From contig CAJNDT010000988.1 of assembly GCA_905221615.1 (NCBI GenBank), forward strand, positions 25,001 to 89,000: a stretch of 64,000 nucleotides of DNA, read 5' to 3'. The notes beneath the pieces were generated by a model. That model did no database searches and was not told the origin of the DNA. It saw nothing but the letters and a program-made list of their open reading frames with translations. The stretch is from Symbiodinium sp. CCMP2592 (Eukaryota > Sar > Dinophyceae > Suessiales > Symbiodiniaceae). Below, piece by piece: positions 1 to 64,000 of the stretch (position 1 is its first letter; each line of letters starts with the position of its first letter). The position numbers and the translations under genes are program-made.

Positions 1-16
1 TTTAGTCGTCGCAGCT

Positions 17-178
17 GCATGGTGGTGGTCATTGTGGTGCTGGTGCTGCTGCTGGTGCTGGCGGTTGTTGTGGCGGTGGTCGTAGTGGCGGTCGTAGTGG
101 TGGTCGTAGTGGTGGTAGTGATGATGGTAGTGATGATGATGATGATGGTGGTAGTGATGGTGGTGGTGGTGCTGCGGT
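17..178. repeat. GTG/GTA/GAT-rich trinucleotide repeat
   Basis: Imperfect runs of GGT, GTG, GTA and GAT triplets. The poly-Val/Met reading frame on the plus strand and the Pro/Ser-rich one on the minus strand are products of this composition, so I call no gene here. Confidence 0.85.
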
Positions 179-2147
179 GCTTTTGGAGATCATTCCTTCT
201 TTATGTGGCAAGTCTTGCGCAAGTCTGTCTAGCAGTGCGGCAGAAGTCAAGAAAGGACCCACAGGGCCCCAGAAGGCGCACACAAGACGCAGGCACAAGA
301 CTGGACCCACGACCAGGCTGTCAATGACGGCACCCCTCTCGAAAAAACCCTAAACAATCCTAAACACCAAGCTCAAAGCTCTGAGCTTCAAATCTTGACC
401 CTAAATTCTTTACTGCTAAAGCCCTAACCCCTCAAACCCAAATCAGAATTCCCCAATCCTAAAATTTCAACCAAAAATCATGCCCGAAAGGTCGGCAAGG
501 ACAAGCGCAACAGGGGATCAGCGCACTCATCGTTGCGATGTTCGTTCACCCTCTCCCCTCTCCCATCTGCCGATTTCCCTGTCCCCTCCCCCCTCTTCCG
601 AACGCGCCGTCCCGTTCACCAACTTCCGTGTACGGAAAGGCTCCGCACCGGCCCAGCGGATCCACAATGCTCGGCCTTGTCCTCGACGCGATGTGGCTCT
701 GGGCAGCTTATGAAAACTATGGAGCAGGAGGCCATGCTATCGGCATTGTAGGAGGTGCCGAAGGCCTCAACCCAGCCGTTCGTGCGCCTCTGGTATGCCG
801 GCGAGCAAGACCTCAACCGTGCCAAGAAGCGTGTGCCCTACCACCTACCACCGACCACCTACCACCGACCCCGACCACCAACCACGACCACGAACAACCA
901 CTGCCACCGCTACTTCCTGACTACCTACGACAATTACGACGACGACATCCACCACAAGGACTACTACGACGACGACGGCCGAAGACAAGTCCGGTCAGAG
1001 GGATGGCGGGTAGGCGGCGCCACTCCGGCAGCCGATTGGGCCGTGAGCCGGCTCACATGGGGCTGGAGGTCCCGACGCGCAGGTCCCGCCCGACATATTG
1101 GCAAGGACGTCGACCACTACCCCGTCCACCGCCATCACCACCACTACCACGACGATTTCCAAGTGCGGCGCGGCTTTCTCCTGGCTTCAACGCTGCTCGC
1201 GGACGGGCACCTGCAATTTGGGGCCGGGATGCCTGCAGCTGCGCCGGAACCATGCTACCCAGGTGACACGTTGCGGGGACAACGTGCAGCCATGGCCTGC
1301 CAAGACTAAGCTGTACGCGAGAGCCTCCTGTATCCGACCTCCTTCTCGTGCGCTGCTTCTGCCCAGAGCATGCAGGCCCTGCCGGGCTGCGGCTGGTCAC
1401 TGCGTTTCTGCCTTCCAGCTCCACTGCTGTAGCCGGCGCGGTCTGCCATGGTCTGCCCAGCCGTCGGCGTGTCCTTGGAAAGCCGGCTGCGTGAAGTCGT
1501 GACCAGGGTCGTGCAACAATGTTACGGTTATGCTGCAGGATAAGGACATCGTTTTGCCGCTGGCGGGCGCATGCCGCTCGGAAGTACTCGTCGAGATTTG
1601 GCTGGCAGCACCAGTCAACACGAACACAGCGGGAAAACATCGAGGAAGCTCGAACTTGCGACAGTTTCTTGTTTTTCCCGGTTTGGTTTTTAAGCGCGCC
1701 ATGCAAGTTTCCGTCGTGACTAGGTTCCTGAGCAATACCAGGTCACCTTTAAACCCCGACTAGCCGGAAAAAGGGTGCCCTTGCGTTATCGTTAAACGGG
1801 CTACTCAGGAACCTAGGTGAGCCTTGTCTCGCGACATGGCACGCCGCGCCCGGGAAGGGAAAGCGAACGCCCGGCATTGCAGCGGCCCATGCAGCAAGAC
1901 GCAAGCGGTGAGAGACCCATGTCTTGGCGACCCGCCGCTGCAGGATGCTGCAGGTTGGTCCTCATCGGGCTCGTCGTTTGACACGGGAATGCTAGTGGTC
2001 AGGCCTCAACGTGCGTGGCAGGCGCACAAGTTATTATTATTATTATGTGTATTTTTGACGACTGCTATTGATACCACGGATTGTTGCATACGGTCACAAC
2101 GATAGCAGCATGGTTCCTTCTCCAAAGCTGCGCGCAAACCGCTTGCC
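179..2147. other. No recognisable gene
   Basis: Anonymous, mostly GC-rich sequence. Positions 340-470 are an AT-richer stretch with CCCTAAA-like words (degenerate telomere-type motif), 840-960 is an imperfect ACC/GAC-rich run, and 2031-2044 is a short TTA run. Several open frames of 60-240 codons overlap each other on both strands (for example 538-1266 plus and 1053-1706 minus). None shows a motif I recognise, so I treat them as chance frames. Confidence 0.5.
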
Positions 2148-3010
2148 GTGCATCTTCCCGTGGCACCTTATGGCCGACTACGCCGCTGCGAACGATACCT
2201 CATTGCCTGCTGCTGGCCGCTGCTCGAAAAGGGGGAGACCCTCCCACCAATAACCTTGTGTGCCGCCCAGCTGGCTCAGCGGTTTGGTGGGCTTGGCCTC
2301 CGCTCTGCGACTGCGCACCACAGTGCCGCGCATTGGCCGTCCTGGCAGGACACGGTGGCTGTCATCAACGCGTTGGCACCCGCCGCTGCAGCCAGACTCT
2401 TGCAAGCTCTGTGAAGGGACACCGCCTTCCCCGTCGCAGCCGCCGCACAGATGCAGTTGCGCCAGGCTGGCTACAATGCCCCCGATTGGAATGCCCAAGG
2501 CGCTGGCCCACCCCCGTCCGATGCATGCCACTCGGACGAACACCCCGAGCCCTTTCCCTTCAAAGGCTGGCAGTGGCTGACTGCTGCTTGCGACGAGCCC
2601 GTTCGAAACGCACCTTTCTGAGCTCTCTCCTGCGTCCCGTGCGTTGCTGCTCTCGCTAGCGGGGTATTTTGCCGCCCGAGCTATCAACGTTCCACCCACG
2701 CATCATGATGTCACGATCCTCAGTGCCTAGTTCCGAAATGTTCCGAGTCCTTCTGTACTGCGGCGCTTGCGCGTGCGCCTGTCAATAGCTCCACGCAGAT
2801 GTGCCCGCCACGGGAACTTGGACACTTTGGGTGACCACTGCGCTGCTTGCGCTATACTTCCGGGGTGCTGTCGGCGCGCGCGTGGCCTCTCGAGCAGGCT
2901 GTTCCGCGCTTGCCGTGAAGCCGGCTCCAGCCGGTAGCGAAAGACCAGTAAAGTAGACGGTTCGGCAGCAGAGCCGGGTTGCACCAACGCCGGATCTTCG
3001 CTCGTCCATG
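2148..3010 (+). pseudogene. Decayed 3' end of a LINE-type retrotransposon ORF
   Basis: Reading across frames gives successive pieces of the C-terminal region of a non-LTR reverse-transcriptase ORF of the kind common in dinoflagellate genomes. They are a FGGLGLRSA motif followed by HSAAHWPSWQD (about 2283-2350), an ASRALLLSLAG-like motif (about 2630-2665), and LRRLRVRLSIAPRRC followed by LDTLGDHCAAC (about 2758-2850), a Cys...GDHxxxC zinc-like motif. After that come fragments resembling GVLSARAWPLEQA and ACREAG. The pieces lie in different frames and are broken by stops, so this is a relic without coding capacity. The RT core and the endonuclease are absent. Family recognition is from memory of motif patterns and not from an alignment. 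Confidence 0.55.
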
Positions 3011-4348
3011 CTCTTGCAGGTTTTTGCAGGCTGTATTAGACTGTGTGAAAGATCCCATCCGCTTCAAAGGCTGAGCTTGTGAAAGCGAAGCTCTGCACCG
3101 CAGGCCTTGAGCTCACAGGTACGCTTGCGCGTAAAAGACTCTGCCCGGATAGCTGAGTTGTTTCAATTGGCAGAGCGGAGCAGGTGTCTAGGGACCTGCT
3201 TTCATGGAAAATCCCGATCCTTGGGCCGACTACTTGCGGCGGCGGGAAGGCTTGCGAGCAGCCGATGTGAATCGTGGTCTCGATGCAGGGTGTCGAGAAG
3301 AAGTTCGAGCGAATGGTTTGCGGCTTGGGTCGCTGATGAATTCAAACAGTTTCCGTTCGGTGCCAACACTCCTGGGATCTTCCCTCTGATGAAGGAGGGC
3401 ACGCAAGGACCAGGCAGCTGGCTCAACGGATTCCCGAGCTCATGCGATCGGCGAAATCATTCGCCCTCTCAGCCTCTATCTGGCGATCAGTCTCCACCAC
3501 AGTGGTGACCCAGGCATCAGGCTCATTCCACACTCTGGTGAGCTCGACACCACAGCCCATCGCAGTCAGGGCAGCAGACACTTCCGCATCCACAGGACCA
3601 TGCCTGCTCAATTGATGTGGCACCAGCACTTCATTCATCAAGTGCCGGGGTTCCCAAGGAACCGCATTCGCTGCCTCATTCGGTCCGCTCGGAACGGGAG
3701 CATCCGGAACCGAATCATTCGGCTCATCAGCTGCAGTCGGAGGGGCGCGCTGGGAGCTCCTTCTCCGGCGATGACTGGCGCTGGAATTCCATGTTTCCCC
3801 GCACAGACCCTTCTACCAACGTCCAAAGCAGCTCAGTTGAGCGGCGGCCATCCTGGTTCCGGAATTGGATCTACGGCTTTCGCACCGACTATGCCTCCCA
3901 CGATGCCATGCACGAATTCGCAGGCGGCGCAAGAACCGTCCGGTACGGGATTCGCGTCGACTTTTCAGCAACGAGCCCTACTACCACCACTGCGCAACCG
4001 GTGCATAATGCAGCTTCGGCGGCTGCGACCTTGGATGCCCCAACTGCTCGGCTCCCCGAGGGAGTCAAGGTGGAGAGCGCTTTGAAGGTGCTGCAGGCCA
4101 AGCAAGACAAAGGGGGAAAGAAGGCGGGCCTTTTCAGCCAAGATAAGGGGTCCTCTAGGCTTCGGTTTGGGTGTAGCAGTTTAGGGTTCAGGGCTTGGGA
4201 TAATCACCAATAAGAGAGTCAGATGGAAAAGAAGATGGAGAATCAAATCGGAAGCTGCGTTTATGCGGGGGTCTCCGAGGCTGAATTAGGGTTCACGATT
4301 TGCTTAAATCCTAGGCAGGAAACATTCAACATAGCCATATTATAACCA
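3011..4348. other. No recognisable gene; anonymous sequence
   Basis: Directly downstream of the LINE relic. An open frame on the plus strand at 3617-4213 (198 codons, Ser/Arg-rich) shows no motif I know and may be chance. A TTTAGGGTTCAGGG-type motif lies near 4179-4195. The last five bases, 4349-4353, are the target duplication listed separately. Confidence 0.45.
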
Positions 4349-4353
4349 TATCC
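4349..4353. repeat. Target-site duplication TATCC (left)
   Basis: TATCC sits immediately outside the left LTR and is repeated exactly at 12745-12749 outside the right LTR. A 5-bp duplication is the usual footprint of Copia-type integrase. It fixes both ends of the insertion. Confidence 0.93.
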
Positions 4354-4594
4354 TGCGATCGCGGAGCGAGCGCAACTGGCAGCAATCAGAAAGAATGTTC
4401 CCAAAGCCCAAATCTCCAGAAGCTATGCCCTCTTAGGACACAAGGAAGAAAGCTCGATGCGAACTCTCGTTTTCCGTGGCTGCAAAGGCTCACTCGGTTG
4501 GCTCACAAAAGGGGCCCCTTGAGAGATCAAGCGTCGGAGAGGAGTGCACACTCAAAGGCTAACGCACATCACACATGATGACTAGGTTTTCGCA
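4354..4594 (-). repeat. 3' LTR of the minus-strand Copia element
   Basis: This 241-bp copy runs TGCGATCG...TTTTCGCA on the plus strand and matches 12504-12744 except at 4445. The last codons and the stop of the polyprotein (stop at 4569-4571) lie inside this LTR. I see no strong polypurine tract just inside it; the element-strand sequence at 4595-4620 is only moderately purine-rich. Confidence 0.95.
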
Positions 4595-5199
4595 CGGACC
4601 CAAAAGTTTTCTTAGCCTTTGACGGGTGCATGACCTCACGCATCGTCTGTACAGCAGATCTCCCTTGTTGGCGGGCCCTCTTAGCAGAAACTACAAACTC
4701 GGGATCGTAGCGAAGCATCCACACGCGAGTTCTCAAGTACTGCTCAAAGGTTTTGCGGCATTCAGCAGATTTCTTCGTCAGCGCATCGCTGATGTTCCAT
4801 TCCCCTGACAACCAGATGAGGCGCGTGCCCGCCTGCTCGATAGATTCTTTCATCTGGTGTCCTTGAATGGCTGCTCGAGCATTCGAGAGTCCCAAATTGG
4901 CACCCTCTTGACGAGTCACTGCATCAAAGCCGCCCTTTGAGTCGGTGCCCACGATCCCTGGTACACGTCGGACGACACGCATTGCCGTCTGAAGAAAATC
5001 CGATTCCCGCTCGACTGTGGCCCCATTGAGCTCGGCCCACAGTAGTCTGGCACGAAAGTTGGCGTCCTCCGACTCGACCATGGCCTGCACTTCGGCATCG
5101 GTGGTTCCGATCGCCACTCGCTGTAGCTTCCACGACCTCCAGCTCACCATCACCAAGAGTCCAGGCTCGCCTTGACTGTGCCCTGGGCCTCCAAAAAAA
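4569..5199 (-). CDS. Copia polyprotein C-terminus: RNase H (shifted frame)
   Basis: This frame continues the reverse transcriptase/RNase H of the upstream frame after a one-base slip in a run of seven A (plus strand 5193-5199). Visible RNase H features are IGTTDAEVQAMVESEDA (the Copia position of SxAEAEY), GTDSKGGFDAV, a degenerate match to the Copia ENTKHI segment (GHQMKESIEQ), and LSGEWNISDALTKK, which matches the ADxLTK end typical of Copia RNase H. The basic tail ends eight codons inside the 3' LTR. Continuity of the domain across the A-run shows that the upstream frame should join here. The extra base could be a real mutation, a base-call error, or a slippery site; a heptanucleotide homopolymer is compatible with all three. 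Confidence 0.85.
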
Positions 5200-8100
5200 G
5201 GTTATGAGGCCGCCCGTCGAGCCTCCACGTGGACGGTTGCAGTGAGCTTGGTCTCCCAGGGTGATAATGTGCATCTCCTGCCAATGGTTCACCCCCGGGA
5301 TCTTCTGGAAGTAGAGCCGTTCAGGGTGGCGTCTGACCTCTGTGATCACCGACTGGATTTCCCTAGCAATCTTCATGGTGGGCTTGTTCGACAGGTCCGT
5401 CAGAAGAAGATTGCATCTCGCGCAGAGCTGTGGTTGCGTCTGAACCGCAAGCCACTGGACAGCTCCTAACGCACCGCGACACTGGGAAATCTGGCCTGCC
5501 GTCAGCTCCTGGTCGTCCTTCACACGGCTGTCTTTCGCCAGCTCGAGGTCGGAGAGGGTCTCCACATAGGAGTCCTGGTGCACCTCCAGGTACTTGCCGT
5601 CAATGCTGTTCTCCTTCATCTCCAGGTCGGTGCCAGCGTGGCGGTAGCTGCCACGCTTTGTCTGCCCCCATTTGTAGGCATCGTTGGTCAACTGGCGTAT
5701 CTCGCACCACTTGGCGTTGTTCAAGTCGCCAGCCCGGTGGAAGTCATCAACGTGACCGCCCATGAAGCCGATCGTTCGGTGGCGGTCGTCCTCGTTCCGA
5801 GGATTCTCCACTGCTTCCACCCAGATCCACACACATGGATCCGACATGATCTTGTAGGCTCCGAGGTTCTTGAACGTCTTGTCGAGATCCTTCCACAAGC
5901 CACGAGGCGCCGTAGTGGATCCGTAGAAGTCCTTGAGGATCTTCATGATGGAGTCATCGCTGATTCCAAGAGCTTGCCTGAGCTCTGGAACGCCGCTGGT
6001 CCACAACTCCATCTCCTCCTTCTTCGAGGTCTGCAGAAAGGCTGTTGACAAATCAAGACCCTCAAGCTCCCAACCATTCTGCATGGCCAGCTGGTACGTC
6101 ATGCACCTTGTCAAAAGGCTTTGCACTGGCGCGGAAGAGTTGAAACCACTCTTCAGCAAGTCTGGGTGCTCGTATCCGAGCAGCACAATCCTGGCCTTCG
6201 CCTTCCGCTGACCATCGGCCGTCACGGTGGTCTCCGGATTCATGCGGGCCTCTTGTCGTGATTCGGCTTGCTCTTCGGGTGGTATGTCCTTCCAGGTGAG
6301 GACCCAGCGGCAACGCATCAGCCGCCCAGATTTCTTGCCGAACATCTCCTCAGCCAGGTCCTTGCACTTCCGAACCGCCTCTTGCTGCAGGAATGAGGAG
6401 ACTTCTTTTGTTTTCGCCCGCGTGAACAAGACCTTGTGTTCAGAAGGTAGTCGCTCAAAACGGACCTCACAGTCTCTCATCTTGGACACCAAGTAGGCCG
6501 ATGGTGCCCTCAGAAACTTCTTCAACTTGCGGTTGGAGTCGAATGAAATGTCCATCTCCATGATGAACCCTTCATCCGTATCCTGCAGACTGTGGAACAG
6601 AGCGTCCTCTTGGTCCTCCGGCCGTTGCCGCTTCGGAGCGGCATCTGCAGGATCATCACCAGGTCGCTTATCTCGACTCGCACCATCCTCCTCCAGCTCA
6701 GTGTGACCATCATGGTCACTTTCTCCATGAAGCCGTAGAGTTCCATCGCCGTTGCGAATCACACCACTGGGCTCCGAGGTCCCCGTTCTTTCATCACCCG
6801 TTGCCAATCCATCAGGTATTCCTTGAGGGAAATCAGGAGAGTAATCGTTGACATCATCAGGACCTTGATGTGCACGGGGTCCTTCACGAGGTGGTGGTAC
6901 ATATGGATGTGGACCCGCTGTTGATCGCTTCCCTCGAATGCGTCGGGATGGCGCATATGTTTCATCATCTGGCTCTGGTGGAAGATCAGGTAGAGCATCT
7001 TCGGGGTCTTCACCTGGTGGTAGTTGATCTGCCAGGTCCTCATACTCCCGAGATGGCACAATGTCCTGAAAGGACTTCCACTGAGTGGGATTCTCCTTGG
7101 TGGACACGTGGTACCATGTTCGTTCCACATCCGTCACGGGACGCACGGAGTGCGCCGAGCACCTGAAGAGGCGTCCTGCTATCACCACCCATACGATGTG
7201 CCGAGCAGGATCGTCGTCAGCTTGATGGGGTAACGTCTCGCAGAACACCACCCGGCCCGGTCCTATCCATTGTGGCTTTCCGGCCTTTCGATGTCCCCCT
7301 CGGCGTCCCCGGTATAGTTCATGAGGAAGGGCTCGTCGCCAAATCTTGACCATTTCCGTTGGCGCGTAGGTCCGAATGGGCTGCCGGGTGATCGTGTTTT
7401 GCAGACGACTCAGCACTCGACGTGCCCGCGTGATGCGAGCACACTCCTCTGCCTGTTGCCGCTTGGCAACCAGCTTGGCATACTCAGCATGAGGAGAATC
7501 ATCTCGAAGCTGAGCAATGGTGTCCTCATCCTCATCCGTAAAGCTGAAATCCTTGCCATACGCCCACTGGTAAGAACTATAGCCCTTCACAAAGGCAGTC
7601 TGATTCAAGGCGCCGGCAGCAAGGTACAAGCACGTTTCGGGGCTGAGGTCCACATTGGCACTCTGAATGCGCTGAGTAGTTTCCTTGATCTCTTGCACGG
7701 TAGACTCAGCGAGGCCATGCGCCCACGCCTCAGTTTCAGCGGGTGGTGCCAACCATATGTTCACACTCGAACAGAAACTCGCAAACTCCTTGGCAGTGAA
7801 AGCTGTGCCGTTGTCGGGGATCAGCACCTGGGGCTTCGGCTTGTCAGAAAGCCACCTCCTTGAGAAAGCGTCAATGACATCCTGGGCGCTCTCCTGCTTC
7901 AGCTCAGTGATGCCCAGCCTTGTCAGTGGCTCCACAACACGGAAGTGGGTGGCCACGTCCACGAACAGCACAAACTTCACCTTGCACTTGTGCACCACGC
8001 TTGTCACTTCACCAACATCTGCCACCACTTGGGACCACGCCGTAGGAGCTGGCCTCGTTGATAGTGGTGGCACCTGCTTTGACGCCGTGCCTCCAGGTCG

Positions 8101-11100
8101 TAGAGCCTGGCAGTGTGGACATTCATAGTTCATCGCCATCTCCACCTGCCACTTTGGCTTGCCGGCCTCCTTGATCAATCGGGCCAGGTTGCGATTGCTG
8201 GGGTGTCCAGCAGCATTGTGGAAGCGTCGCAGCCGCCGAAGCCACAGCCGTCGGTCCTCATCAGAGGGCTCCGGAACTTGAGGATATCCGGAACCTCCAT
8301 CGTCCTTCACATCCTCGATGTCCTCCTCCGCTGCCTCAATGGACACCGGCATGATGTCGCAGAAGTCCGATGCCCCTTCCAGGTAGTGCGTGCCATAGCC
8401 CTCAGCACCATCTCGCCGAACAAGCCGTCGAGAAGGTCGGTGGCCATCTTGATCCAATCGCAACACCGCCGATCGAAACCGCTCATCATTCATAGTCTCA
8501 TCTTCGGGCTCCCAAAGGCTCTTCAGCCACGTGGCGGGAAAGAGCTGTTGTCGCCACGCTTTGGCCACTGAAGAAACAAACCTCCATGGATAATCAAGCC
8601 GAGGCCCTTCATGAAGTAGAAAGGGAGGAGCATGGCAGTGATCTTGCACACAGACCTTGGTCTTATAGTTGGCGTGGAACATGGGACATGTCGTCTTCAC
8701 CTGCCACTTCTTCTGAATGAACTGCCGGGGCTCATAAGAACCAGGGCGCTCCAATCCATAGCGACACCCATCAATGCGGCAAGTGAGCCACTCCTTGTTC
8801 CGCTCCCAAAGACGAGTGGAGAACTCCTTCATCACGACATCGCGCCAGCCTTCTGAATCAGCTGGCCACTCCCAGAAGAGCTCCACCTTAGGCTCCTGGT
8901 CCACGCACCACAGAAGAAAATCACACACTCGTCGAAGCATGGTGCGCTCTGTCCTCCGCTTATGATCAGTGTTCTCTTGTTGCAATTGAGAGCCATCATG
9001 AAGGAATTGTTGTGGTGTCCAGCGATCCCCACGAGGAGAGAACCACACCCTGTGAGGCCGGTTCGTGAGAAACAGCCGTCGCAGTTCCACAAAGGTCTCC
9101 TTCTTGTACAAGTCAAAGCCGTTGGTGTGGTTGATGCGCTGGCAGTTGAGGCCTTCATGGTGGCACGCCGTAGCCAACATGGACTGAGGAGGCGCACCCA
9201 TCTCCCACACAAGAACCTTGCCCGGCTCCACCAGGCAAGCATGCAGCTCGCGATGACCAATCGCCAGCAACACTGACGCCATTGCGAGTAGTCCACGAGC
9301 CACCTTCTTCGGAATCTCAGACAGTCTGGGTCTCACTGGGGTGTAGCGGGGTTCACATGGTCCCAGCTCGCGGTCGACGGTGACGATGTCGCTGTCCCGG
9401 GGATCGGCTTTCCTACCACTCCATCCTCCATCTCGTGGTGATTGGGGTTCTCCATGTCGCCGTAGCCCGCCGTCTCCCGAGCCGGTCCCGGTGTCACATC
9501 CTTGCCCTTCTCGTCGATCTTTGGTGGGGTCCCCACCGTGCTCTTTGCCACTGGGATCACTCCTCGTCGCCGCAAAAGCTGCTCGTAGCGATTTTTGGCG
9601 TACTCCATCTCGAGGGCGACCTTCACAAGCTCGCGGTCCGGTTTCCCGTCCTTGAGGTCCTCCCGTAGCAATGCCATCGCCCGCTGCACCGTCACTGCAT
9701 TCTCCACTTTGGTGTCCGAACTCGGTGCTCCCTCTCTCGGGGTGTACTTCAGCCTCAAAGCACACACTTCGCACTCTTCCCACATTCCGTACCGGTTGGA
9801 TCCCACATGGACCTGAGGATGTTGGCCGAAGCAGGGCCAGCCGGTTTTGGACGACCTCACGTCGCGAGGGTCGTGGTACATTGCCCTGCTCTCGTCCAAG
9901 GGAGGCGCCGGGTTCGATGCCTTCTTGGGTGCCATGGCTCTCAAGATTGTCCGCGAAGAAGTTGGAGTCCGAATTTGGTAAAGGCGAGGGCTGGATCATC
10001 CTCGAGCCTTCAAGATCCACCGAGGACGAAGGTTGGTGGCGTGCCCATGCGGAATGGATGATCATTCGCCGGCTCTTTGCATGTTGATCAGCACACACAA
10101 CTGAAGTCACTCCCATGAACTCTAGCGGACACATGAGTTGAATAGGTAGATCCTCCGAAGTGCCCGGCAACGCATGAGACCTAAAAGAGTCCTTCTTGAT
10201 AACGACATTGCAGTGACCCTCAGTGCATTGCTGGCCTGCTGTAAGGTAATCGACGATATCGGCGACATAGTGGCCTTTGCTGGTTGTGCTCATGTACTGA
10301 TCCTTATCCCGAAGCTCTTGATCCGTAGCATTGACAAAGTAGCCATCATTGAAATCCACAATCATCCCTGCACCTCGTGGACCCATATGGCTCATGCCTA
10401 CCAAAATAGGAACCAGCATTTCGGGACGAAACCACTTCTCGACATACTCCGGAGGGTTCGGCAGCGCAAACACTTCAAAGACCTTGGGGTTTCCTGATGC
10501 CTTGGACTGTATCTCTACATGTTGCAAAGCACGACCCCAAGAACCAGACCCGTAACAGAAGTATGGCCGACGAGACTGGTCCACCGTCACTGTGGCGGCA
10601 TGGTCCTTCTCTAAAACAGCAGCGATCAGTCGCTGCACGCTGGCCTCTGGCCCAGCTGACGCGGTGGCTCCGCAATCTAGGAGACCACCACCTGGAGAAA
10701 TGTTGTCGCTCTTGCTGGCGGCATTCAAATCAAGAGGGTCCCCGGCGATGCCCATCATCTCCAGGCCGTAGGCATTCACAGCTGGATGCTGTGGTCGGTA
10801 AGCTGGCATCCGACCCTTTCCTTTCCAAGCTGCTCCTTTGCCAACGGCGAACTGGTTCTTGCCCTTGAAGGACTTGCCCTTGCCCTTGCCGGTCATGCCG
10901 TAGGCCTCGTACTCCTGATAGGGGTCGTAGTAGGGCTCTGTGTCCTCGCCGATGTAGAACTGCGTCTTGCCCTTGCCGCCGGCCGCATTGGGGCAATCAC
11001 GTGAAAGATGCCCTGGCTTCCCACAACGATAGCACCCTGGAAAGGACGGAGGTTTCCCTTTTCCCTTTACCACACCAAAGCCACGATCCCGGCGCAACTC

Positions 11101-12369
11101 GGAGGTTGCCTTCTGGGCACGCTTCCAGGTCAAAGCGGCCTCTGCCGCCATCGTCTCGGCGGCATGCTCTGCCTGAAGAGCCTCTCGGATTGCCGGGTCG
11201 TCCAGCTCCGCGTGTGACAGGTCCTCGGCTGCCTCCGGCGGTGGCTGTTCCGGCCACTCGTCCTCACCACAGTAGCCGAACCACTCGTCCCATCCATCAC
11301 TTTCTCCTTGCCACGTACTCTCCTGCGCCCACATAGCATCCATGGGCCAATCGGTCTCCTGGCTGTAGAAGGAATTGTGTCCTCCATGGTGGCCCGCATT
11401 CATGCGGCGAGCTCCCGACAGCTGTTCATCCCACAACACCTGAAGTGCGTTGCTGATGCTCTCGAAATCTAACTTGTTGTGGGTCGCCGACAGGACGTCT
11501 CGGCGCTTTTCCAAGCTCAAAGAAGCCGCCTGAAGCAGCCTCCAGCCCCGAAGCACATCCAGGATGAAGGTGTCGTACGATTCCTCCTCGGTCTGCATCA
11601 CAGCCGACCTTGTATCGAAGAGCTTGTGCGCCGAAGCCGCCGCAGCCGCTGGCGCAGGAGTGCCTGAACCATCACCTGAAGGTTGAGCTCCATGGCCCGG
11701 TGACGCTCCAGTCTGACTGCCCTGTGGGGTCGGATGATCAGCCTGCACGGAAGCTGAGTCTGGCTGCCATTCCTCATCACGACCGGCATGGTCGCGACTC
11801 CCATTGCCCTTCTCACTGCCCTTCTCCTCTTCATCATATCCACGAAGCAAACTCTCAAGCCCAAACACCTGCTTATCGACAGTCAAGCCCAGGCGCTCCT
11901 CACGGAGCCGGAGAAGAGCCTCTTGAAACTCCTCAAAGCCAAGCGTCTCTCGGACCAGGAAGTTCGTGATCGGTTCTCCAGGCATGCGCTTGAACTGGAA
12001 GTACTGGGTCATAATGGCCGCCGCGTTGGGTAGGCTCCGGCGAACCAAAGGTGACTGAGCCAATCTCCTCAAGAAGATCAAAACTCCCTGCTCCGAATCG
12101 AACTCAGCCTGTGGCCAGCTCATTGCCAGCAAGCGGGCTGACCCAGTGAGCTTGCTGATCAGCCTGGTTGCCAGATACCGTCGCTGGCCATGCTTGGTCC
12201 CCTGAACATACCAAGAGACTTCTCGAGCGTATCGGCGCCATCCCTTCGGATGGCCGTCCCACGTCGGAGTGGGTCCTGTGCTTCCACCACCTTGGTCGAC
12301 AAAAGGCATTGTGCCCACGATCTCCGGTTCCCTCAGGGGGTCCGACCGATGCCACGAAAACCGCAGCAC
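4924..12369 (-). CDS. Copia Gag-Pol polyprotein (main frame, 2481 codons)
   Basis: Encodes the particle and replication proteins of the 8.4 kb element. Domains by residue: Gag capsid about 21-200; CCHC zinc knuckle CYRCGKPGHLSRDCP near 445-460; aspartic protease LLDCGAT with its Asp at 565; integrase with HX4H...CX2C (RFHNAAGH...CPHC) and D, D, E in VADVGE, PDNGTAF and LAESTVQ; reverse transcriptase with LDLSTAFLQ and catalytic GGHVDDFH. Met21 (12309) is a more likely start than Met1 (12369), because Gag-like sequence begins there. Two stretches of this frame are not real protein: residues about 808-1010, where another frame is the sensible one, and everything after residue 2390, where RNase H continues in the 4569-5199 frame. 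The open frame runs on to 4924 by chance. Residues about 1018-1300 form an accessory domain with a methyltransferase-like layout (VLVWEMGAPP, RVWFSPRGDRW, LFWEWP, DGCRYGL). Confidence 0.93.
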   Translation of the reverse strand: MLRFSWHRSDPLREPEIVGTMPFVDQGGGSTGPTPTWDGHPKGWRRYAREVSWYVQGTKHGQRRYLATRLISKLTGSARLLAMSWPQAEFDSEQGVLIFLRRLAQSPLVRRSLPNAAAIMTQYFQFKRMPGEPITNFLVRETLGFEEFQEALLRLREERLGLTVDKQVFGLESLLRGYDEEEKGSEKGNGSRDHAGRDEEWQPDSASVQADHPTPQGSQTGASPGHGAQPSGDGSGTPAPAAAAASAHKLFDTRSAVMQTEEESYDTFILDVLRGWRLLQAASLSLEKRRDVLSATHNKLDFESISNALQVLWDEQLSGARRMNAGHHGGHNSFYSQETDWPMDAMWAQESTWQGESDGWDEWFGYCGEDEWPEQPPPEAAEDLSHAELDDPAIREALQAEHAAETMAAEAALTWKRAQKATSELRRDRGFGVVKGKGKPPSFPGCYRCGKPGHLSRDCPNAAGGKGKTQFYIGEDTEPYYDPYQEYEAYGMTGKGKGKSFKGKNQFAVGKGAAWKGKGRMPAYRPQHPAVNAYGLEMMGIAGDPLDLNAASKSDNISPGGGLLDCGATASAGPEASVQRLIAAVLEKDHAATVTVDQSRRPYFCYGSGSWGRALQHVEIQSKASGNPKVFEVFALPNPPEYVEKWFRPEMLVPILVGMSHMGPRGAGMIVDFNDGYFVNATDQELRDKDQYMSTTSKGHYVADIVDYLTAGQQCTEGHCNVVIKKDSFRSHALPGTSEDLPIQLMCPLEFMGVTSVVCADQHAKSRRMIIHSAWARHQPSSSVDLEGSRMIQPSPLPNSDSNFFADNLESHGTQEGIEPGASLGREQGNVPRPSRREVVQNRLALLRPTSSGPCGIQPVRNVGRVRSVCFEAEVHPERGSTEFGHQSGECSDGAAGDGIATGGPQGRETGPRACEGRPRDGVRQKSLRAAFAATRSDPSGKEHGGDPTKDRREGQGCDTGTGSGDGGLRRHGEPQSPRDGGWSGRKADPRDSDIVTVDRELGPCEPRYTPVRPRLSEIPKKVARGLLAMASVLLAIGHRELHACLVEPGKVLVWEMGAPPQSMLATACHHEGLNCQRINHTNGFDLYKKETFVELRRLFLTNRPHRVWFSPRGDRWTPQQFLHDGSQLQQENTDHKRRTERTMLRRVCDFLLWCVDQEPKVELFWEWPADSEGWRDVVMKEFSTRLWERNKEWLTCRIDGCRYGLERPGSYEPRQFIQKKWQVKTTCPMFHANYKTKVCVQDHCHAPPFLLHEGPRLDYPWRFVSSVAKAWRQQLFPATWLKSLWEPEDETMNDERFRSAVLRLDQDGHRPSRRLVRRDGAEGYGTHYLEGASDFCDIMPVSIEAAEEDIEDVKDDGGSGYPQVPEPSDEDRRLWLRRLRRFHNAAGHPSNRNLARLIKEAGKPKWQVEMAMNYECPHCQALRPGGTASKQVPPLSTRPAPTAWSQVVADVGEVTSVVHKCKVKFVLFVDVATHFRVVEPLTRLGITELKQESAQDVIDAFSRRWLSDKPKPQVLIPDNGTAFTAKEFASFCSSVNIWLAPPAETEAWAHGLAESTVQEIKETTQRIQSANVDLSPETCLYLAAGALNQTAFVKGYSSYQWAYGKDFSFTDEDEDTIAQLRDDSPHAEYAKLVAKRQQAEECARITRARRVLSRLQNTITRQPIRTYAPTEMVKIWRRALPHELYRGRRGGHRKAGKPQWIGPGRVVFCETLPHQADDDPARHIVWVVIAGRLFRCSAHSVRPVTDVERTWYHVSTKENPTQWKSFQDIVPSREYEDLADQLPPGEDPEDALPDLPPEPDDETYAPSRRIRGKRSTAGPHPYVPPPREGPRAHQGPDDVNDYSPDFPQGIPDGLATGDERTGTSEPSGVIRNGDGTLRLHGESDHDGHTELEEDGASRDKRPGDDPADAAPKRQRPEDQEDALFHSLQDTDEGFIMEMDISFDSNRKLKKFLRAPSAYLVSKMRDCEVRFERLPSEHKVLFTRAKTKEVSSFLQQEAVRKCKDLAEEMFGKKSGRLMRCRWVLTWKDIPPEEQAESRQEARMNPETTVTADGQRKAKARIVLLGYEHPDLLKSGFNSSAPVQSLLTRCMTYQLAMQNGWELEGLDLSTAFLQTSKKEEMELWTSGVPELRQALGISDDSIMKILKDFYGSTTAPRGLWKDLDKTFKNLGAYKIMSDPCVWIWVEAVENPRNEDDRHRTIGFMGGHVDDFHRAGDLNNAKWCEIRQLTNDAYKWGQTKRGSYRHAGTDLEMKENSIDGKYLEVHQDSYVETLSDLELAKDSRVKDDQELTAGQISQCRGALGAVQWLAVQTQPQLCARCNLLLTDLSNKPTMKIAREIQSVITEVRRHPERLYFQKIPGVNHWQEMHIITLGDQAHCNRPRGGSTGGLITFFWRPRAQSRRAWTLGDGELEVVEATASGDRNHRCRSAGHGRVGGRQLSCQTTVGRAQWGHSRAGIGFSSDGNACRPTCTRDRGHRLKGRL
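9333..9944 (-). CDS. Internal Copia segment in an alternate frame: basic/Cys domain
   Basis: About 200 codons that look like real protein in a frame different from the surrounding polyprotein. They contain a Cys/His cluster (WPCFGQHPQVHVG, then MWEECEVCALRLKYTP, a CX2C followed by a basic/aromatic patch) and an amphipathic helix (RAMALLREDLKDGKPDRELVKVALEMEYAKNRYEQLLRR). The main frame over the same bases reads as low-complexity Gly/Arg/Pro, as expected out of register. The segment sits between protease and the methyltransferase-like accessory domain. It could be a separately translated small protein starting at MAPKKASN (9935), or part of the polyprotein displaced by a pair of compensating indels. 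I favour the latter. Confidence 0.6.
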   Translation of the reverse strand: MRAMAPKKASNPAPPLDESRAMYHDPRDVRSSKTGWPCFGQHPQVHVGSNRYGMWEECEVCALRLKYTPREGAPSSDTKVENAVTVQRAMALLREDLKDGKPDRELVKVALEMEYAKNRYEQLLRRRGVIPVAKSTVGTPPKIDEKGKDVTPGPARETAGYGDMENPNHHEMEDGVVGKPIPGTATSSPSTASWDHVNPATPQ

Positions 12370-12484
12370 CGACCCGACACACTGAAGGTGAGGCCCAAGC
12401 CTCTCGCTCAGGATCTCCCGGAAGACACTAGTTCCAAGACTCGGCCAGGTAGATGTGGAAGCTGCAACCGCCCTGGATCACGGA

Positions 12485-12502
12485 GACTCTGCTCCGCTAC
12501 CA
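12485..12502 (-). promoter_or_regulatory. Primer-binding site, initiator-Met-tRNA type
   Basis: One base inside the 5' LTR the element strand reads TGGTAGCGGAGCAGAGTC. The TGG is complementary to a tRNA CCA end. The implied acceptor stem begins with A1:U72 (AGCGGAG paired with CUCCGCU), a hallmark of eukaryotic initiator tRNA, which is the usual Copia primer. The dinoflagellate tRNA sequence itself is not in the window. Confidence 0.75.
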
Positions 12503-12503
12503 G

Positions 12504-12744
12504 TGCGATCGCGGAGCGAGCGCAACTGGCAGCAATCAGAAAGAATGTTCCCAAAGCCCAAATCTCCAGAAGCTATGCCCTCTTAGGACACAAGGCAGAA
12601 AGCTCGATGCGAACTCTCGTTTTCCGTGGCTGCAAAGGCTCACTCGGTTGGCTCACAAAAGGGGCCCCTTGAGAGATCAAGCGTCGGAGAGGAGTGCACA
12701 CTCAAAGGCTAACGCACATCACACATGATGACTAGGTTTTCGCA
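12504..12744 (-). repeat. 5' LTR of the minus-strand Copia element
   Basis: This 241-bp copy is identical to 4354-4594 except for C at 12595. It should hold the promoter and transcription start for minus-strand transcription. I cannot locate a TATA-like box with confidence. Confidence 0.95.
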
Positions 12745-12749
12745 TATCC
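12745..12749. repeat. Target-site duplication TATCC (right)
   Basis: Exact repeat of 4349-4353, directly outside the right LTR. Confidence 0.93.
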
Positions 12750-14950
12750 CCTTATGGTTGCATTCGGCCTTGACTTTTTCCAGGCGAGCGGGCCTTTGAG
12801 CAATTCACCATTGCTAGTGCTCTCGGTGACCACTGTTCATACGCATCTCGTGTGTACAATGATCATGACATGCCGTTAGAACACCATCTAGATTATTACA
12901 AGTACTACTGACACAGATCGGGCTATGAGAAAACGCGGGATGTAGTCGCAACAGAGCGCAGCAAAAACCAATGTGTGTCATGACGGAGCAACAAAGAGCA
13001 GAACGTATTTCTATTACTGTAGGTATTTGCACTACTGCCCCGACGATTCCAGGTCGGATTGGTGGCTCCTTGACTGGCTTCGCTCTCGAACTCGTCAGGT
13101 TTGGGTGATGCCTTTTCGGAGGCTAGATATTGGGTCTGGGGTTTGGGGGTGAAGGCTTCAGGGTCTTGAGGAGTTAAGGGGTCGCCTTTGTATTGAGGTA
13201 CGTCCTCTGGACCCTGTAGAGATCCATGCCACTCCTTACTTGTGAGCAGCGTAGAACATGTAAGTCGCGCAGGCGGGACCCAAGGGCTTCCTACGAAGGT
13301 TTTCCCGGGCAGTATACAATTCATTGATATGTAGATAAGTTGAACTTCAGCCGGTCCGCAGCATTCTGGTACGCCGTATTCCCATCACCCAGAAACAGTT
13401 GAGTGTTGAGGGCCGGGCAGACCATGGACTCGATGATGACTCCTGTCTGTCCTCCTTCTTTTTCGAACCATACCGTACGCTGCAGTCAGCACCAGTGTTT
13501 CGTAGTATGTCTACCCCGCCCATAGCCTAAGCTTCAGCCTGTTTGCGGCTTCTGGTCCAGGCACTGCAGGACCTAGAAGACTCAGCGGCTCGTCTACTCG
13601 AGGCCCGGGGGATTCAAGGTCTGCAAGGGTGACTTCGCGGGGAACGGAGGAAAAGTTCCCTCTAGCGATCTCTAGCCCATTTCTTACGATTATCTCTCCA
13701 ACCCGTTCCATCATTGCGGAACCAACCGCTTTAGGATAGGATCGGGCAGCCTGCCCGCTCGAACAGGAAGTGCGAATCACACAGGTCCAAGGTCTAAGGC
13801 TTAAGTCATGTGGCTTTCGTGGGGCGGGTCGCTTGTGACGGCCATGGGCCCACAAGAGCCAGGGGCCGAGCTGGTTCAGCAGTGAGCTTAGGGGACCCTG
13901 GTGGAGGGATGCCAAGCATGCCGGCGAAATCGGGTCAGGGCGGTCAGGGCTTGTGGGAGTTGAAAACAGTAAGCTGGTGGTGTCGAGTTTGCGAAATACG
14001 ATCAGCGGATTGGCTGAAGACATCCTTCACCGCAGTCGGGAGGGGCGGGAAACCGATCCGGCATCATGTGACTCGAGCTGTAACATGATTTGAAGTCTAT
14101 TGTTGAAGCGTGCTTTGGGATTTCCCACCGAGGTTTTGGGTTTTGTTGGTGATGTCGCCACTCGGGCAGTGATCGAATCCAAAGCTTAAGCAAACAAATT
14201 TTTGAAATTACCCTGAGGTCGCATTGCTGCGCAAAATTGGTGATGCAGGCGGAGTTGGTTACAGTAGGGCTTGTACTACGGAGGAATCGAGGGCAAGTTT
14301 AGCTCTGGAGACGATCTGGCTGTCGATTGCAGTGCCTCCATCAGCAATGCATGCCCGCAGGTACTGGTAGAGGGCTTGTAGTGGTGGTGATTTTCACGAA
14401 GAAGGGCAGCCATACTGATACTGGGATGATATGCCTCTATAGACTCTAGGGCCAGGACTATGTCAACATCCCTGCACAGCAAGTGGCCAGGCGTATTGCT
14501 GGCTGCCATGCGACAATGCAGGAAACATGAGCCCGATCCTGAGTGGTGGGTGGATTCCGAAAATTCGCAGCCTACAACGCCGGTCTCCTCTGCCAAACCC
14601 TTGTCCGGCGCGGAAGTCTTTGTCCTCCTGCCCGAAGTCGTAGCTGGTTCGGTGTGGTGGCTGGTAGGGATGTATTGATTAGAGAGTTGCTCGATGGGTT
14701 GTCGGGGTGGTTGGTGAGCTGATGTTTTAGCTTTATCTTGCCGAGAGTCTAGAAATCAAGACAGCCCATGAGGCTTGTAGTGCTTTTGTAGTGTTTTGTA
14801 CAACAACACTACTGTCTTATAAAACGCTATTGTCTCACATCAGGCAGCGTTTGTCCCAGGTTTGCACACAGGGCGGGGCTCTTTTCTCCCGGGGCGCAAG
14901 TCTTGAAGCCAGCCTGGGCTCGGAAAGGTCGGAGTGACTGAAGGAGTCTT
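12750..14950. other. No recognisable gene
   Basis: Mixed-composition sequence with only short overlapping frames (for example 13511-14023 minus, 12923-13324 minus). None carries a motif I can name and no repeat structure stands out. Confidence 0.5.
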
Positions 14951-14957
14951 CAAGACA

Positions 14958-15102
14958 GATGTATACACATACATATACATAGATGTGTGTATATGGTGTC
15001 CCCAATGTATAATACAATATATATATATATGTATGTATACATATATATATATATATATACACGTATGTATGTATGTATGTATGTATGTATGTACATATAG
15101 AT
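14958..15102. repeat. TA / ATGT microsatellite cluster
   Basis: Runs of (TA)n and (TATG)n, including an uninterrupted AT run near 15040-15058 and a GTAT/ATGT tetranucleotide run near 15063-15092. It is an AT island in otherwise GC-richer DNA. Confidence 0.9.
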
Positions 15103-15177
15103 GATACGTGATGTGTGCTCCGCAAAGGGAACGCCTGCACTTGTCGAGAGAACGCCTTGACCATGGAACGGTTTCCA

Positions 15178-15600
15178 GTTTTTGTCGCCGTTGTTTTGGG
15201 CTCGAAGCGGTGCCACGGTGCTCAGAAGGACGATTTGTTGCCGCTTGTTTTGGCTTCGAAGTGGTGCCCCAGTGCTAAGAAGCAAGATTTGTTGCCGTTG
15301 TTTTGGTGATTCGTTGCCGTTGTTTTGATTTCGAAGCGGTGCCCCGGTGCTCAGAACTACCATTTGTTCAGAAGTACGATTTGTTGCCGTTGTTTTGGCC
15401 TGGATGCGGTGCCCCAGTGCCCCCAGTGTGCTAAGAAGTACGAGTTGTTCCCGCTTGTTTTGGCCTTGAAGCGGGCCCCAGTGCTAAGAAGTACGATTTT
15501 TTGCCGTTGTTTTGGCCTCGGAGCAGTGCCCCAGTGCTAAGAAGTGCGAATTGTTGCCCTCTGCAGCGGTTCCTCAGGCTGGTCCTCAGGGCTAAGAATT
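15178..15600. repeat. ~53-bp degenerate tandem repeat
   Basis: Repeats built on TTGTTGCCGTTGTTTTGG, then a segment like CGAAGCGGTGCCCCAGTGC, then TAAGAAGTACGAT. I count at least six copies with small indels. The same unit reappears at about 16920-17095. Confidence 0.8.
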
Positions 15601-15790
15601 ACGATTGCCGTTGTTTTCATAAGAATACTATTTATGCGCGGCCCGCGGCCATGTGCGGCCACGCGGCCCGCGGCCCACGCCCACGCGGTGGCTCGTGTTC
15701 ACGATGGACCGCGTTCACGTGGCTGTGCACGGCGGCCCCATGGCGACGCTCTGCGGTCCCCGGCACGCGAGCATGGCCGTGACCGGTGGT
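15601..15790. other. GC-rich spacer between two minisatellites
   Basis: Short GC-rich stretch (GCGGCCCGCGGCC-like) with no gene, separating the 53-bp repeat from the TTTAGGG-bearing repeat. Confidence 0.4.
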
Positions 15791-15794
15791 CAAC

Positions 15795-16840
15795 AGCGAC
15801 ACGTTTGGGGTTTCGTTTAAACCCATTCCTTTTAGGGTTTGGGTTTTTCGCAGCCACCCACTCCTTTTCGGCTTCAAGGTTTCGCACACACCTACTCCTT
15901 TAAGGTTGAAGGTTTCGCACCCACGCCCTCCTTTTGGTGTTTGGGGTTTCGCACCCACCCACTCCCTCCAGGGTTTGGGGTTTCGCACCTGCTTGACTCC
16001 GTCCTTTTAGGGTTCAGGGTTTCGCACTCACCCACTCCTTTTTGGGCTGAATGTTTCGTAGCCACTCACCCGTTTTGGGGTTCAGGGTGCGAGGCCTGGA
16101 TGCAAAAAAGGGTGCGAAACTACCAGGTGTCCTTGCAAGCAAGCCTGCAGCAAGAAGGGTTTCGCACCCATCCATGCACTGCTTTTGGGGTTTGGGGTTT
16201 CGCAGTCACCCACTTCTTTCAGGGTTCATGGTTTCACGCCCACCCACTCTTTTTACGGTTCAGGGTTTCGTGGCCTCTCAGGGTTTGGGGTTTCGCACTC
16301 ACCCACTCTTTTTAGGGTTTGGATTTGGGGTTTGGCACAAACCCGCTCGTTTTAGTGTTTGGGGTTTCGCAGCCACCCGCTCCTTTTAGGGTTCAAGGTT
16401 TCGCGCACACCTACGCCATCCTACACCTTCAGGGTTCAGGGTTTCGCACCCATCCACTCCTTTCAGGGTTCAACGTTTTGCACCCACCCACTCCTTTTTG
16501 GGCTTTGGGGTTTCGCACACACCCACTCTCTTTAGGGTTTGCCACCCATGCCGTTTGGGGTATGAGGGTTTCGTAGCCACTCAGTCCGTTTAGGGTTCAG
16601 GGTTTCACACCCACCCAATCGTTTTAGGGTTTGAGGGTTTCGTAGCCACTCACGGCTGTTGGGGTTCATAGTTGCGCGCCCACCCATGCACCCTTTTAAG
16701 GTTTGCGGTTTCGCAGCCACCCACTTCTTATAGGTTTCAGGGTTTCGAACGGGTTTGAGGTTTTTCTTTTTAGGGTTTCGAGATGTTTCAAGGCTCCGCA
16801 CCCACTCGCTGCTTTTGGAGTTTGGGGTTTCGATTTTTAT
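15795..16840. repeat. ~35-bp minisatellite carrying TTTAGGG-like motifs
   Basis: Roughly thirty degenerate units of the pattern TTTTAGGGTTTGGGGTTTCG followed by CACCCACCCACTCC. TTTAGGG is the telomere repeat type of dinoflagellates and plants, so the unit looks like a telomere-type motif joined to a CACCCA-rich half. The open frames over it change phase with indels and encode repetitive Gly/Phe/His-rich peptides, so I do not call them genes. Confidence 0.8.
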
Positions 16841-16919
16841 TGATCCTCTTAGGATATACTGCTGCTACATTGCTTCCACGACTACTACTGCTACTCCTGC
16901 CCTGGTCATACGACGACAG

Positions 16920-17095
16920 CCATGTGTTTTTGCCTTGAAGCGGCGCGCCAGGGCTGAGAAGTAAGATGTGTTGCCGCTCTTTTGGCCTGGACGCTGTGCC
17001 CCAGCAGTGCTAAAACCTACGTTTTGTTGCCGCTTTGTTGGCCTCGAAGCGGTGCCCCAGCGCTAAGAAGTGCGATTTGGCCTCGAAGCAGTCGG
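16920..17095. repeat. Second block of the ~53-bp repeat
   Basis: Three to four degenerate units (TTGCCGC..TTTTGGCCT, CGAAGCGGTGCCCCAG, GCTAAGAAGT) homologous to 15178-15600. The two blocks bracket the TTTAGGG-bearing minisatellite. Confidence 0.7.
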
Positions 17096-18194
17096 TGGTG
17101 ATCCGATCGTGGGCAGCCTGACCTGCACGTACACGTCAAGGATGGTCCTTGCCAGCAGATTTGGTTTTACGAAAGTCACAGTTTCAGAATTAATATTCAA
17201 AAAACCACAACTTCAAAATTTCTCTACAAACTAGACCTTTCTGGTTTGAAATGCATTCATTGTGCCGGATGGCACGGATTTCCTTCTTCTGTACTTGCAT
17301 TATATGCTCTGTCCCACAGTGTAAATTTTCCAGAAGAGCGTGTAAGTTCTGTAAAACACAGTGTGTGTGTGTTGCAAGTTTCCAGGGTCGCCGGCCTTCT
17401 GGGCGCTCCGCCCCGTACTCCGTTGCCTTTTTCTGGGAACCTTCGGTAAATCATAAACTTCATAAACAAGATGTACAACTTCATCATTGACAAATCTGAG
17501 CTCACAAAAAATTGTGTGCAAATTTTCATTAAAATCCATAGTCCATGCATGGAGCCTGTCGCAGCACATGCAAAGTCATAAACAAAGCACTCGCCCTTCG
17601 AGTGCCAAGTCATCATGCAAAACCAGCCAATATACCGTGCAAGCCGTGAAGTTCCTAAGCAATAAACTGATATGCCTTAAACTTAAACCCTATAGATCGT
17701 AAACTACCAGCTGGTGAGATGGAAAGGTCTTCAGCCGCAGCCTGGCCGTGAAGCTGGACAGATCCGAGGAGGTGAGCTACCTGTATCAGCCTGAGCCGAA
17801 GGTTTTGCATGTGTAAGGTTTGCATTTTTAGAGCTTTCTAGGGCTTCGTAAGGTTTTTTGAGGGGTACTGCGAGTTCTCGTTAGGGTTTTTTATGCGAGT
17901 CTTATGGGGTTTTGGAAGGTCTAGTTGGGTTTTATTCCTCGGCTGCTGCAGATGTTATTTTCGGGCTGTTAGGCCTGAGGCTGGCTGTTTCAGAGCGTTT
18001 TCCCTCATCACAGAATGTCCGGAAGTTTGGAAGTCTGAGCAGGACAGATTCGGTTTGAATGCAGGACGGTCGGAAGTGCAGCCGAGGCATCCTTACACCT
18101 TTTCAGAGCTGTTGTTTCAGCTTACAGCTAGCTGGAGTCGGAGGCATAGCTTCTTCGGGCATCCTAAGCACTTCGGTGGAGATGTTTAACAGCA
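17096..18194. other. No recognisable gene; upstream region of the peptidase gene
   Basis: AT-richer sequence with short frames only. Degenerate GGGTTT words occur near 17870-17940. The promoter of the downstream peptidase gene should lie here, but no TATA or other known motif is evident. Confidence 0.4.
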
Positions 18195-19913
18195 GTGAAG
18201 GGCATCGCTTCCGCATCGCTTCCTCTTACGTCGCGACTGGACATGCCGAAGGCACACTCAAGCAGAGTAGGTGCGACTAGATGCGCATATCCTGCCATGG
18301 AGTCTTTACAAGTCGAAGAAGACCCTGCAAGGGCCTTAAGGGCAGAGCCAAGGGCATGGACGCCGATCAAGATTGTTGTGGCCACGAGTCTCGTACTTGG
18401 GAGTCTGGGCTTGGGTCCAGTCTTAATCCATAACTTTGTCAGTCCGGCCCCTACAACGACCACTGCCACTACCACCTTTGTCTCCACGGCTACCACTGCC
18501 AACACCACTACCTCTACCTCGACTGCCACCTCCACCTCTACCGTGACCACTACCTCTACCGCCACCTCCACTGCTACCACTGCCACCGCCACTGCCACTA
18601 CTGCCACCACCACCACCACCCTTGCCGCGGCACCACCACAACCTGGCGACGAAATCTGCCAGGACTTGCCTTACTCCCCGGTACCTGTACCTGCGATCAC
18701 AGTCGGCCCTGCCGAACCGGTTGCGGACTGGGAGAGTTGCCCCATGTCTGCGGCAAGATATGAGGCGGGCTTAGGAGCCGGGGTGAGCCCCCCATCTCCG
18801 CATAGGCGTCTTTCAGGCGGCATGTGCCGCAGATACCGAGTGCCACTCGACTACAGCCAGGGCTTGGCGGGAGGAAACATCGTTGTGACGGTGAAGCGTT
18901 CCGAGCCTCCCAGACAAAGCGACGGCCAGCTCTGGATGATGCAAGGAGGGCCTGGCGGGCCTTCACATCCTTTGCTGGGAATGATTTCAGTCCCTGGCAA
19001 GGTCTCCTATGCGTTGGACCACCGCGGCACAGGATGGTCCACCGTGTTGGATTGCCCGAAAGTCCGCAAGCAGCCTGGTAAGCTGCCCTGGGGCAACTCC
19101 TGGATGAAGTGGGTAGGCCTTGGCAACGTATCTGCCGAAACTGTTGATGCCTGTCTGGCGGAAATCTCAGACGACATTGGTGCGCCCAAGCATTTTACTG
19201 CGGCGAATGCCGCGCGAGATTTGGCCTCCGTAATCATGGCAATTCAAAGCGAAACAGGAAGCACTGCCGATGTTGGCATCCATGGCTTTTCCTATGGAAC
19301 CGTGTGGGCTCGACGCTTCCTGGAACTGCAGGGCGAGGAATTTCCTGTAATCGTCTCGCATGTCGGCATTGATGGCGTTTGCAGTGGGGATTATGACTTT
19401 GGGCAATACGCCTTGGCAGCCAACCGTGCCGGGCAGCGGCTCTTGGACGAGTATTGCGACGCAGATTGTCGCAGCAAACTAGGCGCACCTGCCACTGGCT
19501 CTGTTGCCCTCTGGTTTGGGGAGGCTGTGAAGGAGATTGACAGGGCCATCGGCGCCGATGGTTCGGGCGGCGGTTTTTGTGGGAAGTACTTCTGGGAGCG
19601 TTTTGCAAAGTCCTCCTCTCTTTCTGGGTGGACCGCCAAGGCCTCAGTCAAGGAGGCTCTGGGCGCAATAGGCTATGTGGATGTTACGCTAGGGTCTCCA
19701 TCCATGAAAACGTTTGTCGCGCTGGTCCTCACCTTGCGACGATGTGTCAGAGACACAAGTGCAACGGCCATCCCAAGTGATTTCTGGGCTGTTGTCGACT
19801 TAATCGATGGCGGAGTTCGGCGTGCGGAGGACTACTTTGCAACGTATCCGGCATCCTTTTCCGCGATTCTTCACCACGTCGTCAGCTTCGGTGACATGTG
19901 GAAGGGGCCTTAG
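18195..19913 (+). CDS. Membrane-anchored S33-type serine peptidase, N-terminal part
   Basis: Alpha/beta-hydrolase of the tripeptidyl-aminopeptidase (TAP-like, S33) type. It likely cleaves peptides from the N-terminus outside the cytosol. The open frame starts at 18195; Met35 (18297, MESLQVEED) is a credible alternative start. A single hydrophobic segment (about residues 58-80) looks like a signal anchor. It is followed by a ~60-residue Thr/Ala-rich, mucin-like stalk and then the hydrolase core. Core motifs are QGGPGG (oxyanion region, about 250), DHRGTGWS (about 275) and the nucleophile elbow GFSYGT (Ser near 366). The frame stops after FGDMWKGP, before the catalytic Asp and His. Those lie in a second frame just downstream. 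An intron or an indel must join them; without that the product is inactive. Confidence 0.8.
   Translation: MKGIASASLPLTSRLDMPKAHSSRVGATRCAYPAMESLQVEEDPARALRAEPRAWTPIKIVVATSLVLGSLGLGPVLIHNFVSPAPTTTTATTTFVSTATTANTTTSTSTATSTSTVTTTSTATSTATTATATATTATTTTTLAAAPPQPGDEICQDLPYSPVPVPAITVGPAEPVADWESCPMSAARYEAGLGAGVSPPSPHRRLSGGMCRRYRVPLDYSQGLAGGNIVVTVKRSEPPRQSDGQLWMMQGGPGGPSHPLLGMISVPGKVSYALDHRGTGWSTVLDCPKVRKQPGKLPWGNSWMKWVGLGNVSAETVDACLAEISDDIGAPKHFTAANAARDLASVIMAIQSETGSTADVGIHGFSYGTVWARRFLELQGEEFPVIVSHVGIDGVCSGDYDFGQYALAANRAGQRLLDEYCDADCRSKLGAPATGSVALWFGEAVKEIDRAIGADGSGGGFCGKYFWERFAKSSSLSGWTAKASVKEALGAIGYVDVTLGSPSMKTFVALVLTLRRCVRDTSATAIPSDFWAVVDLIDGGVRRAEDYFATYPASFSAILHHVVSFGDMWKGP
18447..18630. repeat. 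ACC/ACT-rich repeat encoding the Thr-rich stalk
   Basis: Imperfect ACC, ACT and GCC codon run inside the peptidase gene. On the minus strand it gives spurious Val/Gly-rich frames. Length variation here would change only stalk length, as long as it stays in multiples of three. Confidence 0.85.
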
Positions 19914-19986
19914 TTGTACACTTAGGGGGAGCAAGCTCCAACAAATGCCCTGCCGTGTCGTATGCGGCTTGCTTTCACCAAGGAAG

Positions 19987-20787
19987 GGACCTCCTGAGCT
20001 ACATGCCTGGGGTTTGGAGGATGCAAGGCATGGTAGCTGTAGTTTAGCATCATGGCGAGACTTCTTCGACGAGCACGTCTTCTGGGCACCGGACTTCGTG
20101 ACATTGATGAGCCGATATCAAGATGTGTTCAACAAGTACGGCTATCGCGAGAATTCTGCTCTTGTGCACAGCAACGGTCATCCTTGGAGTAACGTGACGG
20201 TTCTAGTGACCAATGGCGACTTGGATGGGCAGACTCCCTTGCGATCTGCCCGTGCCACCTTCGAAGCTGTGCCAACTTGCAAAGCCAAAGTGGAGCTCCC
20301 AACCGGAGGACACTGTGTCTCCAGCGATTGGTGTCTCCGGACAGTGGTTAAGGCTTTCTATCGCAGTCCGGTGCCCTGCCCCTCAGGTTCGGTGACTCCG
20401 GCAACTTCCAGTGATCTTGGGCAGGCTTTGAAGGATTTCAAGTCAGGCGGCTGTAATGCCGGCAAGATAAGCTGGTGGAGGGGAATGCTGGACGTAAATG
20501 CTTGTGGGCAGGAGCATTCCAGCTCTGGTTGCGAAAAGAGCTTTGGGTCTGCAGAAGAGGCTGCTGGCGGCCATGGAGTTTGCAGCGTGTGTTTCTCAAA
20601 ATGTGTCCAGCAGCTGGAGACGGCAAATGTACCGAACTCCAGATGCGTTTGCGCGGCAGAGGCCGCCCGCTGTGGAGCCAGAGGCAACTGCACAGAAGGG
20701 GGGCTTGCATTCTGCTCAAAGGAAGCGTCGAACGCCGGCTGTGACAGCGGCAAGTTGTGCCAGGAGCAGGAACTGGTTGTAGCATAA
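19987..20787 (+). CDS. S33-type serine peptidase, C-terminal part with Cys-rich tail
   Basis: Continues the upstream hydrolase in a different frame. It contains the TAP-like C-terminal region with the catalytic acid motif (VTNGDLDGQTPL, about 20205-20240) and the catalytic histidine (LPTGGHCV, about 20300), which complete the Ser-Asp-His triad. The last ~100 codons form a Cys-rich tail (about 14 Cys, CSVCFSKC, CVCAAEAARC), probably disulphide-bonded and extracellular. The junction with the first part lies between 19900 and 20030. I could not settle whether it is an intron, possibly with a non-GT donor as known in dinoflagellates, or a frameshift. The start given is only the beginning of the segment where this frame looks protein-like. 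Confidence 0.65.
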   Translation, partial: GPPELHAWGLEDARHGSCSLASWRDFFDEHVFWAPDFVTLMSRYQDVFNKYGYRENSALVHSNGHPWSNVTVLVTNGDLDGQTPLRSARATFEAVPTCKAKVELPTGGHCVSSDWCLRTVVKAFYRSPVPCPSGSVTPATSSDLGQALKDFKSGGCNAGKISWWRGMLDVNACGQEHSSSGCEKSFGSAEEAAGGHGVCSVCFSKCVQQLETANVPNSRCVCAAEAARCGARGNCTEGGLAFCSKEASNAGCDSGKLCQEQELVVA

Positions 20788-20789
20788 TC

Positions 20790-23700
20790 CTGCTGCACAG
20801 ATGGCTCCAGCTGCCTTCAGTCTGAGCAAGTCGCCATCTTTTTCTGCCGCCAGACCCGTGCCCACAGCAGGCGTTGCGTGAGCCTGAACATATGCAGGCA
20901 TTGTGGCCAGCGAAGTATTAGCTCAGCTATGGCTATGACTGTCGAAAAACGATTTGCCGGCACTCTCGATGCAAGGTCTGTATGCTGAATGTCTACACCC
21001 AGAGCTAAACACCCAAACTCCAAGCAACCATACCGTAATTACCGTAAACGCCCATACTTTGGAGCTCTTGCGCTTCTGCGCCTTTTCTGGGGGAGCGGGG
21101 TGAGTAGGTTCAAGTGGGCGAGGGATATGGCATGGGGCTTTTGGGTTTGGGGTTTGCTGGTTCAGCATCTGCGAGTTTGCCATACGAGCCAGAAGGTTTT
21201 CGATTTACTACGCTAGTCGGTGAGTAGAAAAAGCGTTGAGTGCTTTGCAGTAGTCGTAGTTGTGTGTACGTCAAGATGTAGTTTAAGCCGTAGTCCTACG
21301 AGAGATGCATTTGATTGATACACACGGCTCCTGTCGGTGGGGAGAAGAACGTAGATTGTTTCGCACTGCTCGTAGTGGTACTCTAGTAGCAGGAGCAGGA
21401 GCAGGAGCAGCAGTAGCAGCAGCCGCAGCAGCACCAGCAGCAGCAGGAGTAGTAGTAGCAATAGAAGCAGTAGCTGTCTTCGGGATTCCTGAGGCCCCGC
21501 CATACCTCGGAGACGCATCAGGACAAAAGGGGCTTCAGAAGCCCAAATCAAGTCTGGAAGTGTCGCATCCCAGCCCAAACTCCCGATCACGGTGCAAGCT
21601 CGCAGGAAATCCTCGATGAAGCGTGGCGAGTGGTTACCTTAGCATGAAGCAGAAGAATATGCGTTCAGGCTTGAAGACTGGACTTGAGAGACAGCTTTTG
21701 AGCTCAAGAAGTAAAGATCGATCACATCGGATGTCTGTCATGAAGGAGGTGCCGTTCAGCATTGCTTCTGGTTTTTGGGCTTATGTTTCAATAAACTCAT
21801 TGAAGTGAAGATTTTGAGAGACGATTGGGACACACACTCTGCGCATAACGGGGCTCTCTGAGCTACAGGGTGGGGTAAAGAGCTGTGTCAATGCTCTGAC
21901 ATGCCTGCCGGGCAGTTTCGCGCTGCTCCGTTGCTGCATGGACTCCCGGGCATGGACTCCCGGGCACAGATAACCTCCGGACTCTCGAATGCTGCTGTGC
22001 CGCTACACGGTTCAAATTGTGCATCTAAGAAGCTTGCCGGCCCGGTTGCGGCGCAAAAGGATGGTGTAAACGCAGTCGGGCAAGCCTCGCAGTGGAGGTT
22101 TGAAGACTGTGAAAGACTTTCCCTTTCCCGCGCGAAGGCAGTGGCTTGTGACCCACGGCCGCAGTGAAGCCATGTGCCGAGCTCAGCTGCGACTTCACAG
22201 GGCTCTCTGGTGGCAGGGCTCAGGCTCAGGGAGGACGGAGTTTCCAAGAAGGGCTTTCCAAAGCCTCATCTTCTCGAGGGTTTGATGATGTAGACTCGTC
22301 TCAGACTCGTAGGAGCCTCGGGAGCTGGCAAGCGCTCAGTTTCAGCCAGGCCCGGTGAGGATTTAGAGTATAGGGTTTAGGGTTCACCAAGGACATGTGG
22401 CTATGTTGGGGAGTCACCTGTGTTATCAGCTTCTGGCTTCTACTGAGGCTGCTGATGCTTATGGGGTGGTGTTTCGGCAAGTGCACTATGCGCAGTTAGC
22501 TATGGATCGTGTTTGCCTTTTTGAGATTGTCCCTACTAGTTTCTTGAGCAGGGTATGGAAGTGAAGTCAGGAGTGCTGACCTTCCGTCCATGTATTCAGG
22601 CGATTGCACAAGTCCTGATGCAAAAAAGGGTGCACCAAGGAGCATTCTTGAGATTCTGGCGCCAAGATCTGCTTATGATGAGGTAAAACAGCACCCCATC
22701 ACAAAACAGAGTCAAAACAGCCTCAGGGTCTTCTTGGAGACCCTCGCCCTGGCGGCCGGAACTCCTAAACCGGACATCCCTTATATCCTCATGTAGAAAC
22801 CTGATTTTCGAAACCCTGGGCCTCGAACCCGAATATAGTAGGATTCATATAAGAAACCCTCATAGAGGCCCAAGGCAGGTTCCTACGGGCTCCTGCCATG
22901 AGAGTTGGAACAGATGGCCCCGCACTTTCTGCTTGGTTCACACCTTTCGGATGCTTCGCCGCCGAAACAGTGGAGAGGGACCTCTGAAGAGTCCTAATGC
23001 TCTGAAGTTGCCGCTGAGCTTGCAGCGAGGTGCTGGAGTGCGACAGTCGGTTGATCACTGCCGCCTCCCCGGAGATTTCGGGTTTGCTGGGCTGACCTTG
23101 GGGGCTAGGGTCTGGGGCTGCAAGAGCTTGACTGCTGCTTGCACCCTGTTCAAGTTCGGACTGCGCAGAGAGGGTGTGGGGTCCAGCTGATTCCGTTGTC
23201 GGTTTTGGGGGGGCTTGCCGCCTGGGCCTAGGCTTTCAGCCCGAGTGGAGACCGAGGGTTCGGAGCCAGTCTGTCGCCAGTAGCGGTGCTTGGTGGAGCG
23301 AGGTTCGGGATTTCGGGTTTCCGAGGCTTGCAGCACCGATTGAGCACGACTGCCAACAGGATCTCTGCTACAGTAAGACTTGCCATAGGTCCGATAGGTG
23401 CGATGACTCCAGTAGCTGTCTTTTTTCACGTGAGGCCTGGGAGCTCCGAAAGGTCGATGGCGAGCACGCCTGTGGAGGAGTCCAGTGATGTGAGGGCAAT
23501 GAAACAACAACTGCAAGAAAAGAATGGTGTACTGGAACAGTGCGTCAGATAACTCTGTCCATCAGGATTCGCCTGTGGCACTTTCGCTTGTCTTGCTCTC
23601 GTGTGTAGGCCGGCTTGAGCCCTCGCAAATGCACCGGGTTTCTGTTGGGGCTTGGGTTCAGGGGCCTGCATATTTGGTATTGGAATCCCGGGTTATCTCG

Positions 23701-24689
23701 GATTCAGGAGCGCGCACATGCACAACAGCGATATTGTTGCGTGGGGGTCATTTGCACTTTCCTTCCATCACCCAGCAACGCTTGCCATCACCTTAGTTTT
23801 TGCTTCGCGGAAGTGTACGCACTGTCCGTGTAAAGGTAGGCTGCCGGTCTAGTTGTGTGGCAGGGGCTTTTGTAGGTATCGGCCGTTTTGTGCGACTTCG
23901 GCAAACTGTGCTATTCAGTTGTCCATCGAACGCTGCCAACAGGATGCAGTCGCAGAAGAGCTGTGCATACATCCAGAAGAGGGAGAGAGCAGGGCAGAGC
24001 AAGCCAGGACCACGAAGGAATCCTTTGCCGTCCGAACCTCCAGGCCAGCCTTGGATGAAGCGCAAATTTGGATTCCACTGCGGGGTGTGAGATATTCCAC
24101 GAGACGGTTATCGCCGTGTCTTGTTCCGCATGGTAAACGTAAACGTTTGCTTGGGACCTCTGAGGTGCATGTCTGTGGCAGTGTCAGCTGTTTGGTCGGT
24201 CATGCGGTGTTAACCCATCAGCATGCTTTGAACCAGCCTAGAGTGCCTTCTAGCATCCTGTCATCTGTCCACATGACGGCTGCGACAGGCCGTTGCAAGG
24301 CCGCGATCTTGCGATCCTCCATACGACCGCATAAACTCTGACTCAGAAAGCCAATTCGAACACCTTAGATCTGATTGGAGCAACTACCGCGGTTTGAGCA
24401 GCACAACTCGGGATAAGAAGTACCTCAACAAGGGTCTTTTGCTTCCGGGGGGGATGTGGGATTTACGAATCTCTGTGTGTCAGAGGCTTATGAGCCTTCA
24501 TGCGAATCTTAGGGTTCAGCGAAGGTGAGGGATGCAGAGAATACACACCCGAGTACATCTTATACCTCTGTCTAGAAAAATCTGTGCACAAACTGTCTCC
24601 AAACTATTGCACGCCCCCGGCCTGGAGTAGAACCGCAGACAGCGAAAAAGAAACCCAAACTGCATAAAGCACAGCAGCCCGAGCGCGTA
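20790..24689. other. No recognisable gene
   Basis: Nearly 4 kb of anonymous sequence with short frames in all phases. A TTTAGGG-type motif occurs at about 22370-22385. A 17-base word, GATGCAAAAAAGGGTGC, at about 22618-22634 also occurs at about 16098-16114; this may be a trace of a dispersed repeat. No RNA gene is identifiable by eye. Confidence 0.45.
21385..21475. repeat. AGC/AGT-rich trinucleotide repeat
   Basis: Imperfect (AGCAGG)n/(AGC)n/(AGTAGT)n run. The poly-Ala frame on plus and the poly-Leu frame on minus are by-products. Confidence 0.85.
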
Positions 24690-24717
24690 GATGTCGTGTC
24701 GTGCAATACACGACATC
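24690..24717. other. Perfect 10-bp inverted repeat (hairpin)
   Basis: GATGTCGTGT, an 8-base loop, then ACACGACATC. A second small stem (TCGGG-TACT-CCCGA, 24716-24729) abuts it. No T-run or other terminator context follows. Function unknown. Confidence 0.6.
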
Positions 24718-24934
24718 GGGTACTCCCGAGTTACTTGCCAGCAAAAAGTAAAAGAACCGCTACGAACTCACCGCTAGCTTGTCGTAGCAACCTTGCTTTG
24801 AACGCTTTTATGATCTTCTATGAGTACGAGTGTTGCATCGCTGGACAGGCTCGCACAAAGGGTCGAAGCAGATCAGGGGGGTTGGGGGACAGGATCATTG
24901 ACTCGTTCGTTTCATTCTCCATTGCCCCGATCCG

Positions 24935-27050
24935 GTTTACAGCACTTGCTGTGTGGCTTTGCCCCTATCCTGTTTGCAGCGCTTGGCGTGTGGTGCTGCT
25001 TTTATCTTATGTACAGCGGTTGCTATGTGGCTTGGCCCCTATCCTGTTTACAGCGCTTGCTGTGTGGTTTTGTCCCTCAATCCTGTTTGCAGCGCTTGCT
25101 GTGTGCAGTGCTGTGTGGCTGTGCCCCTATCCTATTTGCAGCGCTTGCTGCGTGCAGTGCTGTGTGGCTGTGCCCCTATCCTGTTTGCAGCGCTTGGTGT
25201 GTGGTGCTGCTTTTCTCCTATGTACAGCGGTTGCTATGTGCTTGGCCCCTATCCTGTTTACAGCACTTGCTGTGTAGCTTTGCCCCTATCCTGTTTGCAG
25301 CGCATGCTGCGCGGAGTGCTGTGTGGCTGTGCCCCTATCCTGTTTGCAGCGCTTGGTGTGTGGTGCTGCTTTTCTCGTATGTACAGCGGTTGCGATGTGG
25401 CTTGGCCTCTATCCTGTTTACAGCACTTGCTGTGTGGTTTTGCCCCTATCCTGTTTGCAGCGCTTGCTGTGTGGAGTGCTGTGTGGCTGTTCCCCTATCC
25501 TGTTTGCAGCACTTGGTGTGTGGTGCTGCTTTTATTATGTACAGCGGTTGCTATGTGGCTTGGCCCCTATCCTGTTTACAGCGCTTGCTGTGTGGTTTTG
25601 TCCCTCAATCCTGTTTGCAGCGCTTGGTGTGTGGTGCTGTTTTATCTTGTGTACAGCAGTTGCCGTGTGGCTTGGCCCCTATCCTGTATACAGCGCTTGC
25701 TGTGTGGCTTTGCCCCTATCCTTTTTGAAGCGCTTGCCGTGTGGCTTTCCCCCTATCCTGATTGCAGTGCTTGGTGTGTGGTGCTGCTTTTATCTTTTGT
25801 ACAGCGGTTGCTGCGTGGCTTTGCCCCTATCCTGTAAATAGCGCTTGCTGTGTAGCTTTGCCCCTATTCTGTTGGCAGCGCTTGGTGTGTGGTGCTGCTT
25901 TTATCTTATGTACGACGGTTGCTGTGTGGCTTGGCCCCCATCCTGTTCACAGCGCTTGCTGTGTGGCTGTGCCCCTATCCTGTTTGCATCGCTTGGTGTG
26001 TGGTGCTGCTTGTATCTTATGTAGTACAGCGGTTGCTATGTGGCTTGGCCCCTATCCTGTTTACAGCACTTGCTGTGTGGCTTTGCCCCTATCCTGTTTG
26101 CAGCGCTTGCTGTGTGGTTTTGCTTGTACCTTCTGTACAGCGGTTGTTGTGTGGCCTTGCCCGTATTCTGTTTACAGCGCTTGCTGAGCGGTGTTGCTTT
26201 TGTTTGATGTGCTGCAGCTGCTGCGTGGCATTGCCCTCATCCTGTTTACAGCGCTTGCTGCGTGGTGTTGCCTCTGTCTTGTGCATATCGGTTGCTGTGT
26301 GGCGTTGCCTCGATCCCGTGTGCAGCACCTGCTGTGTGGTTTTGCTTCTATCTTATGTACAGCAGTTGTCGTGTGGCATTGCCCCTGTCCTGTTTACAGC
26401 GCTTGCTGTGTGGCTTTGCCCTTTTCCTGTTTGCTGTGTGGTTTTGCTTTTATCACATGTACAGTGTTTGCTGCGTGGCTTGGCCGCTGTCCTGTTTTCA
26501 GCGCTTGCTGTGTGCTTTGCCCCTATCCTGTTTACAGCACTTGCTGCGTGGTTTTGCTTCTATCTTATGCACAGCGGTGTGTGGTTAGAGCGCATTTTGT
26601 GTGGTTTGGCTTCTATCTTATGTACAGCAGTTGTCGTGTGTCATCGCCCCTATCCTGTTTACAGTGCTTGATGTGTGGCTTTGCCCCTATGCTGTTTACA
26701 GCTCTTGCATTGTGGCTTGGCGCTTACGCCGTTTGCAGCGCTTTGTGTGTGGCTTGGCTTGTATGCCGTTTACAGAGCTTGCCGAGGGCTTGGCCCTTAT
26801 GCCGTTTGTGGCACTTGCTGTGCAGCTTGGCCCCTGTCCAGCTTACACTATTTACAGCTCCTGCTGCGATGCGGCCTGACCCCTATCCTGTTTACATCGC
26901 CTGTGTGTGGCTTCGGTGGCTTCACCCCTATCCTGCTTGGCCCTTATGCTGTTTACAGCGCTTGCTGTGTGGCTTGGGTCTTGTGCTGTTTACAGAGCTT
27001 GCTGTGTGGCTTGTTCCTTCGGTTGTTTAAAACGCCGGCTGTGTGACTTG
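24935..27050. repeat. ~37-bp minisatellite, about 2.1 kb
   Basis: Over fifty degenerate units based on GCTGTGTGGCTTTGCCCC then TATCCTGTTTGCAGCGCTT, with a variant unit of 38-40 bp (GGTGTGTGGTGCTGC then TTTTATCTTATGTACAGCGGTT). A 37-bp period cycles through all three reading frames, which explains the long overlapping open frames on the plus strand (for example 24820-25728, 24953-25837, 25889-26671), all rich in Cys, Leu, Pro and Val. I regard them as non-coding. Every unit contains a pyrimidine-rich stretch followed by CAG, resembling a 3' splice site. Confidence 0.88.
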
Positions 27051-28137
27051 CCAAACTTCAAGATTGAGATCTCGTCTGCATTTCCCCCAAGATCCCGTTC
27101 GGATGATCCTGTTCGTGCTACTATGCCCTCAAACCGCACCGGTTGCACAGCAACTTGACACTACCTTGCCGGCCTGGATGTGCCACAGTATGCAGCAACA
27201 GAGTGCCCACATGGAAGAAAGAGCAGCTTCGGCAAGAGGTGCAGTCCTTAACACTTGGGTCTGCGCAGTTTCATACTTGTGTGGCGACTGCAGGAGAAAG
27301 AAGCTTTGGAGAGGGTTCGCCGTGCAGAGGAGGTGGCTTGCTGATGCGTGCTTACTGAACCTCAAAGCAACTCCTTGCTGGTGGGTGAAGCCCCAAAGTT
27401 GTACAACTTCAACAGCTTACAGATCCCAAATATTTGTATATGCTGAATATTCACTGTATATACACGTATGTATTCCCGCAGAACTCTTACTATTCTTTGA
27501 GAAGAGATTCCTTGGCTGTTTGTAGACAGCCCCACCCCACATTTCTATAACCGCAAGCAGCGCAAGAGGCTGTGGGAAACAATCCTTCCAAGCTTCCTTG
27601 CAAGTCAATACACGGTGTACGGTTCAGAGTTTACGGTTGATTTAGGGTTTGAGGTTCAGGGTTTAGGATAATTAAAGGGGTAGCCGTGTGGCACGAGCCC
27701 ACAGCACAGTCGGCGCCTCAGTTCCTGGCATATGCGTAGTCGGTGTAGTCCAGGTGTAAAGTGTAAAGGATAATTAAAGGTTTCAAGCAGTTGTTGGGGA
27801 CGCTTCCAGCTGAGCGATATAAGACAGAACACATTTGCGAGGGAATATAGTTTGATTGCATTGACAGCGGAAGGCGTGAGTGCGAGGGCAGGTATCCATT
27901 GTACGGTCGAAAGACGATCCATGTAGCCGTTGTAGCTCTGATAGATGATACCCTCTGAACCCTCCACCCCTAGCAAGTGTTCGGCCTGAAAGCCTGCGGA
28001 AGACCAGGGTCCAAGCCACGGGTCCGAAGAGGGCCGTCATTAGGGTCCAGAATGGACTAGGGGCCCGCGCAAAACTGAGCTCACTAAATCTGCACATGTG
28101 AGTGCTTGATAGTCCAGCACTTACTAATCACATCAAC
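27051..28137. other. No recognisable gene; left flank of the giant element
   Basis: Anonymous sequence between the minisatellite and the giant retroelement. A telomere-type cluster with TTTAGGGTTTGAGG and CAGGGTTTAGG lies at about 27640-27668. Confidence 0.45.
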
Positions 28138-28142
28138 AGTTG
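28138..28142. repeat. Target-site duplication AGTTG (left outer)
   Basis: AGTTG directly precedes the first LTR and is repeated exactly at 63583-63587 after the third LTR. No such pair flanks the middle LTR. Confidence 0.9.
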
Positions 28143-28222
28143 TGCGAACGGACTGCGATGCCTTGTCAAGTTCTAAGGTGTCACTATAAGAGCTGTGAGC
28201 AAGACCATGTAAAGTGCAAGGG

Positions 28223-28282
28223 AAGGGGGCACGCTACGCGTCCCTCGACTCTAAGGGGGCACGCTACGCGTCCCTCGACTCT
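28223..28282 (+). repeat. 30-bp perfect tandem duplication within the LTR
   Basis: Two adjacent identical 30-mers, AAGGGGGCACGCTACGCGTC followed by CCTCGACTCT. The same pair occurs in LTR2 (about 47548-47607) and LTR3 (about 63185-63244). Each unit can form an imperfect GC-rich hairpin around ACGCGT. In an LTR such a repeat could be a promoter or enhancer element. Confidence 0.85.
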
Positions 28283-28357
28283 AGGAGTAAGCTTGTGGAC
28301 GTGCTGCGCACACCGCATCGCTTCTCCTTACCTTTCTATGTGACCGCCCACGCAACG

Positions 28358-28368
28358 TTTGGCTCAAG
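28358..28368 (+). promoter_or_regulatory. Possible relict spliced-leader 3' end in LTR
   Basis: TTTGGCTCAAG equals the last 11 bases of the conserved 22-nt dinoflagellate spliced leader; the sequence upstream is diverged. It recurs in LTR3 at about 63320-63330. If transcripts were trans-spliced before reverse transcription, the leader would be copied into the LTR at the start of R. An 11-base match could still be chance. Confidence 0.35.
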
Positions 28369-28620
28369 TCAATGCCCATAGCTAAGTGCTATATGTGTCT
28401 TCTATCCTGAGCAATCAGAGCTATCCCGTGCACAGACGAACCGCCGCCGGCAGCGAGTGCAAAAGGAACGGCCGCCGGTTCTGCCTGCATAGGATTGCAC
28501 GTGTGGAAGTGTGAGAGAGACAGGGTCCCAGTCTGTGGAGAGTGCAAGCCAGCCACACCTACATTCATTACAGCTCTGGTGGGGAGAGCAGCAACACAAT
28601 CGAGATCAAATCCCCACGCA

Positions 28621-28640
28621 GGTTATCAGCCGTACGCGGC
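28621..28640 (+). promoter_or_regulatory. Primer-binding site, probable half-tRNA type
   Basis: The base after LTR1 starts GGTTATCAGCCGTACGCGGC. It lacks the TGG start expected for pairing to a tRNA CCA end. Its complement contains CUGAUAA, flanked by UACGG and CC, which fits an isoleucine tRNA anticodon stem-loop (U33, purine at 37, G or inosine at 34). Drosophila copia is known to use an anticodon-loop-cleaved half tRNA in the same way. Confidence 0.45.
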
Positions 28641-28684
28641 TCTGCCTTTCTACAGCAACGACTACTTGATCTACTACGACCACA

Positions 28685-31600
28685 ATGAACTCGGGATCAA
28701 GCCAAGATACGACAATGACTTTCGGTGCCGATGTGGCAGCGCCAGCCGTTGGTGAGTCAACAGCTGATGACACAGTGGTGCAATCCGTTGATAGCTCCAC
28801 GGAAGATGACAAAGGTCAATCTTCTGCGCTTGCCATTGCAAAGGCAGTTCCCAAGGTGAAAGCAAAGAGTCTACCAAGAGCATCTACGCCTTCGCGTCCG
28901 ACATCCACAGGTTCGAGGACGGGCAAGGCTCCAGAACGACGAGCCGAAGCGTCTGGTTTTCAGGCACCTCGGACTACGTCCAGGGCCAAGGACAAAGGAG
29001 TGAAGACCTTGGAAAAGAAGTCGAGACCATCATCTTCGAGAAGCTCTTCAGCACGATCAAGGACTTCGGCTACTCGTGGGCGTGATAAGTCCATGACATG
29101 GAATCGGATGGTTACCAATCAACCACGCGATGCTGACGATCTGGATATGACTCTGGACACTATCCCTGCACGTGGTGATGCGTCATCGGTGACCACGCCA
29201 GCCATAGCCGATGGTCCGAACGCCTATCAGGAACTGACGATTTCGCAACAGCTCGAAGCATCGAACCTTGCGCAGCAGATGTACTATCGCAGTCAGATGC
29301 AAGAGTACGAAGGAGTTGTCCAGACCCTGATGGATAAGATCAAGGAGATGCAACAAGAAGATGAAGGATCTGGGATTCGCATCGAAGAATTGGAACGACA
29401 ACGTGACCATGCATGCTTAGCCATGAGGCACATCAACAATGTCAATCAGGAGATGAAGCGAGACTATGAAGCAGCTTTGTTTCGCATGGATGAACAGAAC
29501 TCTGCTCAACAACGTCAAGCACACGCCGTTGCCGAGGAGTTGGCTCAGCAGCTACATGTGTTTCGCACGGAAGCAGCCACTAACTTTGTGCAGCTGGAGG
29601 CAAGAGCGCAAGGCGATGGTGAGCTTATGGCACGTGAGTATGAGCGTCTGACTCATGAACTTCATGAACATGCCAGAGAGAACTTGTTCCTCCGGTCGAA
29701 CACAGCAAGTTCGGAACAAGCCTTACAAGCAATGCAGGAACGATTCCACTTGGTCAAGAATCAGGAGTTGCGGGCCGTGAACGAGATCCAAGGGCTAGCT
29801 GGGAACAGCGCAGCCATTGATCAAGAACGACTTCGGCTTCGTGAACGTCTTGGTGAAGAGGAAGAGTACCGCAAAATGGCTGTGAGGAGGATGCAAGATG
29901 CAGAGGACCGACTTCATCAGAATGAAGATCATGCAAGGCGCGCATTGCCTACCTTGCACGACGAGCTGAGTGAACTCAGGAAAACACTCAAAGCACAAGA
30001 AGATCTTCAAGCGAGGACACGCAGCGAATTGGAGGCAGCACGGAACTCCAACTACCATGGCGGAGTGACACGGCCTTCGAGCATGCCCATGTCTTCGAGG
30101 ACTACTGAGTCTGGCTGGGAGCACGTAGGAAAGGAAGTAGTGCCTGCATTTTCCGTAGGAGGTGAGGTACGATCCCCTGAAATACGGTCCCCAAGTCAAG
30201 TTAGTCCAGTCGCCAAAGAGAAGTTCGCATTCTCGGAATCGGACAAGGACAAGAACCTTGCGATGGATGGAATTCCATTTACCGGTGGAAACTTCTTCAC
30301 TGGCCGCATCAAAGGTGAGGTGAATAAATCCTATTCAACGCCAATCGTGGCGGATGCAATGCCCGAGCACTACGTGCCAGGTATTAGCAGCCCAGCACAT
30401 GCGCGTTCCACGCCTAGTGCAGCCACTCTGTTTGGCATACCAAGCGGATTTCATGGGCAAAGTGATGCGGCAGCCGTGCGTGATCGACAGCTACGTGAAC
30501 TCTTGGAGGATCGCGGGATGTTGGGATCGAAGTCCACAGCATCTGCCAGCTCCTCAAGGCCTGTTGGTGTCGACGGCATCACCGCATCTACGAAGGGCAA
30601 CGACCTCATTGGTCCCCCTGTTGCCTATGACGATTCCATCCATGAAGCAAGGAGACGTCAGATCGAGAAAGAGGTCGCGGAACGGTACGAAGAGAAGATT
30701 GCCGATCTGCGAAGCGAAGTACTCAAGGCCCAGAAAGCCGAACAGCGTCTCAGAGCTGATCGTGATGAGTGGAGATTATTCGCTGAAACGATTCAGGAGG
30801 ATAATGGAGACGATGACGGTGATGAAGCTGGCGACGAGAACGGAGAGGGAGAGCATGATGAAGGAACCGGCACGGGGTATGACCCTCCAGATCCGCCTGA
30901 TGATGATGATGATAAGAAGAGAAGCGGTGGAGGCAAACTTGACCCGGATCCTGACCCTCATGCGCGTGATCCTGATGGAGACGCAGATCCTGAAGTCACA
31001 GAGGTGAGAATTTCCAGGAGGGAAGCCGATAAAGTGACCGTTCCTCCATGGCCCACTCTCACTCACCTCAACAACTGGCGATCCGTATGCACGGCCAATG
31101 TTTTAGGAGCATCAGCCGACCCAAATCATGAGGACTGGATGTTATGGCTGGCACCAGCGTTCAACCCATTCCCTGATGTCGAAGCACTGAACGATTCAGG
31201 ACACAAGAAGTTCAAGAGCGTAGACGTCAAATTGGGGATCGCCATGGTCGCAATGCTACGCGCTGGTGGTGACAAATCTGCTGACCTGTACCTGGAGGTG
31301 AACCGGAAGGCCAACGATTACATCAGCAGGCCCGAAGGGAAGATCATCAAAGGACGACAAATCATTGCGATGATGTATGAAAGTTTTCGAACGCACGATC
31401 GTCTCGACATGATCATCACTCTCGAGTATCTGGTGAAGCTCCAGTACCAAGGCGACAACAAACTTCATACGTTCAAGCAGACGTGGTTGGAAGTTCTGGG
31501 ACGGATGAGGCCAGAAGACATACCATCCAAAACAGCTCTCCGTGATTGCTTGTACAGCAAGATCAAGGACTCGCCCGCAATGAAGATGGAGTTGGGCATG

Positions 31601-34600
31601 CACTACGAACACTTGCCCTACAATCATGAAGACCGATCGTACGACAATCTGATGAAGATCATCGACCGTACCATCATGCGGAGACGAGAACAATCAAATC
31701 TCACTCAGACCCAAATTGGTTTGCGCCAGATGCTTGAGGGCAAGGATTTGCTCGCTGCACCGGCCAAGGTACCTGAGAAACCAACGCCTAACGCAGCTCC
31801 ATCCGCAAAGGTCAAGGCTTCGCCGACCAAGCCGGATAAAGCAACACCTGTACTACCTCAAAGCAAAGCGAAGAGTCATGCGAAGACCAAGCCAAAGCCC
31901 AAGAAGAAGACGAGGAGTGAGTCAGCGGACAACAGAGGCGACAAGAGCAAGAAGCAAATCCGCTGCAAGTTCCATTTCACAGATGCAGGGTGTCGAAATG
32001 GTGACAAGTGCCCATTCAGTCACTCGAAGAAGACTCCAGAGCGACCCTTTACGCCGAGGACGAGAACTCCAAGTCCGTCTGGAGGAGGAGGAAATAGGAT
32101 ATGCTACTCTTTCAAGAACACAGGCTCGTGCTCAAGAGAGAATTGTCCTTTCAAGCATGAGGCAGCAGCTACCCCAGCTCCGGAACCAAAGGCAAAAGCT
32201 AAAGCCAAATCCGAAGCAAAGGCAGCTCCAGCGAAGCCGAATGCCAAGGCCAAGGCACTCCCTGCGGCACCCGCCATCAGATTGTGCCGAAGGTGGAATC
32301 CATCAGCCCCGGCTATATGGAAGCGATCTTCAAGACAAGATGAGGAGGAGTCAGATTGTCCATCCGTTGACAGCGACGCTGATTCGGATTGTTCAACAGA
32401 CGACGAATCCTCGGGACCGACTACGTCGACCCGAAAAGAGATCAAGCGTAATGTGACATTCGCCGATGACGTGAAGTTCATTTCTTCGTGTCCTAGAAGA
32501 TCGAAGAAGGACAAGGATCGGAAGGTGAAGTACGTCGACATGGAAGCGCTTGTCAACAATGAGGATCGCGCCGTGAATTTGGAATTCGCCAAGCACAAAG
32601 CGAGATTGAGGGCACAGATCATGAGAGACATGGTTGACGACGATGATGATCAATGCGGAGATCGAGTTTCATTCGTACGAATCCCAGGAACGTCTCGGGT
32701 GGAAGAAGTTTCCTTCTACGACGGTGAGGATTCCATCGTTGAGCGTGAACTCGATGCTGCGCACAGCAAACGGATCATCAATCAAGGTGTATTCAAATGC
32801 ATGGTTCAACCAGTCATCCTCAAGAAGAAGATCAAATTTCTCATGGACACTGGGTGTGGCCATGACCTCATATCTCAGAAGAAGATCGAGAAGCATAGTC
32901 TCGAGACACTCGTGACTCCAGAGCCCATATCATTTCAGACAGCAAATGGAATCACCGATACCGATCTCGTGTCGAATTTCCAGACTGAGTCGTTCGAGGA
33001 ACCGATCAATGCTTATGTGTTGGATGACACACCGTCGGTGCTTTCCATAGGTAAGAGATGCATGAACTTCAACTACGGGTTTGTGTGGCCACCCGGAAGG
33101 GAACCATTCATGATCAACCCGCAGGGCAAGAGAATATCTCTGTTCGTGAACGGTGACATCCCGTACATTCGCGCCGGGAGTTCCAAGTCACTGGTTCATG
33201 ATGATCCGGAGGCCAAAGCGATCACCGAAATCTTCAAGGGTGTGCTAACCGCGGGTGATGTTGACGTCAGTGTCGCAGCTGCCGCTGAAGCTGCACCGAG
33301 CGAGATTGAAGCAGAAGAAGAAGGTGACGATCATGAACGACCTCCTGATCCTGAACCCCAAGAACCTCCTATAGAAGAAGTACCAGAGTCCGAGGCCGGA
33401 CGACCTCCGGACGACGACGAAGGAAAAGGAGTGGGTGAAATTCCATTGGACGGTGACGATGAGGTGATCATTGATGTGGAAGGCGACGGTGCACCGAGCC
33501 GCAAGGCCAGAGTCGGAACACTGAAAGCCGAAGCCAAGACGTTGGCACATCTGTGTACTCATCGCTACCGCAATCCATATTGCGAATCGTGCATACGCGC
33601 GAAGATGAAGCACTTGCGGACTCAACGAGGTGCGTTTCAACGTGTGATCAAACACTGGGGGGATCTCGTGACGTTCGACTTCCTCGATATGCGCAGGGCC
33701 GCCGAAGCGGGTATCGGACTCGATGATGGAGCACGTGAAGTTCTAGTCATCAGAGACATCGCCACCAAAATGATCGCAGCAATTCCCACGGCTTCAAGGA
33801 ATACTGACGAGGTCGTCATGGCCATCAGACGCCTAATGGGGAGACGCAAGATTCATATGGCGTATAGTGATGAAGCACCAGAGTTCGATTCAGCTATGGC
33901 GCAGTTGAAGATCGTGATAGATCATTCCCTTCCAGGGAAACCCAGTAACAATTCACTCGCTGAACGATCAAATCAAGAAGTGATCAACACAGTCGCAGCA
34001 TCCATGCTACACGCCGGATTACCCGCCCAATACTGGTCCTTTGCGCTGAATTGCGTGATGCAGAACCTCAACATTGAAGACGTGGAGGGCGATGGTGATT
34101 CAGCATGGAAACGAATGACTGGAAAGGACTTCGAGGGAAAAGCCATACCGCTTGGGGCCAAAGTCTTCTTCAAGCCGACGGATACAAGGCCGAAGACATA
34201 TGGCAACAAGTTCGATCCAAAGGGGATCCCAGGCATTTTTGCCGGATACATCATCACTGCTGGTCAAGGGTGGTCCAAGAAGTATCGCGTGTGGGACATG
34301 AAGGAATTTGCCAATGCGAACTTGTCGATGGACGCATCTGTTCCCAGGAAGTTGATGAGACCGTACGAGACAGAAGTTATCTACTTCCCAGAGGAGATAA
34401 CATTTCCCCTGAAAGCCGAGTACGAGAGGATGAACTCAACCATTGAGGGACTCAGGGACAACGTTGACCTCGCTGGCAAGGAGATAAAAGACGTCGATGA
34501 CGGGGACGACGGTCCGCCTGGAGGAAATGGTGGCAACGGGGATGATGATGATCAAGATGGTCTTCTTCCTCCACCGGATCCCGGAGAAGATCCTGACTTA

Positions 34601-37600
34601 CAGGACATAGATCCATCTGACATAGAGACGGAGCCGTCTGGCGAAGTCTTCAAGTCAGCAGAACATGAAGCTATTGATGCTATAGGAGACAAAAGACTCG
34701 AAGAACTAGACGAAGAGCTAGGTCTACGTGCAGCACCGCCTCCTTCTGAACCAAAGGTCACTGGGAAAGATCGGCGATCGCCCCGCGAAGTCGGTCCAAC
34801 CGGTAGACTCATCCCCGAAGGAGACATCGAAGAACCTGGAGAGATCATTAAGATCTTGAAAGAAAAGAGGTTGGCTCCTGAGGAGATTGAACATTGGAGT
34901 ACGGGGAAGAAAGGGGACGGCATTGTATATCTCACTGATGATGGTGAAGCCTGCAAGATCGATAAAAGGGGAGTTCCATACAAGATCCGAAGCGACGGTC
35001 GACGAACCCTTCCTACACGGCGACCTATCCATTCCTATTCTCCGGAAGCATGGAAGAAAATGAGCGAAGCGGAGAAGAAGGCAGCGTACAAGAAAGAAAA
35101 GCGAGACAAAGCTCGAGTTGCCAAGAAGGACCGGAAGAAGGCTGTGATAGGAAAGAAGATAGTCACCAAGATTTTGGACAACATGATCTTTCCCAAGATT
35201 GTTCCATGTGAAGAAATTGATCTGCAACTCAACGTGTCCATTGACGACGACGATGGATGGTCCTGGGCACAGTCCTATGTGGATCAATACACACAAGAGC
35301 AATTCTTGTCAGACGTCGTGCCGGCCGTTCCGGCGCATATGGTCATGGATGATAACTGGATTCCGTCTATGCCGTGTACGACTTCTCACAGAAACGTACA
35401 TCGGGAAAAGAATCGTGCAGGAGGATCATGCTTCAATGCCATGGTCACTCGACCCGTCACACGCAAAGAGATGGTCAACAATCCCAAGGCCATGGAAGCT
35501 TTCATGAAAGAATGGAAGGGATTGTGGGACCAAGAGGTGTTTGATTTCTCAACTACGCGTGAATATGACGACGTCGTCGCTGAGGCAAAGAAGAAAGGTG
35601 AGAAAGTACATATGGCGCGAGTACATGGACTGATATACGAGAAAAACTATCAGCTCAAAGAGGACGATCCTGCCAGGAAGTTCAAAGGGCGAGGTGTATT
35701 ACTTGGTGATCAGGTCAAAGATCAAAATATGGAAGCCGCGTTGTTTCAGGATTTGGGGAATTCCCCGGCTACGTTTGACGCCTCACGGTGGGCAGATTAT
35801 TACGGATGCCTTCCTGGCAACGATGTCCAGATGGCGGATGCTATCCAAGCATACATTCAGGCGAGACTATCGGGCACTCCATGTTGGGTTGAACTGCCTG
35901 CTGAAGCCTGGTATCCATCTGCGAAAAGGCATAAATTCCGTAGACCTGTGTGTCGCCTGATCAAAGCCCTATATGGACATCCTGATGCAGGAACCATGTG
36001 GGAACAACATTGCCATACCGCGGTACAGAAAGTAGGATTCAAGCCGATTGGCGACGAATGGCCATCATTGTATTTCCACCCGCAGATGAAGCTCTTACTT
36101 GTCATCTACGTGGATGATCTCAAGATGGCAGGGCCCAAAGAGAACCTGCCCAAGGGTTGGGACATGCTGCGCCAAGAACTTCGATTGGAAGAGGAAACGC
36201 CACTAGGTTTGTATCTGGGTTGTCGCATCTCCAAGGGCGAGGCAACGTTGCATGACAAAACGAAGGTGCAGACCGTTACCTACGACATGGAGACGTACCT
36301 GGACATGACAGTCAAGAAGTACTGCGACGTGACTGGGTTCGATCCGACAAAATTCAAGACGGTACCATCGCCGAGTCCGGCTGAGGAGACTAAGAATCAC
36401 CCAGCTCGCGCTCCGGCACAGTCAGGTAAAAGCCATCGATGCACGTGGTGTGGACACACCATGCCTGTTGATAAGGATGGTCGGCTTGTTCCGCCTCCAC
36501 CTATTCCCAAGGCGCCAGAGGAAGAGGAGATCAACGAGGCTAATCGCGGTGCACTTGCTCCGCAGGCAGCAAGCATTCTCATGAAATTGCTTTATGCCGC
36601 GCGCATTTGCCGCTTTGATCTTCTGCGCAGTATCAACAATCTCGCGCGCAAGATCACGAAATGGACCAAGAAGGAGGATGCTCTTCTTCATCATCTCATG
36701 GCCTATGTGCACCAGTCCAAACATCACATGATGATTGGATGGGTCGGGAACTCCTTGGAGGACTCGTCCATCGGGCTGTTTGCAGATGCGGACTATGCAG
36801 GTTGTGGAGAAAGTTTGAAATCTACCTCCGGTGCTCACTTGCACATTCAAGGTTCTCACACAAGATTTCCCTTGGCGGGACTTAGCAAAAGGCAGGGGTG
36901 CTTGAGTCATTCCACACCTGAGGCCGAGATTGTCGCGGCCGACTTTGCCATGTCACGTCTTGGATTGCCTGCTATCACGTTGTGGCAGCAGCTTGGGGGG
37001 CAAGACCCCAACTTCGTCTTCTACGACGACAACCAGACCATGATCGGGGTGATTCGCACGGGCAAGAATCCGACTATGCGTCATTTGGAACGTACCCACG
37101 GCATCTGCATTGGATGGATGCATTCTATCTTTCAGGAAGGTTACGTTTCTCTTGCCTATGAGGTCACTGCCAAGATGTCAGCGGACATACACACCAAGTC
37201 GTTCAAGGATTCTGTGTCCTGGACACATGCGTGTCAGCTCATCAACATTTTTCCGCCGGCCCTCATTGGCTCCCAAGAGATTATGGATCTGATGCGCCCT
37301 ACTCATACACAAAGCACGGATGAGAAGGGCCAACAGCATTACTCGTTCAAGAGCGAGGTGCCTTGTTTTCCTTACACGCAGACGCCGATCCTCCCTCAGG
37401 TGTTGTATCGCGCTGGATTGTCGAGTAAGGAAGGCTTGCAAGAACATGACAGTGTGGACCCCATCCTGGTTGTCAAGTTCCCGCGCATGCTGCGGGGGCC
37501 GCCTTCCGCGTTGCCGCCTGGTCGCTACCTTCGGTCGACTTGGATTCTTCGTGAAGGGCAGTGGCACCAAATGGAGGACCGTGCTGCTATCCTTGATCAA

Positions 37601-38131
37601 CCGGGCAAGTTCGACCGCTATGTGGAGCGTGCTGTGTTTCAGTACCATCCGGTACGGGGGCATTTGCGCCCAGCCGCTATTGCGGACGTCCTTGCGCCGC
37701 CGTTTTTGCCTCCTCCTGAACCGCCTTTGGGCCAGTCTTATGTGCGCGCCCTGCCCGCCAAATGGCGAGCGGTGGTTGTCACACTGGCGCGTGCCATCCA
37801 TGGGGGGTACCAGGGCTTTACATTACCTCTTTGTTTCAACGGCCAGTCCAAAAGTCAAGCCTCCCAATTCGGCTATGACCAATGGTCGTCAGTGTACGAG
37901 GATGTATGGCATGATGCGGCTGAACAGAAAAGGGAATATCAAGGGTATGATGGAGCAATTGTGCCTCACGTGGTCAACTTCGCCGAAAACAAACCCAAGG
38001 AGGGCCTGGTGATCCAATTCCTCGACCACGATGGAGGGTTGGTCCATACTTACAAGAATCCTTACAGCCGTTGGAAATACCGTATCACTATCAAAGATGC
38101 TCCAAAGGCAGTGACGGTGTGGACATTGTAG
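28685..38131 (+). CDS. Giant element copy 1 ORF1: Gag-Pol (3148 codons before frameshift)
   Basis: First in-frame ATG, 64 bases after LTR1. Domains by residue: basic Ser/Arg-rich N-terminus 1-180; long predicted coiled coil about 182-455; acidic linker; capsid-like Gag about 770-1020; two CCCH zinc fingers at 1094-1113 (CX8CX5CX3H) and 1140-1158 (CX8CX4CX3H) in place of a zinc knuckle; protease DTG with Asp 1388; integrase about 1620-1800 with a shortened HX3H-CX2C (HLCTH...CESC) and the catalytic acids in TFDFLD, YSDEAPEF and NNSLAER; reverse transcriptase with NDVQMADAIQAYIQA and YVDD at 2475-2478; RNase H with DADYAG, STPEAEIVAAD, DNQ, RHLERTHGI and SADIHTK (about 2698-2840). Integrase before RT makes it Copia-type. 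A single missing G at 38128 creates TAG at 38129-38131; copy 2 reads through here. Confidence 0.95.
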   Translation: MNSGSSQDTTMTFGADVAAPAVGESTADDTVVQSVDSSTEDDKGQSSALAIAKAVPKVKAKSLPRASTPSRPTSTGSRTGKAPERRAEASGFQAPRTTSRAKDKGVKTLEKKSRPSSSRSSSARSRTSATRGRDKSMTWNRMVTNQPRDADDLDMTLDTIPARGDASSVTTPAIADGPNAYQELTISQQLEASNLAQQMYYRSQMQEYEGVVQTLMDKIKEMQQEDEGSGIRIEELERQRDHACLAMRHINNVNQEMKRDYEAALFRMDEQNSAQQRQAHAVAEELAQQLHVFRTEAATNFVQLEARAQGDGELMAREYERLTHELHEHARENLFLRSNTASSEQALQAMQERFHLVKNQELRAVNEIQGLAGNSAAIDQERLRLRERLGEEEEYRKMAVRRMQDAEDRLHQNEDHARRALPTLHDELSELRKTLKAQEDLQARTRSELEAARNSNYHGGVTRPSSMPMSSRTTESGWEHVGKEVVPAFSVGGEVRSPEIRSPSQVSPVAKEKFAFSESDKDKNLAMDGIPFTGGNFFTGRIKGEVNKSYSTPIVADAMPEHYVPGISSPAHARSTPSAATLFGIPSGFHGQSDAAAVRDRQLRELLEDRGMLGSKSTASASSSRPVGVDGITASTKGNDLIGPPVAYDDSIHEARRRQIEKEVAERYEEKIADLRSEVLKAQKAEQRLRADRDEWRLFAETIQEDNGDDDGDEAGDENGEGEHDEGTGTGYDPPDPPDDDDDKKRSGGGKLDPDPDPHARDPDGDADPEVTEVRISRREADKVTVPPWPTLTHLNNWRSVCTANVLGASADPNHEDWMLWLAPAFNPFPDVEALNDSGHKKFKSVDVKLGIAMVAMLRAGGDKSADLYLEVNRKANDYISRPEGKIIKGRQIIAMMYESFRTHDRLDMIITLEYLVKLQYQGDNKLHTFKQTWLEVLGRMRPEDIPSKTALRDCLYSKIKDSPAMKMELGMHYEHLPYNHEDRSYDNLMKIIDRTIMRRREQSNLTQTQIGLRQMLEGKDLLAAPAKVPEKPTPNAAPSAKVKASPTKPDKATPVLPQSKAKSHAKTKPKPKKKTRSESADNRGDKSKKQIRCKFHFTDAGCRNGDKCPFSHSKKTPERPFTPRTRTPSPSGGGGNRICYSFKNTGSCSRENCPFKHEAAATPAPEPKAKAKAKSEAKAAPAKPNAKAKALPAAPAIRLCRRWNPSAPAIWKRSSRQDEEESDCPSVDSDADSDCSTDDESSGPTTSTRKEIKRNVTFADDVKFISSCPRRSKKDKDRKVKYVDMEALVNNEDRAVNLEFAKHKARLRAQIMRDMVDDDDDQCGDRVSFVRIPGTSRVEEVSFYDGEDSIVERELDAAHSKRIINQGVFKCMVQPVILKKKIKFLMDTGCGHDLISQKKIEKHSLETLVTPEPISFQTANGITDTDLVSNFQTESFEEPINAYVLDDTPSVLSIGKRCMNFNYGFVWPPGREPFMINPQGKRISLFVNGDIPYIRAGSSKSLVHDDPEAKAITEIFKGVLTAGDVDVSVAAAAEAAPSEIEAEEEGDDHERPPDPEPQEPPIEEVPESEAGRPPDDDEGKGVGEIPLDGDDEVIIDVEGDGAPSRKARVGTLKAEAKTLAHLCTHRYRNPYCESCIRAKMKHLRTQRGAFQRVIKHWGDLVTFDFLDMRRAAEAGIGLDDGAREVLVIRDIATKMIAAIPTASRNTDEVVMAIRRLMGRRKIHMAYSDEAPEFDSAMAQLKIVIDHSLPGKPSNNSLAERSNQEVINTVAASMLHAGLPAQYWSFALNCVMQNLNIEDVEGDGDSAWKRMTGKDFEGKAIPLGAKVFFKPTDTRPKTYGNKFDPKGIPGIFAGYIITAGQGWSKKYRVWDMKEFANANLSMDASVPRKLMRPYETEVIYFPEEITFPLKAEYERMNSTIEGLRDNVDLAGKEIKDVDDGDDGPPGGNGGNGDDDDQDGLLPPPDPGEDPDLQDIDPSDIETEPSGEVFKSAEHEAIDAIGDKRLEELDEELGLRAAPPPSEPKVTGKDRRSPREVGPTGRLIPEGDIEEPGEIIKILKEKRLAPEEIEHWSTGKKGDGIVYLTDDGEACKIDKRGVPYKIRSDGRRTLPTRRPIHSYSPEAWKKMSEAEKKAAYKKEKRDKARVAKKDRKKAVIGKKIVTKILDNMIFPKIVPCEEIDLQLNVSIDDDDGWSWAQSYVDQYTQEQFLSDVVPAVPAHMVMDDNWIPSMPCTTSHRNVHREKNRAGGSCFNAMVTRPVTRKEMVNNPKAMEAFMKEWKGLWDQEVFDFSTTREYDDVVAEAKKKGEKVHMARVHGLIYEKNYQLKEDDPARKFKGRGVLLGDQVKDQNMEAALFQDLGNSPATFDASRWADYYGCLPGNDVQMADAIQAYIQARLSGTPCWVELPAEAWYPSAKRHKFRRPVCRLIKALYGHPDAGTMWEQHCHTAVQKVGFKPIGDEWPSLYFHPQMKLLLVIYVDDLKMAGPKENLPKGWDMLRQELRLEEETPLGLYLGCRISKGEATLHDKTKVQTVTYDMETYLDMTVKKYCDVTGFDPTKFKTVPSPSPAEETKNHPARAPAQSGKSHRCTWCGHTMPVDKDGRLVPPPPIPKAPEEEEINEANRGALAPQAASILMKLLYAARICRFDLLRSINNLARKITKWTKKEDALLHHLMAYVHQSKHHMMIGWVGNSLEDSSIGLFADADYAGCGESLKSTSGAHLHIQGSHTRFPLAGLSKRQGCLSHSTPEAEIVAADFAMSRLGLPAITLWQQLGGQDPNFVFYDDNQTMIGVIRTGKNPTMRHLERTHGICIGWMHSIFQEGYVSLAYEVTAKMSADIHTKSFKDSVSWTHACQLINIFPPALIGSQEIMDLMRPTHTQSTDEKGQQHYSFKSEVPCFPYTQTPILPQVLYRAGLSSKEGLQEHDSVDPILVVKFPRMLRGPPSALPPGRYLRSTWILREGQWHQMEDRAAILDQPGKFDRYVERAVFQYHPVRGHLRPAAIADVLAPPFLPPPEPPLGQSYVRALPAKWRAVVVTLARAIHGGYQGFTLPLCFNGQSKSQASQFGYDQWSSVYEDVWHDAAEQKREYQGYDGAIVPHVVNFAENKPKEGLVIQFLDHDGGLVHTYKNPYSRWKYRITIKDAPKAVTVWTL

Positions 38132-39603
38132 GAGTCGATGAGGAGAACTGGTGGAATGAGTATGCTCCTGGCAAGGACTGCATTGCGCAGCATGCTCCCG
38201 ATTCTCACTACGACCCTGGGTTGCAAGTAAATGTTCTGAGTATGGGGCGAGAAGTTGACGACGCCATGTGTGCCTACCTCTTTGATGTGGTGGAAGCGAG
38301 GAAAAACAACCCTAACTCCGTGATCTTCATTGGCGCAGGGGTGTTGGGCAAGAATTCGTGGCTGAGTCGGAAAATCGCTGACAACCCTGAAAGGGCCAAA
38401 TTGCGGACAGACTACCCATGGGGGGAGGTCGTCCAAAGAATTGCGCGCAGAGCGGCATCGTGGGGGTTCCAAATCATCATCGAAGTACCTCCTCGAGTAC
38501 AAGTCCAGGAAACCAAGCAGTACAAGGGACTTCAGGAAGATGCCATGTGGAAGAGCATCAAGATCCAAGGATGCACTCACGGGCAACGTTATATCTTTCG
38601 GGATCCTGTATCTCCCGGAACCGCCGTTGAGCTCGGCTACTGCAAGGATGAATGGGAGTACATTGCAGCAAACGTCGCGTTGCATCCTAAGTCGTCTGAC
38701 GTGTGCTCGTCCAAACATTTGCACATGACCGATTCGGACGCTAAGGATCGATCTGATAAATGCGAGTTGACTAGCCAAATCTCCAGGAGATTGCTTAAGG
38801 CCTTGAATTTTCAGGCAACGGGCGATGGGAGATTGGTAGCAATGCCGTCGAAGGCTGGTGGACGAAAGCCTGACCGCATGATTGTTGACCTCTGTGGCTT
38901 GGGCAATGGCTACGCCGTGCCTAAGTCCACTAAGGGATGCGCTCGCATAACTTGCAAGGAGCTAATTGGCTCTAAGGCCGATGAGGACAGCCTTATCGGT
39001 GCGATGAAGGACGCGTGCCGGAATGACCTGCGCACACCTGTGCTATTCGTGGCATCGCTTTTGCGATCAGGTGTTGGTCCTGGAAGTAGTGAAGGGGCTT
39101 GCGTGGGGGGTGAGAAACGTTCCGGTGGGAAGTACAAGGTTTTCAGAAGTGTCTTGAAATCTCTCAAACGCCTGCTGAAGAAGTGTGCGGAATTTTCCGA
39201 CGTCTATTTTTCGCTTGACATGCCTTCTTCATGTTCATGTTGGTCTTGGCCAGAGTTGCATGCTCTTGTTTCAAGTGGCAAGGTGACGAAGGTTAAGATT
39301 GATGACCATGTTGGTGCTGGTGGCGATGGTGGTGGACGCAGGATCATGTTCTCTAACATGCCTGAAGCGGATCGTTTGATGGTGAGAATGGATGATTGCT
39401 TGGACCATGAATCGAAGAGCAGTTTGTCGCAGCGCATTGATGTGTCATGGCGGTCGATTGCGAGGAATGTTCGCAGCCTTGTTCGAGCTCATGTCAGTGT
39501 CAGTCATGATGCACATGAATCTGAGGACATTGCATGGCAGCAACGTCAGTGTATAGACGCTGATGAAGGGGCTATAACACAGCCCCAACTAAGGAACAAC
39601 TAA
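38128..39603 (+). CDS. Giant element copy 1 ORF1 C-terminal extension (shifted frame)
   Basis: About 490 codons fused in frame to RNase H in copy 2 but separated in copy 1 by the one-base deletion at 38128. The layout resembles the accessory methyltransferase-like domain of the 8.4 kb Copia element. There are hydrophobic strands (SVIFIGAGVLG, FQIIIEVPPR), then IQGCTHGQR, then DEWEYIAANVALHP and a Cys/His end (VCSSKHLHM). A second, weaker repeat of the same layout seems to follow (PVLFVASLLRSG, DVYFSLDMPSSCSCWSWPE, VKIDDHVGAGGDGGG). No PC or NPPY methyltransferase catalytic motif is visible, so activity is uncertain. The ORF that opens at 38071 has some out-of-frame residues before 38128. The stop is at 39601-39603. 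Confidence 0.75.
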   Translation, partial: VGVDEENWWNEYAPGKDCIAQHAPDSHYDPGLQVNVLSMGREVDDAMCAYLFDVVEARKNNPNSVIFIGAGVLGKNSWLSRKIADNPERAKLRTDYPWGEVVQRIARRAASWGFQIIIEVPPRVQVQETKQYKGLQEDAMWKSIKIQGCTHGQRYIFRDPVSPGTAVELGYCKDEWEYIAANVALHPKSSDVCSSKHLHMTDSDAKDRSDKCELTSQISRRLLKALNFQATGDGRLVAMPSKAGGRKPDRMIVDLCGLGNGYAVPKSTKGCARITCKELIGSKADEDSLIGAMKDACRNDLRTPVLFVASLLRSGVGPGSSEGACVGGEKRSGGKYKVFRSVLKSLKRLLKKCAEFSDVYFSLDMPSSCSCWSWPELHALVSSGKVTKVKIDDHVGAGGDGGGRRIMFSNMPEADRLMVRMDDCLDHESKSSLSQRIDVSWRSIARNVRSLVRAHVSVSHDAHESEDIAWQQRQCIDADEGAITQPQLRNN

Positions 39604-39714
39604 GGTCTGACCCGACGGATCGGGGAAGGGTGCCTCTTACAGAGCACCCGGAACCGTGAAGTCGCATAGGGGTAGGTACTTCTCTCCTACGGAGGAAGGA
39701 CCGAATCCCGAGCC
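39604..39714 (+). promoter_or_regulatory. 111-bp ORF1-ORF2 spacer with hairpin
   Basis: Contains a perfect 6-bp stem, GGGTGC (39628-39633) and GCACCC (39644-39649), with a 10-base loop. The spacer is the same length and carries the same hairpin in copy 2 (55247-55357). ORF2 must be reached by a spliced or trans-spliced mRNA, an internal promoter, or internal initiation; the spacer is where such a signal would lie. I see no clear splice acceptor that I could single out. Confidence 0.5.
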
Positions 39715-42510
39715 ATGGGTGAAAGCTACAATGCCTACGAGCTGGCCTTCGAAGGAGTGGACCATGAAGAAGTTTTCCCTTCTGGTGGGATGATGCGGAC
39801 GTTCCTGAAGTTCCACAAGTTTCTGCAGATGTATTCTGAGGACTCGTCGCAGAGCGTTTCGCTCCCACCGAAGATTACGAAAGACAAAGTGGTCGACAAT
39901 GATCTCATTCGCACATGGGCAGCTTTCAAAGCACCTCCTTTGGTCTTGCTGTTCACGTGCGCAAATCTGTCGCCAGGAGGGGATCTTTCCATTCGAGTTC
40001 GAGAAATCCTCAAGGCTTGCTTGTTCGCCGCCCCGGAGGAGTACATGGACAAACCCTATGGGGAGATCCTCGCCATGGTCATCAAGTTTGGTGGAGGTCT
40101 CAAACACATTGTTGCTGATTACGGAGGGAAGTTTCATGCCATCACAAGATTTATGGTGGATGAGGAAGTGATCCGCGATGATGCAAAGTTGGCTGTGGTT
40201 GAACTGGAACATGAAAGAAAACAAGTTCGGTTCGACTTGAACACTGCAACCAGGAACATCGTCAATGCGGACGTGTACTACAATCTCGCCGTTCTCATCA
40301 ATTCCGTGGAGACGCCCTATCAGGCCGTGACAGACACGAGAATTCAACAATGGTATACGGTGAATCAGGACTACTACCACAAGTTGCCTATGTCAGGCAG
40401 AGCACCTGACCAATCCGACCTGTTGGGAGAGCCTACGTTATGTAGGGTGTGCAAGCTGATGTACATGTTCGCAAAGCACACTGGGTATGGGCTTCGGACC
40501 TACAACCAGGAATGTGCAGCGGGCAACGATGGCGCTACGCCAATCAACGTTCACCAGCTGGCTTTGATGATGCGCACATTGCCTCAAGGCATGGGACATC
40601 CGCTCGCCTTTGCGATGAACTCACTCCAGGCGTTCAGTGTTTGTCTCCACGTGCTTCATTCCTATGTATCATGGATTGATCCACAAACTGGACTCCCGCA
40701 TTATCGATGGTCTAATGACGTGCTCCCCGATTCCGACTACACCACGTATGCTTTCCTCAAGTACCATGTGGATGCCGTATGTGCAGCTCAGGACAAGAAC
40801 GGTTTCCAATTGCCGGATGCGTTCCGTGGCTACACCTGGAATCAATGCGGAGTTGAATCTGGGTACGTGGTCGACTGCTCTACCAAACGCGCCACATTGG
40901 GCATATGGGAAGCGGAATTCCAACAGATGAGGGCACCAAATCCGCTTATGCAAGATGATGGCCTATTTCCGCCCAACCTTCAACGGCATCCTAGCTGGGT
41001 ATACTCAACGGGGAGAGTTGCGATGCCTACGGCAAGCAACCTCGAACCGGAAGGAATCGTGCACCCTGAGCATGGAAGAACGCCGGAACAATCGCAAGGA
41101 TCCGCTGCCGGACCTCGAGCCACCCCTAGCCACGGACCAAAGAGGGCAAGGACGGACGAGGCAACGGCATCGGCGTCGTCATCTTCTGCGGCACCTCCTC
41201 CACAACAACCGCCTTCGCAACCGGAAGAGGAACCATCGCAACCGACATGGGAGGAAGCTCCAATCCCTGCTGGCGCTCAGGAAAGTTGGTACCATTATGT
41301 CAACATCGATGAGAAGGGCTGTCGTTCGATCTTGCTGACGACGACCCGTGATCACGACGAGTACCCACCTGCCATTGATGAGACGCCAAAGTTTGTGGCC
41401 AACCACGACGTGGGGACCACACCGATTCAGCATTACGTCAGAAGACTGGTGACCTATTTGGCAAGGATTCGTTCCGTCTCACAAAATGATGACAAGGGTC
41501 TCAACCTGAAGGTCTACGTGAAGCTGAGTACAAAGGTGTGGCTACGGATGTATTCACGGCTGTACCATGCATTGGCATTGGTATCATGCGTGCATCTTCC
41601 TTCTCCTCCAATGCTTACCTCGGCAGTGATGATCGAGGCAGATCGCGATCTTGTCGACAACGATGACATTCCGGAAGAAGCAAGGATCAACACCATGAAC
41701 ACGCTGAACGGATTTCGCAATAGTTTGGGTATGGGTGGCAAACCTGATGCCGCGACTATGCGCTCTCAATGCACAATCCTCGTCCAGGACTTTGACATGG
41801 TTGCAAGGACCAGGGGATCAACGCACACGTTGAGAGAGAACCTCGGCATGCATGGGTGGAGCGAGATCTACATTGTGAGCCCGTCGATCACCACAGGTGC
41901 CAACTACAACTTCCAAGTCACAAAAGGATCGTTGGAATCTGTGAATGCGACATTGGATGGCTTGACTGAAGAGCAGCTTGCAACCGTCACACTGCATTAC
42001 CATCTGTCTCTCCAGGCAATCCTCATCGAGAACATGTCTTTTCCGATGAGTGAAGTCGGAGACGGAGCAGCGATCCGTACTGACTTGCAGCGACAGCTCA
42101 AGGTGACGTACGTTGACCCTATCATCGCAGCAGGGAAGCGTACCACGCGCCCTCCAATTGTCAACATCAACCACGACTTACGGTTCGTTGGAGCAGCTAG
42201 CAATTACCTTCAGCACAAAGCTTCTCTGTTCAACGGTTTCCACGCGCTGGGAATGTATATTGAACTGGAGTTGCGAGCCCGAGCATGCGTGGTGATTCAT
42301 GGATCTTCGTTTTGGTCAAGAATGTACAGCCAGATGAAACATGCGTCATCAGGCGTGCATACACTGTCAGCCGAAAAGGTGCCAGCACCGGACTCTCGGG
42401 TCAGGTTCAAATTGGGCTACGCTATCTATGAGAAGCAGCTGTTCTGCGAGAAGATGGTATCCACGTGCTTTGTTGAGGCATCGAAAATTCGCTCATGGGA
42501 CGAAACTGTC
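39715..42510 (+). CDS. Giant element copy 1 ORF2, N-terminal third
   Basis: Starts at ATG 39715 (MGESYNAYELAFEGVDHEE). I do not recognise a family. The first ~430 residues are globular, with a Cys pair (LCRVCKLMYMF). They are followed by a disordered Pro/Ser/Gln-rich linker (about 450-520) and another globular stretch. No signal peptide or membrane helix is visible, which argues against an envelope protein although the gene is in the env position. A one-base C deletion after 42510, seen by comparison with copy 2, shifts the frame; the nominal stop at 42697-42699 is in the wrong phase. Confidence 0.85.
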
Positions 42511-45186
42511 GCGCCGACTCAGTCGCTCACCCGTCGCTTGTCGAGATTTGGGAGGACAAGAGTGAAGTCAAGACGTCCACCAGGATTTCGCAGACATGGT
42601 TCACGGGAGAACAGCAGCAACAGATCAGGTCGGGTGCCCAGGGTGACACGGTCGCTGAATCGTCCGCAGTCACCTGGCAGGACTTTGACATCGCCATGAC
42701 CGTCCCCGAAGCCTATTACGACAACAGGCACTACTGGTTCCGGATCGACACCTACGCGACCCCGAACACCGGCTATGTCAAAGGGAGAACGTTCTATTGC
42801 CCTGGATGTGACGCAATGAAGTTGGCTGAGTGCTACGCACAGGCCTTCTTCAAGCCGACTGGAAACGGGTATCCTGGACACTGCATTGGGTGCGCGCATA
42901 CTTCAGCCTTGAAGATGCAGCATCAAGTCAGCTCCTTCAATGACTTAGTCGCGTCCCAGAAGTACACCTTGGCTTGCGCAAAGCACCTTTATGACCTGAG
43001 GCTTCAATTTGTGGACCCTCGCATGGACATCAAGGAGTTCCTCAAAGCTTGTGCGGAAGTGGTCTACGAAGACATTGGCAAGACGGTTTCTCACTACGGT
43101 GGTCTCCGAATCACAGCCAGTCAGGCCATCGAGTACGCGGCATGGGGAAAGGCCAAACAGTTGGCATGGGACAGAGGATACGATTCCGAAGGCAAGACAT
43201 GCTACATCTGCTACTACGATGCCGGGAACTGCGCTTATGCTGGTTCCATGAGAATGCTTTTGACTCCGGAGGAGCGCCAAGAATGCTACAGAGGGTCAGC
43301 CTTGCCCAAGGAGGAACTCCTGGGTGACACGGTGGAGCTGGCACTCGGGCTTCTTACAATTGCAATGAGACACCCAAGTCATTTTCCAAATTGGGGTGGC
43401 CTTGAGGGGGCAAATGCGTGCGTGAGGGGGATCGAAAGATCATTCTTCCGCTACGCGTCGGCCGAAGCTATCGAGCTGATCACGGTTGACTCCCCGCGCA
43501 AGAGGACACCGCCCAAGAAGAATGAACAAGTCGCTGAGATCGTCAACAACATGTCCGCTGACCTCGTGATTGACGTCACAGTGATCGTCGATGGCGATAT
43601 CTACCCCGTAGAGATTGCAAGGACCGACGAGACACAGGCCGCTGACAACGTCACGGACGATCCAGGGGTCTCTGTTGCTCCACCAATACCTGCACAGGAT
43701 GTAGATGTGGATGCACAACCCGAAGAAGAACAAGGTGCAGAAGACCCTGATCCCAGGCAGATGATTCGTGAAGGATTTGTCGCGCAGCTTCAGGACTATG
43801 TGGGAGTACTCGCTCAGGGCGAAATGTCGGTCGGGAGCGATAGACTCACGTTCTGTATCGCTTGTGGCAGTGATCAACACCATCTGTCCAATTGCACGGA
43901 AAATGCTGCGACCCGGGATCTGATACTTCGAAGCATCCAGATCATCAAGGAAAGCCTTCTTCGATATCCACGTCGCATACCTCCACAACAAGATGAGCCA
44001 ATGGACGTTGACACCACGGACCATGTGAGTGTCGCATCCTCGGACCGACGACCCAAGGCCAAAGCCCGACCGCGACGCGGAGGCGAAGCCGTACGGAGTG
44101 ATGTGGTCTTGATCCGTTACGAGAACAAACACAATCTCTGCACGGATGTGGAGAACCGTCGGGGCTTACATGATGCTTGTGGTGTGCCGCTGCAGGACAT
44201 GGGACCAGAGAACAGTCAGCGGGTGGTGGACCTCATTGAGCAGCTTTCGGACCATCGCGACCGACGCCTACCTCAACGAGGAGACCGTCCTAGCTTTGCA
44301 TATGATGATACTATTCAGGGCTACACCAATGCAGGCTACGAATGCATCGGCGGCGGAAGGCCAATCCGATGCGGGATTCTCGACCTGATCCCAACCAAGG
44401 GTGCAAGCTTCATCCACAATCGATGGGACATCGTGAACGAAGTTGTCCTTCGCAACATCACCCATCATCGAAGAAGGAACGCGGATTGGGCGCTATCATG
44501 CATTCAATCTGACCTGCGTCACAGAATCGCCAGGCACCCAGGCTCGGAATGGCTTGACAACAGGTGCCAGGTGGCATTCAGCAGCGTCATTCGATGTGAT
44601 GAAGGAGGGTGGGTGCTGATCGAGGATTTGGTGAGGCATGAGCAACTATGGACCCATGACAGCAGACGCATCACAGAAGCGGTCTCAAGGACCGATGAAC
44701 AACAGAGGAAGAGAGTGTACAATGAAAGACTTCAGCTATTGTTCCAAGGGAACATGCTCGCAGCCACGAGACGCCACAAGGCCAAGATTCGGCTGCAGTT
44801 CCTGGGAGTGAGAGTGAAGGACCCCGGCACGGAGACTCTTGGATCCGCAGGCTCGAACATGTTAGTATCGATTCCTGACCAGATCACAGAGATCCAGAAC
44901 AATGATCGTTGCCGGCACAGCCAGAGGTACCTGAACGTTTGCAACGGCTGGGTGAAGCCATGGGCAGTTCGGGCTACAAGTGGTCACTCTGCGCACTCAG
45001 ATCCGCAGAACAATTTGCTTCAGTTGGACAAGAACAGGTTCGCAATATCTCCATCTATGACCCTCTTGCAACGTCTTGGAGGCGCGTTCCACGCTACGGC
45101 ATGCCGCAACTTGGATTCCATTGTCACGCAAGGCATCATGCCTGGTTCGGAGGACCCCGACGGGGACTTCGACCATCGGCGCCAAT
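42511..45186 (+). CDS. Giant element copy 1 ORF2, middle part with CCHC knuckle and Tpt1-like domain
   Basis: Continues ORF2 in the next frame (ORF2 residues about 933-1825). It has a Cys cluster FYCPGCDAMKL...GHCIGCAHT (two CX2C pairs about 35 residues apart), CYICYYDAGNC, an acidic linker, and a perfect CX2CX4HX4C zinc knuckle CIACGSDQHHLSNC (43854-43895). From about 44515 comes a domain I assign to the Tpt1/KptA RNA 2'-phosphotransferase family: DLRHRIA, GGWVLIEDLV, AVRATSGHS, NRFAIS and FHATACRNLDSIVTQGI. The LRH Arg-His pair and the Arg of RATSGHS match essential residues of yeast Tpt1. A one-base T deletion at 45187 breaks the domain in this copy. Confidence 0.8.
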
Positions 45187-47203
45187 TCGAGGCAACCAAG
45201 GCGGCAGACTCCACAGCTATTGGGGGGTGTTTGCGCCGTTCGATCACCGGAACGCAACGACCAAGATGCGAGTACATGGACGAGACGCCAAGCACATGCC
45301 ATTGGCGGTCCTTCATGTCCCGTCGCAGGACCTTGCACGAGAGGATGTACGTATCACAGACAGCGGCATCATGATCGTTGGCCGAACGATACCTTTCCAT
45401 TTCGTCAAGGAGGTATGGTTTTGCGTCCCTGATCCTCGAGATACACACTCTTTCGCTCTGGTGGAAACGATCTACGATGAAAGGTTGGAGAAAGAGCTGG
45501 TGTTGGACTACAATGCATCACCGTTGCTTCCCGAGTTCGAGAGATACCGAACGCCAAGCAAGATCATGGAATTGCTTTGCGAGATGCCTCCTGGACCCCA
45601 CGACACAAGCAAGGAGCAGATCATTCGAGACCTCACGACTGTCCTGGAGTCCCACAGGGAGAACACGGTTCGGCATCATTACATGGACAAAGGGATCAAG
45701 TTTGTCATCAAGAATTGGCGACCCGAAGACCTACGCAGAGACGAGGATGGAAGGAGAATGAGGGTGTGCCCGGCATGCTACAACATCGTTCCAGCATGCT
45801 TCTCCCGATGCACGTCCTGCTGGTCACAATTCGTTTCTTGCGGATACTACCAAGGTTCTCCACAACGGGAGACTCCTACGGAGATCCCCAGTGACTTCAT
45901 TGCTCAAACAATGGAAGCTGCGGCAGCAGCAGTGCCTGAGGCGACCGTCGAGGAGCAGGAAGCCATGGAGATAGAGACCGTTGCGGAACCTGAGGAAATC
46001 CCAGAACCATCTGTCATCGCGGAGGACGATCCAGAACAGGAACCTGATGAAGAAATGGACATAGAGCCAGGAGAGGACTTTGATGACGCCGTACCAGAAG
46101 CAATTGCACAGGAACGTCGTCCCGTCTTCGTTACCGGCCAGTCTTTGAACATCGATCCTGAGCTACAACTTGCACGTACCGCCATGCAGCCATCCTACTA
46201 CTCAGGGAAGCGAAATGCCCATTGCATTGACGCCAACATGGTCGCTCTTTCGTATATGGCTTTCGTGGTATGCAGAACCATCTACAAGGCTTGGTCAGGA
46301 TTCGCGAAGTGGGCTACTATGCCGTTGTTCCAGATGAAGGAGAATTTCGCACTTGGCCAACGCTATGATGTGCTGGGAAAGTGGGGATCTTTGGCTGTAG
46401 TGGACAGAGAGACGGGTGTGAGCAGGGATGTGACTGATGAGGAGATCATTCGCTTTGCCAAGGAGCCTGAGAACCTCAAGCAGTACGATCCCAACGGGAC
46501 TTACACTTTGAAGCGCTTCCGGACGAATCAGATGCTTTCGTTGCTTACACGGGGAGCCAACATGATGGGAATTGGCAGGCACAACTTCAACCCTACTACG
46601 TACTTGAAGAGCAACAGGGATGAAGATGTGAAGGCTATGCACTTCTGTTGCCTGAACGTCCTGTGCGAGGTGATTCCGATGGTGACAGTACACCAACAAT
46701 TCTCAGTGCTACGACCAACGCCAACTGGACCGGTGGACTTCCTGTACATCGACCCCGTCGGTATCCTGCTGACTCATGCCGATCATTCAGTCCAGACCAT
46801 TGGATTGCTGGTGGATCACAACGTGCAAATGCCTGCGCATTTCATGGACAGATTGGTCAGATCCAAGGCTGAGAGACAGCAAAATCCGACGACCAAACGT
46901 ACTGAAGCCCTACACCACATCTCGGCCGCTGACTATCTCCCTCCAGGTGGTACTTCCATCCTGGACACGCCTGTCACTACGGAGGAACGTGCAAGCGCTT
47001 CTTCGGCCAAGGGACCTTCAAAAGGGCGGGAGAGAACCGGAGGTGAACAGCATGGAGGCTGGAACGCCAACACCTACTATGACTACACCGCCGGCAAAGG
47101 CCGAAACAAAGGCAAGGACAAAGGAAAGCAAAGGGAACAGTATCCAGAGGAGAACCTCCGGCCCTGGGACCGCGATCCTGCGACCACGCGAAGATGGAGA
47201 TGA
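45187..47203 (+). CDS. Giant element copy 1 ORF2, C-terminal third
   Basis: Continues ORF2 after the T deletion. It begins with the rest of the Tpt1-like domain (RLHSYWGVF, at the position of the R-H-x-H strand of Tpt1, then PLAVLHV and VKEVWFCV). Next is a zinc-ribbon-like cluster VCPACYNIVPAC...RCTSCW (about 45764-45830), an acidic Glu/Asp-rich linker (about 45900-46110), and an unrecognised globular domain (about 46140-46920) with FALGQRYDVLGKWGSLAVVD. It ends in a basic, Gly/Lys-rich tail (GKGRNKGKDKGKQRE) that could bind nucleic acid. Stop at 47201-47203. The sequence from 45187 to about 45670 is unusually different from copy 2. Confidence 0.8.
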
Positions 47204-47467
47204 ATCAACGCTTGGTCTTCCTCGCCTATCAGTTCGTGACCTCTGAGCTTCGCCCATGGAGTGCCATCGCGAATGCTTCTTTCTTCGGTGACGCCTGATT
47301 CTTTTGCCATTTCAGGGGATCGTTACTGACGTAGATGAGTGTCACAACGTTTCTAATTGGGATGCAAAGCTCTGATTTTCAATGTCAACGTTGCGGCGGA
47401 ACATTTTCTGTTGTCCGATCGTGCCATCTTCCGGGTGAGCAGCGTCGGAGACGCAACTCATGGGGGG
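47204..47467 (+). other. Giant element copy 1 3' untranslated region with polypurine tract
   Basis: 264 bases from the ORF2 stop to LTR2, with no gene. The last bases before the LTR are ATGGGGGG (47460-47467), a G-run that fits a polypurine tract for plus-strand priming. Confidence 0.75.
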
Positions 47468-47655
47468 TGCGAACGGACTGCGATGCCTTGTCAAGTTCTA
47501 AGGTGTCACTATAAGAGCTGTGAGCAAGACCGTGTAAAGTGCAAGGGAAGGGGGCACGCTACGCGTCCCTCGACTCTAAGGGGGCACGCTACGCGTCCCT
47601 CGACTCTAGGAGTAAGCTTGTGGACGTGCTGCGCACACCGCATCGCTTCTCCTTA
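47468..47655 (+). repeat. LTR2 (middle LTR), first 188 bp, truncated by gap
   Basis: Matches LTR1 and LTR3 except for G at 47531, where both others have A. It is cut by the N run. It serves as 3' LTR of copy 1 and presumably 5' LTR of copy 2. There is no AGTTG duplication beside it. Confidence 0.92.
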
Positions 47656-47755
47656 NNNNNNNNNNNNNNNNNNNNNNNNNNNNNNNNNNNNNNNNNNNNN
47701 NNNNNNNNNNNNNNNNNNNNNNNNNNNNNNNNNNNNNNNNNNNNNNNNNNNNNNN
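47656..47755. other. Assembly gap (100 N)
   Basis: Exactly 100 N, a usual placeholder for a gap of unknown size. By collinearity with copy 1 (28331-32067) about 3.7 kb is missing: the rest of LTR2, the primer-binding site and the Gag half of ORF1 copy 2. Confidence 0.98.
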
Positions 47756-47756
47756 T

Positions 47757-49053
47757 CCAAGTCCGTCTGGAGGAGGAGGAAACAGGATATGCTACTCTTT
47801 CAAGAACACAGGCTCGTGCTCAAGAGAGAATTGTCCTTTCAAGCATGAGGCAGCAGCTACCCCAGCTCCGGAACCAAAGGCAAAAGCTAAAGCCAAATCC
47901 GAAGCAAAGGCAGCTCCAGCGAAGCCGAATGCCAAGGCCAAGGCGCTCCCTGCGGCACCCGCCATCAGATTGTGCCGAAGGTGGAATCCATCAGCCCCGT
48001 CTATATGGAAGCGATCTTCAAGACAAGATGAGGAGGAGTCAGATTGTCCATCCGTTGACAGCGACGCTGATTCGGATTGTTCAACAGACGACGAATCCTC
48101 GGGACCGACTATGTCGACCCGAAAAGAGATCAAGCGTAATGTGACATTCGCCGATGACGTGAAGTTCATTTCTTCGTGTCCTAGAAGATCGAAGAAGGAC
48201 AAGGATCGGAAGGTGAAGTACGTCGACATGGAAGAGCTTGTCAACAATGAGGATCGCGCCGTGAATTTGGAATTCGCCAAGCACAAAGCGAGATTGAGGG
48301 CACAGATCATGAGAGACATGGTTGACGACGATGATGATCAATGCGGAGATCGAGTTTCATTCGTACGAATCACAGGAACGTCTCGGGTGGAAGAAGTTTC
48401 CTTCTACGACGGTGAGGATTCCATCGTTGAGCGTGAACTCGATGCTGCGCACAGCAAACGGATCATCAATCAAGGTGTATTCAAATGCATGGTTCAACCA
48501 GTCATCCTCAAGAAGAAGATCAAATTTCTCATGGACACTGGGTGTGGCCATGACCTCATATCTCAGAAGAAGGTCGAGAAGCATAGTCTCGAGACACTCG
48601 TGACTCCAGAGCCCATATCATTTCAGACAGCAAATGGAATCACCGATACCGATCTCGTGTCGAATTTCCAGACTGAGTCGTTCGAGGAACCGATCAATGC
48701 TTATGTGTTGGATGACACACCGTCGGTGCTTTCCATAGGTAAGAGATGCATGAACTTCAACTACGGGTTTGTGTGGCCACCCGGAAGGGAACCATTCATG
48801 ATCAACCCGCAGGGCAAGAGAATATCTCTGTTCGTGAACGGTGACATCCCGTACGTTCGTGCCGGGAGTTCCAAGTCACTGGTTCATGATGATCCGGAGG
48901 CCAGAGCGATCACCGAAATCTTCAAGGGTGCGCTAACAGCGGGCAATGTTGACGTCAGCGTCGCAGCTGCCGCTGAAGCTGCACCGAGCGAGATTGAAGC
49001 AGAAGAAGAAGGTGACGATCACGAACGACCTCCTGATCCTGAACCCCAAGAAC
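47757..49053 (+). CDS. Giant element copy 2 ORF1, fragment: second CCCH finger to protease
   Basis: Emerges from the gap in frame at the position equal to copy 1 residue ~1129. It keeps the second CCCH finger (CYSFKNTGSCSRENCPFKH), the Lys/Ala/Pro-rich linker, the acidic Ser/Asp stretch, and protease with DTGCGHDLIS. A 46-base deletion relative to copy 1 falls between 49053 and 49054, in the acidic linker before integrase, and shifts the frame; the nominal stop is at 49107-49109. Protein sequence is nearly identical to copy 1. Confidence 0.88.
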
Positions 49054-49072
49054 GGACGACGAAGGAGCAGGA

Positions 49073-52000
49073 GTGGGTGAAGTTTCATTGGACGGTGACG
49101 ATGAGGTGATCATTGATGTGGAAGGCGACGGTGCGCCGAGCCGCAAGGCCAGAGTCGGAAAACTGAAAGCCGAAGCCAAGACGTTGGCACATCTGTGTAC
49201 TCATCGCTACCGCAATCCATATTGCGAATCGTGCATACGCGCGAAGATGAAGCACTTGCGGACTCAACGAGGTGCATTTCAACGTGTGATCAAACACTGG
49301 GGGGATCTTGTGACGTTCGACTTCCTCGATATGCGCAAGGCCGCCGAAGCGGGTATCGGACTCGATGATGGAGCACGTGAAGTTCTAGTCATCAGAGACA
49401 TCGCCACCAAAATGATCGCAGCAATTCCCACGGCTTCAAGGAATACTGACGAGGTCGTCATGGCCATCAGACGCCTAATGGGGAGACGCAAGATTCATAT
49501 GGCGTATAGTGATGAAGCACCAGAGTTCGATTCAGCTATGGCGCAGTTGAAGATCGTGATAGATCATTCCCTTCCAGGGAAACCCAGTAACAATTCACTC
49601 GCTGAACGATCAAATCAAGAAGTGATCAACACAGTCGCAGCATCCATGCTACACGCCGGATTACCCGCCCAATACTGGTCCTTTGCGCTGAATTGCGTGA
49701 TGCAGAACCTCAACATTGAAGACGTGGAGGGCGATGGTGATTCAGCATGGAAACGAATGACTGGAAAGGACTTCGAGGGAAAAGCCATACCCTTTGGGGC
49801 CAAAGTCTTCTTCAAGCCGACGGATACAAGGCCGAAGACATATGGCAACAAGTTCGATCCAAAGGGGATCCCAGGCATTTTTGCCGGATACATCATCACT
49901 GCTGGTCAAGGATGGTCCAAGAAGTATCGCGTGTGGGACATGAAGGAATTTGCCAATGCGAACTTGTCGATGGACGCATCTGTTCCCAGGAAGTTGATGA
50001 GACCGTACGAGACAGAAGTTATCTACTTCCCAGAGGAGATAACATTTCCCCTGAAAGCCGAGTACGAGAGGATGAACTCAACCATTGAGGGACTCAGGGA
50101 CAACGTTGACCTCGCTGGCAAGGAGATAAAAGACGTCGATGACGGGGACGACGGTCCGCCTGGAGGAAATGGTGGCAACGGGGATGATGATGATCAAGAT
50201 GGTCTTCTTCCTCCACCGGATCCCGGAGAAGATCCTGACTTACAGGACATAGATCCATCTGACATAGAGACGGAGCCGTCTGGCGAAGTCTTCAAGTCAG
50301 TAGAACATGAAGCTATTGATGCTATAGGAGACAAAAGACTCGAAGAACTAGACGAAGAGCTAGGTCTACGTGCAGCACCGCCTCCTTCTGAACCAAAGGT
50401 CACTGGGAAAGATCGGCGATCGCCCCGCGAAGTCGGTCCAACCGGTAGACTCATCCCCGAAGGAGACATCGAAGAACCTGGAGAGATCATTAAGATCTTG
50501 AAAGAAAAGAGGTTGGCTCCTGAGGAGATTGAACATTGGAGTACGGGGAAGAAAGGGGACGGCATTGTATATCTCACTGATGATGGTGAAGCCTGCAAGA
50601 TCGATACAAGGGGAGTTCCATACAAGATCCGAAGCGACGGTCGACGAACCCTTCCTACACGGCGACCTATCCATTCCTATTCTCCGGAAGCATGGAAGAA
50701 AATGAGCGAAGCGGAGAAGAAGGCAGCGTACAAGAAAGAAAAGCGAGACAAAGCTCGAGTTGCCAAGAAAGACCGGAAGAAGGCTGTGATAGGAAAGAAG
50801 ATAGTCACCAAGATTTTGGACAACATGATCTTTCCCAAGATTGTTCCATGTGAAGAAATTGATCTGCAACTCAACGTGTCCATTGACGACGACGATGGAT
50901 GGTCCTGGGCACAGTCCTATGTGGATCAATACACACAAGAGCAATTCTTGTCAGATGTCGTGCCGGCCGTTCCGGCGCATATGGTCATGGATGATAACTG
51001 GATTCCGTCTATGCCGTGTACGACTTCTCACAGAAACGTACATCGGGAAAAGAATCGTGCAGGAGGATCATGCTTCAATGCCATGGTCACTCGACCCGTC
51101 ACACGCAAGGAGATGGTCAACAACCCCAAGGCCATGGAAGCTTTCATGAAAGAATGGAAGGGATTGTGGGACCAAGAGGTGTTTGATTTCTCAACTACGC
51201 GTGAATATGACGACGTCGTCGCTGAGGCAAAGAAGAAAGGTGAGAAAGTACATATGGCGCGAGTACATGGACTGATATACGAGAAAAACTATCAGCTCAA
51301 AGAGGACGATCCTGCCAGGAAGTTCAAAGGGCGAGGTGTATTACTCGGTGATCAGGTCAAAGATCAAAATATGGAAGCCGCGTTGTTTCAGGATTTGGGG
51401 AATTCCCCGGCTACGTTTGACGCCTCACGGTGGGCAGATTATTACGGATGCCTTCCTGGCAACGATGTCCAGATGGCGGATGCTATCCAAGCATACATTC
51501 AGGCGAGACTATCGGGCACTCCATGTTGGGTTGAACTGCCTGATGAAGCCTGGCATCCATCTGCGAAAAGGCATAAATTCCGTAGACCTGTGTGTCGCCT
51601 GATCAAAGCCCTATATGGACATCCTGATGCAGGAACCATGTGGGAACAACATTGCCATACCGCGGTACAGAAAGTAGGATTCAAGCCGATTGGCGACGAA
51701 TGGCCATCATTGTATTTCCACCCGCAGATGAAGCTCTTACTTGTCATCTACGTGGATGATCTCAAGATGGCAGGGCCCAAAGAGAACCTGCCCAAGGGTT
51801 GGGACATGCTGCGCCAAGAACTTCGATTGGAAGAGGAAACGCCACTAGGTTTGTATCTGGGTTGTCGCATCTCCAAGGGCGAGGCAACGTTGCATGACAA
51901 AACGAAGGTGCAGACCGTTACCTACGACATGGAGACGTACCTGGACATGACAGTCAAGAAGTACTGCGACGTGACTGGGTTCGATCCGACAAAATTCAAG

Positions 52001-55000
52001 ACGGTACCATCGCCGAGTCCGGCTGAGGAGACTAAGAATCACCCAGCTCGCGCTCCGGCACAGTCAGGTAAAAGCCATCGATGCACGTGGTGTGGACACA
52101 CCATGCCTGTTGATAAGGATGGTCGGCTTGTTCCGCCTCCACCTATTCCCAAGGCGCCAGAGGAAGAGGAGATCAACGAGGCTAATCGCGGTGCACTTGC
52201 TCCGCAGGCAGCAAGCATTCTCATGAAATTGCTTTATGCCGCGCGCATTTGCCGCTTTGATCTTCTGCGCAGTATCAACAATCTCGCGCGCAAGATCACG
52301 AAATGGACCAAGAAGGAGGATGCTCTTCTTCATCATCTCATGGCCTATGTGCACCAGTCCAAACATCACATGATGATTGGATGGGTCGGGAACTCCTTGG
52401 AGGACTCGTCCATCGGGCTGTTTGCAGATGCGGACTATGCAGGTTGTGGAGAAAGTTTGAAATCTACCTCCGGTGCTCACTTGCACATTCAAGGTTCTCA
52501 CACAAGATTTCCCTTGGCGGGACTTAGCAAAAGGCAGGGGTGCTTGAGTCATTCCACACCTGAGGCCGAGATTGTCGCGGCCGACTTTGCCATGTCACGT
52601 CTTGGATTGCCTGCTATCACGTTGTGGCAGCAGCTTGGGGGGCAAGACCCCAACTTCGTCTTCTACGACGACAACCAGACCATGATCGGGGTGATTCGCA
52701 CGGGCAAGAATCCGACTATGCGTCACTTGGAACGTACCCACGGCATCTGCATTGGATGGATGCATTCTATCTTTCAGGAAGGTTACGTTTCTCTTGCCTA
52801 TGAGGTCACTGCCAAGATGTCAGCGGACATACACACCAAGTCGTTCAAGGATTCTGTGTCCTGGACACACGCGTGTCAGCTCATCAACATTTTTCCGCCG
52901 GCCCTCATTGGCTCCCAAGAGATTATGGATCTGATGCGCCCTACTCATACACAAAGCACGGATGAGAAGGGCCAACAGCATTACTCGTTCAAGAGCGAGG
53001 TGCCTTGTTTTCCTTACACGCAGACGCCGATCCTCCCTCAGGTGTTGTATCGCGCTGGATTGTCGAGTAAGGAAGGCTTGCAAGAACATGACAGTGTGGA
53101 CCCCATCCTGGTTGTCAAGTTCCCGCGCATGCTGCGGGGGCCGCCTTCCGCGTTGCCGCCTGGTCGCTACCTTCGGTCGACTTGGATTCTTCGTGAAGGG
53201 CAGTGGCACCAAATGGAGGACCGTGCTGCTATCCTTGATCAACCGGGCAAGTTCGACCGCTATGTGGAGCGTGCTGTGTTTCAGTACCATCCGGTACGGG
53301 GGCATTTGCGCCCAGCCGCTATTGCGGACGTCCTTGCGCCGCCGTTTTTGCCTCCTCCTGAACCGCCTTTGGGCCAGTCTTATGTGCGCGCCCTGCCCGC
53401 CAAATGGCGAGCGGTGGTTGTCACACTGGCGCGTGCCATCCATGGGGGGTACCAGGGCTTTACATTACCTCTTTGTTTCAACGGCCAGTCCAAAAGTCAA
53501 GCCTCCCAATTCGGCTATGACCAATGGTCGTCAGTGTACGAGGATGTATGGCATGATGCGGCTGAACAGAAAAGGGAATATCAAGGGTATGATGGAGCAA
53601 TTGTGCCTCACGTGGTCAACTTCGCCGAAAACAAACCCAAGGAGGGCCTGGTGATCCAATTCCTCGACCACGATGGAGGGTTGGTCCATACTTACAAAAA
53701 TCCTTACAGCCGTTGGAAATACCGTATCACTATCAAAGATGCTCCAAAGGCAGTGACGGTGTGGACATTGGTAGGAGTCGATGAGGAGAACTGGTGGAAT
53801 GAGTATGCTCCTGGCAAGGACTGCATTGCGCAGCATGCTCCCGATTCTCACTACGACCCTGGGTTGCAAGTAAATGTTCTGAGTATGGGGCGAGAAGTTG
53901 ACGACGCCATGTGTGCTTACCTCTTTGATGTGGTGGAAGCGAGGAAAAACAACCCTAACTCCGTGATCTTCATTGGCGCAGGGGTGTTGGGCAAGAATTC
54001 GTGGCTGAGTCGGAAAATCGCTGACAACCCTGAAAGGGCCAAATTGCGGACAGACTACCCATGGGGGGAGGTCGTCCAAAGAATTGCGCGCAGAGCGGCA
54101 TCGTGGGGGTTCCAAATCATCATCGAAGTACCTCCTCGAGTACAAGTCCAGGAAACCAAGCAGTACAAGGGACTTCAGGAAGATGCCATGTGGAAGAGCA
54201 TCAAGATCCAAGGATGCACTCACGGGCAACGTTATATCTTTCGGGATCCTGTACCTCCCGGAACCGCCGTTGAGCTCGGCTACTGCAAGGATGAATGGGA
54301 GTACATTGCCGCAAACGTCGCGTTGCATCCTAAGTCGTCTGACGTGTGCTCGTCCAAACATTTGCACATGACCGATTCGGACGCTAAGGATCGATCTGAT
54401 AAATGCGAGTTGACTAGCCAAATCTCCAGGAGATTGCTTAAGGCCTTGAATTTTCAGGCAACGGGCGATGGGAGATTGGTAGCAATGCCGTCGAAGGCTG
54501 GTGGACGAAAGCCTGACCGCATGATTGTTGACCTCTGTGGCTTGGGCAATGGCTACGCCGTGCCTAAGTCCACTAAGGGATGCGCTCGCATAACTTGCAA
54601 GGAGCTAATTGGCTCTAAGGCCGATGAGGACAGCCTTATCGGTGCGATGAAGGACGCGTGCCGGAATGACCTGCGCAAACCTGTGCTATTCGTGGCATCG
54701 CTTTTGCGATCAGGTGTTGGTCCTGGAAGTAGTGAAGGGGCTTGCGTGGGGGGTGAGAAACGTTCCGGTGGGAAGTACAAGGTTTTCAGAAGTGTCTTGA
54801 AATCTCTCAAACGCCTGCTGAAGAAGTGTGCGGAATTTTCCGACGTCTATTTTTCGCTTGACATGCCTTCTTCATGTTCATGTTGGTCTTGGCCAGAGTT
54901 GCATGCTCTTGTTTCAAGTGGCAAGGTGACGAAGGTTAAGATTGATGACCATGTTGGTGCTGGTGGCGATGGTGGTGGACGCAGGATCATGTTCTCTAAC

Positions 55001-55246
55001 ATGCCTGAAGCGGATCGTTTGATGGTGAGAATGGATGATTGCTTGGACCATGAATCGAAGAGCAGTTTGTCGCAGCGCATTGATGTGTCATGGCGGTCGA
55101 TTGCGAGGAATGTTCGCAGCCTTGTTCGAGCTCATGTCAGTGTCAGTCATGATGCACATGAATCTGAGGACATTGCATGGCAGCAACGTCAGTGTATAGA
55201 CGCTGATGAAGGGGCTATAACACAGCCCCAACTAAGGAACAACTAA
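49073..55246 (+). CDS. Giant element copy 2 ORF1: integrase-RT-RNase H-extension (2057 codons)
   Basis: Frame after the 46-base deletion, beginning MGEVSLDGDDEV. It contains integrase (HLCTH...CESC, TFDFLD, YSDEAPEF, NNSLAER), reverse transcriptase (YVDD) and RNase H (DADYAG, SADIHTK). Unlike copy 1, it carries the ~490-residue C-terminal extension fused without interruption (VWTLVGVDEENWW across the position of the copy 1 stop). This copy therefore proves that ORF1 ends at the stop equivalent to 39603 in copy 1. As it stands it lacks Gag and protease in frame, so it cannot act alone. Confidence 0.93.
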   Translation: MGEVSLDGDDEVIIDVEGDGAPSRKARVGKLKAEAKTLAHLCTHRYRNPYCESCIRAKMKHLRTQRGAFQRVIKHWGDLVTFDFLDMRKAAEAGIGLDDGAREVLVIRDIATKMIAAIPTASRNTDEVVMAIRRLMGRRKIHMAYSDEAPEFDSAMAQLKIVIDHSLPGKPSNNSLAERSNQEVINTVAASMLHAGLPAQYWSFALNCVMQNLNIEDVEGDGDSAWKRMTGKDFEGKAIPFGAKVFFKPTDTRPKTYGNKFDPKGIPGIFAGYIITAGQGWSKKYRVWDMKEFANANLSMDASVPRKLMRPYETEVIYFPEEITFPLKAEYERMNSTIEGLRDNVDLAGKEIKDVDDGDDGPPGGNGGNGDDDDQDGLLPPPDPGEDPDLQDIDPSDIETEPSGEVFKSVEHEAIDAIGDKRLEELDEELGLRAAPPPSEPKVTGKDRRSPREVGPTGRLIPEGDIEEPGEIIKILKEKRLAPEEIEHWSTGKKGDGIVYLTDDGEACKIDTRGVPYKIRSDGRRTLPTRRPIHSYSPEAWKKMSEAEKKAAYKKEKRDKARVAKKDRKKAVIGKKIVTKILDNMIFPKIVPCEEIDLQLNVSIDDDDGWSWAQSYVDQYTQEQFLSDVVPAVPAHMVMDDNWIPSMPCTTSHRNVHREKNRAGGSCFNAMVTRPVTRKEMVNNPKAMEAFMKEWKGLWDQEVFDFSTTREYDDVVAEAKKKGEKVHMARVHGLIYEKNYQLKEDDPARKFKGRGVLLGDQVKDQNMEAALFQDLGNSPATFDASRWADYYGCLPGNDVQMADAIQAYIQARLSGTPCWVELPDEAWHPSAKRHKFRRPVCRLIKALYGHPDAGTMWEQHCHTAVQKVGFKPIGDEWPSLYFHPQMKLLLVIYVDDLKMAGPKENLPKGWDMLRQELRLEEETPLGLYLGCRISKGEATLHDKTKVQTVTYDMETYLDMTVKKYCDVTGFDPTKFKTVPSPSPAEETKNHPARAPAQSGKSHRCTWCGHTMPVDKDGRLVPPPPIPKAPEEEEINEANRGALAPQAASILMKLLYAARICRFDLLRSINNLARKITKWTKKEDALLHHLMAYVHQSKHHMMIGWVGNSLEDSSIGLFADADYAGCGESLKSTSGAHLHIQGSHTRFPLAGLSKRQGCLSHSTPEAEIVAADFAMSRLGLPAITLWQQLGGQDPNFVFYDDNQTMIGVIRTGKNPTMRHLERTHGICIGWMHSIFQEGYVSLAYEVTAKMSADIHTKSFKDSVSWTHACQLINIFPPALIGSQEIMDLMRPTHTQSTDEKGQQHYSFKSEVPCFPYTQTPILPQVLYRAGLSSKEGLQEHDSVDPILVVKFPRMLRGPPSALPPGRYLRSTWILREGQWHQMEDRAAILDQPGKFDRYVERAVFQYHPVRGHLRPAAIADVLAPPFLPPPEPPLGQSYVRALPAKWRAVVVTLARAIHGGYQGFTLPLCFNGQSKSQASQFGYDQWSSVYEDVWHDAAEQKREYQGYDGAIVPHVVNFAENKPKEGLVIQFLDHDGGLVHTYKNPYSRWKYRITIKDAPKAVTVWTLVGVDEENWWNEYAPGKDCIAQHAPDSHYDPGLQVNVLSMGREVDDAMCAYLFDVVEARKNNPNSVIFIGAGVLGKNSWLSRKIADNPERAKLRTDYPWGEVVQRIARRAASWGFQIIIEVPPRVQVQETKQYKGLQEDAMWKSIKIQGCTHGQRYIFRDPVPPGTAVELGYCKDEWEYIAANVALHPKSSDVCSSKHLHMTDSDAKDRSDKCELTSQISRRLLKALNFQATGDGRLVAMPSKAGGRKPDRMIVDLCGLGNGYAVPKSTKGCARITCKELIGSKADEDSLIGAMKDACRNDLRKPVLFVASLLRSGVGPGSSEGACVGGEKRSGGKYKVFRSVLKSLKRLLKKCAEFSDVYFSLDMPSSCSCWSWPELHALVSSGKVTKVKIDDHVGAGGDGGGRRIMFSNMPEADRLMVRMDDCLDHESKSSLSQRIDVSWRSIARNVRSLVRAHVSVSHDAHESEDIAWQQRQCIDADEGAITQPQLRNN

Positions 55247-55357
55247 GGTCTGACCCGACGGATCGGGGAAGGGTGCCTCTTACAGAGCACCCGGAACCGT
55301 GAAGTCGCATAGGGGTAGGTACTTCTCTCCTACGGAGGAAGGACCGAATCCCGAGCC
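55247..55357 (+). promoter_or_regulatory. ORF1-ORF2 spacer with hairpin, copy 2
   Basis: Same 111-base spacer as in copy 1. The stem GGGTGC/GCACCC is at 55271-55276 and 55287-55292. Confidence 0.5.
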
Positions 55358-57186
55358 ATGGGTGAAAGCTACAATGCCTACGAGCTGGCCTTCGAAGGAG
55401 TGGACCATGAAGAAGTTTTCCCTTCTGGTGGGATGATGCGGACGTTTCTGAAGTTCCACAAGTTTCTGCAGATGTATTCTGAGGACTCGTCGCAGAGCGT
55501 TTCGCTCCCACCGAAGATTACGAAAGACAAAGTGGTCGACAATGATCTCATTCGCACATGGGCAGCTTTCAAAGCACCTCCTTTGGTCTTGCTGTTCACG
55601 TGCGCAAATCTGTCGCCAGGAGGGGATCTTTCCATTCGAGTTCGAGAAATCCTCAAGGCTTGCTTGTTCGCCGCCCCGGAGGAGTACATGGACAAACCCT
55701 ATGGGGAGATCCTCGCCATGGTCATCAAGTTTGGTGGAGGTCTCAAACACATTGTTGCTGATTACGGAGGGAAGTTTCATGCCATCACAAGATTTATGGT
55801 GGATGAGGAAGTGATCCGCGATGATGCAAAGTTGGCTGTGGTTGAACTGGAACATGAAAGAAAACAAGTTCGGTTCGACTTGAACACTGCAACCAGGAAC
55901 ATCGTCAATGCGGACGTGTACTACAATCTCGCCGTTCTCATCAATTCCGTGGAGACGCCCTATCAGGCCGTGACAGACACGAGAATTCAACAATGGTATA
56001 CGGTGAATCAGGACTACTACCACAAGTTGCCTATGTCAGGCAGAGCACCTGACCAATCCGACCTGTTGGGAGAGCCTACGTTATGTAGGGTGTGCAAGCT
56101 GATGTACATGTTCGCAAAGCACACTGGGTATGGGCTTCGGACCTACAACCAGGAATGTGCAGCGGGCAACGATGGCGCTACGCCAATCAACGTTCACCAG
56201 CTGGCTTTGATGATGCGCACATTGCCTCAAGGCATGGGACATCCGCTCGCCTTTGCGATGAACTCACTCCAGGCGTTCAGTGTTTGTCTCCACGTGCTTC
56301 ATTCCTATGTATCATGGATTGATCCACAAACTGGACTCCCGCATTATCGATGGTCTAATGACGTGCTCCCTGATTCCGACTACACCACGTATGCTTTCCT
56401 CAAGTACCATGTGGATGCCGTATGTGCAGCTCAGGACAAGAACGGTTTCCAATTGCCGGATGCGTTCCGTGGCTACACCTGGAATCAATGCGGAGTTGAA
56501 TCTGGGTACGTGGTCGACTGCTCTACCAAACGCGCCACATTGGGCATATGGGAAGCGGAATTCCAACAGATGAGGGCACCAAGTCCGCTTATGCAAGATG
56601 ATGGCCTGTTTCCGCCCAACCTTCAACGGCATCCTAGCTGGGTATACTCAACGGGGAGAGTTGCGATGCCTACGGCAAGCAACCTCGAACCGGAAGGAAT
56701 CGTGCACCCTGAGCATGGAAGAACGCCGGAACAATCGCAAGGATCCGCTGCCGGACCTCGAGCCACCCCTAGCCACGGACCAAAGAGGGCAAGGACGGAC
56801 GAGGCAACGGCATCGGCGTCGTCATCTTCTGCGGCACCTCCTCCACAACAACCGCCTTCGCAACCGGAAGAGGAACCATCGCAACCGACATGGGAGGAAG
56901 CTCCAATCCCTGCTGGCGCTCAGGAAAGTTGGTACCATTATGTCAACATCGATGAGAAGGGCTGTCGTTCGATCTTGCTGACGACGACCCGTGATCACGA
57001 CGAGTACCCACCTGCCATTGATGAGACGCCAAAGTTTGTGGCCAACCACGACGTGGGGACCACACCGATTCAGCATTACGTCAGAAGACTGGTGACCTAT
57101 TTGGCAAGGATTCGTTCCGTCTCACAAAATGATGACAAGGGTCTCAACCTGAAGGTCTACGTGAAGCTGAGTACAAAGGTGTGGCT
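55358..57186 (+). CDS. Giant element copy 2 ORF2, N-terminal quarter
   Basis: Same start as copy 1 (MGESYNAYELAFEG) and near-identical sequence. An extra T at 57186-57187, absent from copy 1 (GGCTTACGG versus GGCTACGG), shifts the frame at ORF2 residue ~610. The remaining codons to the nominal stop at 57308-57310 are out of phase. Function unknown. Confidence 0.87.
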
Positions 57187-57191
57187 TACGG

Positions 57192-60100
57192 ATGTATTCA
57201 CGGCTGTACCATGCATTGGCATTGGTATCATGCGTGCATCTTCCTTCTCCTCCAATGCTTACCTCGGCAGTGATGATCGAGGCAGATCGCGATCTTGTCG
57301 ACAACGATGACATTCCGGAAGAAGCCAGGATCAACACCATGAACACGCTGAACGGATTTCGCAATAGTTTGGGTATGGGTGGCAAACCTGATGCCGCGAC
57401 TATGCGCTCTCAATGCACAATCCTCGTCCAGGACTTTGACATGGTTGCAAGGACCAGGGGATCAACGCACACGTTGAGAGAGAACCTCGGCATGCATGGG
57501 TGGAGCGAGATCTACATTGTGAGCCCGTCGATCACCACAGGTGCCAACTACAACTTCCAAGTCACAAAAGGATCGTTGGAATCTGTGAATGCGACATTGG
57601 ATGGCTTGACTGAAGAGCAGCTTGCAACCGTCACACTGCATTACCATCTGTCTCTCCAGGCAATCCTCATCGAGAACATGTCTTTTCCGATGAGTGAAGT
57701 CGGAGACGGAGCAGCGATCCGTACTGACTTGCAGCGACAGCTCAAGGTGACGTACGTTGACCCTATCATCGCAGCAGGGAAGCGTACCACGCGCCCTCCA
57801 ATTGTCAACATCAACCACGACTTACGGTTCGTTGGAGCAGCTAGCAATTACCTTCAGCACAAAGCTTCTCTGTTCAACGGTTTCCACGCGCTGGGAATGT
57901 ATATTGAACTGGAGTTGCGAGCCCGAGCATGCGTGGTGATTCATGGATCTTCGTTTTGGTCAAGAATGTACAGCCAGATGAAACATGCGTCATCAGGCGT
58001 GCATACACTGTCAGCCGAAAAGGTGCCAGCACCGGACTCTCGGGTCAGGTTCAAATTGGGCTACGCTATCTATGAGAAGCAGCTGTTCTGCGAGAAGATG
58101 GTATCCACGTGCTTCGTTGAGGCATCGAGAATCCGCTCATGGGACGAAACTGTCCGCGCCGACACAGTCGCTCACCCGTCGCTTGTCGAGATTTGGGAGG
58201 ACAAGAGTGAAGTCAAGACGTCCACCAAGATTTCGCAGACATGGTTCACGGGAGAACAACAGCAACAGATCAGGTCGGGTGCCCAGGGTGACACGGTCGC
58301 TGAATCGTCCGCAGTCACCTGGCAGGACTTTGACATCGCCATGACCGTCCCCGAAGCCTATTACGACAACAGGCACTACTGGTTCCGGATCGACACCTAC
58401 GCGACCCCGAACACCGGCTATGTCAAAGGGAGAACGTTCTATTGCCCTGGATGTGACGCAATGAAGTTGGCTGAGTGCTACGCACAGGCCTTCTTCAAGC
58501 CGACTGGAAACGGGTATCCTGGACACTGCATTGGGTGCGCGCATACTTCAGCCTTGAAGATGCAGCATCAAGTCAGCTCCTTCAATGACTTAGTCGCGTC
58601 CCAGAAATACACCTTGGCTTGCGCAAAGCACCTTTATGACCTGAGGCTTCAATTTGTGGACCCTCGCATGGACATCAAGGAGTTCCTCAAAGCTTGTGCG
58701 GAAGTGGTCTACGAAGACATTGGCAAGACGGTTTCTCACTACGGTGGTCTCCGAATCACAGCCAGTCAGGCCATCGAGTACGCGGCATGGGGAAAGGCCA
58801 AACAGTTGGCATGGGACAGAGGATACGATTCCGAAGGCAAGACATGCTACATCTGCTACTACGATGCCGGGAACTGCGCTTATGCTGGTTTCATGAGAAT
58901 GCTTTTGACTCCGGAGGAGCGCCAAGAATGCTACAGAGGGTCAGCCTTGCCCAAGGAGGAACTCCTGGGTGACACGGTGGAGCTGGCACTCGGGCTTCTT
59001 ACAATTGCAATGAGACACCCAAGTCATTTTCCAAATTGGGGTGGCCTTGAGGGGGCAAATGCGTGCGTGAGGGGGATCGAAAGATCATTCTTCCGCTACG
59101 CGTCGGCCGAAGCTATCGAGCTGATCACGGTTGACTCCCCGCGCAAGAGGACACCGCCCAAGAAGAATGAACAAGTCGCTGAGATCGTCAACAACATGTC
59201 CGCTGACCTCGTGATTGACTTCACAGTGATCGTCGATGGCGATATCTACCCCGTAGAAATTGCAAGGACCGACGAGACACAGGCCGCTGACAACGTCACG
59301 GACGATCCAGGGGTCTCTGTTGCTCCACCAATACCTGCACAGGATGTAGATGTGGATGCGCAACCCGAAGAAGAACAAGGTGCAGAAGACCCTGATCCCA
59401 GGCAGATGATTCGTGAAGGATTTGTCGCGCAGCTTCAGGACTATGTGGGAGTACTCGCTCAGGGCGAAATGTCGGTCGGAAGCGATAGACTCACGTTCTG
59501 TATCGCTTGTGGCAGTGATCAACACCATCTGTCCAATTGCACGGAAAATGCTGCGACCCGGGATCTGATACTTCGAAGCATCCAGATCATCAAGGAAAGC
59601 CTTCTTCGATATCCACGTCGCATACCTCCACAACAAGATGAGCCAATGGACGTTGACACCACGGACCATGTGAGTGTCGCATCCTCGGACCGACGACCCA
59701 AGGCCAAAGCCCGACCGCGACGCGGAGGCGAAGCCGTACGGGGTGATGTGGTCTTGATCCGTTACGAGAACAAACACAATCTCTGCACGGATGTGGAGAA
59801 CCGTCGGGGCTTACATGATGCTTGTGGTGTACCACTGCAGGACATGGGACCAGAGAACAGCCAGCGGGTGGTGGACCTCATTGAGCAGCTTTCGGACCAT
59901 CGCGACCGACGCCTACCTCAACGAGGAGACCGTCCTAGCTTTGAATATGATGATACTATTCAGGGCTACACCAATGCAGGCTACGAATGCATCGGCGGCG
60001 GAAGGCCAATCCGATGCGGGATTCTCGACCTGATCCCAACCAAGGGTGCAAGCTTCATCCACAATCGATGGGACATCGTGAACGAAGTTGTCCTTCGCAA

Positions 60101-62840
60101 CATCACCCATCATCGAAGAAGGAACGCGGATTGGGCGCTATCATGCATTCAATCTGACCTGCGTCACAGAATCGCCAGGCGCCCAGGCTCGGAATGGCTT
60201 GACAACAGGTGCCAGGTGGCATTCAGCAGCGTCATTCGATGTGATGAAGGAGGGTGGGTGCTGATCGAGGATTTGGTGAGGCATGAGCAACTATGGACCC
60301 ATGACAGCAGACGCATCACAGAAGCGGTCTCAAGGACCGATGATCAACAGAGGAAGAGAGTGTACAATGAAAGACTCCAGCTATTGTTCCAAGGGAACAT
60401 GCTCGCAGCCACGAGACGCCACAAGGCCAAGATTCGGCTGCAGTTCCTGGGAGTGAGAGTGAAGGACCCCGGCACGGAGACTCTTGGATCCGCAGGCTCG
60501 AACATGTTGGTATCGATTCCTGACCAGATCACAGAGATCCAGAACAATGATCGTTGCCGGCACAGCCAGAGGTACCTGAACGTTTGCAACGGCTGGGTGA
60601 AGCCATGGGCAGTTCGGGCTACAAGTGGTCACTCTGCGCACTCAGATCCCCAGAACAATTTGCTTCAGTTGGACAAGAACAGGTTCGCAATATCTCCATC
60701 TATGACCCTCTTGCAACGTCTTGGAGGCGCGTTCCACGCTACGGCATGCCGCAACTTGGATTCCATTGTCACGCAAGGCATCATGCCTGGTTCGGAGGAC
60801 CCCGACGGGGACTTCGACCATAGGCGCCAATTTCGAGGCAACCAAGGCGGCAGACTCCACAGCTATTGGGGGGTATTCGCACCGTTCGATCACCGGAATG
60901 CGACGACCAAGATGCGGGTACATGGACCACAAGCCAAGCACATGCCGCTGGCGGTCCTCCATGTCCCATCGCAGGACCTTGCACGAGAAGATGGACGTAT
61001 CACAGACAGCGGCATCATGATCGTTGGCCGAACGATACCGTTCCAGTTCGTCAAGGAGGTATGGTTTTGCGTCCCGAATCCTCAAGATACACACTCTTTC
61101 GCTCTGGTGGAAAAGATCTACGATGAACGGTTGGAGAAAGAGATGGTGTTGGACTACAATGCATCACCTTTGCTCCCTGAGTTCGAGAGATACCGAACGC
61201 CAAGCAAGATCATGGAATTGCTTTGCGAGATGCCTCCTGGACCCCACGACACCAGCAAGGAGCAGATCATTCGAGACCTTACGACTGTCCTGGAGTCCCA
61301 CAGGGAGAACACGGTTCGGCATCACTACATGGACAAAGGGATCAAGTTTGTCATCAAGAATTGGCGACCCGAAGACCTACGCAGAGACGAGGATGGAAGG
61401 AGAATGAGGGTGTGCCCGGCATGCTACAACATCGTTCCAGCATGCTTCTCCCGATGCACGTCCTGCTGGTCACAATTCGTTTCTTGCGGATACTACCAAG
61501 GTTCTCCACAACGGGAGACTCCTACGGAGATCCCCAGTGACTTCATTGCTCAGACAATGGAAGCTGCGGCAGCAGCAGTGCCTGAGGCGACCGTCGAGGA
61601 GCAGGAAGCCATGGAGATAGAGACCGTTGCGGAACCTGAGGAAATCCCAGAACCATCTGTCATCGCGGAGGACGATCCAGAACAGGAACCTGATGAAGAA
61701 ATGGACACAGAGCCAGGAGAGGACTTTGATGACGCAGTACCAGATGCAGTTGCACAGGAACGACGTCCCGTCCTCATCGCCGGCCAGTCTTTGAACATCG
61801 ATCCTGAACTACAACTCGCACGTACCGCCATGCAGCCATCCTACTACTCAGGAAAGCGAAATGCCCATTGCATCGACGCCAACATGGCCGCTCTTTCGTA
61901 TATGGCATTCGTGGTATGCAGAACCATCTACAAGGCTTGGTCAGGATTCGCGAAGTGGGCGACTATGCCGTTGTTCCAGATGAAGGAGAATTTCGCACTT
62001 GGCCAACGCTATGATGTGCTCGGAAAATGGGGATCTTTGGCTGTAGTGGACAGAGAGACGGGTGTGAGCAGGGATGTGACTGACGAGGAGATCATTCGCT
62101 TTGCCAAGGAGCCTGAGAACCTCAAGCAGTACGATCCCAACGGGACTTACACTTTGAAGCGCTTCCGGACGAATCAGATGCTTTCGTTGCTTACACGGGG
62201 AGCCAACATGATGGGAATTGGCAGGGACAACTTCAACCCTACTACGTACTTGAAGAGCAACAGGGATGAAGATGTGAAGGCTATGCACTTCTGTTGCCTG
62301 AACGTCCTGTGCGAGGTGATTCCGATGGTGACAGGACACCAACAATTCTCAGTGCTACGACCAACGCCAACTGGACCGGTGGACTTCCTGTACATCGACC
62401 CCGTCGGTATCCTGCTGACTCATGCCGATCATTCAGTCCAGACCATTGGATTGCTGGTGGATCACAATGTGCAAATGCCTGCGCATTTCATGGACAGATT
62501 GGTCAGATCCAAGGCTGAGAGACAGCAAAATCCGACAACCAAACGTACTGAAGCCCTACATCACATCTCGGCCGCTGACTATCTCCCTCCAGGTGGTACT
62601 TCCATCCTGGACACGCCTGTCACTACGGAGGAACGTGCAAGCGCTTCTTCGGCCAAGGGACCTTCAAAAGGGCGTGAGAGAACCGGAGGTGAGCATGGAT
62701 GGACCAATTCCTACTACGACTACACCGCCGGCAAAGGCCGAAACAAAGGCAAGGACAAAGGAAAGCAAAGGGAACAGTATCCAGAGGAAAACCTCCGGCC
62801 CTGGGACCGCGATCCTGCGACCACGCGAAGATGGAGATGA
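57192..62840 (+). CDS. Giant element copy 2 ORF2, C-terminal three quarters, intact Tpt1-like domain (1882 codons)
   Basis: Continues ORF2 uninterrupted to its stop at 62838-62840. It is open where copy 1 is broken (after 42510 and at 45187). Order: globular region; Cys clusters FYCPGCDAMK and HCIGCAH; CCHC knuckle CIACGSDQHHLSNC (about 59500-59541); Tpt1/KptA-like domain about 60150-61100 (DLRHRIA, GGWVLIEDL, AVRATSGHS, FHATACRNLDSIVTQGI, RLHSYWGVF, EVWFCV); zinc-ribbon-like VCPACYNIVPAC...CTSC; acidic linker; unrecognised domain; basic GKGRNKGKDKGK tail, three codons shorter than in copy 1. Tpt1 enzymes use NAD+ to remove RNA 2'-phosphates; a related ADP-ribosyl-transferring activity is possible. 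No assignment beyond the Tpt1-like domain is supported. Confidence 0.87.
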   Translation: MYSRLYHALALVSCVHLPSPPMLTSAVMIEADRDLVDNDDIPEEARINTMNTLNGFRNSLGMGGKPDAATMRSQCTILVQDFDMVARTRGSTHTLRENLGMHGWSEIYIVSPSITTGANYNFQVTKGSLESVNATLDGLTEEQLATVTLHYHLSLQAILIENMSFPMSEVGDGAAIRTDLQRQLKVTYVDPIIAAGKRTTRPPIVNINHDLRFVGAASNYLQHKASLFNGFHALGMYIELELRARACVVIHGSSFWSRMYSQMKHASSGVHTLSAEKVPAPDSRVRFKLGYAIYEKQLFCEKMVSTCFVEASRIRSWDETVRADTVAHPSLVEIWEDKSEVKTSTKISQTWFTGEQQQQIRSGAQGDTVAESSAVTWQDFDIAMTVPEAYYDNRHYWFRIDTYATPNTGYVKGRTFYCPGCDAMKLAECYAQAFFKPTGNGYPGHCIGCAHTSALKMQHQVSSFNDLVASQKYTLACAKHLYDLRLQFVDPRMDIKEFLKACAEVVYEDIGKTVSHYGGLRITASQAIEYAAWGKAKQLAWDRGYDSEGKTCYICYYDAGNCAYAGFMRMLLTPEERQECYRGSALPKEELLGDTVELALGLLTIAMRHPSHFPNWGGLEGANACVRGIERSFFRYASAEAIELITVDSPRKRTPPKKNEQVAEIVNNMSADLVIDFTVIVDGDIYPVEIARTDETQAADNVTDDPGVSVAPPIPAQDVDVDAQPEEEQGAEDPDPRQMIREGFVAQLQDYVGVLAQGEMSVGSDRLTFCIACGSDQHHLSNCTENAATRDLILRSIQIIKESLLRYPRRIPPQQDEPMDVDTTDHVSVASSDRRPKAKARPRRGGEAVRGDVVLIRYENKHNLCTDVENRRGLHDACGVPLQDMGPENSQRVVDLIEQLSDHRDRRLPQRGDRPSFEYDDTIQGYTNAGYECIGGGRPIRCGILDLIPTKGASFIHNRWDIVNEVVLRNITHHRRRNADWALSCIQSDLRHRIARRPGSEWLDNRCQVAFSSVIRCDEGGWVLIEDLVRHEQLWTHDSRRITEAVSRTDDQQRKRVYNERLQLLFQGNMLAATRRHKAKIRLQFLGVRVKDPGTETLGSAGSNMLVSIPDQITEIQNNDRCRHSQRYLNVCNGWVKPWAVRATSGHSAHSDPQNNLLQLDKNRFAISPSMTLLQRLGGAFHATACRNLDSIVTQGIMPGSEDPDGDFDHRRQFRGNQGGRLHSYWGVFAPFDHRNATTKMRVHGPQAKHMPLAVLHVPSQDLAREDGRITDSGIMIVGRTIPFQFVKEVWFCVPNPQDTHSFALVEKIYDERLEKEMVLDYNASPLLPEFERYRTPSKIMELLCEMPPGPHDTSKEQIIRDLTTVLESHRENTVRHHYMDKGIKFVIKNWRPEDLRRDEDGRRMRVCPACYNIVPACFSRCTSCWSQFVSCGYYQGSPQRETPTEIPSDFIAQTMEAAAAAVPEATVEEQEAMEIETVAEPEEIPEPSVIAEDDPEQEPDEEMDTEPGEDFDDAVPDAVAQERRPVLIAGQSLNIDPELQLARTAMQPSYYSGKRNAHCIDANMAALSYMAFVVCRTIYKAWSGFAKWATMPLFQMKENFALGQRYDVLGKWGSLAVVDRETGVSRDVTDEEIIRFAKEPENLKQYDPNGTYTLKRFRTNQMLSLLTRGANMMGIGRDNFNPTTYLKSNRDEDVKAMHFCCLNVLCEVIPMVTGHQQFSVLRPTPTGPVDFLYIDPVGILLTHADHSVQTIGLLVDHNVQMPAHFMDRLVRSKAERQQNPTTKRTEALHHISAADYLPPGGTSILDTPVTTEERASASSAKGPSKGRERTGGEHGWTNSYYDYTAGKGRNKGKDKGKQREQYPEENLRPWDRDPATTRRWR

Positions 62841-63104
62841 ATCAACGCTTGGTCTTCCTCGCCTATCAGTTCGTGACCTCTGAGCTTCGCCCATGGAATG
62901 CCATCGCGAATGCTTCTTTCTTCGGTGACGCCTGATTCGTTTGCCATTTCACGGGATCGTTACTGACGTAGATGAGTGTCACAACGTTTCTAATTGGGAT
63001 GCAAAGCTCTGATTTTCAATGTCAACGTTGCGGCGGAACATTTTCTGTTGTCCTATCGTGCCATCTTCCGGGTGAGCAGCGTCGGAGACGCAACTCATGG
63101 GGGG
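62841..63104 (+). other. Giant element copy 2 3' untranslated region with polypurine tract
   Basis: 264 bases, same length as in copy 1, ending in the ATGGGGGG tract at 63097-63104 next to LTR3. Confidence 0.75.
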
Positions 63105-63582
63105 TGCGAACGGACTGCGATGCCTTGTCAAGTTCTAAGGTGTCACTATAAGAGCTGTGAGCAAGACCATGTAAAGTGCAAGGGAAGGGGGCACGCTACG
63201 CGTCCCTCGACTCTAAGGGGGCACGCTACGCGTCCCTCGACTCTAGGAGTAAGCTTGTGGACGTGCTGCGCACACCGCATCGCTTCTCCTTACCTTTCTA
63301 TGTGACCGCCCACGCAACGTTTGGCTCAAGTCAATGCCCATAGCTAAGTGCTATATGTGTCTTCTATCCTGAGCAATCAGAGCTATCCCGTGCACAGACG
63401 AACCGCCGCCGGCAGCGAGTGCAAAAGGAACGGCCGCCGGTTCTGCCTGCATAGGATTGCACGTGTGGAAGTGTGAGAGAGACAGGGTCCCAGTCTGTGG
63501 AGAGTGCAAGCCAGCCACACCTACATTCATTACAGCTCTGGTGGGGAGAGCAGCAACACAATCGAGATCAAATCCCCACGCA
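63105..63582 (+). repeat. LTR3 (3' LTR of copy 2), 478 bp
   Basis: Begins TGCGAACGG, ends CCCCACGCA. I find no difference from LTR1. It is followed directly by the AGTTG target duplication. Confidence 0.95.
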
Positions 63583-63587
63583 AGTTG
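63583..63587. repeat. Target-site duplication AGTTG (right outer)
   Basis: Exact repeat of 28138-28142; marks the right end of the whole tandem insertion. Confidence 0.9.
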
Positions 63588-64000
63588 AAACTTCGAAGCT
63601 TCGAAGAATGCCGAGCTCACAACCTTTTACCCTTACGCTCTCAATCGTTAAGTCTGCACCCGTGATGATTCGAGGCTCTATTCAACCCGAGACCCGAGTC
63701 CGCAACTCGTCAACCCCCACCTGCGACCCAGAGCTTGAAACCACCTTAAACCCTAAACCCTGAAGGACTTCATTTGCGAAAAGTGCCTGGGCTTTGAATG
63801 TGAGTTGTGGGGTGCACTTGGGGCTCAGGGCTTGGGAGCAACCTTCCAAACATGAGTATCGGACCCCATCATGTAGCCCTCTGTAAGGTCCAAGAGAATC
63901 TATGTCGTGTTGGGGAGCAGAAGGCTTGGGAGGTTTTGGATTGGTCTGTAGATGGCATGGACTCATGGACTGGCACTGCACGGTTTACGCGTCCTGTCAG
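63588..64000. other. No recognisable gene; right flank of the giant element
   Basis: Anonymous sequence. A perfect 16-bp palindrome CTTCGAAGCTTCGAAG lies at 63591-63606, three bases from the target duplication. A telomere-type CCTTAAACCCTAAACCC lies near 63747-63763. Confidence 0.5.

Follow-up and report, generated by a model that had tools for sequence, protein, structure and literature searches.

A divergent domain of the Tpt1/KptA type is encoded in a copia-type LTR retrotransposon of the dinoflagellate Symbiodinium sp. CCMP2592, in a second long ORF (ORF2) downstream of pol. Tpt1 normally strips the leftover phosphate from spliced or repaired RNA. Judged from the sequence and from a structure model, the domain almost certainly has the Tpt1 fold and belongs to the element. 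As a whole, we consider it reasonably probable that the segment is a two-lobe Tpt1/KptA-type domain which forms a permanent part of the ORF2 polyprotein, is catalytic, and works on the RNA of the element. The DNA analyzed, hereafter the window, is a stretch of 64,000 nucleotides (contig CAJNDT010000988.1, positions 25,001 to 89,000), and all coordinates below are those of the window.

Organization of the Retrotransposon Array

The right half of the window is a single array of two element copies bounded by a 5-base target-site duplication, AGTTG, found at 28138..28142 and, in identical form after the last LTR, at 63583..63587. The other features of the array are on the forward strand. The 5′ LTR (28143..28620) and the 3′ LTR (63105..63582), both of 478 bases with TG...CA ends, differ at 0 of 478 positions, an identity that marks the insertion as recent. 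A middle LTR is visible for 188 bases (47468..47655), up to an assembly gap of 100 N (47656-47755). Comparison with copy 1 indicates that the gap conceals the remainder of the middle LTR together with some 3.4 kb of coding sequence from the 5′ part, so that the unit length is about 19.8 kb. Polypurine tracts of six G immediately precede the middle LTR (47462..47467) and the 3′ LTR (63099..63104), and GGTTATCAGCCGTA follows the 5′ LTR, at the position of a candidate tRNA primer-binding site. Rfam, at its gathering scores, gave no match across the window, and a tRNA scan found no tRNA in it. An 11-base match in the LTR to a sequence that we take to be the dinoflagellate spliced leader was rejected, four such matches being found window-wide with two mismatches against 6.3 expected.

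ORF1 of copy 1 (28670..38131; 3153 codons, stop to stop) covers gag, protease, integrase, RT, RNase H, and a tail, which goes on in another frame to 39603 after the ORF1 frame breaks near 38.1 kb. In copy 2, the gag end and pol (47756..55246) are encoded in two overlapping frames, one to 49109 and the other at 49043-55246, with pol comprising aspartyl protease, integrase/SH3, RVT_2 (about 51581-51877), and the tail. The ORF1 domains were assigned by Pfam on copy 2, while RNase H and a coiled-coil-like stretch of gag were recognized by eye; RVT_2 alone is above the Pfam cut-off (33.8 bits, cut-off 31.6), the integrase/SH3 segments located before it being below theirs. An integrase preceding an RVT_2-type RT is the order of Ty1/copia elements, and the TG...CA LTRs, the target duplication, and the polypurine tract are those of the same class. 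A second copia-like element is present in the window at 4354-12744, and no ORF2-like frame was seen in it by eye.

ORF2 lies between pol and the LTR, and its frames are broken in both copies. In copy 1 it extends over 39676..47203 in overlapping frames (39676-42699, 42477-45374, and 44906-47203). In copy 2 a first frame of 663 codons (55319..57310) is followed, after a frameshift upstream of the domain, by a second frame of 1889 codons (57171..62840) that contains the Tpt1-like domain. About 10 kb, mostly coding, separates the RNase H-end motif from the end of ORF2. The two copies differ at 137 of 14,248 alignment columns, gaps counted, and 79 of these differences fall within the 60.5-63.0 kb bins; because the differences cluster there although the LTRs are identical, the array suggests a mosaic in which two element lineages are combined.

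Relatives and Linkage to the Retrotransposon

Two protein searches returned 10 and 63 clusters, corresponding to 275 and 184 member sequences, respectively. Two of the clusters have 80 and 166 members, and to judge from their size the ORF2 lineage, of about 2500 residues, has multiplied. Ten relatives of 1211-3161 aa carry the domain at 30-77% identity; for example, P0001 and P0008, of 2490 and 2459 aa, are each predicted as one protein about as long as ORF2. Two of the relatives are gene models from Symbiodinium sp. KB8, the one organism named in the search results: P0005 unites RVT_2 with the domain, and P0006 links a segment resembling the RNase H region of the window (by eye) to the domain in truncated form. 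The domain is linked to the retrotransposon by these two models and by the LTR, target-site duplication, and polypurine tract anatomy.

This linkage bears on whether the association could be accidental, that is, whether a host gene happens to lie beside a retrotransposon or was brought there by an assembly join. Such an accident, which the assembly gap in the array and the mosaic nature of the two copies might seem to favor, is very improbable, since in both copies the domain is placed between pol and the polypurine tract/LTR, within one 5-base duplication, and since the ten relatives, the clusters of up to 166 members, and the two Symbiodinium gene models with the same order speak against it. 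An origin by assembly join was rejected on the position of the domain in both copies, the relatives, and the gene models.

Identification of the Tpt1-Like Domain

The original prediction was that five motifs with the layout of Tpt1/KptA lie inside a retrotransposon ORF, interrupted in copy 1 and unbroken in copy 2. The motifs are indeed found in the predicted order in both copies. In the copy 1 domain (44478..45514), DLRHRIA, GGWVLIEDL, VRATSGHS, FHATACRNLDSIVTQGI, and RLHSYWG start at 44511, 44604, 44967, 45087, and 45206, and the last is in a different frame from the other four, with a frameshift between FHAT...QGI and RLHSYWG. In copy 2, where the domain was taken as 346 aa (60123..61160) for Pfam, structure modeling, and fold matching, the starts are 60156, 60249, 60612, 60732, and 60852, all within the single open frame 57171-62840, of which the motifs occupy residues 996-1285. 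The prediction was thus correct as to the state of both copies and as to the location within the element, but the ORF concerned is not pol; it is the second ORF downstream.

PTS_2-RNA (PF01885) is the one family that Pfam-A reports for the whole 1889-aa frame of copy 2, marginally over the cut-off (26.5 bits, E 7.5e-6, cut-off 26), and the 346-aa domain alone reaches this superfamily gathering score with 32.4 bits (E 1.2e-7, cut-off 26). The NCBIfam equivalog for RNA 2′-phosphotransferase (PRK00819), which describes a narrow prokaryotic group, is not reached (18.4 bits, cut-off 239). Trimmed pieces of the family match PTS_2-RNA at E<=10 in 10 of 11 cases. When P0001-P0010 were scanned whole, the match was obtained at E<=1 for P0004 and P0010, both below the cut-off, and was absent at E<=1 from the other eight. 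Among ten further relatives, P0152 is over the cut-off at 27.4 bits, five score lower, and P0133, P0143, P0161, and P0164 have no match at E<=1. The family thus sits at the edge of Pfam's reach, with the window copy among those nearest to PTS_2-RNA. Two profile searches against PDB gave weak Tpt1 matches (best E 0.033 and 0.058), and single-sequence phmmer against PDB gave no Tpt1, its four matches all being MAP kinase 11 at E of about 0.5. A scan of IMG/VR yielded 23 pattern matches and no relative, hence no viral source there at that sensitivity.

The predicted fold consists of a winged-helix lobe and an ADP-ribosyltransferase (ART) lobe, and Tpt1/KptA structures are at the top of its fold matches, with low Foldseek TM-scores (0.30/0.47 for mouse TRPT1). 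In the model, the winged-helix RNA lobe is joined to the ART-type NAD lobe in the two-lobe arrangement of Tpt1. Both the significant PTS_2-RNA match and the ADP-ribosyltransferase-type fold had been expected from the motifs, and together they support the Tpt1/KptA-like identity of the domain. The hairpin that forms the wing of the RNA lobe is extended by a long insertion (60459..60593; model residues 113-157), and because the wing is so greatly enlarged in the model, the substrate may differ from that of usual Tpt1.

Conservation of the Active Site

In Clostridium thermocellum Tpt1, Arg18, His19, Arg68, and Arg121 form the essential tetrad, and His101 and Thr103 of an HGT motif contact NAD+ (PMC6333775). 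The counterparts in E. coli KptA, equated to this numbering by our alignment, are LRH, KKRF, HGT, and RHYVHL, and those in the element domain are LRH, KIRLQF, HAT, and RLHSYWG. Conservation was counted in an alignment of 73 relatives (P0001-P0010 and P0132-P0194) that gave 77 rows for the domain, many of them fragments, using only the rows with a residue at the position in question. Arg-His in DLRHRIA (60162..60167), equivalent to Arg18-His19, is kept in 57 and 55 of 57 rows, respectively. The proposed third Arg (60435..60437), equivalent to Arg68 of KxRF, is kept in 64 of 66 rows, and the proposed fourth in RLHSYWG (60852..60854), equivalent to Arg121, in 30 of 32. His and Thr of H-A-T (60735..60743), corresponding to the NAD+-binding HGT, are invariant (38/38 and 37/37 rows), while the residue between them is mostly Ala (32 of 38 rows) and, among the residues listed, never Gly. 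All six positions are kept in 20 of the 22 complete rows; the exceptions are P0132, without the third Arg, and P0152, with Lys as the fourth.

The Arg-His pair and the motif order anticipated for the essential residues are therefore retained. The third tetrad Arg is probably in KIRLQFLG (60429-60452), a motif not listed originally, and VRATSGHS was rejected as the carrier of a tetrad Arg once the tetrad residues were known from PMC6333775. The global hhalign profile alignment pairs LRH, KIRLQF (with KKRF), and HAT with their counterparts, which it does not do for the fourth Arg; the local profile alignment sets RLHSYWG on RHYVHLS and does not reach the region of the third. A low-threshold local hhalign run misplaces the N-lobe, and the weak HMMER alignment to PDB puts on KKRY the residues of a helix close to a different conserved Arg (64/68 rows). 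For the third Arg as for the fourth, the assignment proposed here rests on a single alignment, and other alignments differ. For the third, the model agrees by strand order, KIRLQF lying in strand 106-112. At the place aligned with the arginine/histidine cage on the NAD+ phosphates (Arg139 and Arg140 in C. thermocellum) there is no conserved basic pair; an Arg conserved in 24 of 25 rows lies a few residues before it, and may or may not replace one Arg of the cage.

The possible partial loss of this cage, along with the low identity to solved Tpt1s (12-22%), would fit a domain that has given up catalysis and persists in the ORF2 protein as a module for RNA binding or structure. This reading is improbable, for a structural role leaves unexplained the near-invariance of the tetrad and of H-x-T in relatives with as little as about 30% identity. 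Between the two copies, selection is purifying: dN/dS is 0.17 for the domain (18 synonymous and 11 other changes) and 0.15 over 57300-62690 (52 synonymous and 27 other). Because the active site is conserved and purifying selection operates, the domain is likely competent to act with NAD+ at the Arg-His-Arg-Arg site on an RNA-borne phosphate.

Possible Functions of the Domain

A tentative proposal, to which we give somewhat less than even chances, is that the natural job of the domain, within the particle, is to remove 2′-phosphates from RNA of the element itself or from its tRNA primer. Broken element RNA would be resealed by a plant/fungal-type ligase that leaves a 2′-phosphate, either after nuclease attack or in a ligase-type splicing step; the Tpt1-like domain would clear this phosphate from the RNA or the primer inside the particle, and the cleared RNA would become fit for translation and copying. 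This activity is favored because it is common to diverse homologues, according to the discussion in the cited literature. The simple form of the idea, that a 2′-phosphate blocks the RT of the element, is weakened by yeast tpt1-deletion cells, in which a primer-extension product past the junction is seen and Xrn1 is the enzyme stopped (PMC6456296); on our reading, the 2′-phosphate is no absolute block to reverse transcription.

A less likely function, also retaining the NAD+ chemistry, is a counter-defence in which ADP-ribose is transferred to phosphorylated RNA or DNA ends, or to a nucleic acid or a protein of the host; in one variant, an ADP-ribose cap would hide the ends of element RNA or cDNA. 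Human TRPT1 ADP-ribosylates 5′-phosphorylated RNA and DNA, with the same tetrad being required for the RNA reaction, and a bacterial KptA likewise modifies 5′-phosphorylated RNA (PMC6582358). For capping, moreover, an archaeal KptA-DNA-NAD+ complex (9ld6) is among the structural matches, and the size of the wing hints at an altered substrate. On the other hand, Pfam lists no macrodomain or other ADP-ribose-handling domain in the copy 2 frames or in P0001-P0010. All four tetrad positions are kept, yet capping also needs them, so that the sequence does not separate 2′-phosphate removal from end capping.

With 2′-phosphate removal, as we prefer, the domain suggests an element that brings its own RNA-tidying chemistry. 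A bolder and rather doubtful extension is that ORF2, throughout a whole lineage of dinoflagellate copia elements, is a polyprotein for RNA processing whose Tpt1 is active and removes the scars of ligation from element RNA. If so, cutting and resealing of RNA, through repair, tRNA-ligase-type splicing, or trans-splicing, would be normal in the element life cycle, or would be part of its conflict with host RNases.

Comparison with Known Systems

The element domain shares with Tpt1/KptA/TRPT1 (PF01885) the two-lobe fold, the Arg-His-Arg-Arg tetrad, the H-x-T NAD+ motif, and the motif order. It differs from the solved members in identity (12-22%), in length (about 320 residues versus 177-206 in the solved chains), in the long wing insertion of the RNA lobe, and in being embedded in a polyprotein, as in P0001 and P0008. 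DarT and other ADP-ribosylating toxins match it from residue ~187 onward only and are without a Tpt1-type RNA lobe; the element domain, having this extra lobe and the tetrad, is not a stand-alone ART lobe of the DarT type. Tpt1 is widespread in organisms without known 2′-phosphorylated RNA, and its role there is an open question (PMC6333775; PMC6582358). With a retrotransposon that has preserved the active site through deep divergence, the search for a substrate can start from a defined RNA, that of the element itself.

The element is like Ty1/copia in its LTRs, 5-base duplication, polypurine tract, and gag-PR-IN-RT-RH order (RNase H by eye), and unlike it in the ~19.8 kb of each unit, with ~10 kb beyond the RNase H-end motif. 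In the open-licence papers searched, no report of Tpt1 in a retrotransposon was found, whereas enzyme capture by dinoflagellate retrotransposons is known from cytosine methyltransferases (de Mendoza 2018, PMC5890265), in a paper whose main text does not contain the terms Tpt1 or phosphotransferase. The methyltransferase (DNMT) elements described there are LINE-type and tyrosine-recombinase elements, Copia being without any DNMT domain. In both cases a nucleic-acid-modifying enzyme has been captured and kept in the same algal group, and with the present element the enzymes captured by retrotransposons come to include one of the RNA-repair type, while attention is drawn to an uncharacterised ORF2.

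Copy differences and LTR sequences

Differences between the two internal copies of the main Ty1/copia-type array are unevenly placed: 79 of the 137 fall in 60500–62999 (corresponding to about 44855–47360 in the other copy). In contrast to this cluster, the outer LTRs are identical. This pattern suggests a mosaic, which perhaps originated by template switching or gene conversion.

Additional coding segments

In ORF2, the second long ORF downstream of pol, residues 501–700 (GKAKQLAWDRG...YASAEAI, 58671–59270) are conserved at 33–43% in distant relatives, equal to the conservation of the Tpt1-like domain. Another ORF2 stretch, TILVQDFD...VNINHDLRF (57417–57830), appears by eye to resemble an SGNH-hydrolase, is 20–29% identical in the relative P0007, and gave no match in a Pfam scan. 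For the final segment of the pol tail after RNase H (53300–55246), methyltransferase-like motifs (EFCC..., ALPCTGG) are seen by eye in the N-terminal parts of P0007 and a second relative, P0009; in the window these motifs look degenerate. Because Pfam and NCBIfam scans of this segment gave zero matches, its possible methyltransferase-like character is taken only as a lead.

Other repeats and a spliced leader-like motif

A second copia-like element lies at 4354–12744 on the minus strand, with terminal direct repeats of 241 bases (one mismatch) and a gag-pol-like frame of 2517 codons, within which a zinc-knuckle motif is seen by eye; no additional ORF2 was seen in it. A long repeat array with a spacing of 37 bases occupies 24873–27047. 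By an inexact search across the window, the spliced-leader match in the LTRs is not above chance; the motif concerned, TTTGGCTCAAG, present at 28358–28368 and 63320–63330, exactly matches the 3′-terminal bases of the spliced leader of dinoflagellates.
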